Under the pieces are notes generated by a model. The model was not told the DNA's origin and made no database searches. It saw only the letters and a program-made list of their open reading frames with translations. The position numbers and the translations under genes were made by a program. A DNA stretch of 64,000 nt from Rhizophagus irregularis (lineage: Eukaryota; Glomeromycota; Glomeromycetes; Glomerales; Glomeraceae). The stretch spans positions 124,001 to 188,000 of the forward strand of contig NC_089443.1 of NCBI RefSeq assembly GCF_026210795.1, read 5' to 3'. Shown here piece by piece: positions 1-64,000 of the stretch (positions within the stretch are counted from its first letter, which is position 1; every line of letters begins with the position of its first letter).

Positions 1-212
1 ATTCTTGCAAGATCTGAGTCTTGTCTGTCTCGTTTGGGTTGTGCGGCAATGCGTTCTGACCGCCGAACTGATGTAGAAGAGCTTTCACTTTCAACTTCGG
101 ACTTTGAGCGTTTTTGGGAGGTCGTTTTTGGAGAACTCTCACTCTCGATTTCATTTTTTCGTTTCCTTGTTGTGGTCTTTCTTCCAGTACCTTTTGGAGG
201 CATCCGTAACAT
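1..212 (-). CDS. Partial gene (N-terminus), basic/Ser-rich protein running off the left edge
   Basis: On the minus strand an ATG at 212 (alternative at 203) opens a frame that stays open to base 1, about 70 codons. It starts MLRMPPKGTGRKTTTRKRK and continues with alternating basic and acidic/serine stretches (ESESS twice), then RRSERIAAQPKRDRQDSD. The lysine/arginine clusters look like a nuclear localisation or nucleic-acid-binding tail, and 'RRSERIAAQPKR' is the kind of sequence seen at N-termini of chromatin- or transposon-associated proteins. That reading is an inference. The plus-strand frame over the same bases lacks an ATG start. The rest of the gene lies outside the window, so the product cannot be named. 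Confidence 0.5.
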   Translation of the reverse strand, partial: MLRMPPKGTGRKTTTRKRKNEIESESSPKTTSQKRSKSEVESESSSTSVRRSERIAAQPKRDRQDSDLAR

Positions 213-1148
213 GATATAACTAAAATAACCAAATAAAAGATTATCGTGAAAAACTAAAACTACAATATTACTGGAGAAATTTTTTTGATGTGGTAGTGGT
301 ATTTGATCAGCAATCACAAAAAAGTACGGTTTTTAATCGAATCTGATTATATTTATTAGGCTTAGGCTTGTGTGGGAATTGTAGTCTATATATAGTAAAA
401 AATAGTTTAATTGTTTATGATTATGTAATATGATTATTTATGATGTGATTATTCTTTGTACTAACTTGCCGCAGCTAATAAAATGGCCGATTAGCTTATT
501 AATATTTTTTCGGTTATTTTTCAAGATTTATAATAACCCAAAGATTATTTGTTACTAGTGACTTAATGAACTTGAAGTTAAAGAACCATGGACGAGAGCC
601 ATAATAACGGATTACTATTACAGGTATTACGTTATTTTGCCCAACGACAATAAACTTAACATTTAGACAAGAAAGGAAGAACATGGGAAAAAAAACGCGG
701 AGAAAAAGAAGAAAAATCAAAAGAAAGAAATATCACGGAAAAGGAGAATAGCAAATCGACACATGTTCGGAGCTTCGATTCGTTATTCTGACCGCGGAGG
801 AACAAGAAAATTGCCCTCAATGTTGGGTAATTGCTCCGAGTTAGTATCCCTTAAGAAGCTCCACGAAGCTGTGTCATTATGTATTCCCGGACAATCAATC
901 TAATCGATGCGGAAAAAGTGACAATGCTTCCTTGTATTAAGTGTCCGCTCATTCTAGTCAAAAATATTTCAAGTGAATATGACCGTCTTCGCGTGGCAAA
1001 TTCTGTTGGTATGAGGATTATCAAAAAAAAAATCCTATTGAAGAAATATATTTGTAGTATACAGCAAATTAAAAAGTATGGATTTAATCACATTATTGTC
1101 ATTGGGGAATTTATCTACGGAATTCTTTGTTTCGCTGGGACTCTATGA
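213..1148. other. Non-genic AT-rich stretch with decayed coding-like patches
   Basis: No convincing gene is seen. Short open frames exist at 683-751 (a very basic 22-codon frame from an ATG) and 879-1148, but none has a good start, splice signals or recognisable domain. A somewhat GC-richer patch at about 755-880 may be the relic of an old gene. Confidence 0.4.
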
Positions 1149-1437
1149 TTTCTTGGAGATTATTCACAAAGAGTGAAGAAGAAATCCGAGGCTGGTCGGG
1201 CTGCATGGGAAGTAGCTTATGATGAGATCGAAGGACAATGTATGTATGTACGGGTTATCTCATTTTTTATCTTAATTTGTTAATGAACTATATCTTTCTT
1301 CCAGAATCAGTTCTATCTTGCCGTCAAGGTGCGAGAAAAATAAGAAAATGTGGGGTCCCTTGTCACATGTTGCATGTTCTGGATTTTACTTTCGATTTAA
1401 GATCATACTAGTTAATTGTATCAGTTATATAATATAA
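1149..1437 (+). CDS. Possible 3' exons of a small or decayed gene
   Basis: A frame opening after a TGA at 1146 reads FLGDYSQRVKKKSEAGRAAW, then EVAYDEIEGQC, and meets a good donor (GTATGT at 1244). A pyrimidine-rich acceptor (TTTCTTCCAG) ends at 1304. Joining them in phase gives a further 44 codons to a TAA at 1435-1437. The splice signals and the charged first exon suggest real coding sequence. No start codon, upstream exon or known domain is visible, so this may be the tail of a decayed gene. GTATGT at 1240 is an alternative donor but would put a stop at the junction. Confidence 0.25.
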
Positions 1438-1440
1438 AAT

Positions 1441-4400
1441 GTGGATCTAATCTATGTAATGCTTAGTTGTATTGTTAGTTTATTGCGTATAAATATTAAT
1501 AAAAATTTGCTTGTTTACTTAAGTCACGCTTTTGTTTTTACAATGGCAACTAAATTACAAGTGCATTATAAACATATACAAATACTTCGAGAAGAAAATA
1601 ACTTCCAAAGCAAGGCGAGTAACTTTTCCGTCTCATATAGCAAGAAGTCTAAGAAACATGTTTGACCGGAGGATTCCAACATCTTGAAAAACCAAATTCA
1701 CAATAAGAATGGATGCTCTGGGATTCGAGTATTCGAGAAGGTTAGGTGGCTGAAAATTGTTCTGGGGGAGTATTTCTGACGGATTGTCAAATCAAACATT
1801 AGATAATTTCCTCTTTGCAACCCAAACAATGTTCGGCTTTCTGGAAAGGTTCAGAAAAAAGTTCTGATGGAAGTAATGAGAATATGAGATGGAATGTGGG
1901 GACGTCATAAAGTCATAAAGCATTAATGTTAGTTTATTTAAAGTGGAAAATAATATATCTGAAGGCAGAAATGTTTACCGCAATACCATTAACGTATTAA
2001 TTCAAAAAACTGGACATTTGTGAATCTCTGATGTTCACGCATTTTTCGGCAAGAATTTTTTCCGAGTATCGTATTGTGCATTGATCTCACATGGCAAATT
2101 CCCGCCTCGCTCAATGTTTTCACAGTCACTACTAATTTTATTACAATAATTCTCCCAACATTCAAGATGGTAAGTTTGTAATCACCGCAATCCTATTGAC
2201 CACGAATACCTTACCTTATATTTTCGCTTTTATGATCTTTATTACACATCGGACAGGATACTGAACTATTAAACACGAGATATTCACTAGATTCTATACT
2301 ATATTCTTTTAATCCCGAGATAGCACTTGATCCTGTCTATGTCTACACCTCCTTCACCAAAGACCTTAAGCATTTTTAGAGCTCTTTCAGTTTTCTTATG
2401 CAAATTCACACCTGTAATCATGGATAGAAAAGGGTTCATTTCCTTATATATTTTCGATCTTGCTTTTTATTCTTAATATTGCCATCCACTGTGAGACTTC
2501 TGACTCTATTTTCAAATTCAAGAGAATAATAAAACCAGCGTAGAATTTGTTTCTGACCTTGTTTTTATTGCTTTATCATATAATTCTGATAATCTTTGCG
2601 CAGAGCCTGGAACCATGTCTTGCATACAAGACTTACTAATTTTGACAACACCTGTCTTATCGCCATTTGAAGAATTTAGAAGAAACAACACAGGTCAGCT
2701 CTCAAACTAAATCCTCTACTATTTGATTCTCTGATTCAAGTATTCAGAAGTAATATCAGAATTGCCAAGATCAATCTGATCGTAACTTCTTGTAGCGGTT
2801 TTTACGTCTTCCAAATACAGTATCACTAGAATTATCAGCAGAATTGTTATGATCAGAATTTTCCTGAGAACTGTTTGGGATATTTTCTGCTGAGGATTAT
2901 TTTTGTATCGCATAACAAGCCAGAAGTATCATCCTGATCAGCCAATTCACATAAAAGTTTCTTTACCTTATTGCGTTGCTTAATCTCATTACTAACCTTT
3001 TTTTTATTTACCAATTCCAAAAAAGCACCATCTCTCTATCCACGAGGGAAATGTCTTCAATAGAACATACATCCTACATATCAGTAATAATTTTCGTTGT
3101 TTGGTTTCCTCAATGTCGTGACTTAGTCTTGCTACCGTCAGCATATATATAAACGAGGTAATATCCTTACCAGAATTACACTGCTAAATGTAGCTAGTGC
3201 CTAAGAACCACACTTTACCAAATTATTCATACCAACATAACACACATGATTCTAATTTATTTTTGATGACCATTTTTTCTATTCAGAATAGGCAGTTGAT
3301 AATGCTTCACACTGTGATTATTAAAAATCCTTTAATGATTTGACACTTGAATAAATCATTGGTAACAATAATTCGTAAGTCATATTATTAAGTACTGTAC
3401 AAGGCCTGGATCCCTTTCTAAAACTTCTTTTCCATTATTTCAAAGATATACTATTTTTGATACCTATCAAATAATTATGAGCCTGATAATATTTTCAAAA
3501 ATAACTCCAAAACTATGTTTTTGCAAAAAGCTGCCCAAAAATTAATTCATTCGTATTGCTATTATTGCCTATTATGTGGTTTATCTGGTTCACCTATTTT
3601 GGCTGGCTGGTCTGTTATTATAATAATGTTTTAAATATTGAAAACGAAAAGGTGTTCGGCGATATCAAAATCGCCTTTTTTACTGACTTGGACTTCAAAC
3701 ATCCGACCTACATCTATAGTGTTATCTTTCATGTCTGGACCACTTATTGCTAACAAGCACAGAGAGTGCATTTGATAAAGATTGCCGATCTGTGAACAAA
3801 AACGCACAATCGGATGGAAGTTCTTGTGGAGGAAGCATGTATCCCGATTAGGATCGGATTACTCAATGATGTAATATTTAGATTATACACGTACAATAAT
3901 AAGAGTTGTTTTAGTATGTTGTAGATTTTTTAATCTTCTTACCAATAAACCATGTAATGGGTCTTCAAAAAGCTCATTATCGTAATAGTTTTTGTTTTTA
4001 TGATTTTTTATCATTTGTTTAGCCCATCTATGAACGATGTCTATAGACATTTCATTTAAATTCTCTTTATTTTAATTCTAAACTAACAAATGATTTAATA
4101 TCGTATTTAAAAGAATATGCTTGAAAATAAACACTAACCTTTTGAAGATTTATTGAATAATTCCTTAATGTATTTTAAAATGTTTTTTTTTGGTATAATA
4201 TTTTGTTGATGTCAGTGTCTATTAATACTACCCGAAAAATTCTACAATTTATCAGTAGGTACAATTAGTTAAAATCCTATGTCACCCAATCAAGTCATCA
4301 CTGATTTGGTCACGTGCTATCAGTACTTAACGGCCTTCACGCTCATAGTGCCAGCATCTGTGCAGAATTTTTCTGTATTATTGGGTAGGGTTGTGAATAC

Positions 4401-4689
4401 ATGTAATTTATATTGTAAGTTGGTTACATCGATCTCTTATAACTTACATCATATATTATAAGATATGTGCATAAAATTCTTTCATATTGTTATTCTCACT
4501 GACTTGAATATTAACACAGCAACATTTAATATTAGGGTCGATAAGGTTGAAATGAAAAAAATGAAGTCATTTAAGATTGAAGTTACTGTAAATGGTAAAT
4601 GATTTATATAGATATACAAAATTGGTCCATTAAAAGTTTTAACTAGGACTGATTTATATGATAATGCAAATGAAGTACATGGTAATCGA
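1441..4689. other. Long non-genic stretch
   Basis: About 3.2 kb without a supportable gene. Short frames (for example around 2719-2913 on minus and 3556-3753 on plus) lack splice signals, domains and credible starts. A patch at 3780-3880 reads like old coding sequence but is broken by stops. Confidence 0.4.
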
Positions 4690-5000
4690 TAAGTCTTTCA
4701 ACAAGATAATAACCCGAAACACACTTCCCATGATGTTCAAAATGATCTGAGAGCTCACCTTCCAGGTCGGATCCTTCCTTAGCCTTCCTACAGTCCAGAT
4801 TTCAACCTAATGAGAATGTGTGGGCTGTTTTGAAGAAAAATATTGAGAAAAAGGTCAAGAGTATAGCCACACAAAAAAAATATTTTAAAATTTTTTTGAC
4901 TTAATACCGTAATTATTAATTGTGTTAAAAGCATGCCACGTCGTATTAAAACATGTATTGATGCAAATGGAGGCCATATCAAATATTATATTTTTTGTCC
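4690..5000 (+). mobile_element. Tc1/mariner (Tc1-like) transposase remnant
   Basis: The plus strand encodes the C-terminal half of a Tc1-family DDE transposase. In order it shows FQQDNNPKHTSHDVQNDL (second catalytic Asp region), then a stop followed by SYSPDFN, and then, in another frame, NENVWAVLKKNIEKK, the third acidic residue region. The usual Tc1 tail, CVKSMPRRIKTCIDANGG, is at about 4922-4985. The stop and the frameshift between SPDFN and NENVW show it is dead. The N-terminal helix-turn-helix half and the terminal inverted repeats were not found. Confidence 0.75.
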
Positions 5001-6030
5001 ATCTTTCAGAATATAAAAAAAAAATATTAAATAATTTATTATTACAATTTGCAATTATTATTAAAAAATTGACTGCCATTCTTTTCGCCAGGGTCTGTAC
5101 GATTAAGTTCATATGCTGTACAATACTTGAATCAACCTAAGTTGCAAATTTTAACCAAAATGGTTGGACTTTTTGGTGTAAGATTGCAGTGAGAATCTTT
5201 TGGAGGAACGTTTGTAATTATAATACCTTAATTGCTTGTCTCCCAAACAAGTCAAAAGAAGTTTTATATGAAAATGGAATATTTACTTCATCTCCAACTT
5301 CAAAACCTCTTTTTTCTTATACATCATTCTGTAAAATTTTATCTGTTAATCTGATTCATTATATAATTAGTGGTCTGCTTAGAAATCGTAATCAGTGTAG
5401 CTTTAGCCAGTTTCACAAATAGTGTTTAAAACGCTAAGTGAAGTTCTAGTCATTACATAATAATACAATGATGTGCTAGTGAGTCACGATAACATTTATC
5501 GCCCAGCAGACTGCGGGCAGTTGTAATAAAAATCTGCATAATTAGTTAGTCCAAAATCACTTAATGCGTAACAATCATATTATTTCTGAATTTTTTAAGA
5601 CTGTCAATAATTTTACGTTCTTGTTCTCCTTATTACAAAGGTACCTTTCATCTTGTTTTTTATACAAAATTTATCCAGAGATTTGAATAATGATTTTTTT
5701 TATTGAAGAAAAATTGTTGATATGATTAATTATATATATATTGGATTAAAAATTGCCCGCTAAACTAATAATATTATTAATTTCAAGCGTATATATAATT
5801 ATGTATTGTTAGAGGACCCCGGATAATTATAATTGAGGTCATATTTTACTATGTTTTAAACTTTATTTTTCTTTTAACATGTAATTTTATTAAGTTAATA
5901 TTATTTTTTACTATAGAAAAAAATGTTTCTTTTGAAGAAAAGAATGATACCAAAATCTTGTAAATCTACTGATTAGAATTTGAGATAAGTAGTCTTTGCT
6001 GAAATCTTCAAATTTGCCACAATATTTTAA
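5001..6030. other. Non-genic AT-rich stretch
   Basis: An open frame of 77 codons at 5189-5422 on plus has a non-ATG-looking context and no recognisable domain. Nothing else is supportable. Confidence 0.35.
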
Positions 6031-6600
6031 TGATACATTTTCAACATCTTCACGACGACATCACGATTTTTTTTGATGATATCGCGACGATATAGTTATG
6101 ATAGTCTTAACGATACCTTTCCAACATCTTCGCGATATTAAAATCGGTAATATTTTGATATCAGAACGATATCATATTGATTTCGTAATTTGATATCGTG
6201 AAGATGTTGGAAAGGTATCGTTAAGACTATCATAACTATATCGTCGCGATATCTTCAAAAAAATCGTGATGTCGTCGTGAAGATGTTACGATGATGTTGA
6301 AAATGTATCGTTATGATTATCAAAGCTGTACTGTTACGATATCATTTAAAAATCGTGATGTTATCGTGAAGATGTTGCGATGATGTTGAAAATGTATCGA
6401 TATCATTTAAAAATCGTGATGTTTTCGTGAAGATGTTATGATGATGTTGAAAATGTATCGTTATGATTATCAAAGCTGTACTGTTACGATATCATTTAAA
6501 AATCGTGATGTTTTCGTGAAGATGTTATGATGATGTTGAAAATGTATCGATATAATTATCAAACCGTACTGTTACGATATCATTTAAAAATATTATTTCA
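6031..6600. repeat. GATATC/ATCGTGA-rich palindrome followed by a tandem repeat
   Basis: Two arms of about 100 bp (roughly 6040-6138 and 6191-6290) are near-perfect reverse complements. CGATACCTTTCCAACATCTT in the left arm pairs with AAGATGTTGGAAAGGTATCG in the right, with a loop of about 50 bp. The right arm runs on into four tandem units of about 60-90 bp, each starting near ATCGTGATG at about 6263, 6351, 6412 and 6500. Each contains GTGAAGATGTT and TTGAAAATGTATCG. The composition (repeated GATATC, ATCGTNACGAT) recurs at 30.4-30.9 kb. Known family unknown. Confidence 0.85.
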
Positions 6601-6879
6601 TTTAAAAATATTATTAAGATATCAGGACGACATTTAAACAGTATCAAGATGATATTTGACAAGAATTTAGAGGGTCATGAAATAATTGTGAACCGTAGGT
6701 AGTACATTCAATAATTTTTATTAATTGATAATGCCGTATATATTATTAATATGCAATTATGATGGTCAAAATGAAAAACAAAAACAACGTATCGATATCA
6801 TTGTTATTACAGCTTGAAGTAGTCGCGTTCCGTCATTATTGATTCACAATTGTTGAATTGATAGTAAGTATTGCGAAGT

Positions 6880-7330
6880 TTAATCGTACTTGGTAAATTA
6901 TGTAGGTGCATCCCTCTCTAGTAATATAAAACAATGTGACAATATCGGTATGACAATAATATTATAAATGTTGAATTGATGTAAGTTTCCTGATTACGAC
7001 GCACCTGGTAAATTACTTCTCTCTCCGACGGTTAACATAAGACACTAATATTATATCAAATACTGAATTGACAAGAGTCTGTATTACATACAACGCAAGT
7101 TTTTGTGAAATTAAAGATAAGTACCTGGTAAATTCTCTCTCCAGATGGGTAACTATTATGACACTAATATTGTATTGAAACTTTGTGACAATTGTTAAAT
7201 TAATAAGTACACGGATTATTATGGTGCAAGTTTCTGCGAAATTAAAGATACGATCGTACCTGGTAAATTAGACACATCTCTCTCTCCCGGATGGTTAACA
7301 TAAACCAACGTGACGATATCGTTATAACAT
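6880..7330. repeat. Tandem repeat, about 116-137 bp unit, four copies
   Basis: The anchor CTTGGTAAATTA / CCTGGTAAATT occurs at about 6889, 7005, 7121 and 7258. Each is followed by a TCTCTCTCC-like stretch, a GGTTAACATAA-like stretch and GACACTAATATT. Copies are diverged, so the array is old. No open reading frame spans it. Confidence 0.75.
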
Positions 7331-7734
7331 AATGGAGTAGTTACGCACAACATTATCGGATTTCGTCACAAATATTAAATACTACTAGGATTCACCTGTT
7401 AACTACATTAGCAGTTAATGATTAAAACCTAAACTTGAAATAAAGTAAAAATTTAATTATTTAAATTTTTTCTTGATGTTATTCTTGAACATGCAACATA
7501 TAGTTGTCCATGAGAAAATACAGGAGTTGAAGATACAAACCAACCTAATTTAATGATAGTTCTTGAGATTTATTAAAGTCATTGCAAATGCTGGTTGTTA
7601 ATCCTAAAAAAGATGCATAAATTAAAGTATTGCGTTTATAGAAATCAAACGAAATTTTTTTTTTAAATAAAAATTGGTTTCAGAACACTTGGGTCACCAA
7701 GATTTTCAACCTTAAGAATCAAAAAATGCAATAA

Positions 7735-7935
7735 GTGGGTTGAGCTCATCCGGCGGGGCCTACCTCATTAGAGTGTCCCTTAGGTCGTCAGCCATTAGCA
7801 CCCAACTGCCTATGACCAATGATACATCACCACTACCTTCTGATACCACAAGATCCCAAGTATTACATAGGAGCACAGCGCTTTCGCTATGTGCATACCC
7901 TGCCTCCATGATACGGCCTACCATATAGAGGTCTT
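7735..7935. other. GC-richer island, possible dispersed repeat or gene fragment
   Basis: A block of about 190 bp is clearly richer in G+C than its surroundings (GAGCTCATCCGGCGGGGCC near its start). It is open on both strands: plus 7740-7928, and minus with a frame containing YMVGRIMEAGYAHSESAVLL. No splice sites, start context or known domain were found. A short interspersed repeat is one reading, but the tRNA-type A and B boxes expected of a SINE were not seen. Confidence 0.3.
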
Positions 7936-8616
7936 AAAAATGGTGCATTTCATCGGCGGCCAAAAAAAAACCCTCGAATGATCCCCCAAGTACAGTAGTA
8001 CCTTTTGTGAAAAAATTTCAGGATAATCTCTCTTTCTTTTCGTTCCTTTGTTTTCTCTTTTTCATTTTTTCACAATGGTTTTTTTCTTTTTTTTCTTCTT
8101 TCCCTTTATTCTTTTTCTTTGGGTATTGATATGAAAAAAAAATTATTATAAAAAGGTAAAAACTATTAAAACTGAACGCGTAATTATTTTTGACGCGTTA
8201 TATAAATATCAAAGATAGTTTAACATAACCCAGCGAGAGCAGAATATGTACCTGTCGTACGCCGAAATAAAAATAGACGTGCATATACAGTGGTCTGACT
8301 GTAATTGTTAATATGAATATATTTTTTTGAATAAAGTATACTGTTGATAACAAAAACTGTCAAAATGTTTTTCGGTATTAAAAAAAAAATTGAATAGAGA
8401 GATGTAGACATAAACATAATCGTGCGAATGTTTAACATGTCTAACAAACAATGATTTGATTGGATAAAAATTGCAAAGTCACGTGCCTAATAAATTCATG
8501 AATACGATATCAAACGATATCGTAACGATATCGTTATCTTTATTTATTTAATAAATCACGTTATCATAAATAAATATACCGAAAAGAATCATGGGATATT
8601 GTACTGTATAATAAAG
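7936..8616. other. Non-genic stretch with a polypyrimidine tract
   Basis: Positions about 8020-8125 are almost pure C/T on the plus strand. A small cluster of GATATC/ATATCGT motifs (three in about 35 bp) lies near 8505-8540, matching the motif of the 6.0 kb and 30.4 kb satellites. A 75-codon minus-strand frame at 8220-8447 has no domain and is judged spurious. Confidence 0.4.
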
Positions 8617-11600
8617 CTATATAGCCGTAAAATAATAATTATTTTTTATCCACAAATCAATTTTCGTATCATAGACAAAGTGAACTTTCTGTACGTGGTC
8701 AATTATTGATATCGGGAAGATTCTTCTCCAGCGAATGTCTTGGCTTGTCTGAATGCGAAAAAGAGGACATTTCAATACGTTGTGAATTCTGTTAATATTG
8801 TCAAACCAATCAATAGTAATAAAGGCATAATATTTATCATCATTGCCTTTGTATTTGAAGATCCCTTTTATAATCGCATAACATTCACCACTGTCTTTCT
8901 CGTGTATTGTTACGACGTCACCAATATGAAGATGTACTTTGGAAAATACGCCATCGCTTTCTTCCATAGTGTATGTCGCCAATTCATACCAGCTCATTTG
9001 AGAATATATAAGAGCTGACTTTTGTCCAATGTCCATAAATGAAAGAAGCAGCTCAGATTTGAAATTTGGCAAATTTTTCATGATATTTTCGCGATCCTGA
9101 CGGGATAAGCTCCTCTTTAAGATAATATTTGTAATAAAATCCACTGAAGATGAAATGGCTATATAAAATTAAAAATACGTTAATAATTGCGGAAATATTA
9201 TTATTATAAAATTGTAATACAAACCTTCTTCATTTCCTTCCGGTTCTTGTTCATTTGATACCTTGTCTTCAGTAATATACCAATTAGTCAATAAATTTCT
9301 AAAATTTGAGGACATAGTAGCGAAACCTCTACAAGGTTGTGATAATCTTTGATCTGCGCCTCCATCTACTAAATGACGAATTGCAAAGAGAGTAGTATAC
9401 TGCTTTAACAAGTCTAGCTCGACATTCTTGCAATTTGTTCGTGGTACCATTGCTTTAAAGATCCGATGCACCATCTCTTTGATACCAACTTGAGTGTTTA
9501 TAAGAGTACCATAAGTCCTTGCATGCACCAGCAAGTGGATATTGATATGCAGGTTTGGTAAGTTAGCAAATTCAGGGAAAACCTAAAGCCACATTATTAA
9601 ATAATATTTTATATATTGATAAATAAAAAATAAAAAATTATATAAGAATTATGAATAATTGTACCTTTGGAAGAATTTTCATTTCTTCTTCAAGGCATTT
9701 TTGTAATTCGTCATACGAATCTAATGTAAACTTGCTTTCAAAAACTATCCTCATTGTTTTTGCTACATATACCCAACAAGCAATTATTACATTTTTCGCC
9801 ATGTTAATGCGTGATTCTTGAATTCGTCGCAGAATGCTTCTGGATTCATTTTCCTTTAAGCTTGATGATTCTAAAAAACTATTAAGTATAAAAGGCATTA
9901 TCATAGCGAGCCTAAGATAGTCAGACATCATGAAACTGGCATTGTGGCTAATTGGATTTAGCAAACGAGACCATTTTTTTGGTTTCTCAAAGTTCTTCCA
10001 GGCTTTGATAAACTCGTCCTCTCCTTTTTGTGAAAATAATTCGCACCTGTGAAAATCAAAAAGCTTTATTAAAAGATTTTGTTCGTTACATATCTAGCTA
10101 AAGTTAATTAAATTCTAAGATCATACGTTAATTTAAGAAGTCGTCCAATCTTCCCAGCAGTTGCATGATATATATCTTGAGGTGTCTGTAGATGCCTTTT
10201 TCTTAGCAGCCTATCCAAAATGCTAGGCCTTGTTCTTAGTCCAAACTCAGTACAAAGTCGTCTTTGCCTTGTGGTAGCAGGTTCATCAAATATCTCTTTA
10301 AATTGATCGTCAGTGATGTGATGATATCTTGATGTTGCTGGTACATCCTGAGAGAAGTTGGTAAGTGATTCTCGAGAGGCTGTACAAGTGCGGCAACCTT
10401 TATTGGCATTATGTCGTAATACACCACACATGTCATTCCCTTGTGGTAAATCAGCAGTTACGACACCTAAACCGGCTATCACCCAAGCATCTTGGCCATT
10501 CACTTCCATTAATTTTCCTTGTTCGAATTCTTTCATTTCAGAAATGAATGGCAACATGAATTCATTGAAATTACCACTGAAAGGAACAAACCCGAGAACA
10601 AAGTGATTTTTGAGCAACTTTCTTTGACGGGCAGGCATATTTCCAAATTGCACATAAACACCTCCTAACGAATGATAAACATTCCTAAATGTTCCAAAAT
10701 CATCGTAGTATATGTCCAAAAACAGCTTATAAACCGGAATTGTTGGAGATGGTGGCTGCCTTATGGAAATATATTCTGAAGGATGTTGATAAGAGAACGT
10801 TGCATCACGAATGCGCCAGTGTGTATGATGTTTATAAAGTATTTCGGTAATTCGTAGTGTATCTGCAGCAACCTTTTCGGAAATTTGTGATGTTGTTATT
10901 GTCAAGAATGGTTCATCTTGTAACCAAACTTCTCCGGAAAGAGAGCGATTTTGCCTTAATTCTCCCTTAAAATTTCCAGGCAAGTCACTATAATCTAGAA
11001 CTTTTTGGATTCTCAGCCGATACTGTTGGTTCTCTTCATTTAATAATATCGCTCTCAATCTGCCAAGTTTTCGCTCATTATCGTAATAGTAAACAAAATC
11101 GCCGCATTGGTATATCTCTATTATATACATATGAAAAAAGTATTAGTCTCTTGTACTTTATTGCTTCGCCTCTCTACCATCAGCTTGCATTTAATAAATA
11201 ATTACCCCCTGATATCATTAATTGTTCTTGACCGAAAAGAGGTGACTCTGCCCATAAGGTACCATGCCAGTACTCGGATTTTGTTTTTGAATCGACACCA
11301 GCACCAAAATACATTTCCTTTAATAGTGATGGGTTGTTAAGAACATTCCAAATGATATCACTTATTGAAAGTTGATATGCCATCTTTGAATCCTTTAAAG
11401 TTGATGGTGTTTTTGATGAAATTGAGATAGATTTTGCTGATATTGAGGGAAGAGGAAGACGCTCCCTCCATGATCGAAATCTCCGAATATTCTTTACAAT
11501 ATGATCTCTATTAAATTCTGGTCTCATGATAATGTCAACAAGATCTTCATATGCATTTGTTGAAATATTATGTTTATAAATCCAACAAAATAAAGCAGCA

Positions 11601-12184
11601 GTAGTTAAATTTTGAAAATATGGAGCAAAATCACCATCAAAAGATGGTAACTTATCTTTAGCCAATGCTTCATCAACGAATAGCTTTTCTTCTGAGATAT
11701 CAGAATCATGTCTTTCTTCATTATCTGACGACATTGTTTCATAATCTTCATCACTTTCTAAGGACATTATATAATCGCTTTCTGTTTCATTCTCTGATGA
11801 TGTTGAAATCATGTTGGTATCACCTTCTTCATTATTGCTTCATTGTTCTAAATCATCATCATTATCGTTTCATTGTTCTAAATGATCATTATCGCTTCGT
11901 TGTTCTAAATGATCATCATTGCTTCGTTGTTCTAAATCATCACCATTATCGCTTCGCTGTTCTATATGATCATCATCACTTCGTTGTTCTAAATCATCAT
12001 CTCCGTCGCCATATTCATTATACTCTTCGCCACTAATATTATCATCTTCAAAATCTTTTTGTACCATTTTTTCATTGTCATCATTATCCGATAATAAAAA
12101 TCTGTTGGGCAACCTTCTAAAATTATTACGGATACGAAAAGGTATTGCAGCAATATTCGCTTTTCGAGGTTTATTTCGTAACAT
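8617..12184 (-). CDS. Transposase-like protein with BAH-like modules (Tnp2-like), five exons, two in-frame TGA
   Basis: Exons (minus): 12184-11206, 11117-10127, 10046-9665, 9582-9225 and 9158-8617. All four introns are GT-AG, 66-88 nt, and in phase, giving 1084 codons. The N-terminus is basic, then has an acidic repeat (LEQRSDNDD-type units), then a conserved region with FWIYKHNISTNAYEDL-like spacing. Next comes a BAH-like segment (CGDFVYYYDNERKLGRLRAI) and a core with VYKLFLDIYYDDFGTFRNVY and ADLPQGNDMCGVLRHNANKG followed by CRTC, resembling fungal Tnp2/Transposase_21-type proteins. A second BAH-like segment lies in the last exon (HIGDVVTIHEKDSGECYAII). In-frame TGA codons at 11872-11870 and 11842-11840 replace the CGA arginine codon of the acidic repeat, which suggests C-to-T change at CpG. 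Translation from the ATG at 11812 would avoid both and give about 958 aa. The family assignment is from memory; terminal inverted repeats were not identified. Confidence 0.8.
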
Positions 12185-12289
12185 GGCTATGACAATAATT
12201 ATAATAAGGAATAATAAAATGAAATAAAATCATAAATTTAAAAAATGTCCATGCGCGTTTGTGTATTTAATTCATTAACTGCTTTTATA

Positions 12290-13265
12290 ATATTTTCAAT
12301 TGGATATCATAGTATCGTGACCGCAGCACATAAACGGAAATTTTGGGTTAACAAATTTCTTAACGGTTACATTAGTTCCTTGTCTGTGGTGCATTAACGG
12401 AAATTTTGGGCAATGATCTGGTTACATGTAAAGAAATTTTGTATGAAATCGTGACTGCAGGACATAAACGGAAATTTATATTACGAATTTCACGAAATTT
12501 CGAGAAAAAAAAATGTTAATGGTTACATTAGTTCTTGGATTACAGTACATTAATGGAAATCTTGGGGAAAATGATCTAAAATTGACGTGTTAACAACCAG
12601 TTACATGCAAGGAAATTTTGTATGAATATCGTGCGTGACTGCAGAACATAAACGGAAATTTAGATTACTAATTTCTTAAATTTTGGGAAAATCGATCAGA
12701 AAAAAATGTCAATGGTTACAATCGTTAGTTCTTTGTCCACAGTACATTTTGGTAAAATGATCTAAAATTGACGTGCAAAGAAATTTTGTATGAATATTGT
12801 GACCGCGGGACATAAACGGAAATTTGAATTGATCAGGAAATTTTCTTAATGGCTACATTAGTTCTTTACTTACAATGCATTGACGAAATTTTGAGGCAAT
12901 GATCTGAAGAGTTGACTTCTTTAACGGTTATATATAAAGGAATTTATATGAATATTGTGACCGCAAGATATAAGCGGAAATTTAGATCATCGAATTTTGG
13001 GATAATTGATCAGAAAAAAAATTCGTTAATAGTTAGTTACATTAACTGTTAATGAATTATATAATGAACAACATCGTAACTATAGAAATTTGGGTTAACA
13101 AAGCTCTTGATTGATGTTTTGACGATTACATGTAAAGAAATTTATATAGGCTGCTGGACATAATGGAAATTGGGTTAACAAAGCTTTTCTGAAAAATTGA
13201 CATTACATTTTAAGAATATCATGATCGCAGCACATTTAGACAAGACAAATGATCAGAAAAAAATT
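12290..13265. repeat. Left repeat array, forward orientation of the CATAAACGGAAATTT family
   Basis: Diverged copies of GACATAAACGGAAATTT and GCATTAACGGAAATTTTGGG recur about every 70-160 bp (near 12326, 12392, 12462, 12545, 12645, 12807, 12965 and 13155). They are interleaved with GGTTACATTAGTTC and TGTATGAATATCGTGA(CTGCAG)-like stretches. The same family lies in reverse orientation at 14.1-16.6 kb. Such arrays resemble the subterminal repeats of some large DNA transposons, but no terminal structure was confirmed. Confidence 0.8.
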
Positions 13266-13437
13266 GTTAGCAATTCGTGTTCCAGTTTATATGAAATTTT
13301 GATTTTTATGATTTTAAATTATTACGATCAATTATTATGATAAAATCACTAGTGGTGAGCTTTACGGATATATACAATTATAAAATTACATAAGATTTAT
13401 TTTTTTATTGAAATAAATTGAAAAGGAGGTGAATATA

Positions 13438-13620
13438 TCCCAGTAAAAAGTCCTGTACTGAATTCATATTAGGTTTGTATTGAATTTATACATGAGCCCG
13501 TTTGGTACGAAAAATTGGACCATAAATGGGATAAAATTAAAATACATATGGCCAAATTTTATACCGAATGGACTCATTTCATAATTGGCCTATATTTGGT
13601 ACAAGAACTTTTTACTGGGA
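13438..13620. mobile_element. 183-bp palindromic MITE flanked by TA
   Basis: The element begins TCCCAGTAAAAAGTCCTGTA and ends with its near reverse complement (TACAAGAACTTTTTACTGGGA). It is flanked by TA on both sides (13436-13437 and 13621-13622). The inverted similarity continues inward: GAGCCCGTTTGGTACGAAAA pairs with the right half, so the whole element can fold back. A TA target duplication and short size fit a Tc1/mariner-type non-autonomous element. No coding capacity. Confidence 0.75.
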
Positions 13621-13742
13621 TAGTAATATTTTGCGGTATTGTAATGAGATATAACTTCATATAATGGCAATATCAATTCTAACAAATAATTTTAAAGTGT
13701 TAAATATTTCAAATTATCACAAAATATTAAAGAATCAAATGA

Positions 13743-14017
13743 TCATACTTTTTTCACCATCCGAGCCCAGTCTCCCATGGTCTTCGCTCGGTTGTTACGA
13801 GACGGACGTTGCCGTTTCTTTTTAATGTTGGTTTGGCGAAGATCGTTCAATCGGGTTTGTTCTTTTATTAGATCGTCTAGCGAGATCAATATCGTATTAT
13901 CTATATATGAAAGAAATTATATGAATATTATCATACGTTATTTAATGAATTAATATATATATGAGGTATTTTTTTTTTTATACCTGTTTCTTCTCTACTA
14001 GGTTTGGGAGAGGACAT
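13743..14017 (-). CDS. Small two-exon gene, 63-aa basic protein
   Basis: Exon 1 is 14017-13984, exon 2 is 13900-13743, and the intron is 83 nt with GTATAA...ATATAG ends. The product starts MSSPKPSREETDNTILISLD, continues with DLIKEQTRLNDL and a strongly basic stretch (KKKRQRPSRNNRAK), and ends MGDWARMVKKV. The short leucine-spaced stretch could form a small coiled coil, and the basic part could bind nucleic acid. The gene sits alone between two inverted repeat arrays and beside a MITE. The stop overlaps a GTATGA, the same donor used in the transposase gene, so an additional 3' exon (now disrupted) is possible. Not recognised as a known family. Confidence 0.5.
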
Positions 14018-14139
14018 TTTCTTTCTAACTTTTTTTTATTAGAAATCTAAAAACTCTGATCTGAGATGTGGTATTTTTATATGTAACTGATAAGATATGG
14101 ACAGTCAAACTTTAAAAAAATATCAATTGAATTCTTTGG

Positions 14140-16590
14140 GAAAAAAGTACAAAGTAATTTTTTTTATAATATTACGACTGTGATATCATGACTGCACTAC
14201 ATAAAAGGAAATTTGGGTCAACAACTTGTAAAAGTTTTTTTTTTAAAATTTCATTACATAATTCCGAGATAGAGAATTAATGTAACAAATTCTGTCAATG
14301 CGCTGCAGATAAAAATCAATGTAATCATTAACAATTTTTCCGATCAATTATTGATCTAAATTTCTATTTATTTATTGCGACCACGATATTCATTCCAAAT
14401 TTTTCAGATCATTACCCTAGATTCCACCAATGTGCTGCAGATAAAGATCTTTTGCAGATAAAGAATCAACAGAACTGTTGACAAAAATTTTTTTCTGATC
14501 AGTTTTTTGATTTAAATTTTTGTTCATGTCCTGCGATCACCTTACATGTAACCGCAATTTTTCCATTGCCCAAAATTCATCAATTTACTGTATACATTGC
14601 ACTAATATTGCACTGTTAAATATTTAATATAATATTTTTTCTATTAAGATTAAAAGAATAGTTAATAATTTATTATCAATCCTAATTATTAAAATAAATA
14701 TATAATATATTAAACATATAAAAAATGTACTCTATTTAAGTATTAGGACAGCATAATATAGTACGTACAGTATAATTCTTCAACTCTGATTATGTAACCA
14801 TTAACAAATTTTTTCTCCTGATCAATTATCCCGAAAATCCGTTTATATCCTGCGATCACGATATTCATGTCAAATTTTTCAGATTACCCCTGAATTCTAT
14901 CAATGCGCTGCAGATAAAAAATCAATGTAATCATTAACAATTTTTTCCGATCAATTATTGATCTAAATTTCTATTTATTTATTGCGACTACGATATTCAT
15001 TCCAAATTTTTCAGATCATTACCCTAGATTCCACCAATGTGCTGCAGATAAAGATCTTTTGCAGATAAAGAATCAACAGAACTGTTGACAAAAATTTTTT
15101 TCTGATCAGTTTTTTGATCTAAATTTTTGTTCATGTCCTGCGATCACCTTACATGTAACCGCAATTTCCCATTGCCCAAAATTCATCAATTTACTGTATA
15201 CATTGCACTAATATTGCACTGTTAAATATTTAATATAATATTTTTTCTATTAAGATTAAAAGAATAGTTTATAATTTATTATCAATCCTAATTATTAAAA
15301 TAAATATATAATATATTAAACATATAAAAAATGTACTCTATTTAAGTATTAGGACAGCATAATATAGTACGTACAGTATAATTCTTCAACCCTGATTATG
15401 TAACCATTAACAAATTTTACAATTATCCCAAAAATCCGTTTATGTCCTGCGATCACGATATTCATGTCAAATTTTTCAGATTACCCCTGAATTCTATCAA
15501 TGCGCTGCAGATAAAAAATCAATGTAACCATTGATAATTTTTTCCGATCAATTATTGACCTAAATTTCTATTTATTTATTGCGACTACGATATTCATTCC
15601 AAATTTTTCAGATCATTACCCTAGATTCCACCAATGTGCTGCAGATAAAGATCTTTTGTAGATAAAGAATCAACAGAACTGTTGACAAATATTTTTCCGA
15701 TCAATTTTTTGATCTAAATTTCTGTTTATGTCCTGCGATCACGATATTTCTGTCAAATTTTTCAGATTACCCCTGAATTCTATCAATGCGCTGCAGATAA
15801 AAAATCAATGTGTAACCATTAATAATTTTATTATCCCCAAATCTGAATCTAAATTTCCTTTTATGTCCTGCGATCACCTTACATGTAACCGCAATTTTTC
15901 CATTGCCCAAAATTTCATCAATGTACTGTAAACATTGCATTAATATTGCACTGTTAAATATTTAATATAATATTTTTTCTATTAAGATTAAAAGAATAGT
16001 TAATAATTTATTATCAATCCTAATTATTAAAATAAATATATAATATATTAAACATATGAAAAAAAGTACTCTATTTAAGTATTAGGGTAGCATAATATAG
16101 TAGTACGTACAGTATAATTCTTCAACCCTGATTATGTAACCATTAACAAATTTTTTCTTTTTCCTGAACAAATTATCCCGAAAATCCGTTTATGTCCTGC
16201 GATCACGATATTCATATATAGCTTCTTTACTTGTAACCGTTAATATTGCTCGAAATTACCATTAATGTTCTGCGGACAAAGAGCTAATATACCCATTAAG
16301 GATTTTCCCGATCAATTATTCCAATAATTTGAAAATTTTGTTGGCCAAATTTCCGTTTATGTCCTACGGTTACGATACTCATATATAATTTCTTTACATG
16401 TAACCGTTAAGACATCAAATTTTCCCAAAATTTTCGTCATAAAGAATCGATGTAACCATTAACAAATTCTTCCGATCAACTATCCAAGATTTAATGTAAC
16501 CATGAACGTTTTTTTCGAGAATGCTAACCCAATTTCCTTTTATGTGCTGCGGTTACGATGTAATTTTTTCTTAATATTAGGAGAAATCTC
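14140..16590. repeat. Right repeat array, reverse orientation, with a ~600-bp higher-order unit
   Basis: The motif AAATTTCCGTTTATGTCCTG followed by CGATCACGATATTCAT recurs near 14845, 15435, 15718, 15852, 16190, 16340 and 16530. It is the reverse complement of the 12.3-13.3 kb family. Superimposed is a higher-order repeat. A block starting CCACCAATGTGCTGCAGATA begins at about 14427, 15032 and 15628, a period of about 600 bp, and includes an AT-rich stretch with TTAAATATTTAATATAATAT. Neighbouring copies are very similar, so the higher-order amplification is recent relative to the divergence of the basic unit. Confidence 0.85.
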
Positions 16591-16694
16591 TATAAATAAA
16601 TAAAGATGATGCTGTATTCGTTTCGTCAGGAATCACCTATTTCTTTACGTTGCTACTAGCACAATACCAATAAGTACCACCTTGTTTGTTTATC

Positions 16695-18261
16695 ATGACT
16701 AAACGCAGAGGAGTAACAGGAAAAGGTAATAAAATTATATTTTTGATTTGAAATTTTATATAGTAATTGCGCCTAATACTATTATAATGATACCTAAAAG
16801 ACAAGGCAACAAAAGCTGCAAAAACTACCAAAACTATTCGTACATATGTTGCCAACTCTTCACGTGATTATAATAAGGAAAGAGATGAAAGGAGAGAGGA
16901 AGGAAGTGAACATGAACAAGATAATTTACATGGACAAGATGTAGATATTGGAGAAGGTAATAATAGACAAGATGATGATATTGAAAGAATTATTATGGGT
17001 AAATACCTTATAATAATTGTTTTATTATTCAATTGAAATGATATTTCTGCGAATTTATTTAAAAATAAATTTACTTCGTTATAATGAAGATATGCTTCCA
17101 GAGCAAGAAGAAAGAAATATTGAAAAAGAAAGAAGAGAAAATGAGAAGAAAGAGATGGAGAGGAGAGATAAAGAGAGAAGAAAGAAAGAAAGAAGAGAAA
17201 AAGAAAGAAGAGAAAAAGAGAGAGAAAAAGAGAAGAGAGAGGGATAGGAGAGAGCAAGATAAAGAACAAGAAGAAAATGAAAATGATGAAAGCGGTAAAA
17301 CATAAAATCTGAACATAATTAATGAATATAATTTTATTCTCATTTAATATTACTTCTAGAGAGTGAAGAAGAAATTCCGGTTCAGTTTGGCGCAATGACC
17401 AATCAATTGCAAATTTGCAATTGGTTGGTCTTACATCCAAGTGTACTACATCTGGCAAACAAAATGCTTGATGCCTCGACGAAGCAGCCATCAACAAATT
17501 TGCCACTAACCACCTCGACTTCGTCATCATCTGACAACGTAAAGTCCATTTCTTATTTTGGTTGTTACATTCTTACCAATTAAGAACAATCGTTATTACA
17601 CAGCAGAATTACTGATGTATTATGTATTATTGATATTATTACTATTTAGGATAATTATCGTCTTATTGACGAAGAAATGAAATGCCTTTTTTTGCGAACT
17701 AGAAATCCGCCTGATCATGCGTTTGATAAAATAACACAAAAAATTTTTGGGCATGATGCTTATCAAAGCGTGGCGAAGTCAATTAACGAACGATATCGTA
17801 AATCATTTTCCGACTATCGATATCAATTGAAAAATGTACTTTCAACATTAGTAAAAGAATTTCGACAAATTGTAGAAAGGTGATCGATACGTTCATATCG
17901 TTATGTTGTTTTTACTACAATGATTTAATGATTTAAACTTTTTTTCTATTAAAGTGAATATACGGAAAGTTCAGATCCTACCGACGAGGAAGTAAACAAC
18001 TTCATATCACGTGAGGTGGTTTTAAAGAGAATCTTAAGCCGATACGTTTCAGCCATCGATTTTACAAAATTATCGGAAACTTCACTAGATAAATTAATAG
18101 AATTCTCCAGAAAATGCTTCAAAATAGTCTGGGTTGAAACTGAAAGCGCAAATATCAAAGAAAAGGTTAAGGAGTTAGATGTTATTACAGAAGATCTAGA
18201 AATTCCTTCCTGTAGCGGAAGAAACATTGCTAGCTCTTTAAAACTCCATCTTTTTTCATAA
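16695..18261 (+). CDS. FLRTR-family member A, six exons, with a stop in a Lys/Glu-rich exon
   Basis: Exons are 16695-16725, 16801-16998, 17090-17294, 17360-17538, 17650-17879 and 17955-18261. Splice sites are GT-AG and phases agree except in exon 3. The N-terminus is basic then acidic. Exon 3 is a purine-rich KERREKERREKE stretch in which the exon-2 frame meets a TAG at 17245-17247, while the downstream exons need the next frame, so a one-base slip in the low-complexity tract is likely (real or sequence error). Exons 5-6 hold the family core: EEMKCLFLRTRNPPDHAF, then INERYRKSFSDYRYQLKNVL. It shares LFLRTR with members B and C. No known domain is recognised. The charged tract and coiled-coil-like core suggest a nuclear or scaffold role, but this is speculation. 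Confidence 0.6.
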
Positions 18262-18700
18262 ATACAGTACATATCACATAAAAGACCGTAATAACATTGA
18301 TATGTTTTTTATTCCTTTATTATATTAAAGATTACAATATATCATATTGTTTTAAAAGTTTATAGAATGTGACTTCACAAGTTAATAAGTTAATGTCGTA
18401 ATAACTTCACTAACACAATTTGACGCTAAAATATAACTATTAATCTGTTATTTATGTCATTCTCTAAAAATTATTTTTTTATCGTAACCTTGACCTTATA
18501 ATCATCAATTATCATAACTGTAATCGTTTTCTCATTTAATTTTTGATAAAAAAAAAATTAACAATCTCTTAACGCAGTAACAATTAACATGTATATATAC
18601 ATACATAACAGGTCTTACAGTGATCGTACAAACCTTATTAGGGAATAGCACAATCAATAATCCAGTAATTTAGTAATAAAGAGTAATCAATAAATATCCC
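18262..18700. other. Non-genic AT-rich stretch
   Basis: 3' flank of member A. Nothing beyond AT-rich sequence was found. Confidence 0.4.
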
Positions 18701-18707
18701 TTAAACA

Positions 18708-18795
18708 GATAATCGCATGTGGTAGAGTAGTTTGAGATAGGAAATCCGCATCGCAGCGGGTCTCTGGTTCGATTACTATGTATACCTTATGGCGA
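18708..18795 (+). repeat. tRNA-like sequence, possible SINE head
   Basis: TGTGGTAGAGTAGTTTG (about 18718) resembles an RNA polymerase III A box, and GGTTCGATTAC (18767-18777) a B box, with a spacing of about 45 nt. A clean tRNA cloverleaf could not be drawn. Just downstream, GCGAAAATTTCCC occurs twice (near 18820 and 18848), as in the unrelated part of a tRNA-derived SINE. This could instead be a decayed tRNA gene. Confidence 0.35.
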
Positions 18796-19055
18796 TTATT
18801 ATCGTAGAGTTCTAGCGGGCGAAAATTTCCCCATATCCTCCTGATAGGCGAAAATTTCCCAGTTAAACCTTTACAAATATTTTTTTTTATTATTTACTGG
18901 CAAATAAAACATATTTTACACGATATATTATTAATACGAATTTGATTATTTTATGTATTTATTTCAATATTACAAAAATTTCTTTTATTAAAAAAAAATG
19001 AGAATAGTTCAAAATGGTTTCAAAAAAAAAAAAATAATGAACTACTAGATTTCTT

Positions 19056-19531
19056 TTACTAAAAAATGAGAACAATTCATTAATTATAAAAATAAAAATC
19101 ATTAAAAATTGCACAATACCTAAAAAATTACTAACTTGATTATGTTTAATAAAGTACTCATCCATGCTTTTAAAAGATGTCGGTGACAATTGTGATGATG
19201 ATGATGATGATGGTGGCTGTGGTGGAGATGACAGAGACGATGTTGATTGTGCTAAATAACTCTTTAATTCAAGCTTATATATCTCTTCTTCCTGACTTGA
19301 GATTTGATTTGAAAAAATATCGATCCACTTCAATAGATTTGCGTTTTCACGCTCAGTTTTGTCTAGCTTGGAAATCACTTGTTCACCGGCTGTCTCAACA
19401 GCTTTTTGGAAATCCTGGAGCTGTATCTGGAGATCAGATATTTCAATTTCTTTTTGTTTAAATTTTTTATATTGTCGTTTTTTTTGTCTACGCCAGGCCG
19501 TTTTCCTAGAATGTAATGATGGTTTTCCCAT
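19056..19531 (-). CDS. Coiled-coil protein with basic N-terminus (bZIP-like layout), about 132 aa
   Basis: ATG at 19531. The frame reads MGKPSLHSRKTAWRRQKKRQ, a basic region, then a heptad-like stretch (EIEISDLQIQLQDFQKAVE) running to about residue 85. A Ser/Pro-rich linker follows, then MDEYFIKHNQ. At Q132 a donor (GTTAGT, intron 19135-19059) can splice to an acceptor CATTTTTTAG, where the next codon is TAA. Without splicing the frame continues to 190 codons through a phenylalanine-rich tail that looks like intron or UTR. Basic region plus coiled coil resembles a bZIP protein, but the canonical Asn/Arg signature is not clear. It lies antisense to its neighbours inside the FLRTR-family cluster. 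Confidence 0.6.
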
Positions 19532-19700
19532 TATTAATGAAAAGAAAATTACCTTTTTTTTTTATCGAAAAAAGATGTTATTTATTATTGGGATTCAACA
19601 ATTTTGGAAATTATCCAATTGTACTGTCGTCAAAATTAGTTTAGTACAACGTAAAGATCTCGTGTATAATTCCTGTTTCAGTAACTACAGTAGTTCAGAG

Positions 19701-19721
19701 TTTTTTCCCGAAGGGAAAAAA
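19701..19721. promoter_or_regulatory. Perfect hairpin upstream of the coiled-coil gene
   Basis: TTTTTTCCC, GAA, GGGAAAAAA forms a perfect 9-bp stem with a 3-nt loop, 170 bp upstream of the ATG at 19531. Function unknown; it may be the core of an element end or a protein-binding site. Confidence 0.35.
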
Positions 19722-20138
19722 CCATCCCATAAATTATACCCAGGAGCGTGTGACTTATGGCCACTGTATTATCACGTGTATGATTATTATTATTTAAAGA
19801 CTACATAAAAATTTGATAAATCCATAGAAGCCGCAATATTATATCTCGAAGAGCTTGGAAAATCACAAGTAACTGTGAAAAGGCTTCCGTAAAATGAGAA
19901 AAATTTGTCGTGCGCATCTTATAAATTCTCAATACAATAAAACCCAAAGATGATGAGATTTTAAGTGCGCTCTCATTCTCCTCCGTTAGTATTTTCCTTA
20001 ATTTGTCGATTCTTTAGATTTACATTTGGCTTAATCTTCTCTTTACTATTTTTATATTTAATGTACCTTTCTACTAATTTCTTCCAAAGGACATTACGCA
20101 AATTATTATAAATTTGTAACACGTCAGCGTATCCTTAA

Positions 20139-20312
20139 AAAGAATTCATCGATCCACACAATTCAGGCAGCATTACCCAAGTTCAAATGGCACGTTTGCT
20201 TTTTGAGTCATACAAATCACTACCGAAGTGGATTAGAAAGATAATTTTCGGCGAATTGAAGCCATTATTTAGGAACGATGTACTTGGAACGATTCGTCAA
20301 ATCAAATTTTGA
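20139..20312 (+). pseudogene. FLRTR-family relic (single exon fragment)
   Basis: The frame reads KEFIDPHNSGSITQVQMARL, then LFESYKSLPKWIRKIIFGEL and KPLF before diverging to a TGA. This aligns with member B (KFTDRDANISYNQ..., SIPKWLRIIVINELKSLF) and member C (SSLPKWVLDIIYVELRALF). The FLRTR core that should follow is lost and upstream exons are absent. It is a truncated copy lying between members A and B. Confidence 0.65.
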
Positions 20313-22059
20313 AAAATGATCAAATTTCCAGATATTTTAATGGTAACGATAATCCAGCTTCAACAAGCTTTTTTCAATATCATCCCTAATAAATAAAATG
20401 TTAGCGTTTTTATGATATTAGGTAGTACTATAATAAAAAAATTATCTTTTATCACATTTTATTTACATTGGAGTGAAGAAGCGCAATTATGCAAGACGGG
20501 TCACAATTTTTTTTTATGATGTAAACGGTCGAATATCAAGCACGGAAAGATGATAAAATTCAACCACCAAATGTAATTATTAAATATTAAGAACGAACAA
20601 ATTAATCGTGGATTGGCGTAGATGGATAAATAATTAGCCGAAAAGGATAAACATTTAGGAAGAGTAATGATCTACATGATGTAATATTTATTGAATGATT
20701 GACAAGGAACCAATAGGATAAATAGAGTCGATCAATTGCGGCTTAGCAATCTTTAACAATAAGAACGATAAGAAAGAATAATTATAAGCCACAAAAGATA
20801 GATTATAAGCAAAACACATAAAGCGAATTAAAAGAACATATAAAATAATGTCAGAAAGATTAAAGAACACAAAATAATGTAAAAGATAATATAAAAAAAT
20901 AGTATAAAGATGGAACGTAAAAGATAATATATTAAAAAGAATATATATAAAAAGATAGCATATTAAAAGATAGCGTATTTAAAATATAGATAGTATATTA
21001 GAAAGATAGTTCAAAGATAATATGTAAAAAGAACATAAAAGATAGTATATAGATAGAATAGAAAGTAGCATAAAAATTGTATATATAGAGAGCGGAATTC
21101 AAGGTAATTCCTTAGTTCTCATCCACAGAACTCAATAAAAATATAAGTTTTATTTTTTAATTATTTGTTAGTAAAGTTTAATGTTAATTAAAGGTAATAG
21201 GTTCGCCCTAAACTTTAATTAATGTTCGCTTAATTAATTTTAATTAAACAAATGGAAATTTTAAGATGAATTAAATATAAGTTTTGAAAAGTAATAATTC
21301 GTAGCGAGAGCTATCGAAGTTTGAAATTAAAGGTAAAAGTGGATATAATTTGGGGAAAATTTAGAGAAGTAAATTTTATTTTATGTCGTCCAACGTTTTA
21401 TATTACTAACGCTATTTATGTCGTGAACCAAGAATGTTGTTGTATGTTGTTCGTTGTTTATGTTGTTTGATAATTATGCTGTTCGTTTATTTGTTCGTTC
21501 GTTCGTTTACTCGTTTGTTCGACCATGGGAATGCCCGTTCGATGTGGCAACTCTGTAAATTGATGACAGAGGGAATTGGGGGATCTCAATGATAATAATA
21601 ATATAATAAACTTATAATATACTATAATATAAAATAAAAAAAAAATATGCTATAAATTGTTCAGTTAAACATCATGATAGTTTCTATTTTTTCGTATAAG
21701 TATTATACTTAAATTATTGATTTCCGATCATGTGTTCCAACATTCAGTTGCTAATATCAAAATAATATTTTGATGATCTTAAAAAATTTTGTTAAAAAGA
21801 CGATATACTTATTTTGGTCATGTAGAAAATAATCAAAATTATATAACGATTGTTACCATCATAAAAAGTTATTGTGGCGAAGCAAAATTATAATTATACT
21901 GTTTATTTCCACCTCCTGAATTTTCTACTAACATAGTAATTTCATCTGAAGGATTCATGTGTTAAAATCCATTTCAGTTTGTTGATCCATTTTATCTTTC
22001 CCCTTTTCCCAAAATTTAATTTTTCGTTCTCACTACTAAGCATATTTAGTATTCATGTC
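20313..22059. other. AT-rich non-genic stretch with degenerate AAAGATAGTATA repeats and a GTTC run
   Basis: Between about 20840 and 21080, AAAGATAGTATA-like units recur in a degenerate way. At 21481-21521 a GTTC/GTTT simple repeat is present. A TATATATA box near 21083 followed by AATAAA near 21136 gives a faint long-terminal-repeat-like appearance (see rejected items). No gene is supportable. Confidence 0.4.
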
Positions 22060-22711
22060 ATATTAAGGTAAGTTGCGCTCTCTGTGTTTATGAGAGAGTT
22101 TAACTTTAGATGCTTGAGAGGGTTCAAGGAACCCGTAGTGTTATTAGGAAACCGATATCAATACAATTTTTTTTTGCAAAAAAGTTTTTTTGCTAATAGG
22201 TGTATAACCACGATATGGAATTTTATTCGATCACAAAGAAAAAAAAGAAAAATTGAAAAAAGATTCTACTCGATCATGATTTAATTACAATATCCGTAAT
22301 CATATGATGAGATTAATTTCGAAAAAAAGAAAAGTCTAATTATTGACTCAATCTAATCTATTTAATTTCGAAAAAGAAAAAAAAAAATTCTTATTTCCAT
22401 TGTTCTTATTGTACCGTATGATTTTTTTAAGGAAAAAAAGTAATATAATCACGATATGAAAAAATTACTTGTTCATGATTTAATCACAATATCCATCATT
22501 ATATTAAATAATTAATCAGATTTTTTTTCCCTTAAAAAAATCTGTATTACACGATGTAATAGATCAATGGCAAAAAATAATTTTTATTTTCGAAATTAAC
22601 CATATTTTTACTCGATCATGATGTGGTAAGATTAAAATTATTTAAATAAAAAAAAAAATTGAAAAAATTTTTGATCCACATTTTTTAACTCATAGAAACC
22701 ATTATCAAAAA
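22060..22711 (+). repeat. Duplicated 5' flank of family member B
   Basis: This flank shares blocks in the same order with 26165-26826, upstream of member C. These are GTAAGTTG(C/T)(G/T)CTCTCTGT, then GAGA(G/A)GGTTCAAGGAA, then GTAGTGTTAT, then TTTTTTTGC(A/G)AAAAAGTTTTTTT, then ATAACCACGATAT, and close to the gene a CTCGATCATGATGTGGTAAGAT block. The last block also precedes the relic at 30144. Gene and upstream region were therefore duplicated together. Confidence 0.75.
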
Positions 22712-24440
22712 ATGTCTTCTCAAGATCGTAATAAGCCTGTACAAGAAAAAGAAAGTCATAGACGGAGCTCTCTTATTAAGCATTAAGAACCTTCGCAACC
22801 GCCTTCGCAATCGCCTTCGCAATCGCAATCTCAACCTCAATGGTCACAACAATATTTACCTCCATATCCCTATCAACGTTTTTCGTCACGGCAACATTCT
22901 CCATACCCCTTGTATCCGCATCATTCCTCAGTACAACAACAGTCTCCATACCCCTCGTCACAACAACAGTCTCCATACCCCTTTCCATATCCTTCGTATT
23001 CCTCACAATACTTGCAGCATCCTTCAACACAATTACTTTCTGATGAAGAAATTGGTCTGTATTATTTAATAATATTCGGTATTTGAAGAAATCTTCAATA
23101 ACAGAACAATAACTTGTAACGTTATTTCTATCATATAGATAATTTACTCGCTACACTATTTCTACAAATCGAGGACATCATGTCCAGAGCCGTTAATCCT
23201 GTTTATGTCCGACAATCTATTGCAGAACGCTTTGCCATGACGCTCTCTGAACATTTACATGATCAAATCGAGCAGATGATCCACAGAGGCAAGCGTTACG
23301 CTAGCGAAGAACGAAGCCGCACTTCCTCATCTTCTACACCTGTTATGACCCCAACTCTCACACGGACGGATTCAATGTAACAAATATGACTTTTTCATAT
23401 TTATAATCTTATAATCTTCATATTAACATAATGTTTTTTAAAATTAGGGATACCTTGGAAGAAATTCCTCTTATAACTCAAAGTAGTACTAGTACTTCTT
23501 CTCTTGGTATTGCTATACCTTCTGTTACATCTTCAACTCTCCCTCGGATGAATCCAATGTAACAAATATATTTTTTTCATATTTATCATCTTGTAATCTT
23601 CATATAACAATGTTTTCTTTAAAAATTAGGGATGACATGGAAGAAGAACTCTTAAGCTCAGGCTTACAGCTGCCAAAAATCTATCTCGAGAATCGAAGAT
23701 ATCCAACATCGATTCGCCCTCATGCAAATTCTCCTGAAAAGTTCACAGATCGTGATGCAAATATATCATATAACCAAAAGAGAATTTCTAATATTATATC
23801 GATGCAAAACTCTATCCCAAAGTGGTTAAGAATAATAGTGATTAACGAATTAAAATCATTATTCCTAAGAACAAGAAACTTAGATAAAAGCAACAATAAT
23901 CAAATTATAGAAGATTTCTTAGCGTCATTGTTACCAACTTTTATGAACGATCATCCTGACATATTACATATTGTAGCAAAAAGTTTTCGTAAAACCTGGT
24001 CGTACTGGAGAAATACATTATGGGATAACATCAAGCTTAGATACGAAACTTATCAAAAACGTAAAGAAAAAGACGAAAGTCTTGATTTCAAACCGTACTT
24101 AAAAGGTCGTCATATTGAAGAAATATTCAACCTTTGGTTGAAATTTTCGGACAAGCCGATATCTCAAGAAAACGAAAATTCGCTTAAAAATTTAATTCTT
24201 TTTGGATTCCACTGTTTAGAAATTTATAACAGTGATGCACGTGAGCGTTTTTTTACTCACACCGGAAACCTTTATACGGTTAATAATATTTTTAACAATT
24301 TATCTGGATATAATATTGGTTCTTTGATTGATTTATCAAAGTATGAAATTGAAAATAATGATGATGATGATTCAAATTCCAGCTCTGAGGATGAACCAAA
24401 GCCGAAATCAAAGAAATCTACTAAAAAGCGAAAAAAATAA
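22712..24440 (+). CDS. FLRTR-family member B, four exons, stop in exon 1
   Basis: Exons are 22712-23054, 23139-23376, 23448-23558 and 23630-24440, giving 501 codons in one phase. Exon 1 starts MSSQDRNKPVQEKESHRR. A TAA (22784-22786) stands where member C has the Trp codon of 'LIKHW'. The exon then continues as an open Gln/Ser/Pro/Tyr-rich stretch. Exon 2 holds a helical segment (VRQSIAERFAMTLSEHLH). Exons 3 and the start of 4 are tandem copies with near-identical introns. Exon 4 has the core IPKWLRIIVINELKSLFLRT, FRKTWSYWRNTLWDNIKLRY, a C-terminal FFTHTGNLYTV motif and an acidic then Lys-rich tail (KSKKSTKKRKK), a likely nuclear signal. Translation could start at the ATG at 23180, or the copy may be a recent pseudogene. 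Confidence 0.6.
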
Positions 24441-25118
24441 TATATATTATGTAGATTTTTTTCAATTTAAATTTTTAGCGTAGAAAAGTAAAGTGTCTGG
24501 TCGTGTGTTGAAGTTTGAGAGGTTCGTATGTAAATTTATAAAACACGTGTCTAGATGTGCTGTTAATCCCACAATATGTCTAAAAAATCCCTTTTATGAA
24601 GAAAGTGCTGTGCAAATTTTTCTTTTTTTTTTAAAAAAAAAAAATTCTATGTAAAAAACCATCATTTTAAAAACCAGGTCAAATGATTATAATTATCATT
24701 GTTACTACAACAATAATTTTTTTCTTTGTATCTATATATATATATATATATATATATTTTCACTTTCACAATCTAAAAGAAGACGGGTAGATAGTATATT
24801 CTTTATCATTTTTATTTCTATTGTATAACATTATTGCCAAAATAAAACTTCAAATTTGCAACCAAAATTAACGAACATTCATTCACATTCTTTAACTGAA
24901 TCGAACACGGCGATATCATTTAGATTTTTTTTGGTACAATTATGAAACATCACGGCGATATCATTTAGATAATTTTTTTACAATTACAAACCGATATCAC
25001 GAAGATATCATGCAGTGTTTTTTTAAAATAAATCAAATCATTTTTATTAGTATATTGGATTTTATAATACAATAATAAAATATTAAATTGAGTTAATCGT
25101 GAAGGTTATTTTTAAAAA
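24441..25118. other. Non-genic stretch with a TA run and GATATC motifs
   Basis: A (TA)n run lies at about 24731-24757. CACGGCGATATCATTTAGAT occurs twice (near 24905 and 24951), followed by CGATATCACGAAGATATCATG near 24994, the same motif class as the satellites at 6.0 and 30.4 kb. No gene seen. Confidence 0.5.
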
Positions 25119-25614
25119 CAGCAACAGCAACATCAACATCAACTTCACCAACAACATCTACAACAACATCATCAGCAATATCAACGGCAACAACAATCCA
25201 TTTATAAACCTCAATCACAATATTATCCTGAATTTGGACGTAATTACAGACCATTTCGATTGCAATATCCTTATGAGGATGAACAACTACCTCGTTTACA
25301 ATATTGCCCAGGTGTCCACATTTTGAAGAGAAGACAGACAACAATCTCAATCAACCAGACAAGCAGAAATCATTAATTTGGAAGAGGAGCAATGACGCAG
25401 CACATGAAAAATTTTTCTCGTTTAATGGAAGCCTCTACACAGTTAACTGTGATTTTCCAAGTACTTCTGGTTATAATGTCGCGACATCGATAAATTTATC
25501 AAAATACGACGTGATCTTTCAATATGCACTTCCGATGTTGATTCTGACATCACTGATCCATCAAATTACTGACTTCCATATTGAACAATTTTTTTTTATA
25601 TTTTCTGCAATATG
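25119..25614 (+). pseudogene. FLRTR-family relic with N-terminal Gln/His tract joined to the C-terminal motif
   Basis: After an acceptor-like AAAAACAG, the frame reads QQQQHQHQLHQQHLQQHHQQ, then a Tyr/Pro/Arg-rich stretch (YPEFGRNYRPFRLQYPYEDE), and stops at a TAA. In another frame from about 25395 it resumes as DAAHEKFFSFNGSLYTVNCD, then SGYNVATSINLSKYDV. That matches the C-terminus of member B (FFTHTGNLYTV, SGYNIGSLIDLSKYEI). The middle, including the LFLRTR core, is missing. It is an internally deleted copy between members B and C. Confidence 0.7.
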
Positions 25615-26164
25615 AATTTAACATTATCACCATATCAATTTGGCATTCAAGATGATATTCAGAGGGCATGTGATTGTGATTCCGTATCGTTTCCGGTGTT
25701 ACCTGGATTTTTTCACTGATCGTGATACCAGAGATATAAGCTGTAGATGTATCCGACTCCATAGACCAGCTCAAGAATACCAAGTCATCGAAGGAAAGGG
25801 AAATGGATGCTTTCTTGGATAAGGCGCATAAGAAAAAGCATCAGTGATGAAATGAGAGAAGAGAAGCTTCAGCATGAATCATCTACTCAGATATTTCTAA
25901 CTCGCAGAACCGTTGCCTCTTTCTTTTTAGGATGTTCCTTTTCCATACATGATTCCCATTCTTTGATTTCTACTTTGCTTCTTCCTCGGAGATCGGTTGA
26001 GACAGAACTGAAATAATCAATGTAGAGCGAGTTTGATAAAAATCAAATTGTAGAACAAGGGCTAATACGTGAATTGTCTTCATCCATACCGCCTGAAGAT
26101 ACCGAAACTATCTTGTTTCTAACTTTGGCTTAGTTCAAATCACTCGCTCTCTATTCGTGTTTAT
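25615..26164. other. Decayed stretch between family copies
   Basis: Short overlapping open frames (25640-25822, 25807-26016 on plus) without splice signals or recognisable domains. Possibly further remains of a duplicated copy. Confidence 0.3.
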
Positions 26165-26826
26165 ATTAAAGTAAGTTGTTCTCTGTTTATAGGAGAGGTT
26201 AATTATTAATTATACGACTTAAAATGTTTGAGAAGGTTCAAGGAAAAGATAACTCGTAGTGTTATGATATCAATGCAAACAACTTTTTTTGCAGAAAAAG
26301 TTTTTTTCGGTAATAGGTATAACCACGATATAGAATTTTTAAAAAAAAGAAAAAAATTGAAAAAAAGATTAATTTTTACTCGATAATCACAATGTCCGTC
26401 ATTATATTAATCAAATTTTTTTCCTTAGAAAATCTATTGAGATCAATGGTAAAAAAGAAACTTATTTTCGAAATTAATCGTAACAATGTGAGAAAAATAT
26501 TAATTTTACTTGGCCATGATTTAATCACAATATCCATCATTATATTAATCATATTTTTTTTTCCTTAAAAAAATCTGTATCATATGATGTAATAAGATCA
26601 ATGGCAAAAAGAATTTTTTTTCTTTTCGTAATTAGCCATATTAATCATAGATATAATTACGATGCAAGAAAAAGATTAATTTTTTTCGATCATGATGTGG
26701 TAAGATCAACGCAAAAAAAAGGGGATAAAAAAAATTTTTTTTTTTATTCAATTAATTATTTCTTTTTTTTTTTTATATTTAGATATTTGTTTTTTTTTTG
26801 ACTTGCATTTTTTAACTATCATTAAA
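26165..26826 (+). repeat. Duplicated 5' flank of family member C
   Basis: Collinear with the flank of member B at 22060-22711 (same ordered blocks, including the ACGATAT and TCATGATGTGGTAAGATCAA stretches). Poly-A and poly-T runs have expanded here (for example around 26730-26800). Confidence 0.75.
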
Positions 26827-28821
26827 ATGTCTTCTCAAGATTTTGATAAAGAACAAGGAATTTGTAAAAAAGGCTCGCTTATTAAACATTGGCAGCCATC
26901 GCAACCGCAATATCAACAACCTCAGTCTCAACAACCGCAACAATCTCAACCCTAAACTCTATTTCAGTGGCCGCGACAACCTCAACAATTTCAACAATCT
27001 CAACCTCAACAATTTCAATGGCCGCAACCACCTCAATCTCAATCTCAATGGCCTCAACAACCTCAACAATCTCAACCTCAACAATCTCAACCTCAACAAT
27101 TTCAATGGCCGCAACCACCTCAATCTCAATGGCCTCAACAACCTCAACAACCTCAACAATCTCAACCTCAACAATTTCAATGGCCGCAACCACCTCAATC
27201 TCAATGGCCTCAACAACTTCAACAATCTCAACCTCAACAATTTCAATGGCCGCAACCACCTCAATCTCAATGGCCTCAACAACCTCAACAACCCCAACAA
27301 CCTCTATCTCAATAGGCTCGACAACCTCAACAACCTCTACCTCAATGGTCTCAACAACCTCAACGACCTCAACAAAATCAGCAACGTCAATGGCCACATC
27401 ATGAATATCAATGGTCGCAATCACCTTCTCAACCTCAATTACCACCTCAACCAATCGATGAAGAAAAAATAGGTGACCTATGATTGAAATTCATTATTCT
27501 TTCTTTTTGTGATATGAATAGTTCACTTACCTTGATATTTAATAATTGTAGACAAAATGCTGAAAGAGGAGTTCTTGAGGATTGAGGAGATAATAAATAT
27601 ATCTTCAGATCCCTATAAAACTAAGAAGAAAATAGCGGATGAATTCGGCCTAATTTTACCCGAGTATGTCAATTTTATGACCGAGAAATACAGGAAAAGT
27701 CAAAGTCCCATATCAACAATAACATCACTGGAATCTTCCCCGGTGACTTCACCACATTCTCCGCTACGTTCTCCGCCTTTGAAGAATCGCGCTCCAATGT
27801 AAATATATATATAGTAAATCTGTAAGATTTATAATTCACATGTTCTGAGCCCATTTATTTTTATTATAGGGATAATTTCGAACGACAACTCATAAATAAC
27901 AATTTGGAGTTACCGTCTCAATATTTTACTAAAGAACGTCATTACCCCAGAAGTCCTTTCCCAAGACCCGACGCAAATGTTCTAGATAAATATACGGAAC
28001 CTAAAACTAGTCGCGAATATAGTCAAAAACAGATGAGTGAAATATTAGAAAATAATTATAGTTCTCTCCCAAAATGGGTCTTAGATATCATTTACGTTGA
28101 ATTAAGAGCATTATTCCTTCGTACTCGGCACCTTGACCATTCTACTAGAAATTTAATGATAGAAGATATAATTAGTAAATTATTTCCACATTTTGCTAAG
28201 AAGAAAGAAAACAAACAAAAAATTGGTTTTATGTGCAAACGTTTTCAAAAAGTTTTTGATGGATGGAGGAGCAAATTATGGTCGAATATAGTTTTCGCAT
28301 ATCAGAATAGTTGCACTAACGATAATATTTCCCAGTTAAAATCCAAAGTTTCAGTTTCAACTATATTTCGTCAGTGGTTGACATGTGTTTCAAATGAACT
28401 ATCAGAAGAAATGGAAAAAGCGCTCCAAAATGTTATTATTTACGGGATTAGTTGTTTAAGTGAGGAGGTGGATGATGACAAGACAGCTCGTCGCAACTTT
28501 TTTATGGCAAATACAGATTTATACACAATAAATTTGGACTTTGCTTGTACTGATAAAATAGATGTTACAAGATCAATGGAGCTGTCTCATTATTACATAA
28601 GTGCTGCAAGGTCATTTCCCGAAGATGATGACGAAAAGGATGATGATGATGAAAGAGAGCAAAGAAAGCATAAAAAAAAGGAACTAAGAAGATTGCAAAT
28701 TAAGGAGGCTAGTGAGAAGCGTTATTATAAATTTTATATAATATATTTTTATTATATATCATTTTACATTTTTATCACGTCCTTTATTTTTATATTTCTC
28801 CAAATGGAGAGGACATTGTAG
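26827..28821 (+). CDS. FLRTR-family member C, three exons, Gln/Pro/Trp repeat N-terminus with in-frame stops
   Basis: Exons are 26827-27472, 27552-27798 and 27870-28821, all in phase. Exon 1 starts MSSQDFDKEQGICKKGSLIK, then enters a tandem repeat of about 20-27 residues built on QPQQFQWPQPPQSQWPQQ. Two in-frame stops occur: TAA at 26953-26955, and TAG at 27313-27315 where the repeat predicts a Trp codon. The CTAAAC...TTTCAG around the first stop resembles a branch point and acceptor, so splicing might remove it. Exon 3 carries HYPRSPFPRPDANV, LPKWVLDIIYVELRALFLRT, FQKVFDGWRSKLWSNIVFAY and FFMANTDLYTINLDF, then an acidic/Lys tail. The last ~30 codons are hydrophobic and probably lie beyond the original end. 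Function unknown. Confidence 0.65.
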
Positions 28822-28937
28822 CTGGAGCTGGTGGTGACGATAATACTTTAAGGTTCTGGAAGATTTTTAATACTCTAAGAACAAAAGGGATAGAAAATAA
28901 ATATTCGTGGAAACTTGTTGGTCTTATAATGTTATAG
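28797..28937 (+). pseudogene. WD40 C-terminal fragment of a Cdc20/Cdh1 (fizzy-related) gene
   Basis: In the frame next to that of member C, the sequence reads SPNGEDIVAGAGGDDNTLRF then WKIF, with a further tail to a TAG at 28935-28937. The conserved last blade of Cdc20/Cdh1 proteins reads like SPDG-x-I-V-x-GAGDETLRFW-x-V-F. The match is close apart from one inserted residue. No other blades are present upstream, so this is an isolated 3' fragment overlapping the end of member C by 25 bases. Similarity is from family knowledge, not a search. Confidence 0.55.
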
Positions 28938-29979
28938 CATTTGGTTGTTGGCTTTGATTTTTTTTATTCGATCAATAGTTTATAGTAAATATTTAGCATA
29001 GAGGAGCTATAATTTAGTAATTATACTTAACATTTACATTATTAATACTTTTATTATTAACACTTTTAATCATAAATAAAGTTCATATCAATAATTTTGC
29101 TTAATATATAATTTATTCTTTGCTGGAATGTATTGAATTGTGTCCGAATAGTAAACATATCATGCAAATAATCGTCTACCGATCGTGGATCAATTTACCG
29201 ATAAATCGTCACGAATTATTATTAAAGTCGTTCTGATTTTTAACCATGTCGATAAAACTTAGTAAATGTATTGAATAGAATAATGTCTCTAATACATTTC
29301 AAATACTGTATATTAAAATATACATTCGTAAATAAAATGAGACTACTTTTACTGGACAAGGCAATTTTTTCAAGATATCGTATGATACTTTTATGATATC
29401 ATAAATGTACTTAAAATTCGAATTTTAATATGGTTGTAAAGACATTTTACATAATAAAAAATCATTTTGAAAACCACGTTAGAACCCCATTTCCGATGCT
29501 TACCAGAACATCATAAAATATGTCATCCTGACAATGTATTTAAAACCATTTTATGATAATTTTCACAATTTTGTAAAGATTGCATTGACAGAACATGATT
29601 AATATATTTTAAAATGCCAATAAATTATTTTATTATACGGCTAAATAATAATACATAAACTACTAGTATAATTTACAAAATAGAAAAATTCCGTCAAAGC
29701 AATCATGAAAACCTGCTTAAAAAAAAAGAAACGAACTGTTAGTAATAGTACATTAAAAAAAAAAAGATTTTAAAAAAAAAATGTTATAAAATACCCACCG
29801 AAATCTACACCCCTGAGCTCCAGCAGTTGAAATCCTATGCTTTGAACCTGTCTAAAAAAAAGAACAAGTGTTAGTACATTTCGTTAAAGTAGTAATTAAA
29901 AAAACTCTTCTCTTACCAAATTCTCAATATCTAAAATCATATGGAAAATACATCAAAGTATATCAAAAAAAATATATTT
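28938..29979. other. Non-genic AT-rich stretch
   Basis: No gene. Poly-A runs at 29720-29790 and 29855-29870, and a few GATATC motifs near 29375-29402. Confidence 0.4.
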
Positions 29980-30143
29980 TTTCTTTCAAAATTGACCACC
30001 ATACTAATCATACTCAATCATGATGTGGTAAGATCAATGCAAAAATAAGGAATGAAAGAATTGATTTATAAAAAATGAGAAGAAAAAAAAATTTTTTGAC
30101 TCACATTTTAACCTGTAGAATCATCATCAAACAAGTTTTAAAA

Positions 30144-30280
30144 ATGTCTTCTTAATATCGTAATAAACCTATACAAGAACAAGAAATTTGTAAAAAGAAT
30201 TCTCTTATTAAAATTTGGAAGCCTTTGCAACCGCAACTCTGTGGCGGCGACATACGGAAGTAGTCAAAGTCCCATATTAG
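30144..30280 (+). pseudogene. FLRTR-family relic: first exon joined to part of exon 2
   Basis: ATG TCT TCT is followed by a stop, then YRNKPIQEQEICKKNSLIKI and WKPLQPQ, matching the first exons of members B and C. It then jumps to a short stretch resembling the end of exon 2 of member C (IRK-SQSPI versus YRKSQSPISTI). It lacks everything downstream. Its upstream sequence shares the TCATGATGTGGTAAGATCAA block with members B and C. Confidence 0.65.
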
Positions 30281-30430
30281 TATATTTTTATGTAATCTTC
30301 ATTGCTTAATCGTTTAAAATATCAGAATTTTATTTTAATAATATGGCAGCACGTTATACATATAAAAGTTGTAAAGTTTAATATTTGCGGTATTGCAGAT
30401 GAGTTGCGATACCACAAATGAGTTGCGGCA

Positions 30431-30910
30431 ATGAAGTGACGATATCAAATCAATATCGTAAATGCATCTTTTTTTATCCCCTGAATTACCAATATCGTAA
30501 CGATATCATGACTATACCAATCAGATATTTTTTTTAAATAAATGTTGTCACGATATCTCGGCGATAAATTGTGGGATGAAGTGACGATATCAAATCAATA
30601 TCGTAAATGCATCTTTTTTTATCCTGAATTACCAATATCGTAACGATATCAAGACTATACCAATCAGATATTTTTTTAAATAAATATTGTCACGATATCT
30701 CGGCGATAAATTGTGGGATGAAGTGACGATATCAAATCAATATCGCATCCTTTTTTTTGAAATTACCAACATCGTAATGATATCAAGGCTGTGCCGATTT
30801 GATATTCTTTTGAATAGATATCGTCACGATATTTTCGCGATAAATTATGGTGATGAAGTAACGATATCAAATCAACATTATAACAATATCATCACAGAAA
30901 TTGATACCAT
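30431..30910. repeat. GATATC-rich tandem repeat, about 135-145 bp, four copies
   Basis: ATGAAGTGACGATATCAAAT begins units at about 30431, 30576, 30718 and 30853. Each holds ACCAATATCGTAACGATATC and TCACGATATCTCGGCGATAA. The first two copies are almost identical. Motif class as at 6.0-6.6 kb, but a different unit. Confidence 0.85.
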
Positions 30911-31689
30911 TATGACATGAAATTTATATCGTACCTGTATCAATTCAACATCGCTCATATTTTCAAGGTTTCTGTAAAGTATTGTTATACAGGCAAAAAT
31001 TGGCAAAAAAATATACGCTTTTTCACTATTGGTATACATAGAAATATACAAAAAAAATAAAAATTATTATTATTAAATATTACTTTTTAAGTAACAAAAT
31101 TATAGATAATAGGAGGGCAATTATTATTACAAAGTTTTGTATCTATAGCTTTAAAAGTAAGTTCAGGATGATAAGAATAAATTTTTAGCATAGAAGATAT
31201 GACCTTAATTATAATTGTCTGGGGTCCTATTGTTAGTATATATTATATAAATTTAGAAACATCAGCCACAATTTCAAATCACGTAAATCAGTCATGTCCA
31301 GTAATATTATATTATTCAAAAAAAGTAAATAATCATGAGACTATCATGCCATCTCTTTTATAATCAGTAACTATAGAAACAATATTTATGTTGATTATGA
31401 TATAATTTTTATATTCTGACTATAGTAACATACTATAACTAGAAAATTTATATAAAAGGCCTTTCCATCCACAAATTTTTTTAAAAAAAATTCTCTCTTC
31501 CTCTCTCCACAGCTGAGTAGCCAAAAAGACTATCAGTTTTTCTTTCTCTTCAGCGAAGTAAACAAAAAAAAGCTATTCTTTATTTTATTTCCACTTTATA
31601 TTTCCTATTTATTTTTAGCAATGACTTAAATATAAACCAAAGAAACAAAGCTTTTTTTGCAGAAGTAAACATAACCTAAGCAAAGAGAG
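30911..31689. other. Non-genic AT-rich stretch
   Basis: No gene or clear repeat found. Confidence 0.35.
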
Positions 31690-33000
31690 TGGATTGGAAG
31701 CGTAGGTTCGTGTATATGTAGGTGGTGGTGTTTTAACTTCATTTTTTTTCATCTTCTTTTTTTAGGTCTATCTTCTCTCCGTCAAGTCTTCTCTTTATTA
31801 GGCCTTCTTTTAGGTCCCTTTCTTTACGTCTTCCTTTAGGTATGTGAGTTGAAAGTGTGGATTGGAAATGTGGATTTGTGTGTTGTGTTTTAACTTTGTT
31901 TTTTTTCATTTTTTTTTTATTAGACATATCTTCTCTTTGCCAAGATTTTCTCTTTATTAGGTTTTCTCTTAGATCCCTATTTTTACGTCTTCCTTTAAGT
32001 ATGTAGGTTGAAAGAGTGGAGGTGCACATATTTTCTTAGAGAAGTTCTTAAAAAAAGTGCGTATCAAGTATTAAAAACGCGAAATTTTTTTTTTTTTGAT
32101 GTTTATACTTTGTATTTGTTATCTGATCTCTTATCATTGGATTGTATTTATTCTTTTTTTATTTATCAGTTACAGCACTATTTTGTATTGAAATACTGGA
32201 CAACAGATGAAAGTTCTCTAAATGGAGCATTACTGATTTTCTAGAGAGTGTAAATGGTTCAAGAGACTTTAAAAGAGATGTGTATTTTTTTATTTGCAAA
32301 GTGGGTAACTTCCTAAGTCAAAATTAGAACAGATAACTCATTTGAGTTGGGGAGTTCACAAAATTTACTTAGGAGGGTACTGGATTTGTTTGTTTGGGTT
32401 GAGTAAGGGTGAGCAAAGTGGGTAATTCCTATAAAATTACCTGCTTTTTCTTTTTTATATTATTTTTATTTTTATTTTTTTATTCCCTTTTTTTCTTTTT
32501 TTTTTATTTTTTTTTATTTCTCTTGTTCACTTGATAACCAACTCAAGTAGATAAAATCCTACTTTGTTATTAGTAAAGTCTACTAATTTTAAAAGGAGGA
32601 ATTAGCTATGTCTTTTTTACTATTGATAAAGTCTGCTAATTCTGGAAAAGAAATTGGCTATGTCTTCTTTATCATTAAATAAAAATTTAGCACACTATTA
32701 ATAATTTTTTTCTTTCTCATAATAGGTAAATGCTCACTGGTAAAATGCTCACTGGTAGAATGAAAAAATTTCTTAAAGAAGTTTTTGAAAAAGAGTGCAT
32801 ATTAAATATTAAAAATGTGAATTTTTTTTTTGATATTTATACTTTATATTTGTTATCTGGTGGTGTTTAACTTCTTTTTTTTCATCATCTATTTTTTAGG
32901 TTTATCTTCTCTCTGTCAAGATCTTCTCTTTATTAGGTCTTCTCTTAGGTCCCTTTCTTTGCATCTTCCTTTAGGTATGTGAGTTGAGAGTACGGTGGGG
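31690..33000. repeat. Diverged repeats of two ~100-130 bp blocks in rearranged order
   Basis: Block 1 (TCTTCTCTTTATTAGG(C/T)(C/T)TTCT then CGTCTTCCTTTAGGTATGTG) occurs at about 31770-31850, 31930-32010 and 32900-32985. Block 2 (AGTATTAAAAACGCGAA... followed by a T run and TTATACTTTGTATTTGTTAT) occurs at about 32035-32120 and 32775-32865. Open frames here (for example minus 31739-32029) are the repeat read as protein and are not taken as genes. Confidence 0.65.
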
Positions 33001-33300
33001 TATGATTGTTATTTGTTGATATAACAGATAATACAATGCGTCATATATTTGACACGTAATGATGACAGTTCATAATCTTTGACTCGTCTAGTTTTTGAAT
33101 CAAATCATTTTCGTCTTCATTTAATAATAAAAAGTTAAATGAATTCATAATGGATAATTATAATATTTAAATATCGTGGAACAGCAAGGCTTTGCAGATT
33201 TAAAATGGTTTAGCTTAATAACTTGTTTTCTAGTTCAAACGATTCCGATGGATATCTGGATAAATGGATACCTTAAGTATAGTGAATCTGTTGCTATATA

Positions 33301-33461
33301 CACAGTGAAATTCGATATAATGGAACCATTCGTTCCATTGGTAAAATTTGTCAAAAATCCGTTATATTGAAAAATCCTTTATATTGAGGGTAAATTAATT
33401 ATAGATTATGATATTCCGTTCCAGACTCCAATTCTGATATATCAAGACTTTACTCACTGTG
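33301..33461. mobile_element. 161-bp pogo-like MITE flanked by TA
   Basis: The left end CACAGTGAAATTCGATATAA and the right end (...CACTGTG) form an imperfect inverted repeat, with TA on both sides (33299-33300 and 33462-33463). The CAGTGAA...TCGATATAA left end, with a later GTTATATTGA, is the typical look of pogo/Tigger-type Tc1/mariner ends. No coding capacity. Confidence 0.55.
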
Positions 33462-33519
33462 TATACTGTAAAATTGAAATAAAATTTTTTGTTTTAAATA
33501 TTTATTCGTAACCGTATAT

Positions 33520-33842
33520 TACAATTTATTAAACATTTAAACGGATAACGAATTCAAATTCTAATTAAAAAAAAAAAATCTACCATTTCACATACACGAA
33601 AAGAGTTTATGTTTTCAGACAAATTAAATGATTGCCATTGTTTTATTATTGTACAGAGATAATTTGCAAAATATACTAAAATTACAAAATGTTGATAAAT
33701 ATAACGTGATAAACGGATAATGGACCCAAACTAAACAAAAAAATCTACCAACGTACGCGAAAAAAGAATTTTTATTTGATTATACAAAAATAATTTTGCA
33801 AAATAATAAATATAACTAAAATTACACAATTTTTAAATATAC
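33520..33842. repeat. Two-copy tandem duplication 3' of the membrane-protein gene
   Basis: AAACGGATAACG..., AAAATCTACCA, ACGAAAAGAG and ATAATTTGCAAAATA are followed in order by a second copy beginning AAACGGATAATGG near 33713. Unit about 180 bp, moderately diverged. Confidence 0.55.
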
Positions 33843-33877
33843 TGTACGTGATATATAATATAGGAAGGGTTCTTCAG

Positions 33878-34972
33878 TCACTTCAAATATAAACTTCTAA
33901 TATTTTTAAATCGATTATTGTGTACAAAATCTTTGTTTTCTTTGTTCTTATCTTTATCCATATGATCCAAATAAAAAAAATATTTTACAGGTAAATGAGA
34001 ATTTTCTTTAAAATTATTTGAATTCTCTATGAAAATAAAATTTAAAAAACCAACTCCAAATTTGATACCTTTAGGTGAATCGTAACGGAAAATTAATGTC
34101 ACACAGTTTATGTATAATAACAAGTAAAATTTCGTGAAATAAGCACTTATTGGAAATATCCATAATTCTGTAACAATTATACCATGTAGAATAGACCAAA
34201 TAATAAAACGAGTAATTGTTTCGATAAGTTTTTTGTTTTTACTTTCATCCTCCTCATCTTCCTTATTTTCCATATTATCCATATTCACCTCATTCTTTAT
34301 GTTCTCCTTATCCTTCTCATTCTCCACATTCTCCACATCCTCCACATCCTCCATATTCACCTCATCCTTCTTATTCTCCTTATCCTTCTCATCCTCCTCC
34401 TTACGATAAACAATCAATGATTGTACAATTGAATAGAATATTGCCACAAAACATGGAAAGACTACCCAGATATAATATTTGTAGTCAATCTTAGTTGAAT
34501 GCCTTTTCGGAAAAAATTTGTACATGAATACCAGGTTAAAAATAATTAAAATAATTTGAGACATTGTTAATAAAAATAGTATACGATGTATCCAAACTTT
34601 CCATATTATTTTTTCGTACACGTATTTTATATGTTTCACATCTTCCTCATGAGTTAAATTCTTTTGGTTTAACTTACCATGATTTAACCAAGCTCGAGTA
34701 GCGACAAAGTATATAATAAAAAAAGACAAATGGATCGTATAAAGAATACTAGGCCAAATGATATCATCACTTTTAATCCATAATAAAATTAAAGTTCCAA
34801 TAAAAGGAGTACCAAGAAAGATAGCATCATCAAATATTCTTCTACCAATAGAATTGGTGTAATTCCAATTATCATCAAGAAAATTCGTAGTAAAAAGGAA
34901 TATTGGTAACAAATTATATACAAAAGAGTCCAATATATCAGATTCAGAAGTATATTCAGTATTATCGGTCAT
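33878..34972 (-). CDS. Multi-pass membrane protein with a charged repeat loop, 364 aa
   Basis: Single exon, ATG at 34972 (MTDNTEYTSESDILDSFVYN). Hydrophobic segments lie at about residues 53-67, 72-90, 128-150, 166-188, 258-278 and 280-300, consistent with a multi-pass membrane protein. Between the fourth and fifth lies a highly charged loop with internal repeats (KDEVNMEDVEDVENVENEKD and a second copy KNEVNMDNMENKEDEED). The C-terminus is charged. No family signature is recognised. It is AT-rich like its neighbours, and its promoter side carries a decamer repeat. An intronless gene of this length with an intact frame is very likely real. Confidence 0.75.
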   Translation of the reverse strand: MTDNTEYTSESDILDSFVYNLLPIFLFTTNFLDDNWNYTNSIGRRIFDDAIFLGTPFIGTLILLWIKSDDIIWPSILYTIHLSFFIIYFVATRAWLNHGKLNQKNLTHEEDVKHIKYVYEKIIWKVWIHRILFLLTMSQIILIIFNLVFMYKFFPKRHSTKIDYKYYIWVVFPCFVAIFYSIVQSLIVYRKEEDEKDKENKKDEVNMEDVEDVENVENEKDKENIKNEVNMDNMENKEDEEDESKNKKLIETITRFIIWSILHGIIVTELWIFPISAYFTKFYLLLYINCVTLIFRYDSPKGIKFGVGFLNFIFIENSNNFKENSHLPVKYFFYLDHMDKDKNKENKDFVHNNRFKNIRSLYLK

Positions 34973-34975
34973 AGT

Positions 34976-35092
34976 TAAAGAGTTAAAGAGTTAAAGAGTT
35001 GAAGAGTTGAAGAGTTGAAGAGTTGAAGAGTTGAAGAGTTGAAGAGCTGAATAATTGAAGAGTTGAAGAGTTGAAAAGTTGAAAAGTTGAAG
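34976..35092. repeat. Decamer minisatellite (AGTTGAAGAG) in the 5' flank of the membrane-protein gene
   Basis: About eleven tandem copies of AGTTGAAGAG/AGTTAAAGAG start four bases upstream of the ATG at 34972. On the transcribed strand it is CTCTTCAACT, so it may lie in the 5' UTR or core promoter. Length variation is expected. Confidence 0.85.
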
Positions 35093-35099
35093 GGAAAAA

Positions 35100-36211
35100 T
35101 TGAAAAATAAGATTACAAAAAAAGGTTTTCAAGGAAAGAAAAAATATTTAAATTGGTTTTATGAGATGAGTTAGCATTTGGTATGAAAAAATTTACGTTA
35201 AAGTGATCAAAAAATGTATATAGATTATATGCGTTGGTGCTTCCATCATTATTGCATTATACAGAAAAAATATATAGGCCTTACATTTTAAATTTGAAAC
35301 CTGAACTGGAATTCTTTATAGTTATAAATGTAGAGATTTACATGATTAACATAAAATTTAGTTAACTAATAAATTCATATAATTTATACTATTGTAGCAC
35401 AACAATTTCGATATTCTTTATTTACCTTATTTATTATTATTAAAAAAAAAAATAAAAATGAATGGAAATTTTTATGCATAAAGATACATATAATGAATAC
35501 CAAAACAAAAATTTTTGAAATGCATTATAAAAATGTTTAAGTAAAAAATCATGGTAATCAGTCTGTGGCACAGTTAAATATTTAATCAATCGGTGGCACA
35601 GTTAAATATGATTTTGTAACGAAAGACCATTAAATTATTTAAAAATATATAAGGAAATAAGCTTGCCCATAGTTAATGTTAATGGTTGATCAGTTTTAAT
35701 TTTCAGCTAGTAGAATTAATGAAAATCCGGGTTTACACCGAGCTCGGACCACAATCTGGAAAATTTTTAAAATTTTTGAATATTTGCCAGCCCAGATCCA
35801 GATTCTTGGCTGGGATCCGCTTAAAATATATGTATATGATACGAGAAGGACTCCTAGCAAGTATCCCTGCAAAAAAATCCCTTACTATTACATCCTACCT
35901 ATAAATTCAGTAATAGAGATGGTCTATTGTTCGCGAAGAATCATCTGTGGGAGAGGACATAATAATAAGTTCATTAAGTTGTCACTTATCGAAAGATCTG
36001 TTTGGCCATGTTGAAATTTTAGATTGGTGTTTCACACATATGAAAAAAGAGTAAATATTTTAACTTTATAATCCTGAATTAAATTTAATTTGGATCTTTG
36101 ATGTTTACATGTTTACAATATCTTTCTTTTTGAATATCAACTACCATTTATTTAAAAAACCAATACCATTTATTTAAAACCCACTACCATTTATTTAAAA
36201 ATACCATAAAG
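35100..36211. other. Non-genic stretch
   Basis: A slightly GC-richer block at about 35720-35900 contains open frames on plus but no splice signals or known domain. It includes the partial inverted pair CCAGCCCAGATCC / GGCTGGGATCC. ACCATTTATTTAAAA recurs three times near 36150-36200. Confidence 0.35.
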
Positions 36212-36631
36212 CTAATAGTTAGGACGTTTTTCAATTGCGGTTAACCGACCATCAATTAACTTGAGTTTCTATATTAAATGATACTTAATTAAATAATTTT
36301 ATGCTTTATTATAGAAATAAATAAATCTTTCACTTACTTCATTGATTGAATCCGTTTGATCTTTAGTCATCTTGTAATTAATATATACCGAACCAGCTCC
36401 TACACCCGCAACGAAAGTACATCCGACAATTGTACCTAATTTAAAAAAATTATGTTATTTTAATAAAATTTTCATAAAACATTATTCTTTATTCCTCTTT
36501 TAAACAGGTCAAACCATAATTTACATGTACTGTATGTGATATCAAAAAAAAAAGTATGACTTACCGGCCGTTTTGGAAAAAATACTTTTTCCAATAGACT
36601 TTAGGGAGATATTTTTTAACGTAGAAAGCAT
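36212..36631 (-). CDS. Three-exon small protein, 73 aa, mitochondrial-type N-terminus and one membrane segment
   Basis: Exons (minus): 36631-36565, 36435-36338 and 36268-36212. The introns have good ends (GTAAGT...TTAG and GTAAGT...ATAG) and phases match exactly. The product starts MLSTLKNISLKSIGKSIFSK, an amphipathic, Lys/Ser-rich, acid-free stretch typical of mitochondrial targeting. It is followed by a Gly/Val-rich hydrophobic segment (GTIVGCTFVAGVGAGSVYI) and a charged helix (MTKDQTDSINEKLKLIDGRL) ending EKRPNY. This layout fits a small inner-membrane protein or assembly factor. No named family is recognised. The frame-perfect splicing is the main support. Confidence 0.7.
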
Positions 36632-37903
36632 GATGCGAAGTTTATTTATTTATTATTTTTTAAAAAAAGAAGAATTTGTTGTTTAAGCGAGAAAAAAAAG
36701 TGTAAAAAAAAAAAATTTTTTTTTTACTTATACTTGTTAAATGTCATAATGATTAATTAATTGCAATAATTAGGCTTTTTTTTTGCATGGGTAGATAAAA
36801 TGGCTGGGTAGATGAAATTGTTAAAATTGAGATACTCCGGCAACCTGTATCTTTGGACGATTTACCGGTATGTTGTAATAATCGGAAAGACCGTTCTGCG
36901 CAAAAATAATAAAATAATACTGGCTTTGCGCAAAATAATAATAATAATAATAAATATACAACAAGATATAGTACAGTTTTAATAACTGATAATGAATTAC
37001 ATGTTAGTAATTATTGTACACTTTTCCATTTATCGATGATAATGAATTATAATATATTTTTAATAATTTAATAAGCGGTTATTTTTAAAAAAAAACGAAA
37101 ATTCATGAAACGATATTCTGCATGTAATTTTTGAGGTCATCACTAATCATCTTGACATGTTGCAAATTAAAGGTTAATCATTATATCCGAGTGAAACCAT
37201 TAATAATATCACACGATCAGCAATTACTACAACTTCTACAAGTACTTATTTGACATTTCACAATCACATGATAATCGACCTTAAAAATCGTTGATCACAG
37301 ATCACATGGTAAAACAAAAGATTTAAGTTGCTTAGGTGCCTAGGGAAAACAATTAAACAATTGATGCTAAATACACTAATACACTAAAAGGTATCAAAAA
37401 CGAATTTGTCATATCCCTATAGATGGAAGGGATATTCAAATAACAATCGAATTATCCGGTTGGATAATGCGCGTTTTCTAGAATTCCCAGGTACCCGAGT
37501 AATTTTAATTTTTGTACGACCTAACCGACGATTTTTATCAGATCTATCTCAAATAAAGTAAAGGATTGAAACATTTAATTTATAAAAGATGTATTATGAT
37601 TTATTAAAAAGGAATCACTTAAAAAAATAGTTAGGCATACAAGAAGTAAATTTAGAGTTTTTTATAATGCAGTAAATTTTTTTTTTTCGAAATTTTACTC
37701 CCTTCGAGAGAGAATTTCCTTTTTACAAAGCTTTTAGATATATATGATGAATGGATTCTATTTTAAATTATACAATAATCTATTATTTTTGATAATAATA
37801 ATTAATAATTAAAAAAAAAAAAGATTGTTCAAAATTTTGAAAAAAGTTTTGAAAGTTTTGAAAGGTTAAAAAAAAAAATTCAAAATATTTCAAATATTTT
37901 TTC
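36632..37903. other. Non-genic AT-rich stretch
   Basis: No gene seen. It includes a likely 5' flank of the 73-aa gene and the 3' flank of the hydrolase gene. Confidence 0.35.
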
Positions 37904-39046
37904 TCATGTTAATAATTTATAAGCTTCTAAAGCAATTGCTTCGTGTACAATAGTAGTAACATGAAGATTATCCCAAAACAAGAAATCATCAGGATAATCA
38001 CAAACATGAGTACCATAATGATTAATAGTTAAACATGGTACATTTGAATTTTGATTAGAAAATTTTTCAAAAACTTTTTCAATATCAATTACAAAAGTTT
38101 TAATTTTACCAAAATCAAATTTTAAAACGTCAAGTGCTTGTTTAAGTAACATATTATGATCATTAACAAGTTTTGATAAAAAAGCTCTTTCCGATTCATT
38201 TGATCTTGAAAATCCCGGAAAATCAGCAATATTTGGTAAAGTTGTAACCAATATATTAACAGCTCCAACTTCAATATATAATGTTTGTAAATTAGTTATA
38301 AATTGACCGATTACTTGTTCAGGACTAACTATTCCTGGACCATGTCTAATTGTATGAATATAATCATTACCAAAAGATGTAACCTTTTTAAATGAATACA
38401 AATTAATTAATTTGATCATCTTAAAAGAGAATAGTAATAATAATAATATTTATAATAATAATAATTACCACATATAAATTTTCATTTCCTTTATAACTTA
38501 TTCCTTCTTCATGTGCTTCATTCACATAATCATTAACTTGTTGTCTAATCCCAGGAACTTCAATTTCATCATTAAATCCAGATGAACTAGGTACAGACAA
38601 AGAACTATAAAAATATAAATGAAATGTTTTTTAAGTTACCAAAATTTTTTTAAAAAAAATAAATAAAAAAATAAATTTACTTTATTGTTGCGCCGCCTGC
38701 AGCATAATTGACTGAATTCAAACCAAGTTTCTTTGATAAATATTCGACCCAAACTGGACCATTAGTAAATCTTCCTTCAAAATATGGAGGAGGGGGGAAG
38801 GAACCGTCTGATATTTTAAATACTCCATTCCCATTATCTTTTTTTTTTTATTAAAAATGAAATTTAATATAATGAAAGGGAAAATGTAAAAAAATATAAA
38901 AATATTTTCATTTTTTTACCGGAATAAGAGTCACCAAGTACAATCATGGAATCTAACTTTATTGCAAATATTGAATCTTCGAAAAATAATAGTATTATGA
39001 ATAATATTGATAGGAAGAGACTGTATGATTTAATAATCGATTCCAT
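37904..39046 (-). CDS. Secreted SGNH/GDSL-family hydrolase, 299 aa, four exons
   Basis: Exons (minus): 39046-38920, 38837-38681, 38604-38469 and 38383-37904, all in phase. The N-terminus has a signal-peptide-like hydrophobic core (residues about 8-22). Block I is VLGDSYSDNGNG with the catalytic Ser at 40. A Gly-rich block II follows (YAAGGAT), then FGND in block III (about residue 147), and DNLH in block V (Asp278, His281). These are the SGNH landmarks of GDSL esterases/lipases, which cleave ester bonds in lipids or acetylated polysaccharides. [15 protein letters not shown] is the usual stretch after block I in fungal and plant members. The length is normal for the family. The first part of exon 4 (before VTSFGND) is assigned to the intron because it breaks the block III alignment. 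Confidence 0.9.
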
Positions 39047-40426
39047 TTTTTTTTAAAAAAAAAAATTTTTAAATCGTGAAAAATTAAAAAGAAAGTAAAA
39101 AGCTGAAAAAAATAAAAAAATAAAAATTGACCGACAGCGGTTAAAAGTTTTTAAGCATAAAGAATTATTGTATTATATTGGATGAATTTTATATCATACC
39201 ACTCCTATTATAGTTATTCAATTAAATTTATACAACAAACATCTTGATACTTTAATGATGAACCATTATGCATCATGTAACTCCATATCTTGTTAAATAA
39301 TAAGAGTAACGCTCAGCCACCATAGGACAAAAGTCTTGGCAAACAATTTTTTTTTAGATTCTATGAAAATTTTTTCTAAAACAAGTAAATTCATTTATTT
39401 ATTACGTTAGAGGTTTTGGACCAGTTGCATATTATAAATCAATTTTCTATTTAGCGTAGATTGTAATTTGACATTCTTTCCTTTCCTTTTCATAACAGTT
39501 ACCATGTTTTATGGATAAAGTTCAGAACGGAAATTAAGTTGATATATATATAGATTATTTATAGATATATACTGTATATATATATGATGATCATCTTAAA
39601 TTATATTTATTATATTTTTAAATTTAAAAAAAATTATTTAATTAAAAAGGATTCAAAAAAAAATTTTAATACTTTTTTTTATTCTTTATAATTCATAAAA
39701 TAATTATGAATGTGATTATTTATTAATATAAAATTATGACAGATGCATTATATGATAAAAAAAGTGATCAGCAACTGTGGCTTTCTTGATTTTATATGGT
39801 AACCCATCAAAATTCTTTCTAATTAGAAAAAAATTACTTCGGTAACAATTAAACAAAAAAAAAAAAAATATTTTTATTTTTCTCCTTGAATAGCAAGTTT
39901 TTCCGTGGTTTGATAACTAATCATGTGATTATTTTTACATAAGAAAATTAACGAATCCACAAAGTTCGTTAAAAAAGTTGTCAAAATAAAACGACAAAAA
40001 AAAAAATCATACGATAACTTGGGGATATAATATAATATATTATTATATATTATTATATTGTATTTTTGTATTTTATAATTGATATGCATGAATCATATAA
40101 CGTAAATATCGTAAGATTTCAAAATTGGGATTATTGTGATTAGGTTATTGTTACAAATTTTTACAATTACAAAGTTCACGAGTAAATTTTGTACCTACAT
40201 AAAAAAATTTTTTTTTCCGAAGTAACTAATTCAAATAAATTATTATTATTAGAATGAATTTTAAAAACGATTAAAATATTATGGTATATCTAATATATCA
40301 GATATAGTATCTAGGTATCTGGGTATCTAATATCTACCAACAATCTAAGTAAAAGAAAGAAAAACCTTTTTTTTAAAAAAAATATATATATATTTATATA
40401 ATATATATAAAAAGAAATATACTTAC
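39047..40426. other. Non-genic AT-rich stretch
   Basis: A 71-codon minus frame at 39874-40089 ends MISYQTTEKLAIQGEK and could be a terminal exon of the small gene starting at 40539. No clean splice connection was found. Confidence 0.3.
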
Positions 40427-40539
40427 TTGTACAGTATCCATTTACCTTTTTCTTTATTTCTCTTTTTCTTAACATTGTTGTTAATATTGTGCACGGTTCG
40501 GTTACATTCCAATCGGGAAGTTCGTGTAATAAATCTCAT
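40427..40539 (-). CDS. Possible first exon of a small gene
   Basis: ATG at 40539 opens MRFITRTSRLECNRTVHNIN then a Lys/Arg-rich stretch ending GKWILY, and meets a consensus donor (GTAAGT) after base 40427. An acceptor TTTACTTAG about 80 nt on would add KLLVDIRYPDT and a stop, giving about 48 aa. The Arg/Thr-rich, acid-poor start resembles a mitochondrial presequence. The downstream exon is uncertain. Confidence 0.35.
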
Positions 40540-41767
40540 CTTTAAAACTTTATTGGGTGAATTGAATCACAAGATGAACACAAAATCCAAATTTGAATAA
40601 AAAATAGCCAAATATTTAATAAATATTTAATAAGTCATCTGATCATATGAATGATATTATTCAATTTCTTGTGTTTCATTAAAAATCAAATGAAATTATT
40701 GGTATTTATTTTTTTTTACCAAGAAATTCTGAAATGTTTTGATTGGCATCTTTCCAGTTACCCGTTAATCCTGTAATCTTTGTTAATATTGTAAATATTG
40801 TAATCCCTGTTAATCTTTGTAATCTTTGATTGAAGATCATCTAAATTATATTGATGCCGTAATATAAATACAAGTATACCTCAAAACCTCAAATATTTTT
40901 TTTACAATCCGTAATGTGAAATAATTCAAAACCATCTCTGAAACATATTATATGAATTTAGTGAATTTTAGTGAATCCTTTAAACATTTTTAATCCGTTT
41001 CAAAATTATATATAAATATTTTTTTACAAATTTAGTCACAATCTTATGATTTTGAAGGCGCAATTTGAAATTTTTAACAAATTAGTAATGGATCGAATGA
41101 CATCAGTAGAATTAGCCCTTATTAATATTATAAATGGCCCGTCACTAATCCATAATATTTTAACATTGTTATTTTTTTAACATTAGAAAACTCGACCTAA
41201 TAGTCCCAATCCTGATTTTCGCGTAACTCCGTGATAAACCTGATAAACCTGTTATACAAAAGTCTATCCCTTATTTTAATATTTTTTTACTTTTTTTATC
41301 TTTAAACAGGATTTTTTTTTCCCCGCGAAAAAAGAATTTTCTTGCGTCATGACGTGGGTAAATTTTTGATTTCTGTAACACTCCAACTCCAAAAATTTTC
41401 TCTTAAAAATAAAATAATTGTTCTCTAATTTTTTTTTTAGAAAATTTGAAGGGTAACAAGTGTTTCAATAAGTAGTACTAAACGACTGTAAAATATAAAA
41501 TTGGTAATGTTGTTAGCTTAAAATATTCATTCATTGGTAGCTTTTTTTGTAGATCTTCCAAATCATCATGCTCTATAATTATACGTATTAAGTCATACTT
41601 TGTGTATCAATGCATATTATTATTATACCAATAACCTATATAAATAATGATGCAGAAAATTCTAATAAACTTTTTACCATTAAAAATTTTTTCTCGAAAA
41701 AACCACCACGCTGGCTCGCTGGTAATTTAGTATTATTCATTTTTTTTAAAGGACAAATTAATTGGGA

Positions 41768-41799
<32 letters not shown>

Positions 41800-41886
41800 G
41801 GAAATTTATTCATCATATTTTAAAAAAAAAACTTTTTATACTTTCTTTTTTTATTTTAATTGGATCAAAATTTTTTTTTGAAGATA
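40540..41886. other. Non-genic stretch upstream of the kelch gene
   Basis: No gene. Contains an (ATA)n run at about 41770-41790 and the presumed promoter of the kelch gene. Confidence 0.35.
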
Positions 41887-44800
41887 ATGAGTTCATCACC
41901 ATCACCATCATCATCATCAACAAAATCTAAACAAAATAATAAGACTTATCCATGGTCTCAAAAAAAATTAAGTTCCTTTAACCCTTTTCCCCGTTATAAT
42001 TTATCTTCGAGTCAATATACTATTAATGATAAATTATATTTATTTGGTGGTATTTCTCATGATAAAACAACTAATGATGTTTTCACTATTGAAATTAGTA
42101 AGTGATTGAGAGTTTTTTAGTTATTATTGGGTTTTTTAAATGGGAATGGGTTTTTAAATGGTTTGTTAAATGGGTTGTTAAAAATGTTATTGAGAGTTAT
42201 TGAAAAATTATTAAAATTTACGAAATTCATCAAAACTATCAAAAGTTGTCAAAATTTATCAAAATATATTAAAATATATCAAAATTTATTAAAAAGTTAT
42301 TAAAAGTTATCAAAAGATTAAATAATTCATGGTATTTTGACTAGATCAATTTAATTTTAGTTTGATTTATTAAATTTACTTGGTTTAGTTGATTCTTTTT
42401 TTATTTATTTTGGTCATATATACTTTTGATTATATATATTTAATATTTATTAATACTTTTGTAATCAATTTATTAGATACACTTAACGTTCTACCTGTTT
42501 TCTCATCGGGTGCAATACCGAAACCTAGATGTCTTCATACTCAAGTAAACGTTGGAGCAAATCTTTTTGGTAAAAAATTTATGGATATATTATGTCAATT
42601 TTTTTTTTTTGTGGATTTCAACATAATAAATTAATTTATCTTTTTTTCCCCTCAATGAAATTTAGTTTTCGGTGGTAAACTTGATAATTCTAATGAAAAA
42701 TTAGATAATGACATTTATATCCTTGATACTGGTAAAAAAAATGATGCATCCTTTATTCTTTATTAGTTAATTAAATTTAAATTAAATTGATTAAAATTAA
42801 TTTTATATATTGTTCATTTAAATTTATATAGATGCTAAAGATATGAAATTTGTTTGGAGTAAACCATCAATGTCTGGTAGTCTTCCTGATGGAAGATATG
42901 GTCATACATCTACACTTATCGGAACAACTGTATATATTTTTGGTGGTCAAGATTATATGAATCATTTAAATGATTTGATTTCTTTTGATATAAAGAATTT
43001 TAAACTTCAAAAGAAGAAGAATAAATTTAAATTATCTTTAGGCAAAGGTAAATAAAAAAATTTATATTATAATATGTTAGATATAAGATGAGGTATAAGA
43101 CGATGTTAAGGTTAAGGTATAATAAGGTATAGGATTGGAGAATATGGGTCTTTCCGTCTACAATAGCATCCGCCTACAAATAGCCATCGCCTACAAATAT
43201 GCAAAATCAAATAGCATCCGCCTATAAATAGCCATCCGCGCTTACAAATATGCAAAATCAAGTACCTTAATTATGCATCCGTCTACAAATATCCAAAATC
43301 AAATACCTTAATTATGCATCCGTCTACAAATATCCAAAATCAAATACCTTAATTATGCATCCGTCTACAAATATCCAAAATCAAATATCTAACTCGTGCA
43401 TCCCTTCTACAAGTATGTAAAACAAATGATTAAAATTTGTACATCTCTTTTTTTTTTAGGACATAATAATGTTTTACCTTCATGGAGTTTTATTATTCCA
43501 AATAATTCACCTCCACCTCCAAGAAGCGGTCATGTTTCCTGTGTATATGAAAATAAAATATATATGTAAGTATAAAATACCCATTTTATATTATACAGTA
43601 TATATTTTAATAATAAAAATAATAAATTTTTTTTTTTTAGATTTGGTGGTAGTGATGGAGATACGTATTATAATGATACATGGTGTTATGATATACAAGA
43701 AAATGTTTGGACAGAATTATCTTGTATAGGGTATATACCAACTCCAAGAGAATATCATGGTGCTACAATTGTAAATGATGTTATGTATATTTTTGGTGGA
43801 AGAGTAAAAGAAGGATATGAATTGGGAGATTTATGTGCTTTCCGAATATCAAGTAAAAAAAAATATATTTTTTAAATTTATCGTTTATCCTGTTTTATTA
43901 TTATTATAATTATTATTCTTTTTCTGATTTAATTTTTTTTTTCCTTCTCTCCCTCCGCTTCTACTTTCGCTTCTACGCTTCTACTTCCACTACTACTACT
44001 ACTTCCACTCGCACTTCTACTTCCACTTCTACTTCTACTCTCCCACTCCCACTCCCACTCCCACTCCTACTCCAACTCCAACTTCTACTTCCACTCTCAC
44101 TTCAACTCTCGCTCTAGATTTAAGATGGTATAAATTCCCGAATCTTGGTCCATCTCCAAGTCCTCGATTTGGACTTACAATGACTTTATCTCAAGATAAA
44201 GTTTATATTTTTGGTGGTGATTCTTTTCATACAAGACCAGATGAAGATGGAACAATACATATTTTAGATACTTGTAAGTTTATAATTCTAAAATTAGTTT
44301 GTAAAATAGATTATTATTTTTTTATATATTTGTATATATATATATATGTATATATATTATATTCTTTTTGATTCAATAGCAAAAATAAAGTTTCCGACTG
44401 GTACTAAATTAGCACAACCAAATCCTTCGGAAAAGAATCCTACAAAACCAGAAAATTCTATAGTTTTACCTTTCGATGCTTGTAAGTTGTAATTAACTTA
44501 AAAGCGCGATTCCAAGAAACATGTTCTTTACTAATTTAATTCATTCATTTCCTTTATTTTTTTTAAAAAAATATTTTCTTTATTGAATTCCTTTTTCTTT
44601 TCTTTTCTTTTCTTTTTTTTATATTTTATTTTTATTTTATTTTATTTTTATTTTTATTTTTCTTTCTTTCTTTTTTCTTTATTTTTTTTTCTTTATTTTT
44701 TTTTCTATTATCTTTTCTCGTAATTCACGTACATAATTCACCCAATTCACCCTATTTACCCAATTTCATCCAATTCATGATTCACAGCGAAAATAAAAAT

Positions 44801-47800
44801 TCCAACTGGAACTCAATCAACAAAACCAACAGTTCAACAAACTTCAGAAGAGAATTCAATAAATCCAATACAACAAGGTTTATCCCCTCCGCCACGACCG
44901 ATGTCATCTCAATCTTCTGATGCTTGTAAGTTATAATCATAATAGCTTAAGCAACTAATACATTATAAACATTTTTTATCTTATTCAACTAATACAAACA
45001 AAATCTTCAATTTTTTTTTTTTCTTCTAAGCAAAAACAAAAGAAACTCGTCCAACAAGAACAGTACTTGACCAAATTCCGGAAGAAAATTCTTCAGAATT
45101 AGAAAAAGTCATGTCATCTTCATCAATTATACCGCCACAACCCAAACCTCCATCACTTCCATTACCACCACCACCACCACAACCACAACAACAATTACAA
45201 TCTCCTCCTCCTCCATCACAACCTCCACCAACTGGTTCTCAAAAATCATCTAAAGGTAAAGAAGTAGATCGAGGTCCAGTATCAATGATATCACCTCCAA
45301 CAATTTCACAACCAAAAGTTATAACTAGTGGAATAATAATGTCACAAGGACCTCCTCCTCCTACAGTTTTGAAAGGAAAGCTCCATGAAGGTGCTAATAT
45401 TTTTCAATCACAAAATTATTCACCTACTAACTCTGAATATAGTTCATATGAATTACAAACATTACAAACAATAGGTCCTAATGAAAAACCTCTATCACGT
45501 AATCATTCTCTCAATAATCATAATAATAGTAATAATAAAAATAATAACAATAATAATAATCGTATTTCAAGTATTTATTCACAAGATATGAATGTTTGGA
45601 TGAAGTCTGGACAAGACACATCATTTAAAAGAGAACATTTTGAAATTCAAGGAGTAATTCCGGAAGATTCAACCACGACTACAACTTCAAATGAAATTTA
45701 CAAAAATACTAATAATCAACTATCAAATCAACGAATGCATCGTCGTACTGCTTCACAAGAATTACCAGTTACTTCAGCTCCAAGAATGTTGTCACGGAGA
45801 AGAATTTCTATTGATAATTATAAAAAGCCAACAGCACAAGAATTACCAACAAATTATTCCCCACGTGTGTTTCCTATAAGAAGAGCTTCAGCAGATAATT
45901 ATTCACGAATGACAGATTTTCCATCAAGAAGAACTCCTAACGAAAATCAAAGATTAAGTGAATTTTCCTCGAAAGGAACTTTGGTAAATAATCAAATGTC
46001 AACTTCACCAACGAGGGAACTTTCTTTACGGAGAACTTCTATTGATGATCAGAAACCACCTTTAATAACAGAAAAATCATCAAAAAGGGCTTTGGTAAAT
46101 AATCAAAGAACAAACTCGCCAATAAAAGAAGTAACAGAATTATCCTCTAAAAAGACATCTAATAATATTCATAGAGCAATCTCACCAATAACAGAGTTAA
46201 CAGAAACAACAGAAACGACAGAAACAACAGAATTGTCATCGAAAAAGACTTTGGTTGATGATCAAGAAATAACTTCTTCGGTAACAGAAACAACAGAATT
46301 ATCCGATCAAATAAATTCGTTAATAACAGAAATAACAGAATTAGCTTCAAAAAGGACTTATGTTGATGATCAAGAATTAATCTCTCCAATAACGGAAGTA
46401 ACAGATACAACGGATTTGTCATCGAGAAAGACTTTAGTTGATGATCAAGAATCAATCTCACCAATAACGGAAGTGACAGATACAACAGATTTGTCATCGA
46501 GAAAGACTTTGGTTGATGATCAAGAATCAATCTCTCCAATAACAGAATCAACAGATACAACGGATTTGTCATCGAAAAAGACTTTGGTTGATGATCAAGA
46601 AACAGTTTCTCCAATAACAGAATCAAAAAAGAATTTGGTTAATGATCAAAAATCCTCTTCGCCAATATTGAAATCTTCTCCACCAATATTGAAATCTCTT
46701 ACCAATAACCAGACAATTTCACCTACGACAGATTCTATTGATGATCAAAAAGCAATATCGCCTATTACGGAATCTACAGATGATCAAAGTACAACTTCAC
46801 CATTTACAGAATCTCCAACTTCTATTGATAATCAAAATATGACTTTAATTAATAATACAAGTATGATATCTGAAATAATTCCAACAATTCCAATAATAAC
46901 AAGTCCTAAAACTTTATTAACTTCACGAAAGAAAGAATTGAATAAAACAGATGATAATCATGAAGAAAAAATTAAAAATATTCGAAATATATTAAATAAT
47001 ACTAGAAATAGTTGTTCTCCTACTTTACCAGCTGTTTCAACTACTTCAATTGATAGAAATACGAAAAGAGATTCATTAGATTCTATAGCTTCATCAGATT
47101 CAAATCAAAGTAGTAATAGTTCATTATCAAATCGTAGAAATGGTAAAGAAATTCGTCCACGTGGTGCAAGACCTATGAATGGTAATAAACCAAATAATGG
47201 TTCTCCTTTATGTATGAGTATAGATTCTGAGGATATAGATCGAAATAATTTATTACAATTAAGAAAAAAATTAAATCGAACGAAATTATCTGATTCTTCC
47301 GATGATTTATCTGCTCCTTCTTCACCTAGTGAAATAGTTATTTATAAAAGAAGTAATGAAGATACACCAGTATTACAACATTCACGATCACAATCATCTA
47401 ATTCTTCTGTATCAGATTTTAAATTAAACAATGATAATAATGATGATAATAATGAGGAAGAAATTCAACCTGAAATAGATGAAAATGAGAGTGCAAGTTC
47501 AATATATGAGAATGATGATGATGATGTGGATATAATTTCGACATCACCACCTCAATCATATGCTAATATAGACGATGAGAATTTAATACAAGAACTTGAA
47601 CAACATAAATCAAATATAGAAGAATTAAAACAAAGAGAATCATGGTATAAAGCTGAACTGGATTCGGCACGTAAATCAGGATATACACCCGAATTATTTG
47701 ATAATGTTAATAATAATGATGATATTGATAATTCAATAGGAGAAATTGAACAAATGTTAATTAATGAAGTAGATGATGATAATATAGATGATGTTAATAC

Positions 47801-48707
47801 AGATCAAAATAGAGTTATTGAAGCTATAATACAAATGAGACAAAAATTATTAAAAGCCAAAACATCTATAGCAAATCAAGCTCAAATTGTATCAGAAAAA
47901 ATTAATACTTCAGAAAGAGCTAGAGCTGCAGCTATACAAGAAGCGACATATTTTAAAACAAAATTGGAAACTTTGGTGAAATTATCTGAATCGAAATTTT
48001 CAAATGTTGAAACAAATAAAACAAAAGATTTAGAAAATGAATTAATTAAAGTTGTATCAGAGAATAAATTATTAGAAAATCAATTATCCGAATTATCTCA
48101 ATCTTCAGTTGAATTATCAAGGGCTGAAGCTAATGAAAAAGCCAGTGAAAGAGTTATTGCAAAATTGGCTGCTTTAAGGTTAAGAGCTACTACGGCGGAA
48201 TCACAATTAAAAGAATCAAATAAACAGATAGAAAAAATTAATAATGAATTAGAACATTATAGAAAAGAAAAAATAAACGATAAATTACAATTAAGAAATT
48301 TACAATCAAGTTTAAGTCATCATCAACAAATATTTGAACAAGTTAATAGATCTGTACTAGAATCTAGTAGAAGAGCTGAAGATTCCGAAAAATTATGGAA
48401 AGAATCTAGAGATAATATTTTAAAATTAGAAAAAGAAGTAATGGGATTAAGAATTGAATTAGAAAGTAAAACAAGGGGACTTAATCAAGCTGTCAGTAGA
48501 GTTAATGAATTGGAAAAATCTTTAGGTAAAGTTCAAAAAGAAGGTCATGTTGTCAGAAATATGATGCAAGAAGGTATGACCGAATTATTAAATATAAGTT
48601 GGTGGGATAAAGTTAGTAATAATGTTTGGGAAAATGCTAAAATTAGGAAATTAGAAGAAGAATTGGCTCGACTTAAAGGTTTACGAGATGATAGTGTCAT
48701 TTTATAA
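41887..48707 (+). CDS. Kelch-repeat/coiled-coil protein of Tea1/Kel1 type, 1658 aa, ten exons
   Basis: Exons: 41887-42097, 42477-42569, 42666-42731, 42832-43047, 43460-43565, 43641-43852, 44118-44273, 44380-44481, 44788-44925 and 45031-48707. All GT-AG, all phases agree (4977 nt). Residues about 40-353 form kelch blades with repeated YLFGG/YIFGG and RYGHTSTLIG, RSGHVSCVYE, REYHGATIVN, so probably a six-bladed propeller. A Pro-rich and Asn/Ser-rich middle follows, with tandem repeats of LSSKKTLVDDQE..SISPITE (about residues 820-1035). From about residue 1290 to the end there is a long coiled coil. This layout matches fungal cell-end markers (fission yeast Tea1, budding yeast Kel1), which bring microtubule or polarity cues to growing tips. 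Exons 8, 9 and 10 begin with related sequences (SKIKFPTGT, SKIKIPTGT, SKTKETRPT), so exon duplication is likely. Confidence 0.9.
43150..43430. repeat. Intronic minisatellite, about 41 bp unit
   Basis: Inside intron 4 of the kelch gene. TTATGCATCCGTCTACAAAT followed by ATCCAAAATCAAATACC repeats with a period of 41 bp (43274, 43315, 43356). Degenerate copies on both sides use CCGCCTACAAATAG. Intron 6 (43970-44115) similarly holds a degenerate CTTCTACTTCCACT / CCCACT run. Confidence 0.85.
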
Positions 48708-49180
48708 GATTTGATTTTACAAGAGATTGTATAAAATGATTTTTTAAACCTTGGAGGGATCATAATTTTTTTTTTTAGAAAATTATTTTATATATTTATT
48801 TGCTATATATGCTGTAGTATATTTAAACTGTAAAGTGGGAAAGAAATTTATTTTGTATTTATATTTATATTATTTATATTTCTAATATGAAAATAAACTT
48901 TTTTATATATATCGCTTATATTTTTAACACGCAAAAAAACGTCTTATTTTAGTAGTAATATTAAAATTTTATTATCATATTCTAGAACTGCTTATTATTT
49001 TATAAATAACCAAGAAACTTTCATCTGACTTGTATAGCATTAATATCAAATATCTGAGACTGTAAACTATAAGTGGTTTATCTTTCATGATCTATTATTG
49101 TTGAATTGTATTAGAAGAAAGCCTGAGTTACATTTGGTGGTGGAGGACTTTGACAATCTCTTCCCGTATTCAAATCTCTG
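48708..49180. other. 3' flank of the kelch gene
   Basis: AT-rich. Polyadenylation-type AATAAA at about 48891 (GAAAATAAACTT). No gene. Confidence 0.45.
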
Positions 49181-49435
49181 TTAAGTGGTATCAAAATATC
49201 CTTGTTTATATAAATTTTCAAGGAAATCAATATTTTTCTTGACAAATGGTTGGAATTGCGAGAAAATTGATCTAATATATTCTTTTTGATGTGTAATGTC
49301 CACCTGATTTTTCCAAAAACCTGCACTAAATTCATAATACATGATGCAATTTCTAGTCTTTCTGCTTTTGGGTAACCCATAACGTATAGATATAAATGCA
49401 TTAGCTAATAAAAATGATGATTTAATTCGCGCCAA
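49181..49435 (-). CDS. Possible exon, unrecognised protein
   Basis: The frame reads FLLANAFISIRYGLPKSRKT, then CIMYYEFSAGFWKNQVDI and FQPFVKKNIDFLENLYKQGY, and stops at a TAA. It looks protein-like (balanced charge, aromatic residues) but has no ATG start, and a second minus frame overlaps it (49111-49401). No domain recognised. It may be one exon of a decayed gene. Confidence 0.3.
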   Translation of the reverse strand: MARIKSSFLLANAFISIRYGLPKSRKTRNCIMYYEFSAGFWKNQVDITHQKEYIRSIFSQFQPFVKKNIDFLENLYKQGYFDTT

Positions 49436-49852
49436 GAAGGATTAATAATCAAGTTTCAATGAATGGACATTTACCTCGTAGTCACACTGTTCTTTGAAAA
49501 TTTTCTTTGCAATGTTTTCCTGAATAAGGTATCCCAAGTAAAGATTGTTTTTTATAGATGCCCTTTTCCAAAAAAATTGTTTTCTGTTCCCAAAAAGACT
49601 GTGGTAGCGTTCGTTATTTTCATTATCTCACTAATTAAAATTCGAAGTTGATTGTTAGTCCACATTATTATTTTCTTGAGAAAAGGCCTAAAGCGTATCA
49701 TCAAATATATTTTCTTGGAAATTCTCCGATATGTCGCACGTCACACCGTACGCGGCATACACGTCAAAATTATGAACCCAATGAGTAACCAAGGAAATTA
49801 TTGATTCTTGCTCATGTAGATTCGCTTCACAAAAACAAATGTCTCGATACTA

Positions 49853-50116
49853 ATGCCTAGCCGCCCGCCACCAATGACTTCCGGAGGGAATTGGATTCAG
49901 GCTTCGCAGCCAAAATTGTACGAGAATAATTTTCAAGTCCCAGAGGATTCAATGAATAGTGAATTAATTTATCTGATTGTTCACCTGTCGCAGCTGAACT
50001 CGCCCATTTATTTCATCACGAGTATAACAAAGAAAATTCGATCAAAGTTAAGCACGATAAACTGGAAGGTTGGAAGACGTATAGTCCAAGAATCAATTGA
50101 TAGATCTAGACTGTAA
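49853..50116 (+). CDS. Possible small ORF, unrecognised
   Basis: ATG at 49853 (a second in-frame ATG at 49874 starts MTSGGNWIQASQPKLYENNF). The product continues SELIYLIVHLSQLNSPIYFI and ends basic, running into the minisatellite that starts at about 50104. It is GC-richer than the flanks. Neither splice sites nor a domain support it strongly. Confidence 0.25.
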   Translation: MPSRPPPMTSGGNWIQASQPKLYENNFQVPEDSMNSELIYLIVHLSQLNSPIYFITSITKKIRSKLSTINWKVGRRIVQESIDRSRL

Positions 50117-50440
50117 CTAATATAACGACTCCCTTAGAAAAGAAGTATGCGGCTCACTCCTTGTTACAGGAGATAAAGCCTCCATCACATAGATCTAGAC
50201 TGTAACTAGCATAACGCCCTCGGAGAAGAAGCATGACGCCTCAACCCTTGTTACAAGATAGCATAAAACCTCCATCACTGGCATCACATTGATCTAGACT
50301 ATAACTAGCGTGCCCCCAGAAAAAAAGCATGACTCCTCATTTCCTGTTACAGGAATAGCATAAAGCCTCCATCACAGAACTAGATTGTGACTAGCATGAC
50401 GCCCTCAGAGAAGAAGCATAACTTCTTACCCTGATAAGTG
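50104..50440. repeat. Minisatellite, about 85-90 bp, four copies
   Basis: GATCTAGACTGTAACTAGCA begins units near 50104, 50191, 50293 and 50386. Each continues with AACGCCCTCGGAGAAGAAGC-like sequence, CTTGTTACAGGA and ATAAAGCCTCCATCAC. Notably GC-richer than the surrounding DNA. Confidence 0.85.
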
Positions 50441-50649
50441 TCTCCAATGTCAACCATATCTTGTTCATTGTTCAACCTTCCAGTTACTACATTTCCTGTT
50501 ATTCGTTCTTCGCGACAAAAAATCATTAATTGACAAATTTGGCATTCTAAATTAATATTGTGAATTATGCATGAAGGGAAAAGGATTGCGTAAAACCTTG
50601 TCCAGAATTTCGTCTCATGTTTTTCGCTTGCGCGTCTTCACTTATTTTG

Positions 50650-50991
50650 TCACTTAATCCCGGCTAATTTATTTTGGTTTGAAAATTTCGTTGGAAAAGT
50701 ACAGATTGTTAAATAAACATAATTTGGCACGTGAGTTACACGAAAAAAATTATTTAATACGATTATAAAATAAAGATAAAAATAATAAATACCAAATTTG
50801 AGATATTGGTAGACTGAGACATTGCCTCCACGAAGGCCTTCCATACCGAAAAAATGCAGATTTTTAACCACTTCTAGCGTCAGTTCTCGATTTCGTATGG
50901 AGGCATTTCGTGGCTGTAGTCTCTCATTTCTTAATAGTTTTGTGCTCAAAACCTGTCCAAACAATAATAATTCATTTGATATATGAATCAT
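50650..50991 (-). CDS. Possible two-exon small gene, 70 aa
   Basis: ATG at 50991. Exon 1 runs to 50793 and exon 2 is 50663-50650. The intron (about 129 nt) has GTATTT...AATTAG ends and phases match. The product starts MIHISNELLLFGQVLSTKLL and continues ASIRNRELTLEVVKNLHFFG, then MEGLRGGNVSVYQYLKFAGIK. The minus frame stays open upstream of this ATG, so the start is uncertain. No known family. The 5' side contains a short duplication of AAGTATTTTTCCTGA. Confidence 0.3.
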   Translation of the reverse strand: MIHISNELLLFGQVLSTKLLRNERLQPRNASIRNRELTLEVVKNLHFFGMEGLRGGNVSVYQYLKFGIYYFYLYFIIVLNNFFRVTHVPNYVYLTICTFPTKFSNQNKLAGIK

Positions 50992-51274
50992 TTTTAAAAG
51001 AGAGGGCTTTCTGTGCCAATACTTCAGGAAAAATACTTTATTTCCTGTCAATACATCAGGAAAAATACTTTCCTCGATGCCAATTTATATGTCTATGGTA
51101 TCTAACACTCTAATTTTGAACACTCCTTTGAAATTTATTTAATACTATAATAATTAATATCAGTGAATTCAACACAAATGAAGAATTCATCATACAGTAT
51201 TCATTTTTTTAAGTGTTTGAACCAAGAACAATAAGTGAAATCAAGTCACCGCCATAAAATAATTTTTAATCTAG

Positions 51275-51466
51275 GATTCTAATGAAAAGCGATCGGCCAT
51301 TACAATATTTCCGAGTACGGCGCCCCAATTGAGTCTCGTTTTGAGCAAACTTGCTAATGAGACTACTACTACATCTCAGGATTTGCCACTGTTAACAACT
51401 TCGGTGGATAATATGGAACCATTTGCACAAATTCCGCTTAATGAATCAGACCTGCAGAAATTATGA
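51275..51466 (+). CDS. Probable terminal exon of an unrecognised gene
   Basis: An acceptor TTTTTAATCTAG ends at 51274. The frame then reads DSNEKRSAITIFPSTAPQLS, LVLSKLANETTTTSQDLPLL and MEPFAQIPLNESDLQKL to a TGA at 51464-51466. The composition is clearly protein-like. Upstream exons were not found, so the gene may be decayed. Confidence 0.3.
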   Translation, partial: DSNEKRSAITIFPSTAPQLSLVLSKLANETTTTSQDLPLLTTSVDNMEPFAQIPLNESDLQKL

Positions 51467-52602
51467 TATCGCCATCAGCTGGACATTTTTTCTTGACTAT
51501 GCTTCATCAAATTACATAATGGAATGAATTTATTTAGTATTTCTTTAGTGGTAGAAACAAAAGATAATCTGCTACGCTTTAACGAGTACTCGATTTGAAT
51601 TAGATTTAAGATTTTATTTTAAATGTTAATTTATTAAATACAAAAAACCAAAAATTGAAGAAAGGGACAAAAAGAAATCGTTATTGGAATTAAATTCTAA
51701 TAATCTTTGATTATTAGTTTCTCCATGATTGATCAAAGATGCAGAAAAAATGCTTGAATTATTTCCTTCAATCTGTGAAAAAACTATATACTATGATAAT
51801 GAGATACAAAACTTGATTGGCTTTTTCTCAATGATCTGTTAATTATGGGCAGTGATAAAGGTGTTGAAACACATCTTCATATGGATCAACAGCGAAATTT
51901 TACTTTCAAAAGTATATTTCAATGAAAAAGAAATCGAACGTAACCTTGATTTTCCAACCGTTTCAGGTCTTTCCGTTTCTAAGCTTTTTGAAATATTAAT
52001 ATTATTGTCTCAAAAGACAGATCTCATGATTTAGAACCTCTTGTTCAACGAGTGTTTGGTATGCGGAAGGGGTTTCAAAAGGAAAAGGGTTTAGTAAGAT
52101 TTAAGAATTTTGAGAAGAATTAGAGAAAAAATATAGGAAATGAGCGGTAAAAAAGATAGAAAATTATCATATATTTCTTGGTTACGGATTATTTGTATTA
52201 TTTATTTTTATGTAACTCTCCTTGGAGATAAATCGTATATTTCGCTTGCAAATTTCAATCCTCTATCATTTTTTCATCTTGTCATTTTTCATTTCTCTGA
52301 AAATTAATAAAGTTCTCTCATATTGAGCCTCATTTATAACTTTTGGTATATTTGTGATTTTATCATTTTGTCATTTGTTTGCAAAATCACTTGAATTTTT
52401 ATTACTTCAAATATGCAGTACAATTTTTTAAATTACATAAAGTAGTTTTAGATTTAAATGTAATTTTTATCAACGCAATAGTTTCCGGCACTTTATACTA
52501 ACTGTTAACATGATAAATACCATCTTATTACATTTGACGGAATATAGCCTGCTGTATATCATACAAATCTATTACTACGTTGGCTTGTAATGGATACGGA
52601 GG
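51467..52602. other. Non-genic stretch with possible decayed coding sequence
   Basis: The 60-codon frame at 51852-52034 (ending LFEILILLSQKTDLMI) has no start context or splice support. Nothing else seen. Confidence 0.35.
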
Positions 52603-52764
52603 CCCATATAGTCACACCGCATAATCACGACTTCCTTATAAGCACATTTACATTAATCCCAAGTTACTAATAAACTTATTAAAAAAACCTTCCCTTTAAT
52701 CACATCATGTATAATTTTTATAATCACACCATTTTTTTTGTCCTGAAGGATGTGACTATATGGG
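52603..52764. mobile_element. 162-bp MITE-like inverted-repeat element
   Basis: The left end CCCATATAGTCACACCG pairs with the right end (GGATGTGACTATATGGG) as a terminal inverted repeat of about 15 bp. Internally TAATCACGACTTCC and TAATCACACCATT lie near the two ends. The target duplication is not clear. No coding capacity. Confidence 0.5.
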
Positions 52765-53937
52765 AGGACGACTGAATATGCAAGCAGGCTCTATATTCAA
52801 TGTACGCATCCCTCTTTGCCGAAGCAGCCGTTATATGGTCTCTGGCGTGCAAGAAGCGTCCCAAACTCACATCCTTCTTCATCCTCCCCTTGACTACTAA
52901 CTTCTTGATTATCGACTCCTTGATTATTTACATAATCAAAACTACTAACATCTTAAACAATATTCTCCTCCATTCGTCCCATGCAATTAATACTTGACCA
53001 CTATCCCAACTGTGTGAATTTCTATTATACATAGTGATGAGTACTTTTATGACACAAGCAGAAAAGTAAATATACTGATGACTTCTACGTCGACAATATT
53101 TGTAACACTATTAAAATATAAGGAAACTAGTCAGTTAGGTAAATGGAAAAATGATGTAGTTTCATAATACTTACGGTTAAGCGGCGCAAGGGTTGTCCAT
53201 TTATATTTCGTTTGCGATTGATCCAATGCCACAGTTTGATAACTATCACGTCTTCAACTTTATCTGGAAGTAGCCAGAAATTATTAACTTGCCGGTTTAT
53301 ACTCGCGAGCCGGCTACTTCGCAAACAATCGTGGGTCAAGGATTACCCTACAAACAATTGCAAATTTAGATTAAAAATAATTTATATCCTGATGAAATAC
53401 GATACTACTACTGGATCACGTGGGTTTAGGAGTCTGGTATCCCCACTTGTACAACTGAGCCTAGCTACTCACTCTTAATAATAAAAAATAAAAAATATCT
53501 TCTACGATACGTAAGTAAGTTTCTCCTCCTACGATCGTGATGCGTTTCTAAAATTGATCAAATTGATCAAATTTAAAATGTGAACATAAATATTAATTAT
53601 AGAAATTTTATTATAATATAATTACCCGGCCTCCCAAAATAAAAATAAAATAATAAAAAAAAACGCTAAATAGAATAGAGAGAAATTAAGACATACATGA
53701 TCTTGCAATATTATCAACTTGGTTTAAAGGACAAAGGCGGTTCTAAGTTGATAAGAAAATTCGGTGTGTGCAACTTCGTGATCAGTTCAACAACAATAAC
53801 AACGCCATTGTCAATTCCCAAAATTTCCATCACACATTATTTCACATTTCAAATCATATGTAACGTTTCTCGTCAACCACAAGGGTAATCTAAACAATGA
53901 TAAATACCTATTTTCATCAATATCTACATCGTCTCAC

Positions 53938-54087
53938 CCTCGTTAATACAGTAATGACATCATCATCGGCAGAATTAATAAGCTCCATCAACGTATCTTC
54001 ATTAACCGAACTTGCAGAAAGTGAGGAAGTTTCCTCGTTATACAACATACTGTAATATGTAGGTTCATCAGAAGAATATGTTAACAT
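53938..54087 (-). CDS. Possible first exon, acidic protein start
   Basis: ATG at 54087 reads MLTYSSDEPTYYSMLYNEET, then SSLSASSVNEDTLMELINSA and DDDVITVLTR, and meets a GTGAGA donor. A nearby acceptor (TTGTTTAG near 53890) would add only ITLVVDEKRYI before a stop. The exon is convincing as protein sequence, but the rest of the gene (toward 53.1 kb) is broken in all frames. Confidence 0.3.
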
Positions 54088-54099
54088 GTTTAATTAACA

Positions 54100-55048
54100 A
54101 TTTGGATGAAATGAAAAGACATTAAATCGTTTATTGTTGCATTTTTTTTTGAGAAATAAGAATATAATGACACCTATTTTAATGATACGTTTTATCTAGA
54201 GAATATGTATATATATTGCTTTTCATCGTACACGTGTTTAGTACGACATCACTCGCAAATTATATGATCTTTTGTGCACCGGTGCACGTGTTCAGTTATA
54301 AAGCTGAAATAGTTGTTCTCGATCGCCTCAGAAAAAAGTCTTGCTAAATGCTTAATTTAGCCATTAGAAAAATTATTTGTTCATGATCTAATTTAAAATA
54401 CCTGTATTAGAGCCATTAAATGATGAGAAGCTGGCGTTCTAGAATATGTACATTTTTTTGTTTCATTCTTTCAAAGTAATCACTGTCAAACTCGGTTGAA
54501 TAAAAACTCTGAATTGGGCAAAAATTATACTTCATTAATTATCAAATTATTTGATACTATCAAAGAGCATTAGAGCACCGTATTGTTTCATCATATTTGT
54601 TGCTTAATGTGTTATAATAAAGGTATTTCGATTTTTCATCACCAGGTGTATGTACGATACTACGATGCTGCAAACTTTTTGTTTACAAAGAATTATCAGC
54701 AAAGATATATATTACAAGAAGAGTGTTTTTTGAACACAATAAAATCAATTAATCACAGTCATTTGATGATTTTGCATGATAATGGCAAGTTTGATTGGTT
54801 TCGTTTTATTTTTTTATTTTACTTGCACAAGACAGATAAAAGATGCATTTCATCTTTGCAGTAGGTATAAGGATGTCCTTCACTTGTTGATATTATAAGT
54901 TCCTCGCTTTTTTATAATGACATCTTGTATTCGTTACTATGTGATCGGCAAACAATTTTCTTTAAAAAATTTTTGATATTTTTACGTGTAAATCAATTAT
55001 ATAGCAAGTTTTATTATTATTTTATATGAGAGAATACATTAGAATACA
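54100..55048. other. Mostly non-genic
   Basis: A plus frame at 54583-54864 reads YVRYYDAANFLFTKNYQQRY and INHSHLMILHDNGKFDWFRF, which is protein-like, but it has no domain, clear start or splice support. It may be an old gene fragment. Confidence 0.3.
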
Positions 55049-56489
55049 TTAGAATATTTCTGAGTATTTGCGTTTTAGTAAATTCTTCATTGCATACATC
55101 GATGGCTGATTCATCGGTGTCAAAATTGGTTTGTTTGGTGGGTTAATAATATCATTGACAAAATTATTGGTCGGTCTCTTATATAAAAATTTATATTTAA
55201 GAAGTGAATCAACTTTACTTTTACCAATTAATTTGACTAAATCATGTTCAAGAATAATTTTTTTATGACTCTCCACAATGGCTTTAATGGTTTCAATGAA
55301 ATCGGATTTATTCCAAAGTGGGGCATGAGTATTTCTTGCTAAATTAGCTAAATTAAGATCTTCAGGGTAAAGACCACATATTAACCGATCATATTCTTGC
55401 TGGTATACGGAAAATTCTGTTAAATAATTTTTATTAGCAATCAAGTCATTAGAGTCAATAGGAATACCAATTCTAAAAAGAAAGTTTAATACATACTTTC
55501 GAAATCTCCTTTGTGAATTTCGTATTCATCAACAAACTGATTAATAATAAACATGCGTGTACCGGTGAATTCGGAAATGTGATTAAATTTACCTTCAAGT
55601 TCTTTACGAACCTTAGAATCTGTTCCAGGTAACAAATATTATCATATAAGTACTATAATATTTTTTTTTTTTATAATTTAAAAAGTTTAATAAGAAATGT
55701 ACCATGTCGGGGAAGAACGTGCTTTTCAAAGAATTCTTCAGCTTCATCTCTGCTTAAATCACCAACAACATATGGGGTTACGTGTGAAATATCCAACACT
55801 GCCAGTAAAACAAATGTGAATATGTAGAAAAATTTCACTACCAAATACGATTATCAAATAAATTTACTTTGTGTAATCCAGTCTAAAAATAATGAATCAG
55901 AAGTGATAAGCACTATAGGAAATTTTTTATCTTGTTTTGTAATTTTTACTAGCCAATCAAGAAATGACACAAGAATAATTTCTCCTTCCTTTGAACTACC
56001 AAGTTGGCTGAATTTGTTTACTTCGTCAATAATTAAAATTGGCAGTTGTTCATTTTGTCCTTTCCAAGAGGACCAACTTAGAAAAAAATCACCAATAGTA
56101 TTAAGTAATTCAATAATATCTTTAGCAGTCTTTTCAGAATAACCATTCCTTTCTGATAACTCATAGTTAAAAAATGAGTCAAATTGACAGATAAGTGAAT
56201 TGTACAAGCACGTTGGTGTGTTAAAATGTCCACCACGGCAGTCAATAAACAGAGGCTTGAAATTATCTCTGCTCACTACTTCGCGGACTAAAGTCGTTTT
56301 CCCGGTGTTTGGAGGTCCTAAGATGACGTTAATTCGTGGAACTTCATAGTTAAATACTTTCTTGAACTCAATAAGCTCTCTCTTTCGGCTAAAAAATGTT
56401 TTTCCAGGATCACTAAACGTCGTAAAGCGAACGACACGATTGTTTTTAAGTGCAGTTGGTAAACGTCTTAAAGGTTTAGTTACGAACAT
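55049..56489 (-). CDS. P-loop ATPase (AAA+/archaeal-ATPase-like), 402 aa, four exons
   Basis: Exons (minus): 56489-55868, 55798-55703, 55619-55497 and 55416-55049, in one phase (1209 nt). Walker A is GPPNTGKTT (residues 58-66), Walker B LPILIIDEVNKF (Asp155, Glu156), and a sensor-like strand FPIVLITSD follows. FFSRKRELIEFKKVF upstream of the P-loop is the usual entry to archaeal-type AAA+/STAND ATPases. After the core come VVGDLSRDEAEEFFEKHVLP, a typical lid-domain motif (LSxxEAxxF), and a C-terminal helical part (HKKIILEHDLVKLIGKSKVD) resembling a winged helix. Similar P-loop domains occur in fungal Crinkler-type proteins, but no Crinkler N-terminal header is present. Cellular role unknown. 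Confidence 0.85.
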
Positions 56490-57014
56490 AATTCTTTGAA
56501 TCTTAAAGGAAAATTCTCACATACATATATACAAAATAACAATTTGATTATCATCGTGATTAATTGTACGGCGAGTTTGCGTAATATAATATTTTTTTTT
56601 TAATAAGGTTAGATAACAAACACAACAAACGGAATTTTAATCACTTAAGAGAATATAGCCGTTGTTTTATCGAAAGGATGTACAAATAAAGCATCAGGAC
56701 CATAAAAGCTTTGTCATTTTGGTTGTTTTTTACTAAATATTCCGATATTTACATAATAGGGTATAATGCATTATCAAGTTACTCGTTTGACCGAGTGTCC
56801 GTGACATAAAAAAAACTGTAAATACTGCGTCAACAGCCCACAATAGATCGACCGGGAATGGTACAAATTTTATTAATAGATATTGCCCTTTCCATCGGAG
56901 CATTCACCTAAAAAATTCAGCATTTACACAATATTTTGATGTGTTTATTCAAGAGATATATTTATTTTTATTGAAAAAAAAAAGATAAAAATAAAAATAA
57001 AAATAGATAATATC
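56490..57014. other. Intergenic
   Basis: Between the ATPase start and the 3' end of the DJ-1/PfpI gene. Nothing recognised. Confidence 0.4.
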
Positions 57015-57930
57015 CTAAATTTTTTCACCGAATGGATCCCAATTAGGATCGGTATGCCAGTCGTATTCGGTTTTTAATGCTACGTCATTAGCAACCTTCC
57101 TTCCATATACATCAGAAATAAAACCAAGTGCCATATCCATTCCTTTATAAAAAAAAAAATGACAATCATTGTTATTATTTATTTATTTTTTAAATAATAA
57201 AATTTGAAGAAATAACGCATACCGGCAGATACTTTATTTTAAAGAAAAAAAAAATTTAAATTAAAAAATATTAAATAGAGAAATTTTAGTTTATATCAAA
57301 GAATCTAACATAATAACTGTACCTCCAGCGGAAGTATAAATTTTTCCATCTACAACCCATCTAGCCTTCTTTTTCCATAAAACATTTGGTCCTATAAAAT
57401 ATATTAAAATGAATTTAAACACTTCACAATAAAAAATTAATTTTATTCATACCTTGAGAAGTCACCCATTGCCAAGCAAGTTTATTTGTGGTAGCTTTTT
57501 TTCCATCTAATAAACCAGTTTTAGCAACTAATCCAGCACCAGTGCATACGATTAAAACGTATTTTACTTTGGGTATTTGGTTTTTAATAAATTCCAAGAG
57601 AACAGGATTATTCACTTCCTTTCTAGTTCCCATACCGCCTAGTAAAATTTAATTGGATAAATTAATTAACAAATGATAAATAAGATAATATATAAAAAAA
57701 CACAATCTTGTACCTGGGACAAATAATATATCAAATTCAGGACAATTTCCAAAATTATATTCGGTATAATTTCCAATTTTAGAACCGGATTTTATCTTAT
57801 CTCCATGTTGAGAAATCATGAGAATGTTTACATTTTCTAATGCTCCAAACATGCGTAATGGACCATTTACATCTAACAAATCATATTCTGGGAACAAAAT
57901 GGCACCGATTGTTAATTTATCTTTGGACAT
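57015..57930 (-). CDS. DJ-1/PfpI (class I glutamine amidotransferase-like) protein, 202 aa, five exons
   Basis: Exons (minus): 57930-57714, 57638-57453, 57391-57323, 57231-57223 (9 nt) and 57142-57015. Phase is 1 at every junction. The protein has the DJ-1/PfpI fold signature: ILFPEYDLLDVNGPLRMF (first strand with acidic residue), FDILFVPGG, the nucleophile elbow VCTGAG with Cys104, TTNKLAWQWV, VDGKIYTSAGVSAGMDMAL, and a C-terminal helix. Members act as glyoxalase/deglycase-type enzymes, chaperones or amidases; TSAGVSAG is typical of the isonitrile-hydratase/AraC-associated branch. Length is normal. The micro-exon supplies VSA and part of the flanking Gly codons and is required to complete the TSAGVSAGMD motif. 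Confidence 0.9.
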
Positions 57931-58824
57931 TTTTTTTTTAGGAGGAAAATTGTTTCTAAAAAATTTCCGTACTATTATAGTTCATTAAACAAAGTTGAAC
58001 AAAATATTGTTTAATTTGATAAATAAAAATTCGGATAAACAATACTAGCTAATCCGATATATTGGGATTGGCCACAAAAGTCACAATAAAAAAGAACCGA
58101 AAAAATTTGGTCGATAAACTTCCCCCAACGAAATTGATATTATATATTATATGTATTATATGTGTGTGAGACAATAATTATTCTATAAATGGAATACAAT
58201 ATTAATGAAGCGCAGAACTATTCTTAATATTGTTCTTTGTTAGTTAATATTAATTTCTTTCAACTTTAAAAAAAAAAAAATGAAACAATTAAAAAATTAA
58301 TATAAACAATTTCACAAATTTGATCACTGTCGAGTAACTTGAATGACAAAAAAAACTTCTATTAACAATATATATCATATATTGAAAGATGTTGTGTAAT
58401 CTATTATTTTTATCTTTCTTTCATTTACTAAAAATATTATTAAAAGTGATTGCATCATTAATTGTGTAATAAGGGGTTACGAACAAGGAAAGAATGTATT
58501 GTTGAAATTTTTATTTGAAATTTTTGTTGAAATTTTTTATATATATAGACAACGTTTTTCGTTGTTTGTTAATTGCATAATTTGTAAATTTTATGATAAA
58601 GAATAAAAAAATAAAAAAAGATAATTTTTCTTTGTAAATATTTTGTTTTTTTTTCTTTTTTTTTAAAAAAAAAGAAACAAAAAAAAAAAATAAAATAATA
58701 ATAATAATAAAAAAAAAATCAAAATAAAAAGTAAAATAAAATAATTTAATTTTCGTTAATACCGGTATTAACGATCATACATACTTTTATACCTTTTATA
58801 CACACCTTTTTTCTCGTATCAAAA
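57931..58824. promoter_or_regulatory. Divergent intergenic region
   Basis: Separates the head-to-head starts of the DJ-1/PfpI gene (57930, minus) and the 227-aa gene (58825, plus), so it should hold both promoters. Poly-A/T runs flank both ATGs. An AT-rich low-complexity tract lies at about 58600-58745. Confidence 0.4.
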
Positions 58825-59508
58825 ATGGGAGGAAAAGTTTCTTCATATAAAAATAAATCTTTTAACTGGACAAGACAACGAAAGAAACGTTCAGCTCTTT
58901 TCACAAGATTTCTTAGTGTGCTTCTTTATACAAAAAATCATGATCTAATTCCAAATTCAATACTTTTGGATGATATTCCATTTCCTACCAGTACAGAAAA
59001 TTGGACAGCCCGAGAATATAATATTTGGTCTTCATTATTAAACGTATTAGAAATTCGTTCTAATTACGGTAAAATAAACAAAGTTGAATTAAATGGAAAA
59101 AATTATATTGAATTGAAATTTGTTAATGAAATTTATGATGGTGGATTAAATACTTTGATCGATTATTTAAGAAATGATGATTATTATTGGAAAAAATCTC
59201 AAAATGTTTTAGGAGAAAATTTTCAATCAAATTTTATTATACCTAGAAGACCTTTATCTCCTGTTTCTTTTTATAGTGATTATTCTTTAGATATTTATGA
59301 TAATTTGGATATTCTTGATGATATCAATAATGATATCATTTCTTTTGAAAAAGTTGATGAATTATTAATTAGATTTCAATTACAAAAAGATAAATTTGGA
59401 ATGTTTAGTAAAGGGAAAAATAAATCTGTTAGTAATATTTGGATTTGGAAAAAATCAAATAGAGATAGTGGAATTGGTGAAATATCGGTTATAAATTTTG
59501 AAAATTAA
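58825..59508 (+). CDS. Single-exon hypothetical protein, 227 aa, N-myristoylation-like start
   Basis: ATG at 58825 gives MGGKVSSYKNKSFNWTRQRK. Gly2 with Ser6 fits the N-myristoylation consensus (MGxxxS), and the following Lys/Arg cluster could help membrane binding. The middle is a mixed alpha/beta-like region (WTAREYNIWSSLLNVLEIRS, LNGKNYIELKFVNEIYDGGL), then an Asp/Asn-rich stretch and a Lys/Ser-rich end. The frame is intact and ends before AT-rich 3' sequence. No known domain recognised. A peripheral membrane or signalling role is a guess from the N-terminus. Confidence 0.7.
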   Translation: MGGKVSSYKNKSFNWTRQRKKRSALFTRFLSVLLYTKNHDLIPNSILLDDIPFPTSTENWTAREYNIWSSLLNVLEIRSNYGKINKVELNGKNYIELKFVNEIYDGGLNTLIDYLRNDDYYWKKSQNVLGENFQSNFIIPRRPLSPVSFYSDYSLDIYDNLDILDDINNDIISFEKVDELLIRFQLQKDKFGMFSKGKNKSVSNIWIWKKSNRDSGIGEISVINFEN

Positions 59509-60166
59509 AAAAAAAAACAAAATTTTCGTTATTAACCTTTTCACAAATCTTTTTGATTCTTTTATATCTTTAATTGTAATTATAATTTTTGTATTTAGTA
59601 AAAAAAAAAACAATTTTTATTTTTTTTTGTAAATTTTTAATAAATAATAAATAGAAATTCTTTCATATCAAGAATTAAAGGCTGCGCCATTTTTTTTTTT
59701 GTTAGTTTGTGTATTACAGAAAGATCTACCAAATCCCATGAGTATCGATTGACATTATAAATTGTCATATTTGAGTGAATAGTGTGCGGTTGATATTTAA
59801 TGGGATTTAATGGCATACAAGAATTACGTGTAATTTGATCCAGTAATCACTAACTGAGTGGCAGAATTTATCTTTTCGATCATGAAAAATCATAACATTT
59901 GAAGGAAGAAATCGAAGAAGCTACCGCAAAACGTTACTAGATGAAGTCTTAACAATCTTAAAATAATTAATTGGTACGAAATACTATATACAATAGATCA
60001 GATTATTATCTGATAATTTTCATGTGATTGATTAAGTTAATTGCCAAAGAATTAGCCCTAATATAAATATGAAAGTGGCCTTAAAATTGATTTCATTCCA
60101 AATATTCGCTTCAGGAGGAGGGGAATCTTATTTTTGATAAATTGAATCATTTTAGTAGACAGCCTA
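59509..60166. other. Intergenic between convergent genes
   Basis: 3' flanks of the 227-aa gene (plus) and of the 632-aa gene (minus). No gene seen. Confidence 0.4.
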
Positions 60167-62204
60167 TTATACAGAGAACAACATACTGAATGGAAAACAG
60201 AAATTACTTTTTTGTGGGAGAAACGCCGGAGGTACGTGTGCCATAAGTGTTTCATATGAGGGTTCATCCCATGCGCGTGATGCATATATTAGCCAATTAG
60301 AATTTTGTGGGTATTCAAATTTAATGTCTTGAGAGTTTGGTCCTTTAACAAAATAATACCCTCGAGCCTTCCCGTAAAGTGGAATATATTCAACTGAAGA
60401 GTCCTTCATTCCAAAAAGTGGGTGGAAGTACCGTCTCGAGTGTTCGTCTGATTTAAGAGAATTCATTAGATTTTTCAAATTATCAAGATTATGAGCGCAT
60501 TCAAAAATGAGATATACAGTATTACCAATATATGGCGCTCGTTCAACAGGCCGCCAACGATTCACTGCTGATGCGATCTGTCTATCCGTATTATTTATGA
60601 ATTCAAGGGTTCCACCCTCTTCGTTAGTAAAAATGGCTCCAATAATTACAATAAATGAAGCGAGATCTTTATAAGTGTCCACGTATTGTTGTTTGATTTG
60701 ACGAGCTTTTACCAGAAGGTTAGCCTTTTTGGAAGATCGTTTAAAATTTTTCTTTATGAACTTGATGACAATTAATGCGAAGACTCCGTATCCGTTCGTC
60801 ATCACTAAGTTCTTGCTTTGATTAGCCGCTTCTTCCTTTTCGTGCTTCCAATTGATTTGATTCAATAATTCGAAACCAGGAAACCATTTTTTTATGTCGG
60901 ACAAAAATTTTGATTGCAACTCAACATCCTGATTCTCATCCGTCAAATCAACAAGCAGCGGCAAACATCTACGCAATTCGTGATCATGTTTAGCGTAATC
61001 AGCCTTATAACGGTATCGGACCAATAGCAATTTAATGACATTTTCGAGAATTTCGGGAACGTCTGCAGTGTTCCATGCAAACCCATCCGAAATCTTTATG
61101 AAATTAGATGAAAGGTGGCCGAAATCGGAAGAATTGTCGTGGATCATAGGGAAAGAGGTTTGGTCTTCACAAATGGCATTAAAGAACAATTTGCTTTTGC
61201 GGATATCGATGTGTTCTATGCTGCACATGCTAAAGTCGTGCGAGCGTTCGTTACAGCGAATAGCTTTCATCATAGGTGTCTATTTTTTGCATATTATAAG
61301 TTAAAAGTAATAACCGCACACTTGGGAAATTTATACTTACTTCAACGGAATCATAACAATCGTAACCTCCGTAATCTCGGTAGTCTATTTTGTAAATGGT
61401 ACGAAACAAGTTAAGTATAAATATCGGAAATCATAATCATTTGAACCAAATTAAAATTTTACCTTCTAAATGCAATCGATCTTGATGATCATACACCGGC
61501 CGAGATACCACAGAATAAATTTCATCGATTGCTTGTTTGTTGCCAAGATATGATTCATTTGCGGCACGAGCAATTATTTCATCTTTTTCACTAACAAAAG
61601 TAATAATGCTCTCATTTGAAATAATTGCCCCAAGAACGCACACAACATTATTGTTACTACTGTTTTCAACAAGGAATTTTTCTTTAAGTCGTTGTGCACA
61701 TTCTAATCCTACTTGGAATTGAATAATTGATGGGCTTTCAGAAGAGATGATCACGACAATTAAATAAATTCCACGTGCATTAGTAACAATTTCATATCCA
61801 CCCCTCGGGAAACCTTGGATTTCAGCGGAAGCAACAAAACGAAAAGCGGGGTGCGGTGAACGACCCGGTCTAGTAATTATATCTCTTAACTGATATTCGG
61901 GGATAAGAAAGCAATCGTCGAAGATAAAGTCTAATCCTGGACGTTTTTTTGCATCATAATACATAATTTTATGTTCCTCCAACGTGTCATAAAAATATGT
62001 TTCAAGTCTTTTCATAATATCTTGAAGAATTTCAGATGTATTGAAAGAATTCCATGTAGTAACGCCAAAACACGACTGAGATTCTTTCAAATAGGGAGAG
62101 TCAATTTTTATGTTATTCCAGTCGGCATTTTCTGCTTCCTTCTCAAGTGCTTTGTCCAAATCCAAAACGATTCCTTGTCCTCTTGGAACGCATTTAAAAG
62201 TAGT
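60167..62204 (-). CDS. Unnamed protein with two related halves, about 632 aa, start not found
   Basis: Exons (minus): 62204-61463, 61384-61341 (44 nt) and 61279-60167. GT-AG introns, phases agree. The first exon begins after an acceptor-like AAAATTTAG (TTFKCVPRGQGIVLDLDKAL), so an upstream exon with the ATG is missing or decayed. The first half contains ENADWNNIKIDSPYLKESQS, GYEIVTNARGIYLIVVIISS and VVCVLGAIISNESIITFVSE. The second half contains NLVMTNGYGVFALIVIKFIK and FIVIIGAIFTNEEGGTLEFI at similar spacing, suggesting an internal duplication. The spliced middle is EDYRDYGGYDCYDSVETP. It ends MLFSV. I do not recognise a named domain. It resembles uncharacterised expanded families of mycorrhizal fungi, from memory. 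Confidence 0.65.
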
Positions 62205-64000
62205 CTAAATTTTCGCAACAAGATTTTTTTTTTCACGTCCATTTCTAGTTCTGAAAATCGCGGGGATAATTTCCAGATTCGATTACTTAGGTTCCACGAC
62301 TTCCACAACGCATTTTCAAGATTTTACAAATGTAACCCCAAAATTTACCTTTTTAATAAGGAAAATTATTGCACAACTATAAAGCAAATTACTATATATA
62401 GAATAATTTAAAAAAGAACAAATATTTGTACACTATTATATTTTTATTATTTTTTATGATAAAATCACAATGATAACCTTTTATTAATAATTAAACATTT
62501 TATTTTATTTCTTTGAAAGAACAGAATTAATTGTTAAGCAATAAGCTGCAGAATTCTCATCAAATTTTACTGATATTTATATATTTTAACATTTTATTAA
62601 AATTTAATAATTCTACAATTTTTCATTTTTTTTATTTTGATTTCTTAATTTCTATTCTACAATATTCTATAATATAAGTATATTATATCAGATTTTTATA
62701 TTATCTGAAAGTAAACACCCTTGACCAATAATAATTTTGGCTAATACTACAATATATCAAATATATAAATTTACTTAAATATAAGTACCCCTATAATAAA
62801 AAAAGGTTGCTTATATTCAGAACTTTTATGGTATCTTCGATTATAATGTAAAAAATAATTAATCATCTAAAATACATAGTGCAATATCGGAAAAATTCTT
62901 GTTAATATAATAGGAATTGTATAACATATAAAATGCACATTACTTTTTTAATTCCTTATTTTATTTTTTAAATATGCAAATAAAGCTAATATACTTATAA
63001 TATATTACAGTATAATCTGATAAAAAATATTGAGAAAAAATTAATACTTATTAAAAAGAATCCATTTAAATCAATAATAAAGAAATTAAAAAAAATAAAG
63101 AGATTAAGAATTCAATTTTGCAAGTACTTACTTTAACTTATTAAGAGAAGATTTGATATAGTATTATTATACAAAAACTAAAAGTTTAAAAAAAATATAG
63201 GAATATTAAAGATAATGAATAATAGGTGTCTTTACAAAATTGAGAGGTTAATCTGATTTCACAAAAAACATAATTAAAATTAATTTCAATCTCAAGCTGA
63301 TCATGATTAAAATTTCATATTAAATTTCAATCTTACTTGTTTTCAATCTTATTTAACAAGCTGCTCCACTCTTCAAAATCATTTATAGTATAACAGGAAT
63401 CACAATACCCTGGGTATGATACAGATTTCAGAGGTTTTGACCTTATACCCTTCTACCATTGCATGAGTTTTTATTATTAGTAGATATGTATAAAACTTAT
63501 ATAATAATTGGATATTTATTATAAGTAATACTTAGGTATTTATTAAATTATTTTAAATAACTTTACAGAAACTTCAAAGATTAAAATTAGTTAAAGTTAA
63601 AGGTTAATTAGAATTAGAAGTTAACATAGGATTAGGATTAAGATAAAGAAAGTTAACTAAGTATATAATTCATTTATGCAATTATTTTCTTTTTTTAAAG
63701 ACTTAAAAATAAGTAGACCATAAATAAAAAAATATTATTTTTGTGAATTTTCCTGGTTTGGCCAGAATTATGAAAATTAATGAAATTATGTCAAGTTTTC
63801 AAATAATAATATTTTGATATTATTTAATATTAATTTAATATCTATTGAAATAAAATATTATCAATAAAATCATACGTGTAACATTAATAAAATACGGTTT
63901 CTAAATTTAGAACTTTCCCTATGTTGTTGTAATCTGGTGTGACAGGCAAATGTATCGTTCTTATATATGTACGACATACTATCTTATCCTGACATATACG
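62205..64000. other. Non-genic, very AT-rich right end
   Basis: Upstream of 62204 a minus frame at 62108-62308 (WKSWNLSNRIWKLSPRFSEL) overlaps the exon start in another frame and may be an old exon. From 62400 to 64000 nothing beyond AT-rich low-complexity DNA was found. Confidence 0.45.

Follow-up and report, generated by a model that had tools for sequence, protein, structure and literature searches.

The six related gene copies found in a 64,000-nucleotide stretch of the Rhizophagus irregularis genome (the window) are all located inside one bounded mobile element, together with a transposase gene. They are most likely element-borne genes and their wrecks, whose protein products would help the transposase to find the ends of the element. 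The products of genes A, B and C are probably TNPA-like, and presumably DNA-binding, accessory proteins of a clade of CACTA-like transposons. The features of the element are listed in Table 1.

Table 1. Features of the mobile element, in coordinates of the window.
Feature	Position	Strand	Description
Whole mobile element	5994..30979	.	24,986 bp in the window
Left terminal inverted repeat CTTTGCTGAAATCTTCAAATTTG	5994..6016	+	15 of the first 19 bases equal the other end (counted by eye)
Left subterminal region	5994..8600	.	repeats of ~88 bp; 12 strand-wise ACGATATC matches
Transposase gene	8617..12229	-	probable exons are ORFs 11870-12229, 11180-11839, 10108-11142, 9638-10093, 9169-9582 and 8617-9168
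Repeats separating the divergent transposase and A genes	12300..16560	.	tandem repeats of ~600 bp; inverted copies of a TTTCCGTTTATGTCCTGCGATCACGATATTCAT-like word
Gene A	16695..18261	+	core exons 17650-17880 and 17953-18261; usual neighbour of the transposase clade
200-aa ORF	18959..19561	-	basic, then coiled-coil in appearance
Relic 1, B-like	19802..20270	.	C-terminal part 19802-20098 (-), middle part 20139-20270 (+)
Gene B	22712..24440	+	Q/P/S-rich exon, helical exon 23138-23380, core 23628-24440
Relic 2	25116..25534	+	Q/H-rich N-terminus, C-terminal FF...LYTVN piece
Gene C	26827..28821	+	Q/P-rich exon, interrupted by two stops; helical exon 27536-27799, core 27871-28821
Relic 3	29967..30234	+	upstream region and first codons only
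Right subterminal region	30280..30979	.	repeats of ~145 bp; ACGATATC present 9 times
Right terminal inverted repeat, reverse complement CTTTACAGAAACCTTGAAAATATGAG	30954..30979	-	inner limit approximate

Both limits of the element were placed where the alignment to the C12 copy stops, and the right limit was also obtained from the C2 copy. The termini are imperfect inverted repeats, CTTTGCTGAAATCTTC... and ...GGTTTCTGTAAAG, with CTTT..AAAG (CT..AG) as end bases. In the window, TA stands on either side of them (5990-5991 and 30980-30981), and two filler bases, GT (5992-5993), separate the left TA from the element. Target duplications of 2 bp were found in 11 of the 12 element copies read (9 TA, 2 TT). 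Comparison with empty sites showed that the window element splits a small repeat, the uninterrupted relatives of which read AAGTA-TC at the insertion point (3 of 3 examined).

Left-end DNA was found over the full query (1-152) at 16 places in the genome, and right-end DNA (at least 110 of 113 bp at 93% or more) at 18. When paired by hand, these ends gave 15 places with a left and a right end on the same strand, 23.6-39.5 kb apart. The whole gene set recurs as one element on other contigs, and gene B and the relics at 20.1 and 25.1 kb keep a fixed spacing in other element copies; the duplications that gave rise to them are therefore older than the spread of the element. The first-pass annotation had taken the six copies for a local cluster shaped by rapid local birth and death, and had suggested that they encode secreted, nuclear or conflict-related proteins. 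Its observations were largely right and its interpretation only partly supported: the copies are carried in a transposon, with the same gene set on other contigs and fixed spacing elsewhere, which speaks against a local cluster and against local birth and death in a gene family of the host, and the secreted reading found no support.

The transposase occurs at 115 or more separate places in the genome (best 117 of 446 candidates scored). Its ORFs gave no match to PF02992 in the Pfam scan; in a separate hhalign comparison of small alignments, PF02992-type proteins from this genome matched it at 94.4% (E 8e-8; 2.2% or less in 20 shuffles). The GNMP/ANLP and CRTC/CRFC words coincide in the two alignments, the CRTC of the transposase falling on CRFC as a C(2)C motif at the PF02992-type position. 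By this profile comparison the transposase is probably CACTA/EnSpm-like. The family libraries scanned gave no name for it or for the A/B/C family, and a pattern scan of IMG/VR, which reaches close relatives only, gave no match to the transposase.

An identity with Plavaka was considered and rejected: the Pfam Plavaka model, PF18759, did not match the ORFs scanned, the hhalign relation between small alignments was weak (39.3%; shuffles at most 1.1%) and the termini differ. The Plavaka places compared lie apart from the transposase places, the nearest at 82 kb (24 x 11 coordinates compared).

The A-type gene is the usual neighbour of this transposase throughout the genome. Of 135 A-type places, at least 99 have a transposase place no more than 20 kb away, against 4.0 expected under uniform placement, a generous null because transposons cluster. 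The two genes are divergent in 81 of these pairs, on the same strand in 17 and convergent in one, with a median of 5.25 kb. Seen from the other side, A-type genes are neighbours of 95 of the 115 transposase places (best 117 of 446 candidates scored). B is a paralogue that three other lineages have as well. B-type open frames were found at three other diverged places; two were read, and both lie beside A-type and transposase genes. Rows of B-type, A-type and transposase genes were seen in two stretches outside the window. The co-occurrence of A-type genes and these rows indicate that the element encodes the partner protein as well as the transposase.

BLASTP aligned the B and C cores over 249 columns with 34% identity (E 3.7e-39) and also paired the helical exons of the two genes (E 1e-8). 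Between A and the LFLRTR stretch of B and C the pairwise BLASTP match was weak (about 1e-3 to 1e-4), whereas a profile comparison of seven A-type with four B-type proteins gave a probability of 95.6% (E 1.2e-8, 157 columns; at most 0.6% in 30 column shuffles). Judged by these alignments, A and B are homologous, and the earlier proposal that A, B and C form one family was borne out. Sequence comparison likewise confirmed the three relics at 20.1, 25.1 and 30.1 kb, although the first of them consists of two opposed pieces. The duplication of the regions upstream from B, C and the relic at 30.1 kb is also real, and comprises four aligned segment pairs: 22465-22606 with 26506-26642 (85%), 22130-22224 with 26251-26339, 22572-22632 with 29967-30034, and 22708-22802 with 30140-30234. 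The exon layout thought to be common to all members applies to B and C, whose helical exons and cores match, but not to A, whose N-terminus is basic or charged and which has a WLV helix exon, with the core divided between two exons. In the window copy, the low-complexity exon of A (about 17.1-17.3 kb) is possibly not in frame. A small exon of B is duplicated (23352-23463 and 23534-23645).

As read, B and C of the window are not intact genes, because their N-terminal low-complexity exons contain stops (an in-frame TAA at 22784 in B; TAA at 26953 and TAG at 27313 in C).

The family, for which the first-pass annotation knew no name, has many paralogues in the R. irregularis genome. The A, B, C, relative and transposase ORFs scanned gave nothing above the cut-offs in Pfam, NCBIfam and PDB sequence searches, and, judged by title and start of abstract, none of the papers listed by the literature searches describes this accessory family. 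One Myb/SANT ORF, in a diverged element, was the exception above cut-off. Matches below the cut-off to Myb_DNA-bind_3 (0.15), Arc_C (0.09), DUF3884 (0.006), Lin-15B (0.003) and CagZ (0.0002) were treated as chance. An AlphaFold model of the B core, built on a five-row alignment, was helical at moderate confidence (pLDDT 63.9, pTM 0.53) and had no Foldseek match at E of 0.001 or below among the solved structures of PDB or the viral structures of BFVD. Three pattern matches to the B core in IMG/VR, in a scan that reaches close relatives only, were not relatives. Two A-type relatives carry AT-hook-like N-termini (KGRPKGSKKK and KGRPLGSK); the scan of one of these returned no AT-hook model, and A of the window has no such GRP word. 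With these N-termini and the basic tails, the nuclear function suggested at first is plausible.

The octamer ACGATATC is concentrated at the element ends. The 12 matches in the left subterminal region, which correspond to 9 separate sites with three palindromic ACGATATCGT counted twice, compare with a mean of 0.185 and a maximum of 1 in 200 shuffles counted in the same way; the 9 in the right region (30280-30981 scanned) compare with a mean of 0.115 and a maximum of 2 in 200 shuffles. The copies sit in tandem repeats and are therefore not independent of one another. Elsewhere in the element there were none in the transposase coding part, none in the interval between transposase and A, and 3 in 16691-30279; the 38.8 kb of the window outside the element contained none. 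In the C12 copy, 13 were found at the left end, 6 at the right end, 2 inside and 1 outside, in 40 kb. The right ends of two diverged elements had 5 and 6 copies in 1.1-1.2 kb, within other repeat units. Repeated subterminal sites thus occur at both ends of the window and C12 copies, and at the right end in the diverged elements.

We propose maize Spm as the model: the A-type protein, with B and C as duplicated versions, would act as TNPA does there. The helical core and the basic termini of this protein would bind the ACGATATC-bearing repeats in both ends, and the bound protein would join the ends for the transposase; it may also regulate the promoters of the element. B would have arisen by duplication of the partner gene within an ancestral element, and C and the relics have the appearance of additional duplicates, decaying in most copies. 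Points counted against a TNPA-like role include the few lineages in which B-type genes are known, the fit of B-core variation to neutrality, the moderate model of the B core, the lack of a library name for the two families and the A-type places with no listed transposase place nearby.

The element resembles CACTA/EnSpm elements with TNPD and TNPA (maize Spm/En, Antirrhinum Tam1, soybean Tgmt*) in its probably CACTA-like transposase, in having a second protein, in its short imperfect terminal inverted repeats and in its asymmetric subterminal repeat arrays. Large size is common to it and to Tgmt* (20.5 kb) and Tam1 (17 kb; sizes as given in the available part of PMC2613891). It differs in that its genes are separate and divergent, with three paralogous second genes and relics besides in one lineage, and in that the second protein, without a Pfam match above cut-off, is likened to TNPA by role and not by sequence. 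Its ends start with CTTT instead of CACTA, and the CAC..GTG termini and 3-bp duplications of CACTA/EnSpm sensu stricto are absent. Because of the CTTT..AAAG termini and the 2-bp TA/TT duplications it was not filed as strict-sense EnSpm. For CMC/CMCT elements, the accessible text of PMC12730594 gives duplications of 2 to 5 bp, a range that includes those observed here, and termini that in most cases are 5'-CA..TG-3', in contrast to CT..AG. The same text reports 2-bp duplications in Plavaka and TA in ESTA, both fungal members of the CMCT clade (PMC12730594). The element is like these two in its 2-bp duplication and has a related transposase core (weakly linked to Plavaka by hhalign, 39%); its termini differ from TGT..ACA and CATCA..TGATG.

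B, C and the relics could also be functionless hitch-hiking passengers, with A as the sole working partner, which for A is compatible with the TNPA-like role. This is somewhat unlikely. The variation among 12 B cores looks neutral (26 nonsynonymous and 14 synonymous changes, with 12.0 synonymous expected, P 0.30), both window genes have stops, C is decayed in other elements and the relics recur decayed in many copies. On the other hand, all 12 full-length B cores are free of stops, 8 of the 14 B copies examined have a clean Q/P/S-rich first exon (the C14 copy, outside the 14, has a stop there), and B-type frames are open at the three diverged places.

VANDAL elements have a transposase of the Mutator-like superfamily, which is not that of the element described here. 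Their VANC proteins are comparable, by description and not by sequence, as transposon-encoded accessory proteins of elements with noncoding tandem repeat arrays (PMC10398659, available part). A- and B-type proteins might then be VANC-like, sequence-specific anti-silencing factors that bind the repeats and either erase cytosine methylation or prevent it, while contributing little to cutting. In the element, arrays of repeats lie at each end and also separate the two divergent genes, and, in the part of PMC10398659 available, VANC targets are rapidly diverging noncoding tandem repeats and TnpA of Spm activates Spm and correlates with demethylation. However, ACGATATC is common to elements in which the identity of the A-type core to that of window A is only 36-41%, and therefore suits an end-recognition site better than a fast-escaping target. 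We consider anti-silencing as the main function unlikely; since TnpA combines activation of Spm with a correlation with demethylation, the end-joining and anti-silencing roles can coexist.

Repressor forms are known from other transposons. B and C might accordingly be antagonists of A, altered paralogues acting as element-encoded repressors of transposition: with a homologous core and an N-terminus that is Q/P-rich and not basic, they could pair with A or occupy its sites without activating. An activator role for B and C fits equally well, and we regard antagonism as quite improbable. That a host gene family multiplied locally first and was later swept up by transposons is highly improbable: for 36 of the 135 A-type places, the matches listed (117 of 446 candidates scored) included no transposase within 20 kb, but one of these (C10:4.54 Mb) has a divergent transposase on reading, another (C8:4.05 Mb) gained one with a second query, and the other A-type loci read have one, the sole exception being the broken locus C4:2.72 Mb, with none in the 4.5 kb read.

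Two-thirds of the transposable elements of R. irregularis are said to remain unclassified (PMC11075540, available part). A family with more than 100 transposase places now has ends, a target duplication, a transposase and a partner gene, and apparent orphan genes can be reannotated from "lineage-specific, possibly secreted" to "transposon partner gene". In its partner protein the element provides a fungal equivalent of TNPA that is open to testing, and the candidate binding sites have been named. We suggest, tentatively and with considerable doubt, that an unnamed, fast-diversifying family of TNPA-like partners defines a CACTA-like clade in arbuscular mycorrhizal fungi, one lineage of which amplified the partner gene in a 25-kb element to three paralogues and wrecks. 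The conflict suggested by the first-pass annotation is possible only between element and host silencing or between paralogues of the element; if the suggestion is true, there would be an element-internal arms race over end-recognition sites, with an activator opposed to derived repressors or with escape from host methylation.

Genes A, B and C and the three truncated copies (relics) lie, together with a transposase, within one mobile element. The window aligned collinearly, with gaps and diverged stretches, with the DNA of a copy on contig C12, and the alignment ended at both ends of the element; the alignment with a copy on C2 ended at the same right end. The termini are 5'-CTTTGCTGAAATCTTCAAATTTG (left) and ...CAAGGTTTCTGTAAAG-3' (right). 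Genome searches placed the left-end DNA at 16 places, each matched along the full query, and the right-end DNA at 18, where the match covers no fewer than 110 of the 113 bp. Pairing by hand gave 15 same-strand pairs of ends spaced 23.6 to 39.5 kb apart, excluding a more diverged C5 pair (75% and 73%). The oldest-looking of the 15 is at C15:3.14 Mb, where both ends match in part only.

A matching 2-bp flank repeat was present in 11 of the 12 copies with both flanks read (9 TA, 2 TT). The window copy has different flanks, GT versus TA. It lies in a small repeat whose inverted ends read AGGACCCC... and which occurs at 40 places in the genome; comparison with three uninterrupted relatives of this repeat placed TA on both sides of the element and an extra GT on the left. 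In the C2 copy, which spans 39.5 kb, the transposase is broken, at the position corresponding to window 9367, by a stretch that ends in a related terminus, TTCAGTAAAGTA. A 200-aa ORF within the element, basic then coiled-coil in appearance, is more than 97% alike at the DNA level in several copies, had no match above cut-off among the family models scanned, and is perhaps a further element gene.

Positions of the features (window coordinates unless a locus, L, is named)
Feature	Position	Strand	Remark
Element	5994-30979		24,986 bp
Inverted ends of small repeat	5813-5847; 31194-31228		
Transposase ORFs	8.6-12.2 kb	minus	
A, B, C	16.7, 22.7, 26.8 kb		
Relics	20.1, 25.1, 30.1 kb		20.1 kb relic: two pieces in opposite orientation
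ORF of 200 aa	18959-19561	minus	
Small exon of B, tandemly duplicated	23352-23463; 23534-23645		83% alike
Long ORF outside element	45030-48707	plus	
Long ORF outside element	60167-62204	minus	
Stretch inserted in C2 copy	L034:9120-10000		C2:3.687-3.688 Mb
Myb/SANT ORF	L060:3879-4256	minus	C16:4.419 Mb
Broken A-type gene	L063		C4:2.721-2.7255 Mb

The ORFs of A, B, C and the relics were found where the first-pass annotation had placed them (16.7-30.3 kb), and sequence comparison within the window confirmed both the relics and the duplication of upstream regions. The cores of B and C are 34% identical (E 3.7e-39). BLASTP of A against B and C matched the LFLRTR stretch alone (E about 1e-3 to 1e-4). 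Comparison of profiles from seven A-type proteins, all from this genome, and four B-type proteins (homologues of A and B, respectively) gave a probability of 95.6% (E 1.2e-8, 157 columns). Because this match is far above 30 column shuffles (0.6% at most), A, B and C form a single family over most of the core, and the grouping of the six copies as one family stands. The helical exons of B and C are alike (E 1e-8); A has an exon layout of its own, unlike the common one proposed. The earlier observation was largely right and useful; its interpretation as rapid local birth and death of secreted, nuclear or conflict-related proteins is replaced, the copies sitting within one mobile element that recurs genome-wide.

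Pfam gave no match above cut-off for the transposase ORFs of the window or for the relatives scanned. The window transposase, aligned with six genome relatives, was compared by hhalign with proteins matching PF02992 (Transposase_21, the CACTA/EnSpm type) and with Plavaka proteins, both sets from the same genome; the input alignments were small, with seven, three and four rows. The PF02992 comparison reached 94.4% (E 8e-8; 20 shuffles, at most 2.2%), with the GNMP/ANLP and CRTC/CRFC words in register. The Plavaka comparison gave 39.3% (shuffles at most 1.1%). On these scores the element is probably CACTA-like and belongs to the CMCT group; it is neither strict EnSpm, which differs in terminal sequence and target duplication length, nor Plavaka.

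The A core had 137 matches in the genome. At least 99 of 135 A-type places lie within 20 kb of one of at least 115 transposase places (117 of 446 candidates scored), where uniform placement expects 4.0; this null is generous because transposons cluster, and the shared order and distance of the pairs are not a consequence of such clustering. The 99 pairs comprise 81 divergent, 17 same-strand and 1 convergent, at a median distance of 5.25 kb (quartiles 4.7 and 6.6 kb), and an A neighbour accompanies 95 of the 115 transposase places. Of the 36 A places left unpaired, two were accounted for: at C8:4048520 a second transposase query found the neighbour, and at C10:4544037 reading of the DNA showed a divergent transposase adjoining an A-type gene whose open frame is 411 aa long. 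This transposase usually has A as its neighbour. The broken A-type gene of L063, with no transposase within the 4.5 kb read, is possibly a solo or degraded copy. In a diverged element (L060), a Myb/SANT ORF (PF13837, E 9e-11) is placed between the transposase and the A-type gene.

The B core was found in its own genome (146.7 Mb, 32 contigs) at 12 full-length places, window included (96-100% identity), besides several broken ones, and in other copies the 20.1 and 25.1 kb relics accompany B at constant spacing. Further B-type cores, outside the window's element family, occur at C4:4.10, C5:3.106 and C2:4.977 Mb, with a fragment at C15:1.09 Mb; in 7.5-kb stretches on C4 and C2 the B-type, A-type and transposase genes stand in a row on one strand. 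The A/B duplication therefore predates the window's element family. Good preservation of C is confined to the window copy, its sister on C2 (where C has stops) and an old one at C15:3.147 Mb; a fragment lies on C6, and other copies contain decayed pieces. The low-complexity first exons of window B and C contain in-frame stops. In eight of 14 B copies (L003-L006, L008-L010 and L012, among L001-L014) the Q/P/S-rich first exon is clean and the downstream anchor stays in frame; the C14 copy (L015, L016), left out of this count, has a stop in that exon. The 12 B cores contain no stops. Among them 26 nonsynonymous and 14 synonymous changes were counted, where chance would give 12.0 synonymous (P 0.30), so that no selection on B is visible since the recent spread; this neutral-looking variation counts against a strong claim of present B function.

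In the left 2.6 kb of the element the octamer ACGATATC was hit 12 times, at 9 separate sites of which three are palindromic and therefore count on both strands. The right 0.7 kb gave 9 hits. Maxima in 200 shuffles, scored likewise, were 1 (left) and 2 (right). No hits were found in the transposase coding part, between transposase and A, or in the 38.8 kb of window outside the element, and 16691-30279 had 3 (shuffle maximum 4). In the C12 copy the two ends contain 13 and 6 hits, with 2 more inside the element and 1 outside it. Copies of the octamer are not independent, since they lie in tandem repeats; that different repeat units share it is a stronger point than its number within arrays. The left and right units are dissimilar yet both carry it. 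Two diverged elements, with A-type cores 41% (C10:5.11 Mb) and 36% (C24:2.39 Mb) identical to window A, retain the TTTCTGTAAAG terminus at the right end and have, in other repeat units, 5 octamers in 1.2 kb and 6 in 1.1 kb, respectively; none of the transposase places scored lies within 20 kb of the C24 element. Six more stretches (L058-L062, L064), in which element ends are unplaced, contained 0 or 1.

The TNPA sites of CACTA elements are arranged in the same way as these octamers. TNPA, the accessory protein of maize Spm, is described in PMC2613891 as recognizing subterminal repeats and as needed, with TNPD, for Spm transposition. The A-type protein has a basic N-terminus and a helical core, separated by a low-complexity middle that is often acidic. 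Two relatives have an AT-hook-like N-terminus (KGRPKGSKKK, KGRPLGSK); the one scanned gave no match to an AT-hook model. The N-termini of B and C are Q/P-rich, not basic, and B has a lysine-rich tail. An anti-silencing role would be a strong rival, or an addition, to end binding. The most likely mechanism is that the A-type protein would bind the subterminal arrays, help the transposase to bring the element ends together and regulate the element promoters; B and C would be duplicated versions of it.
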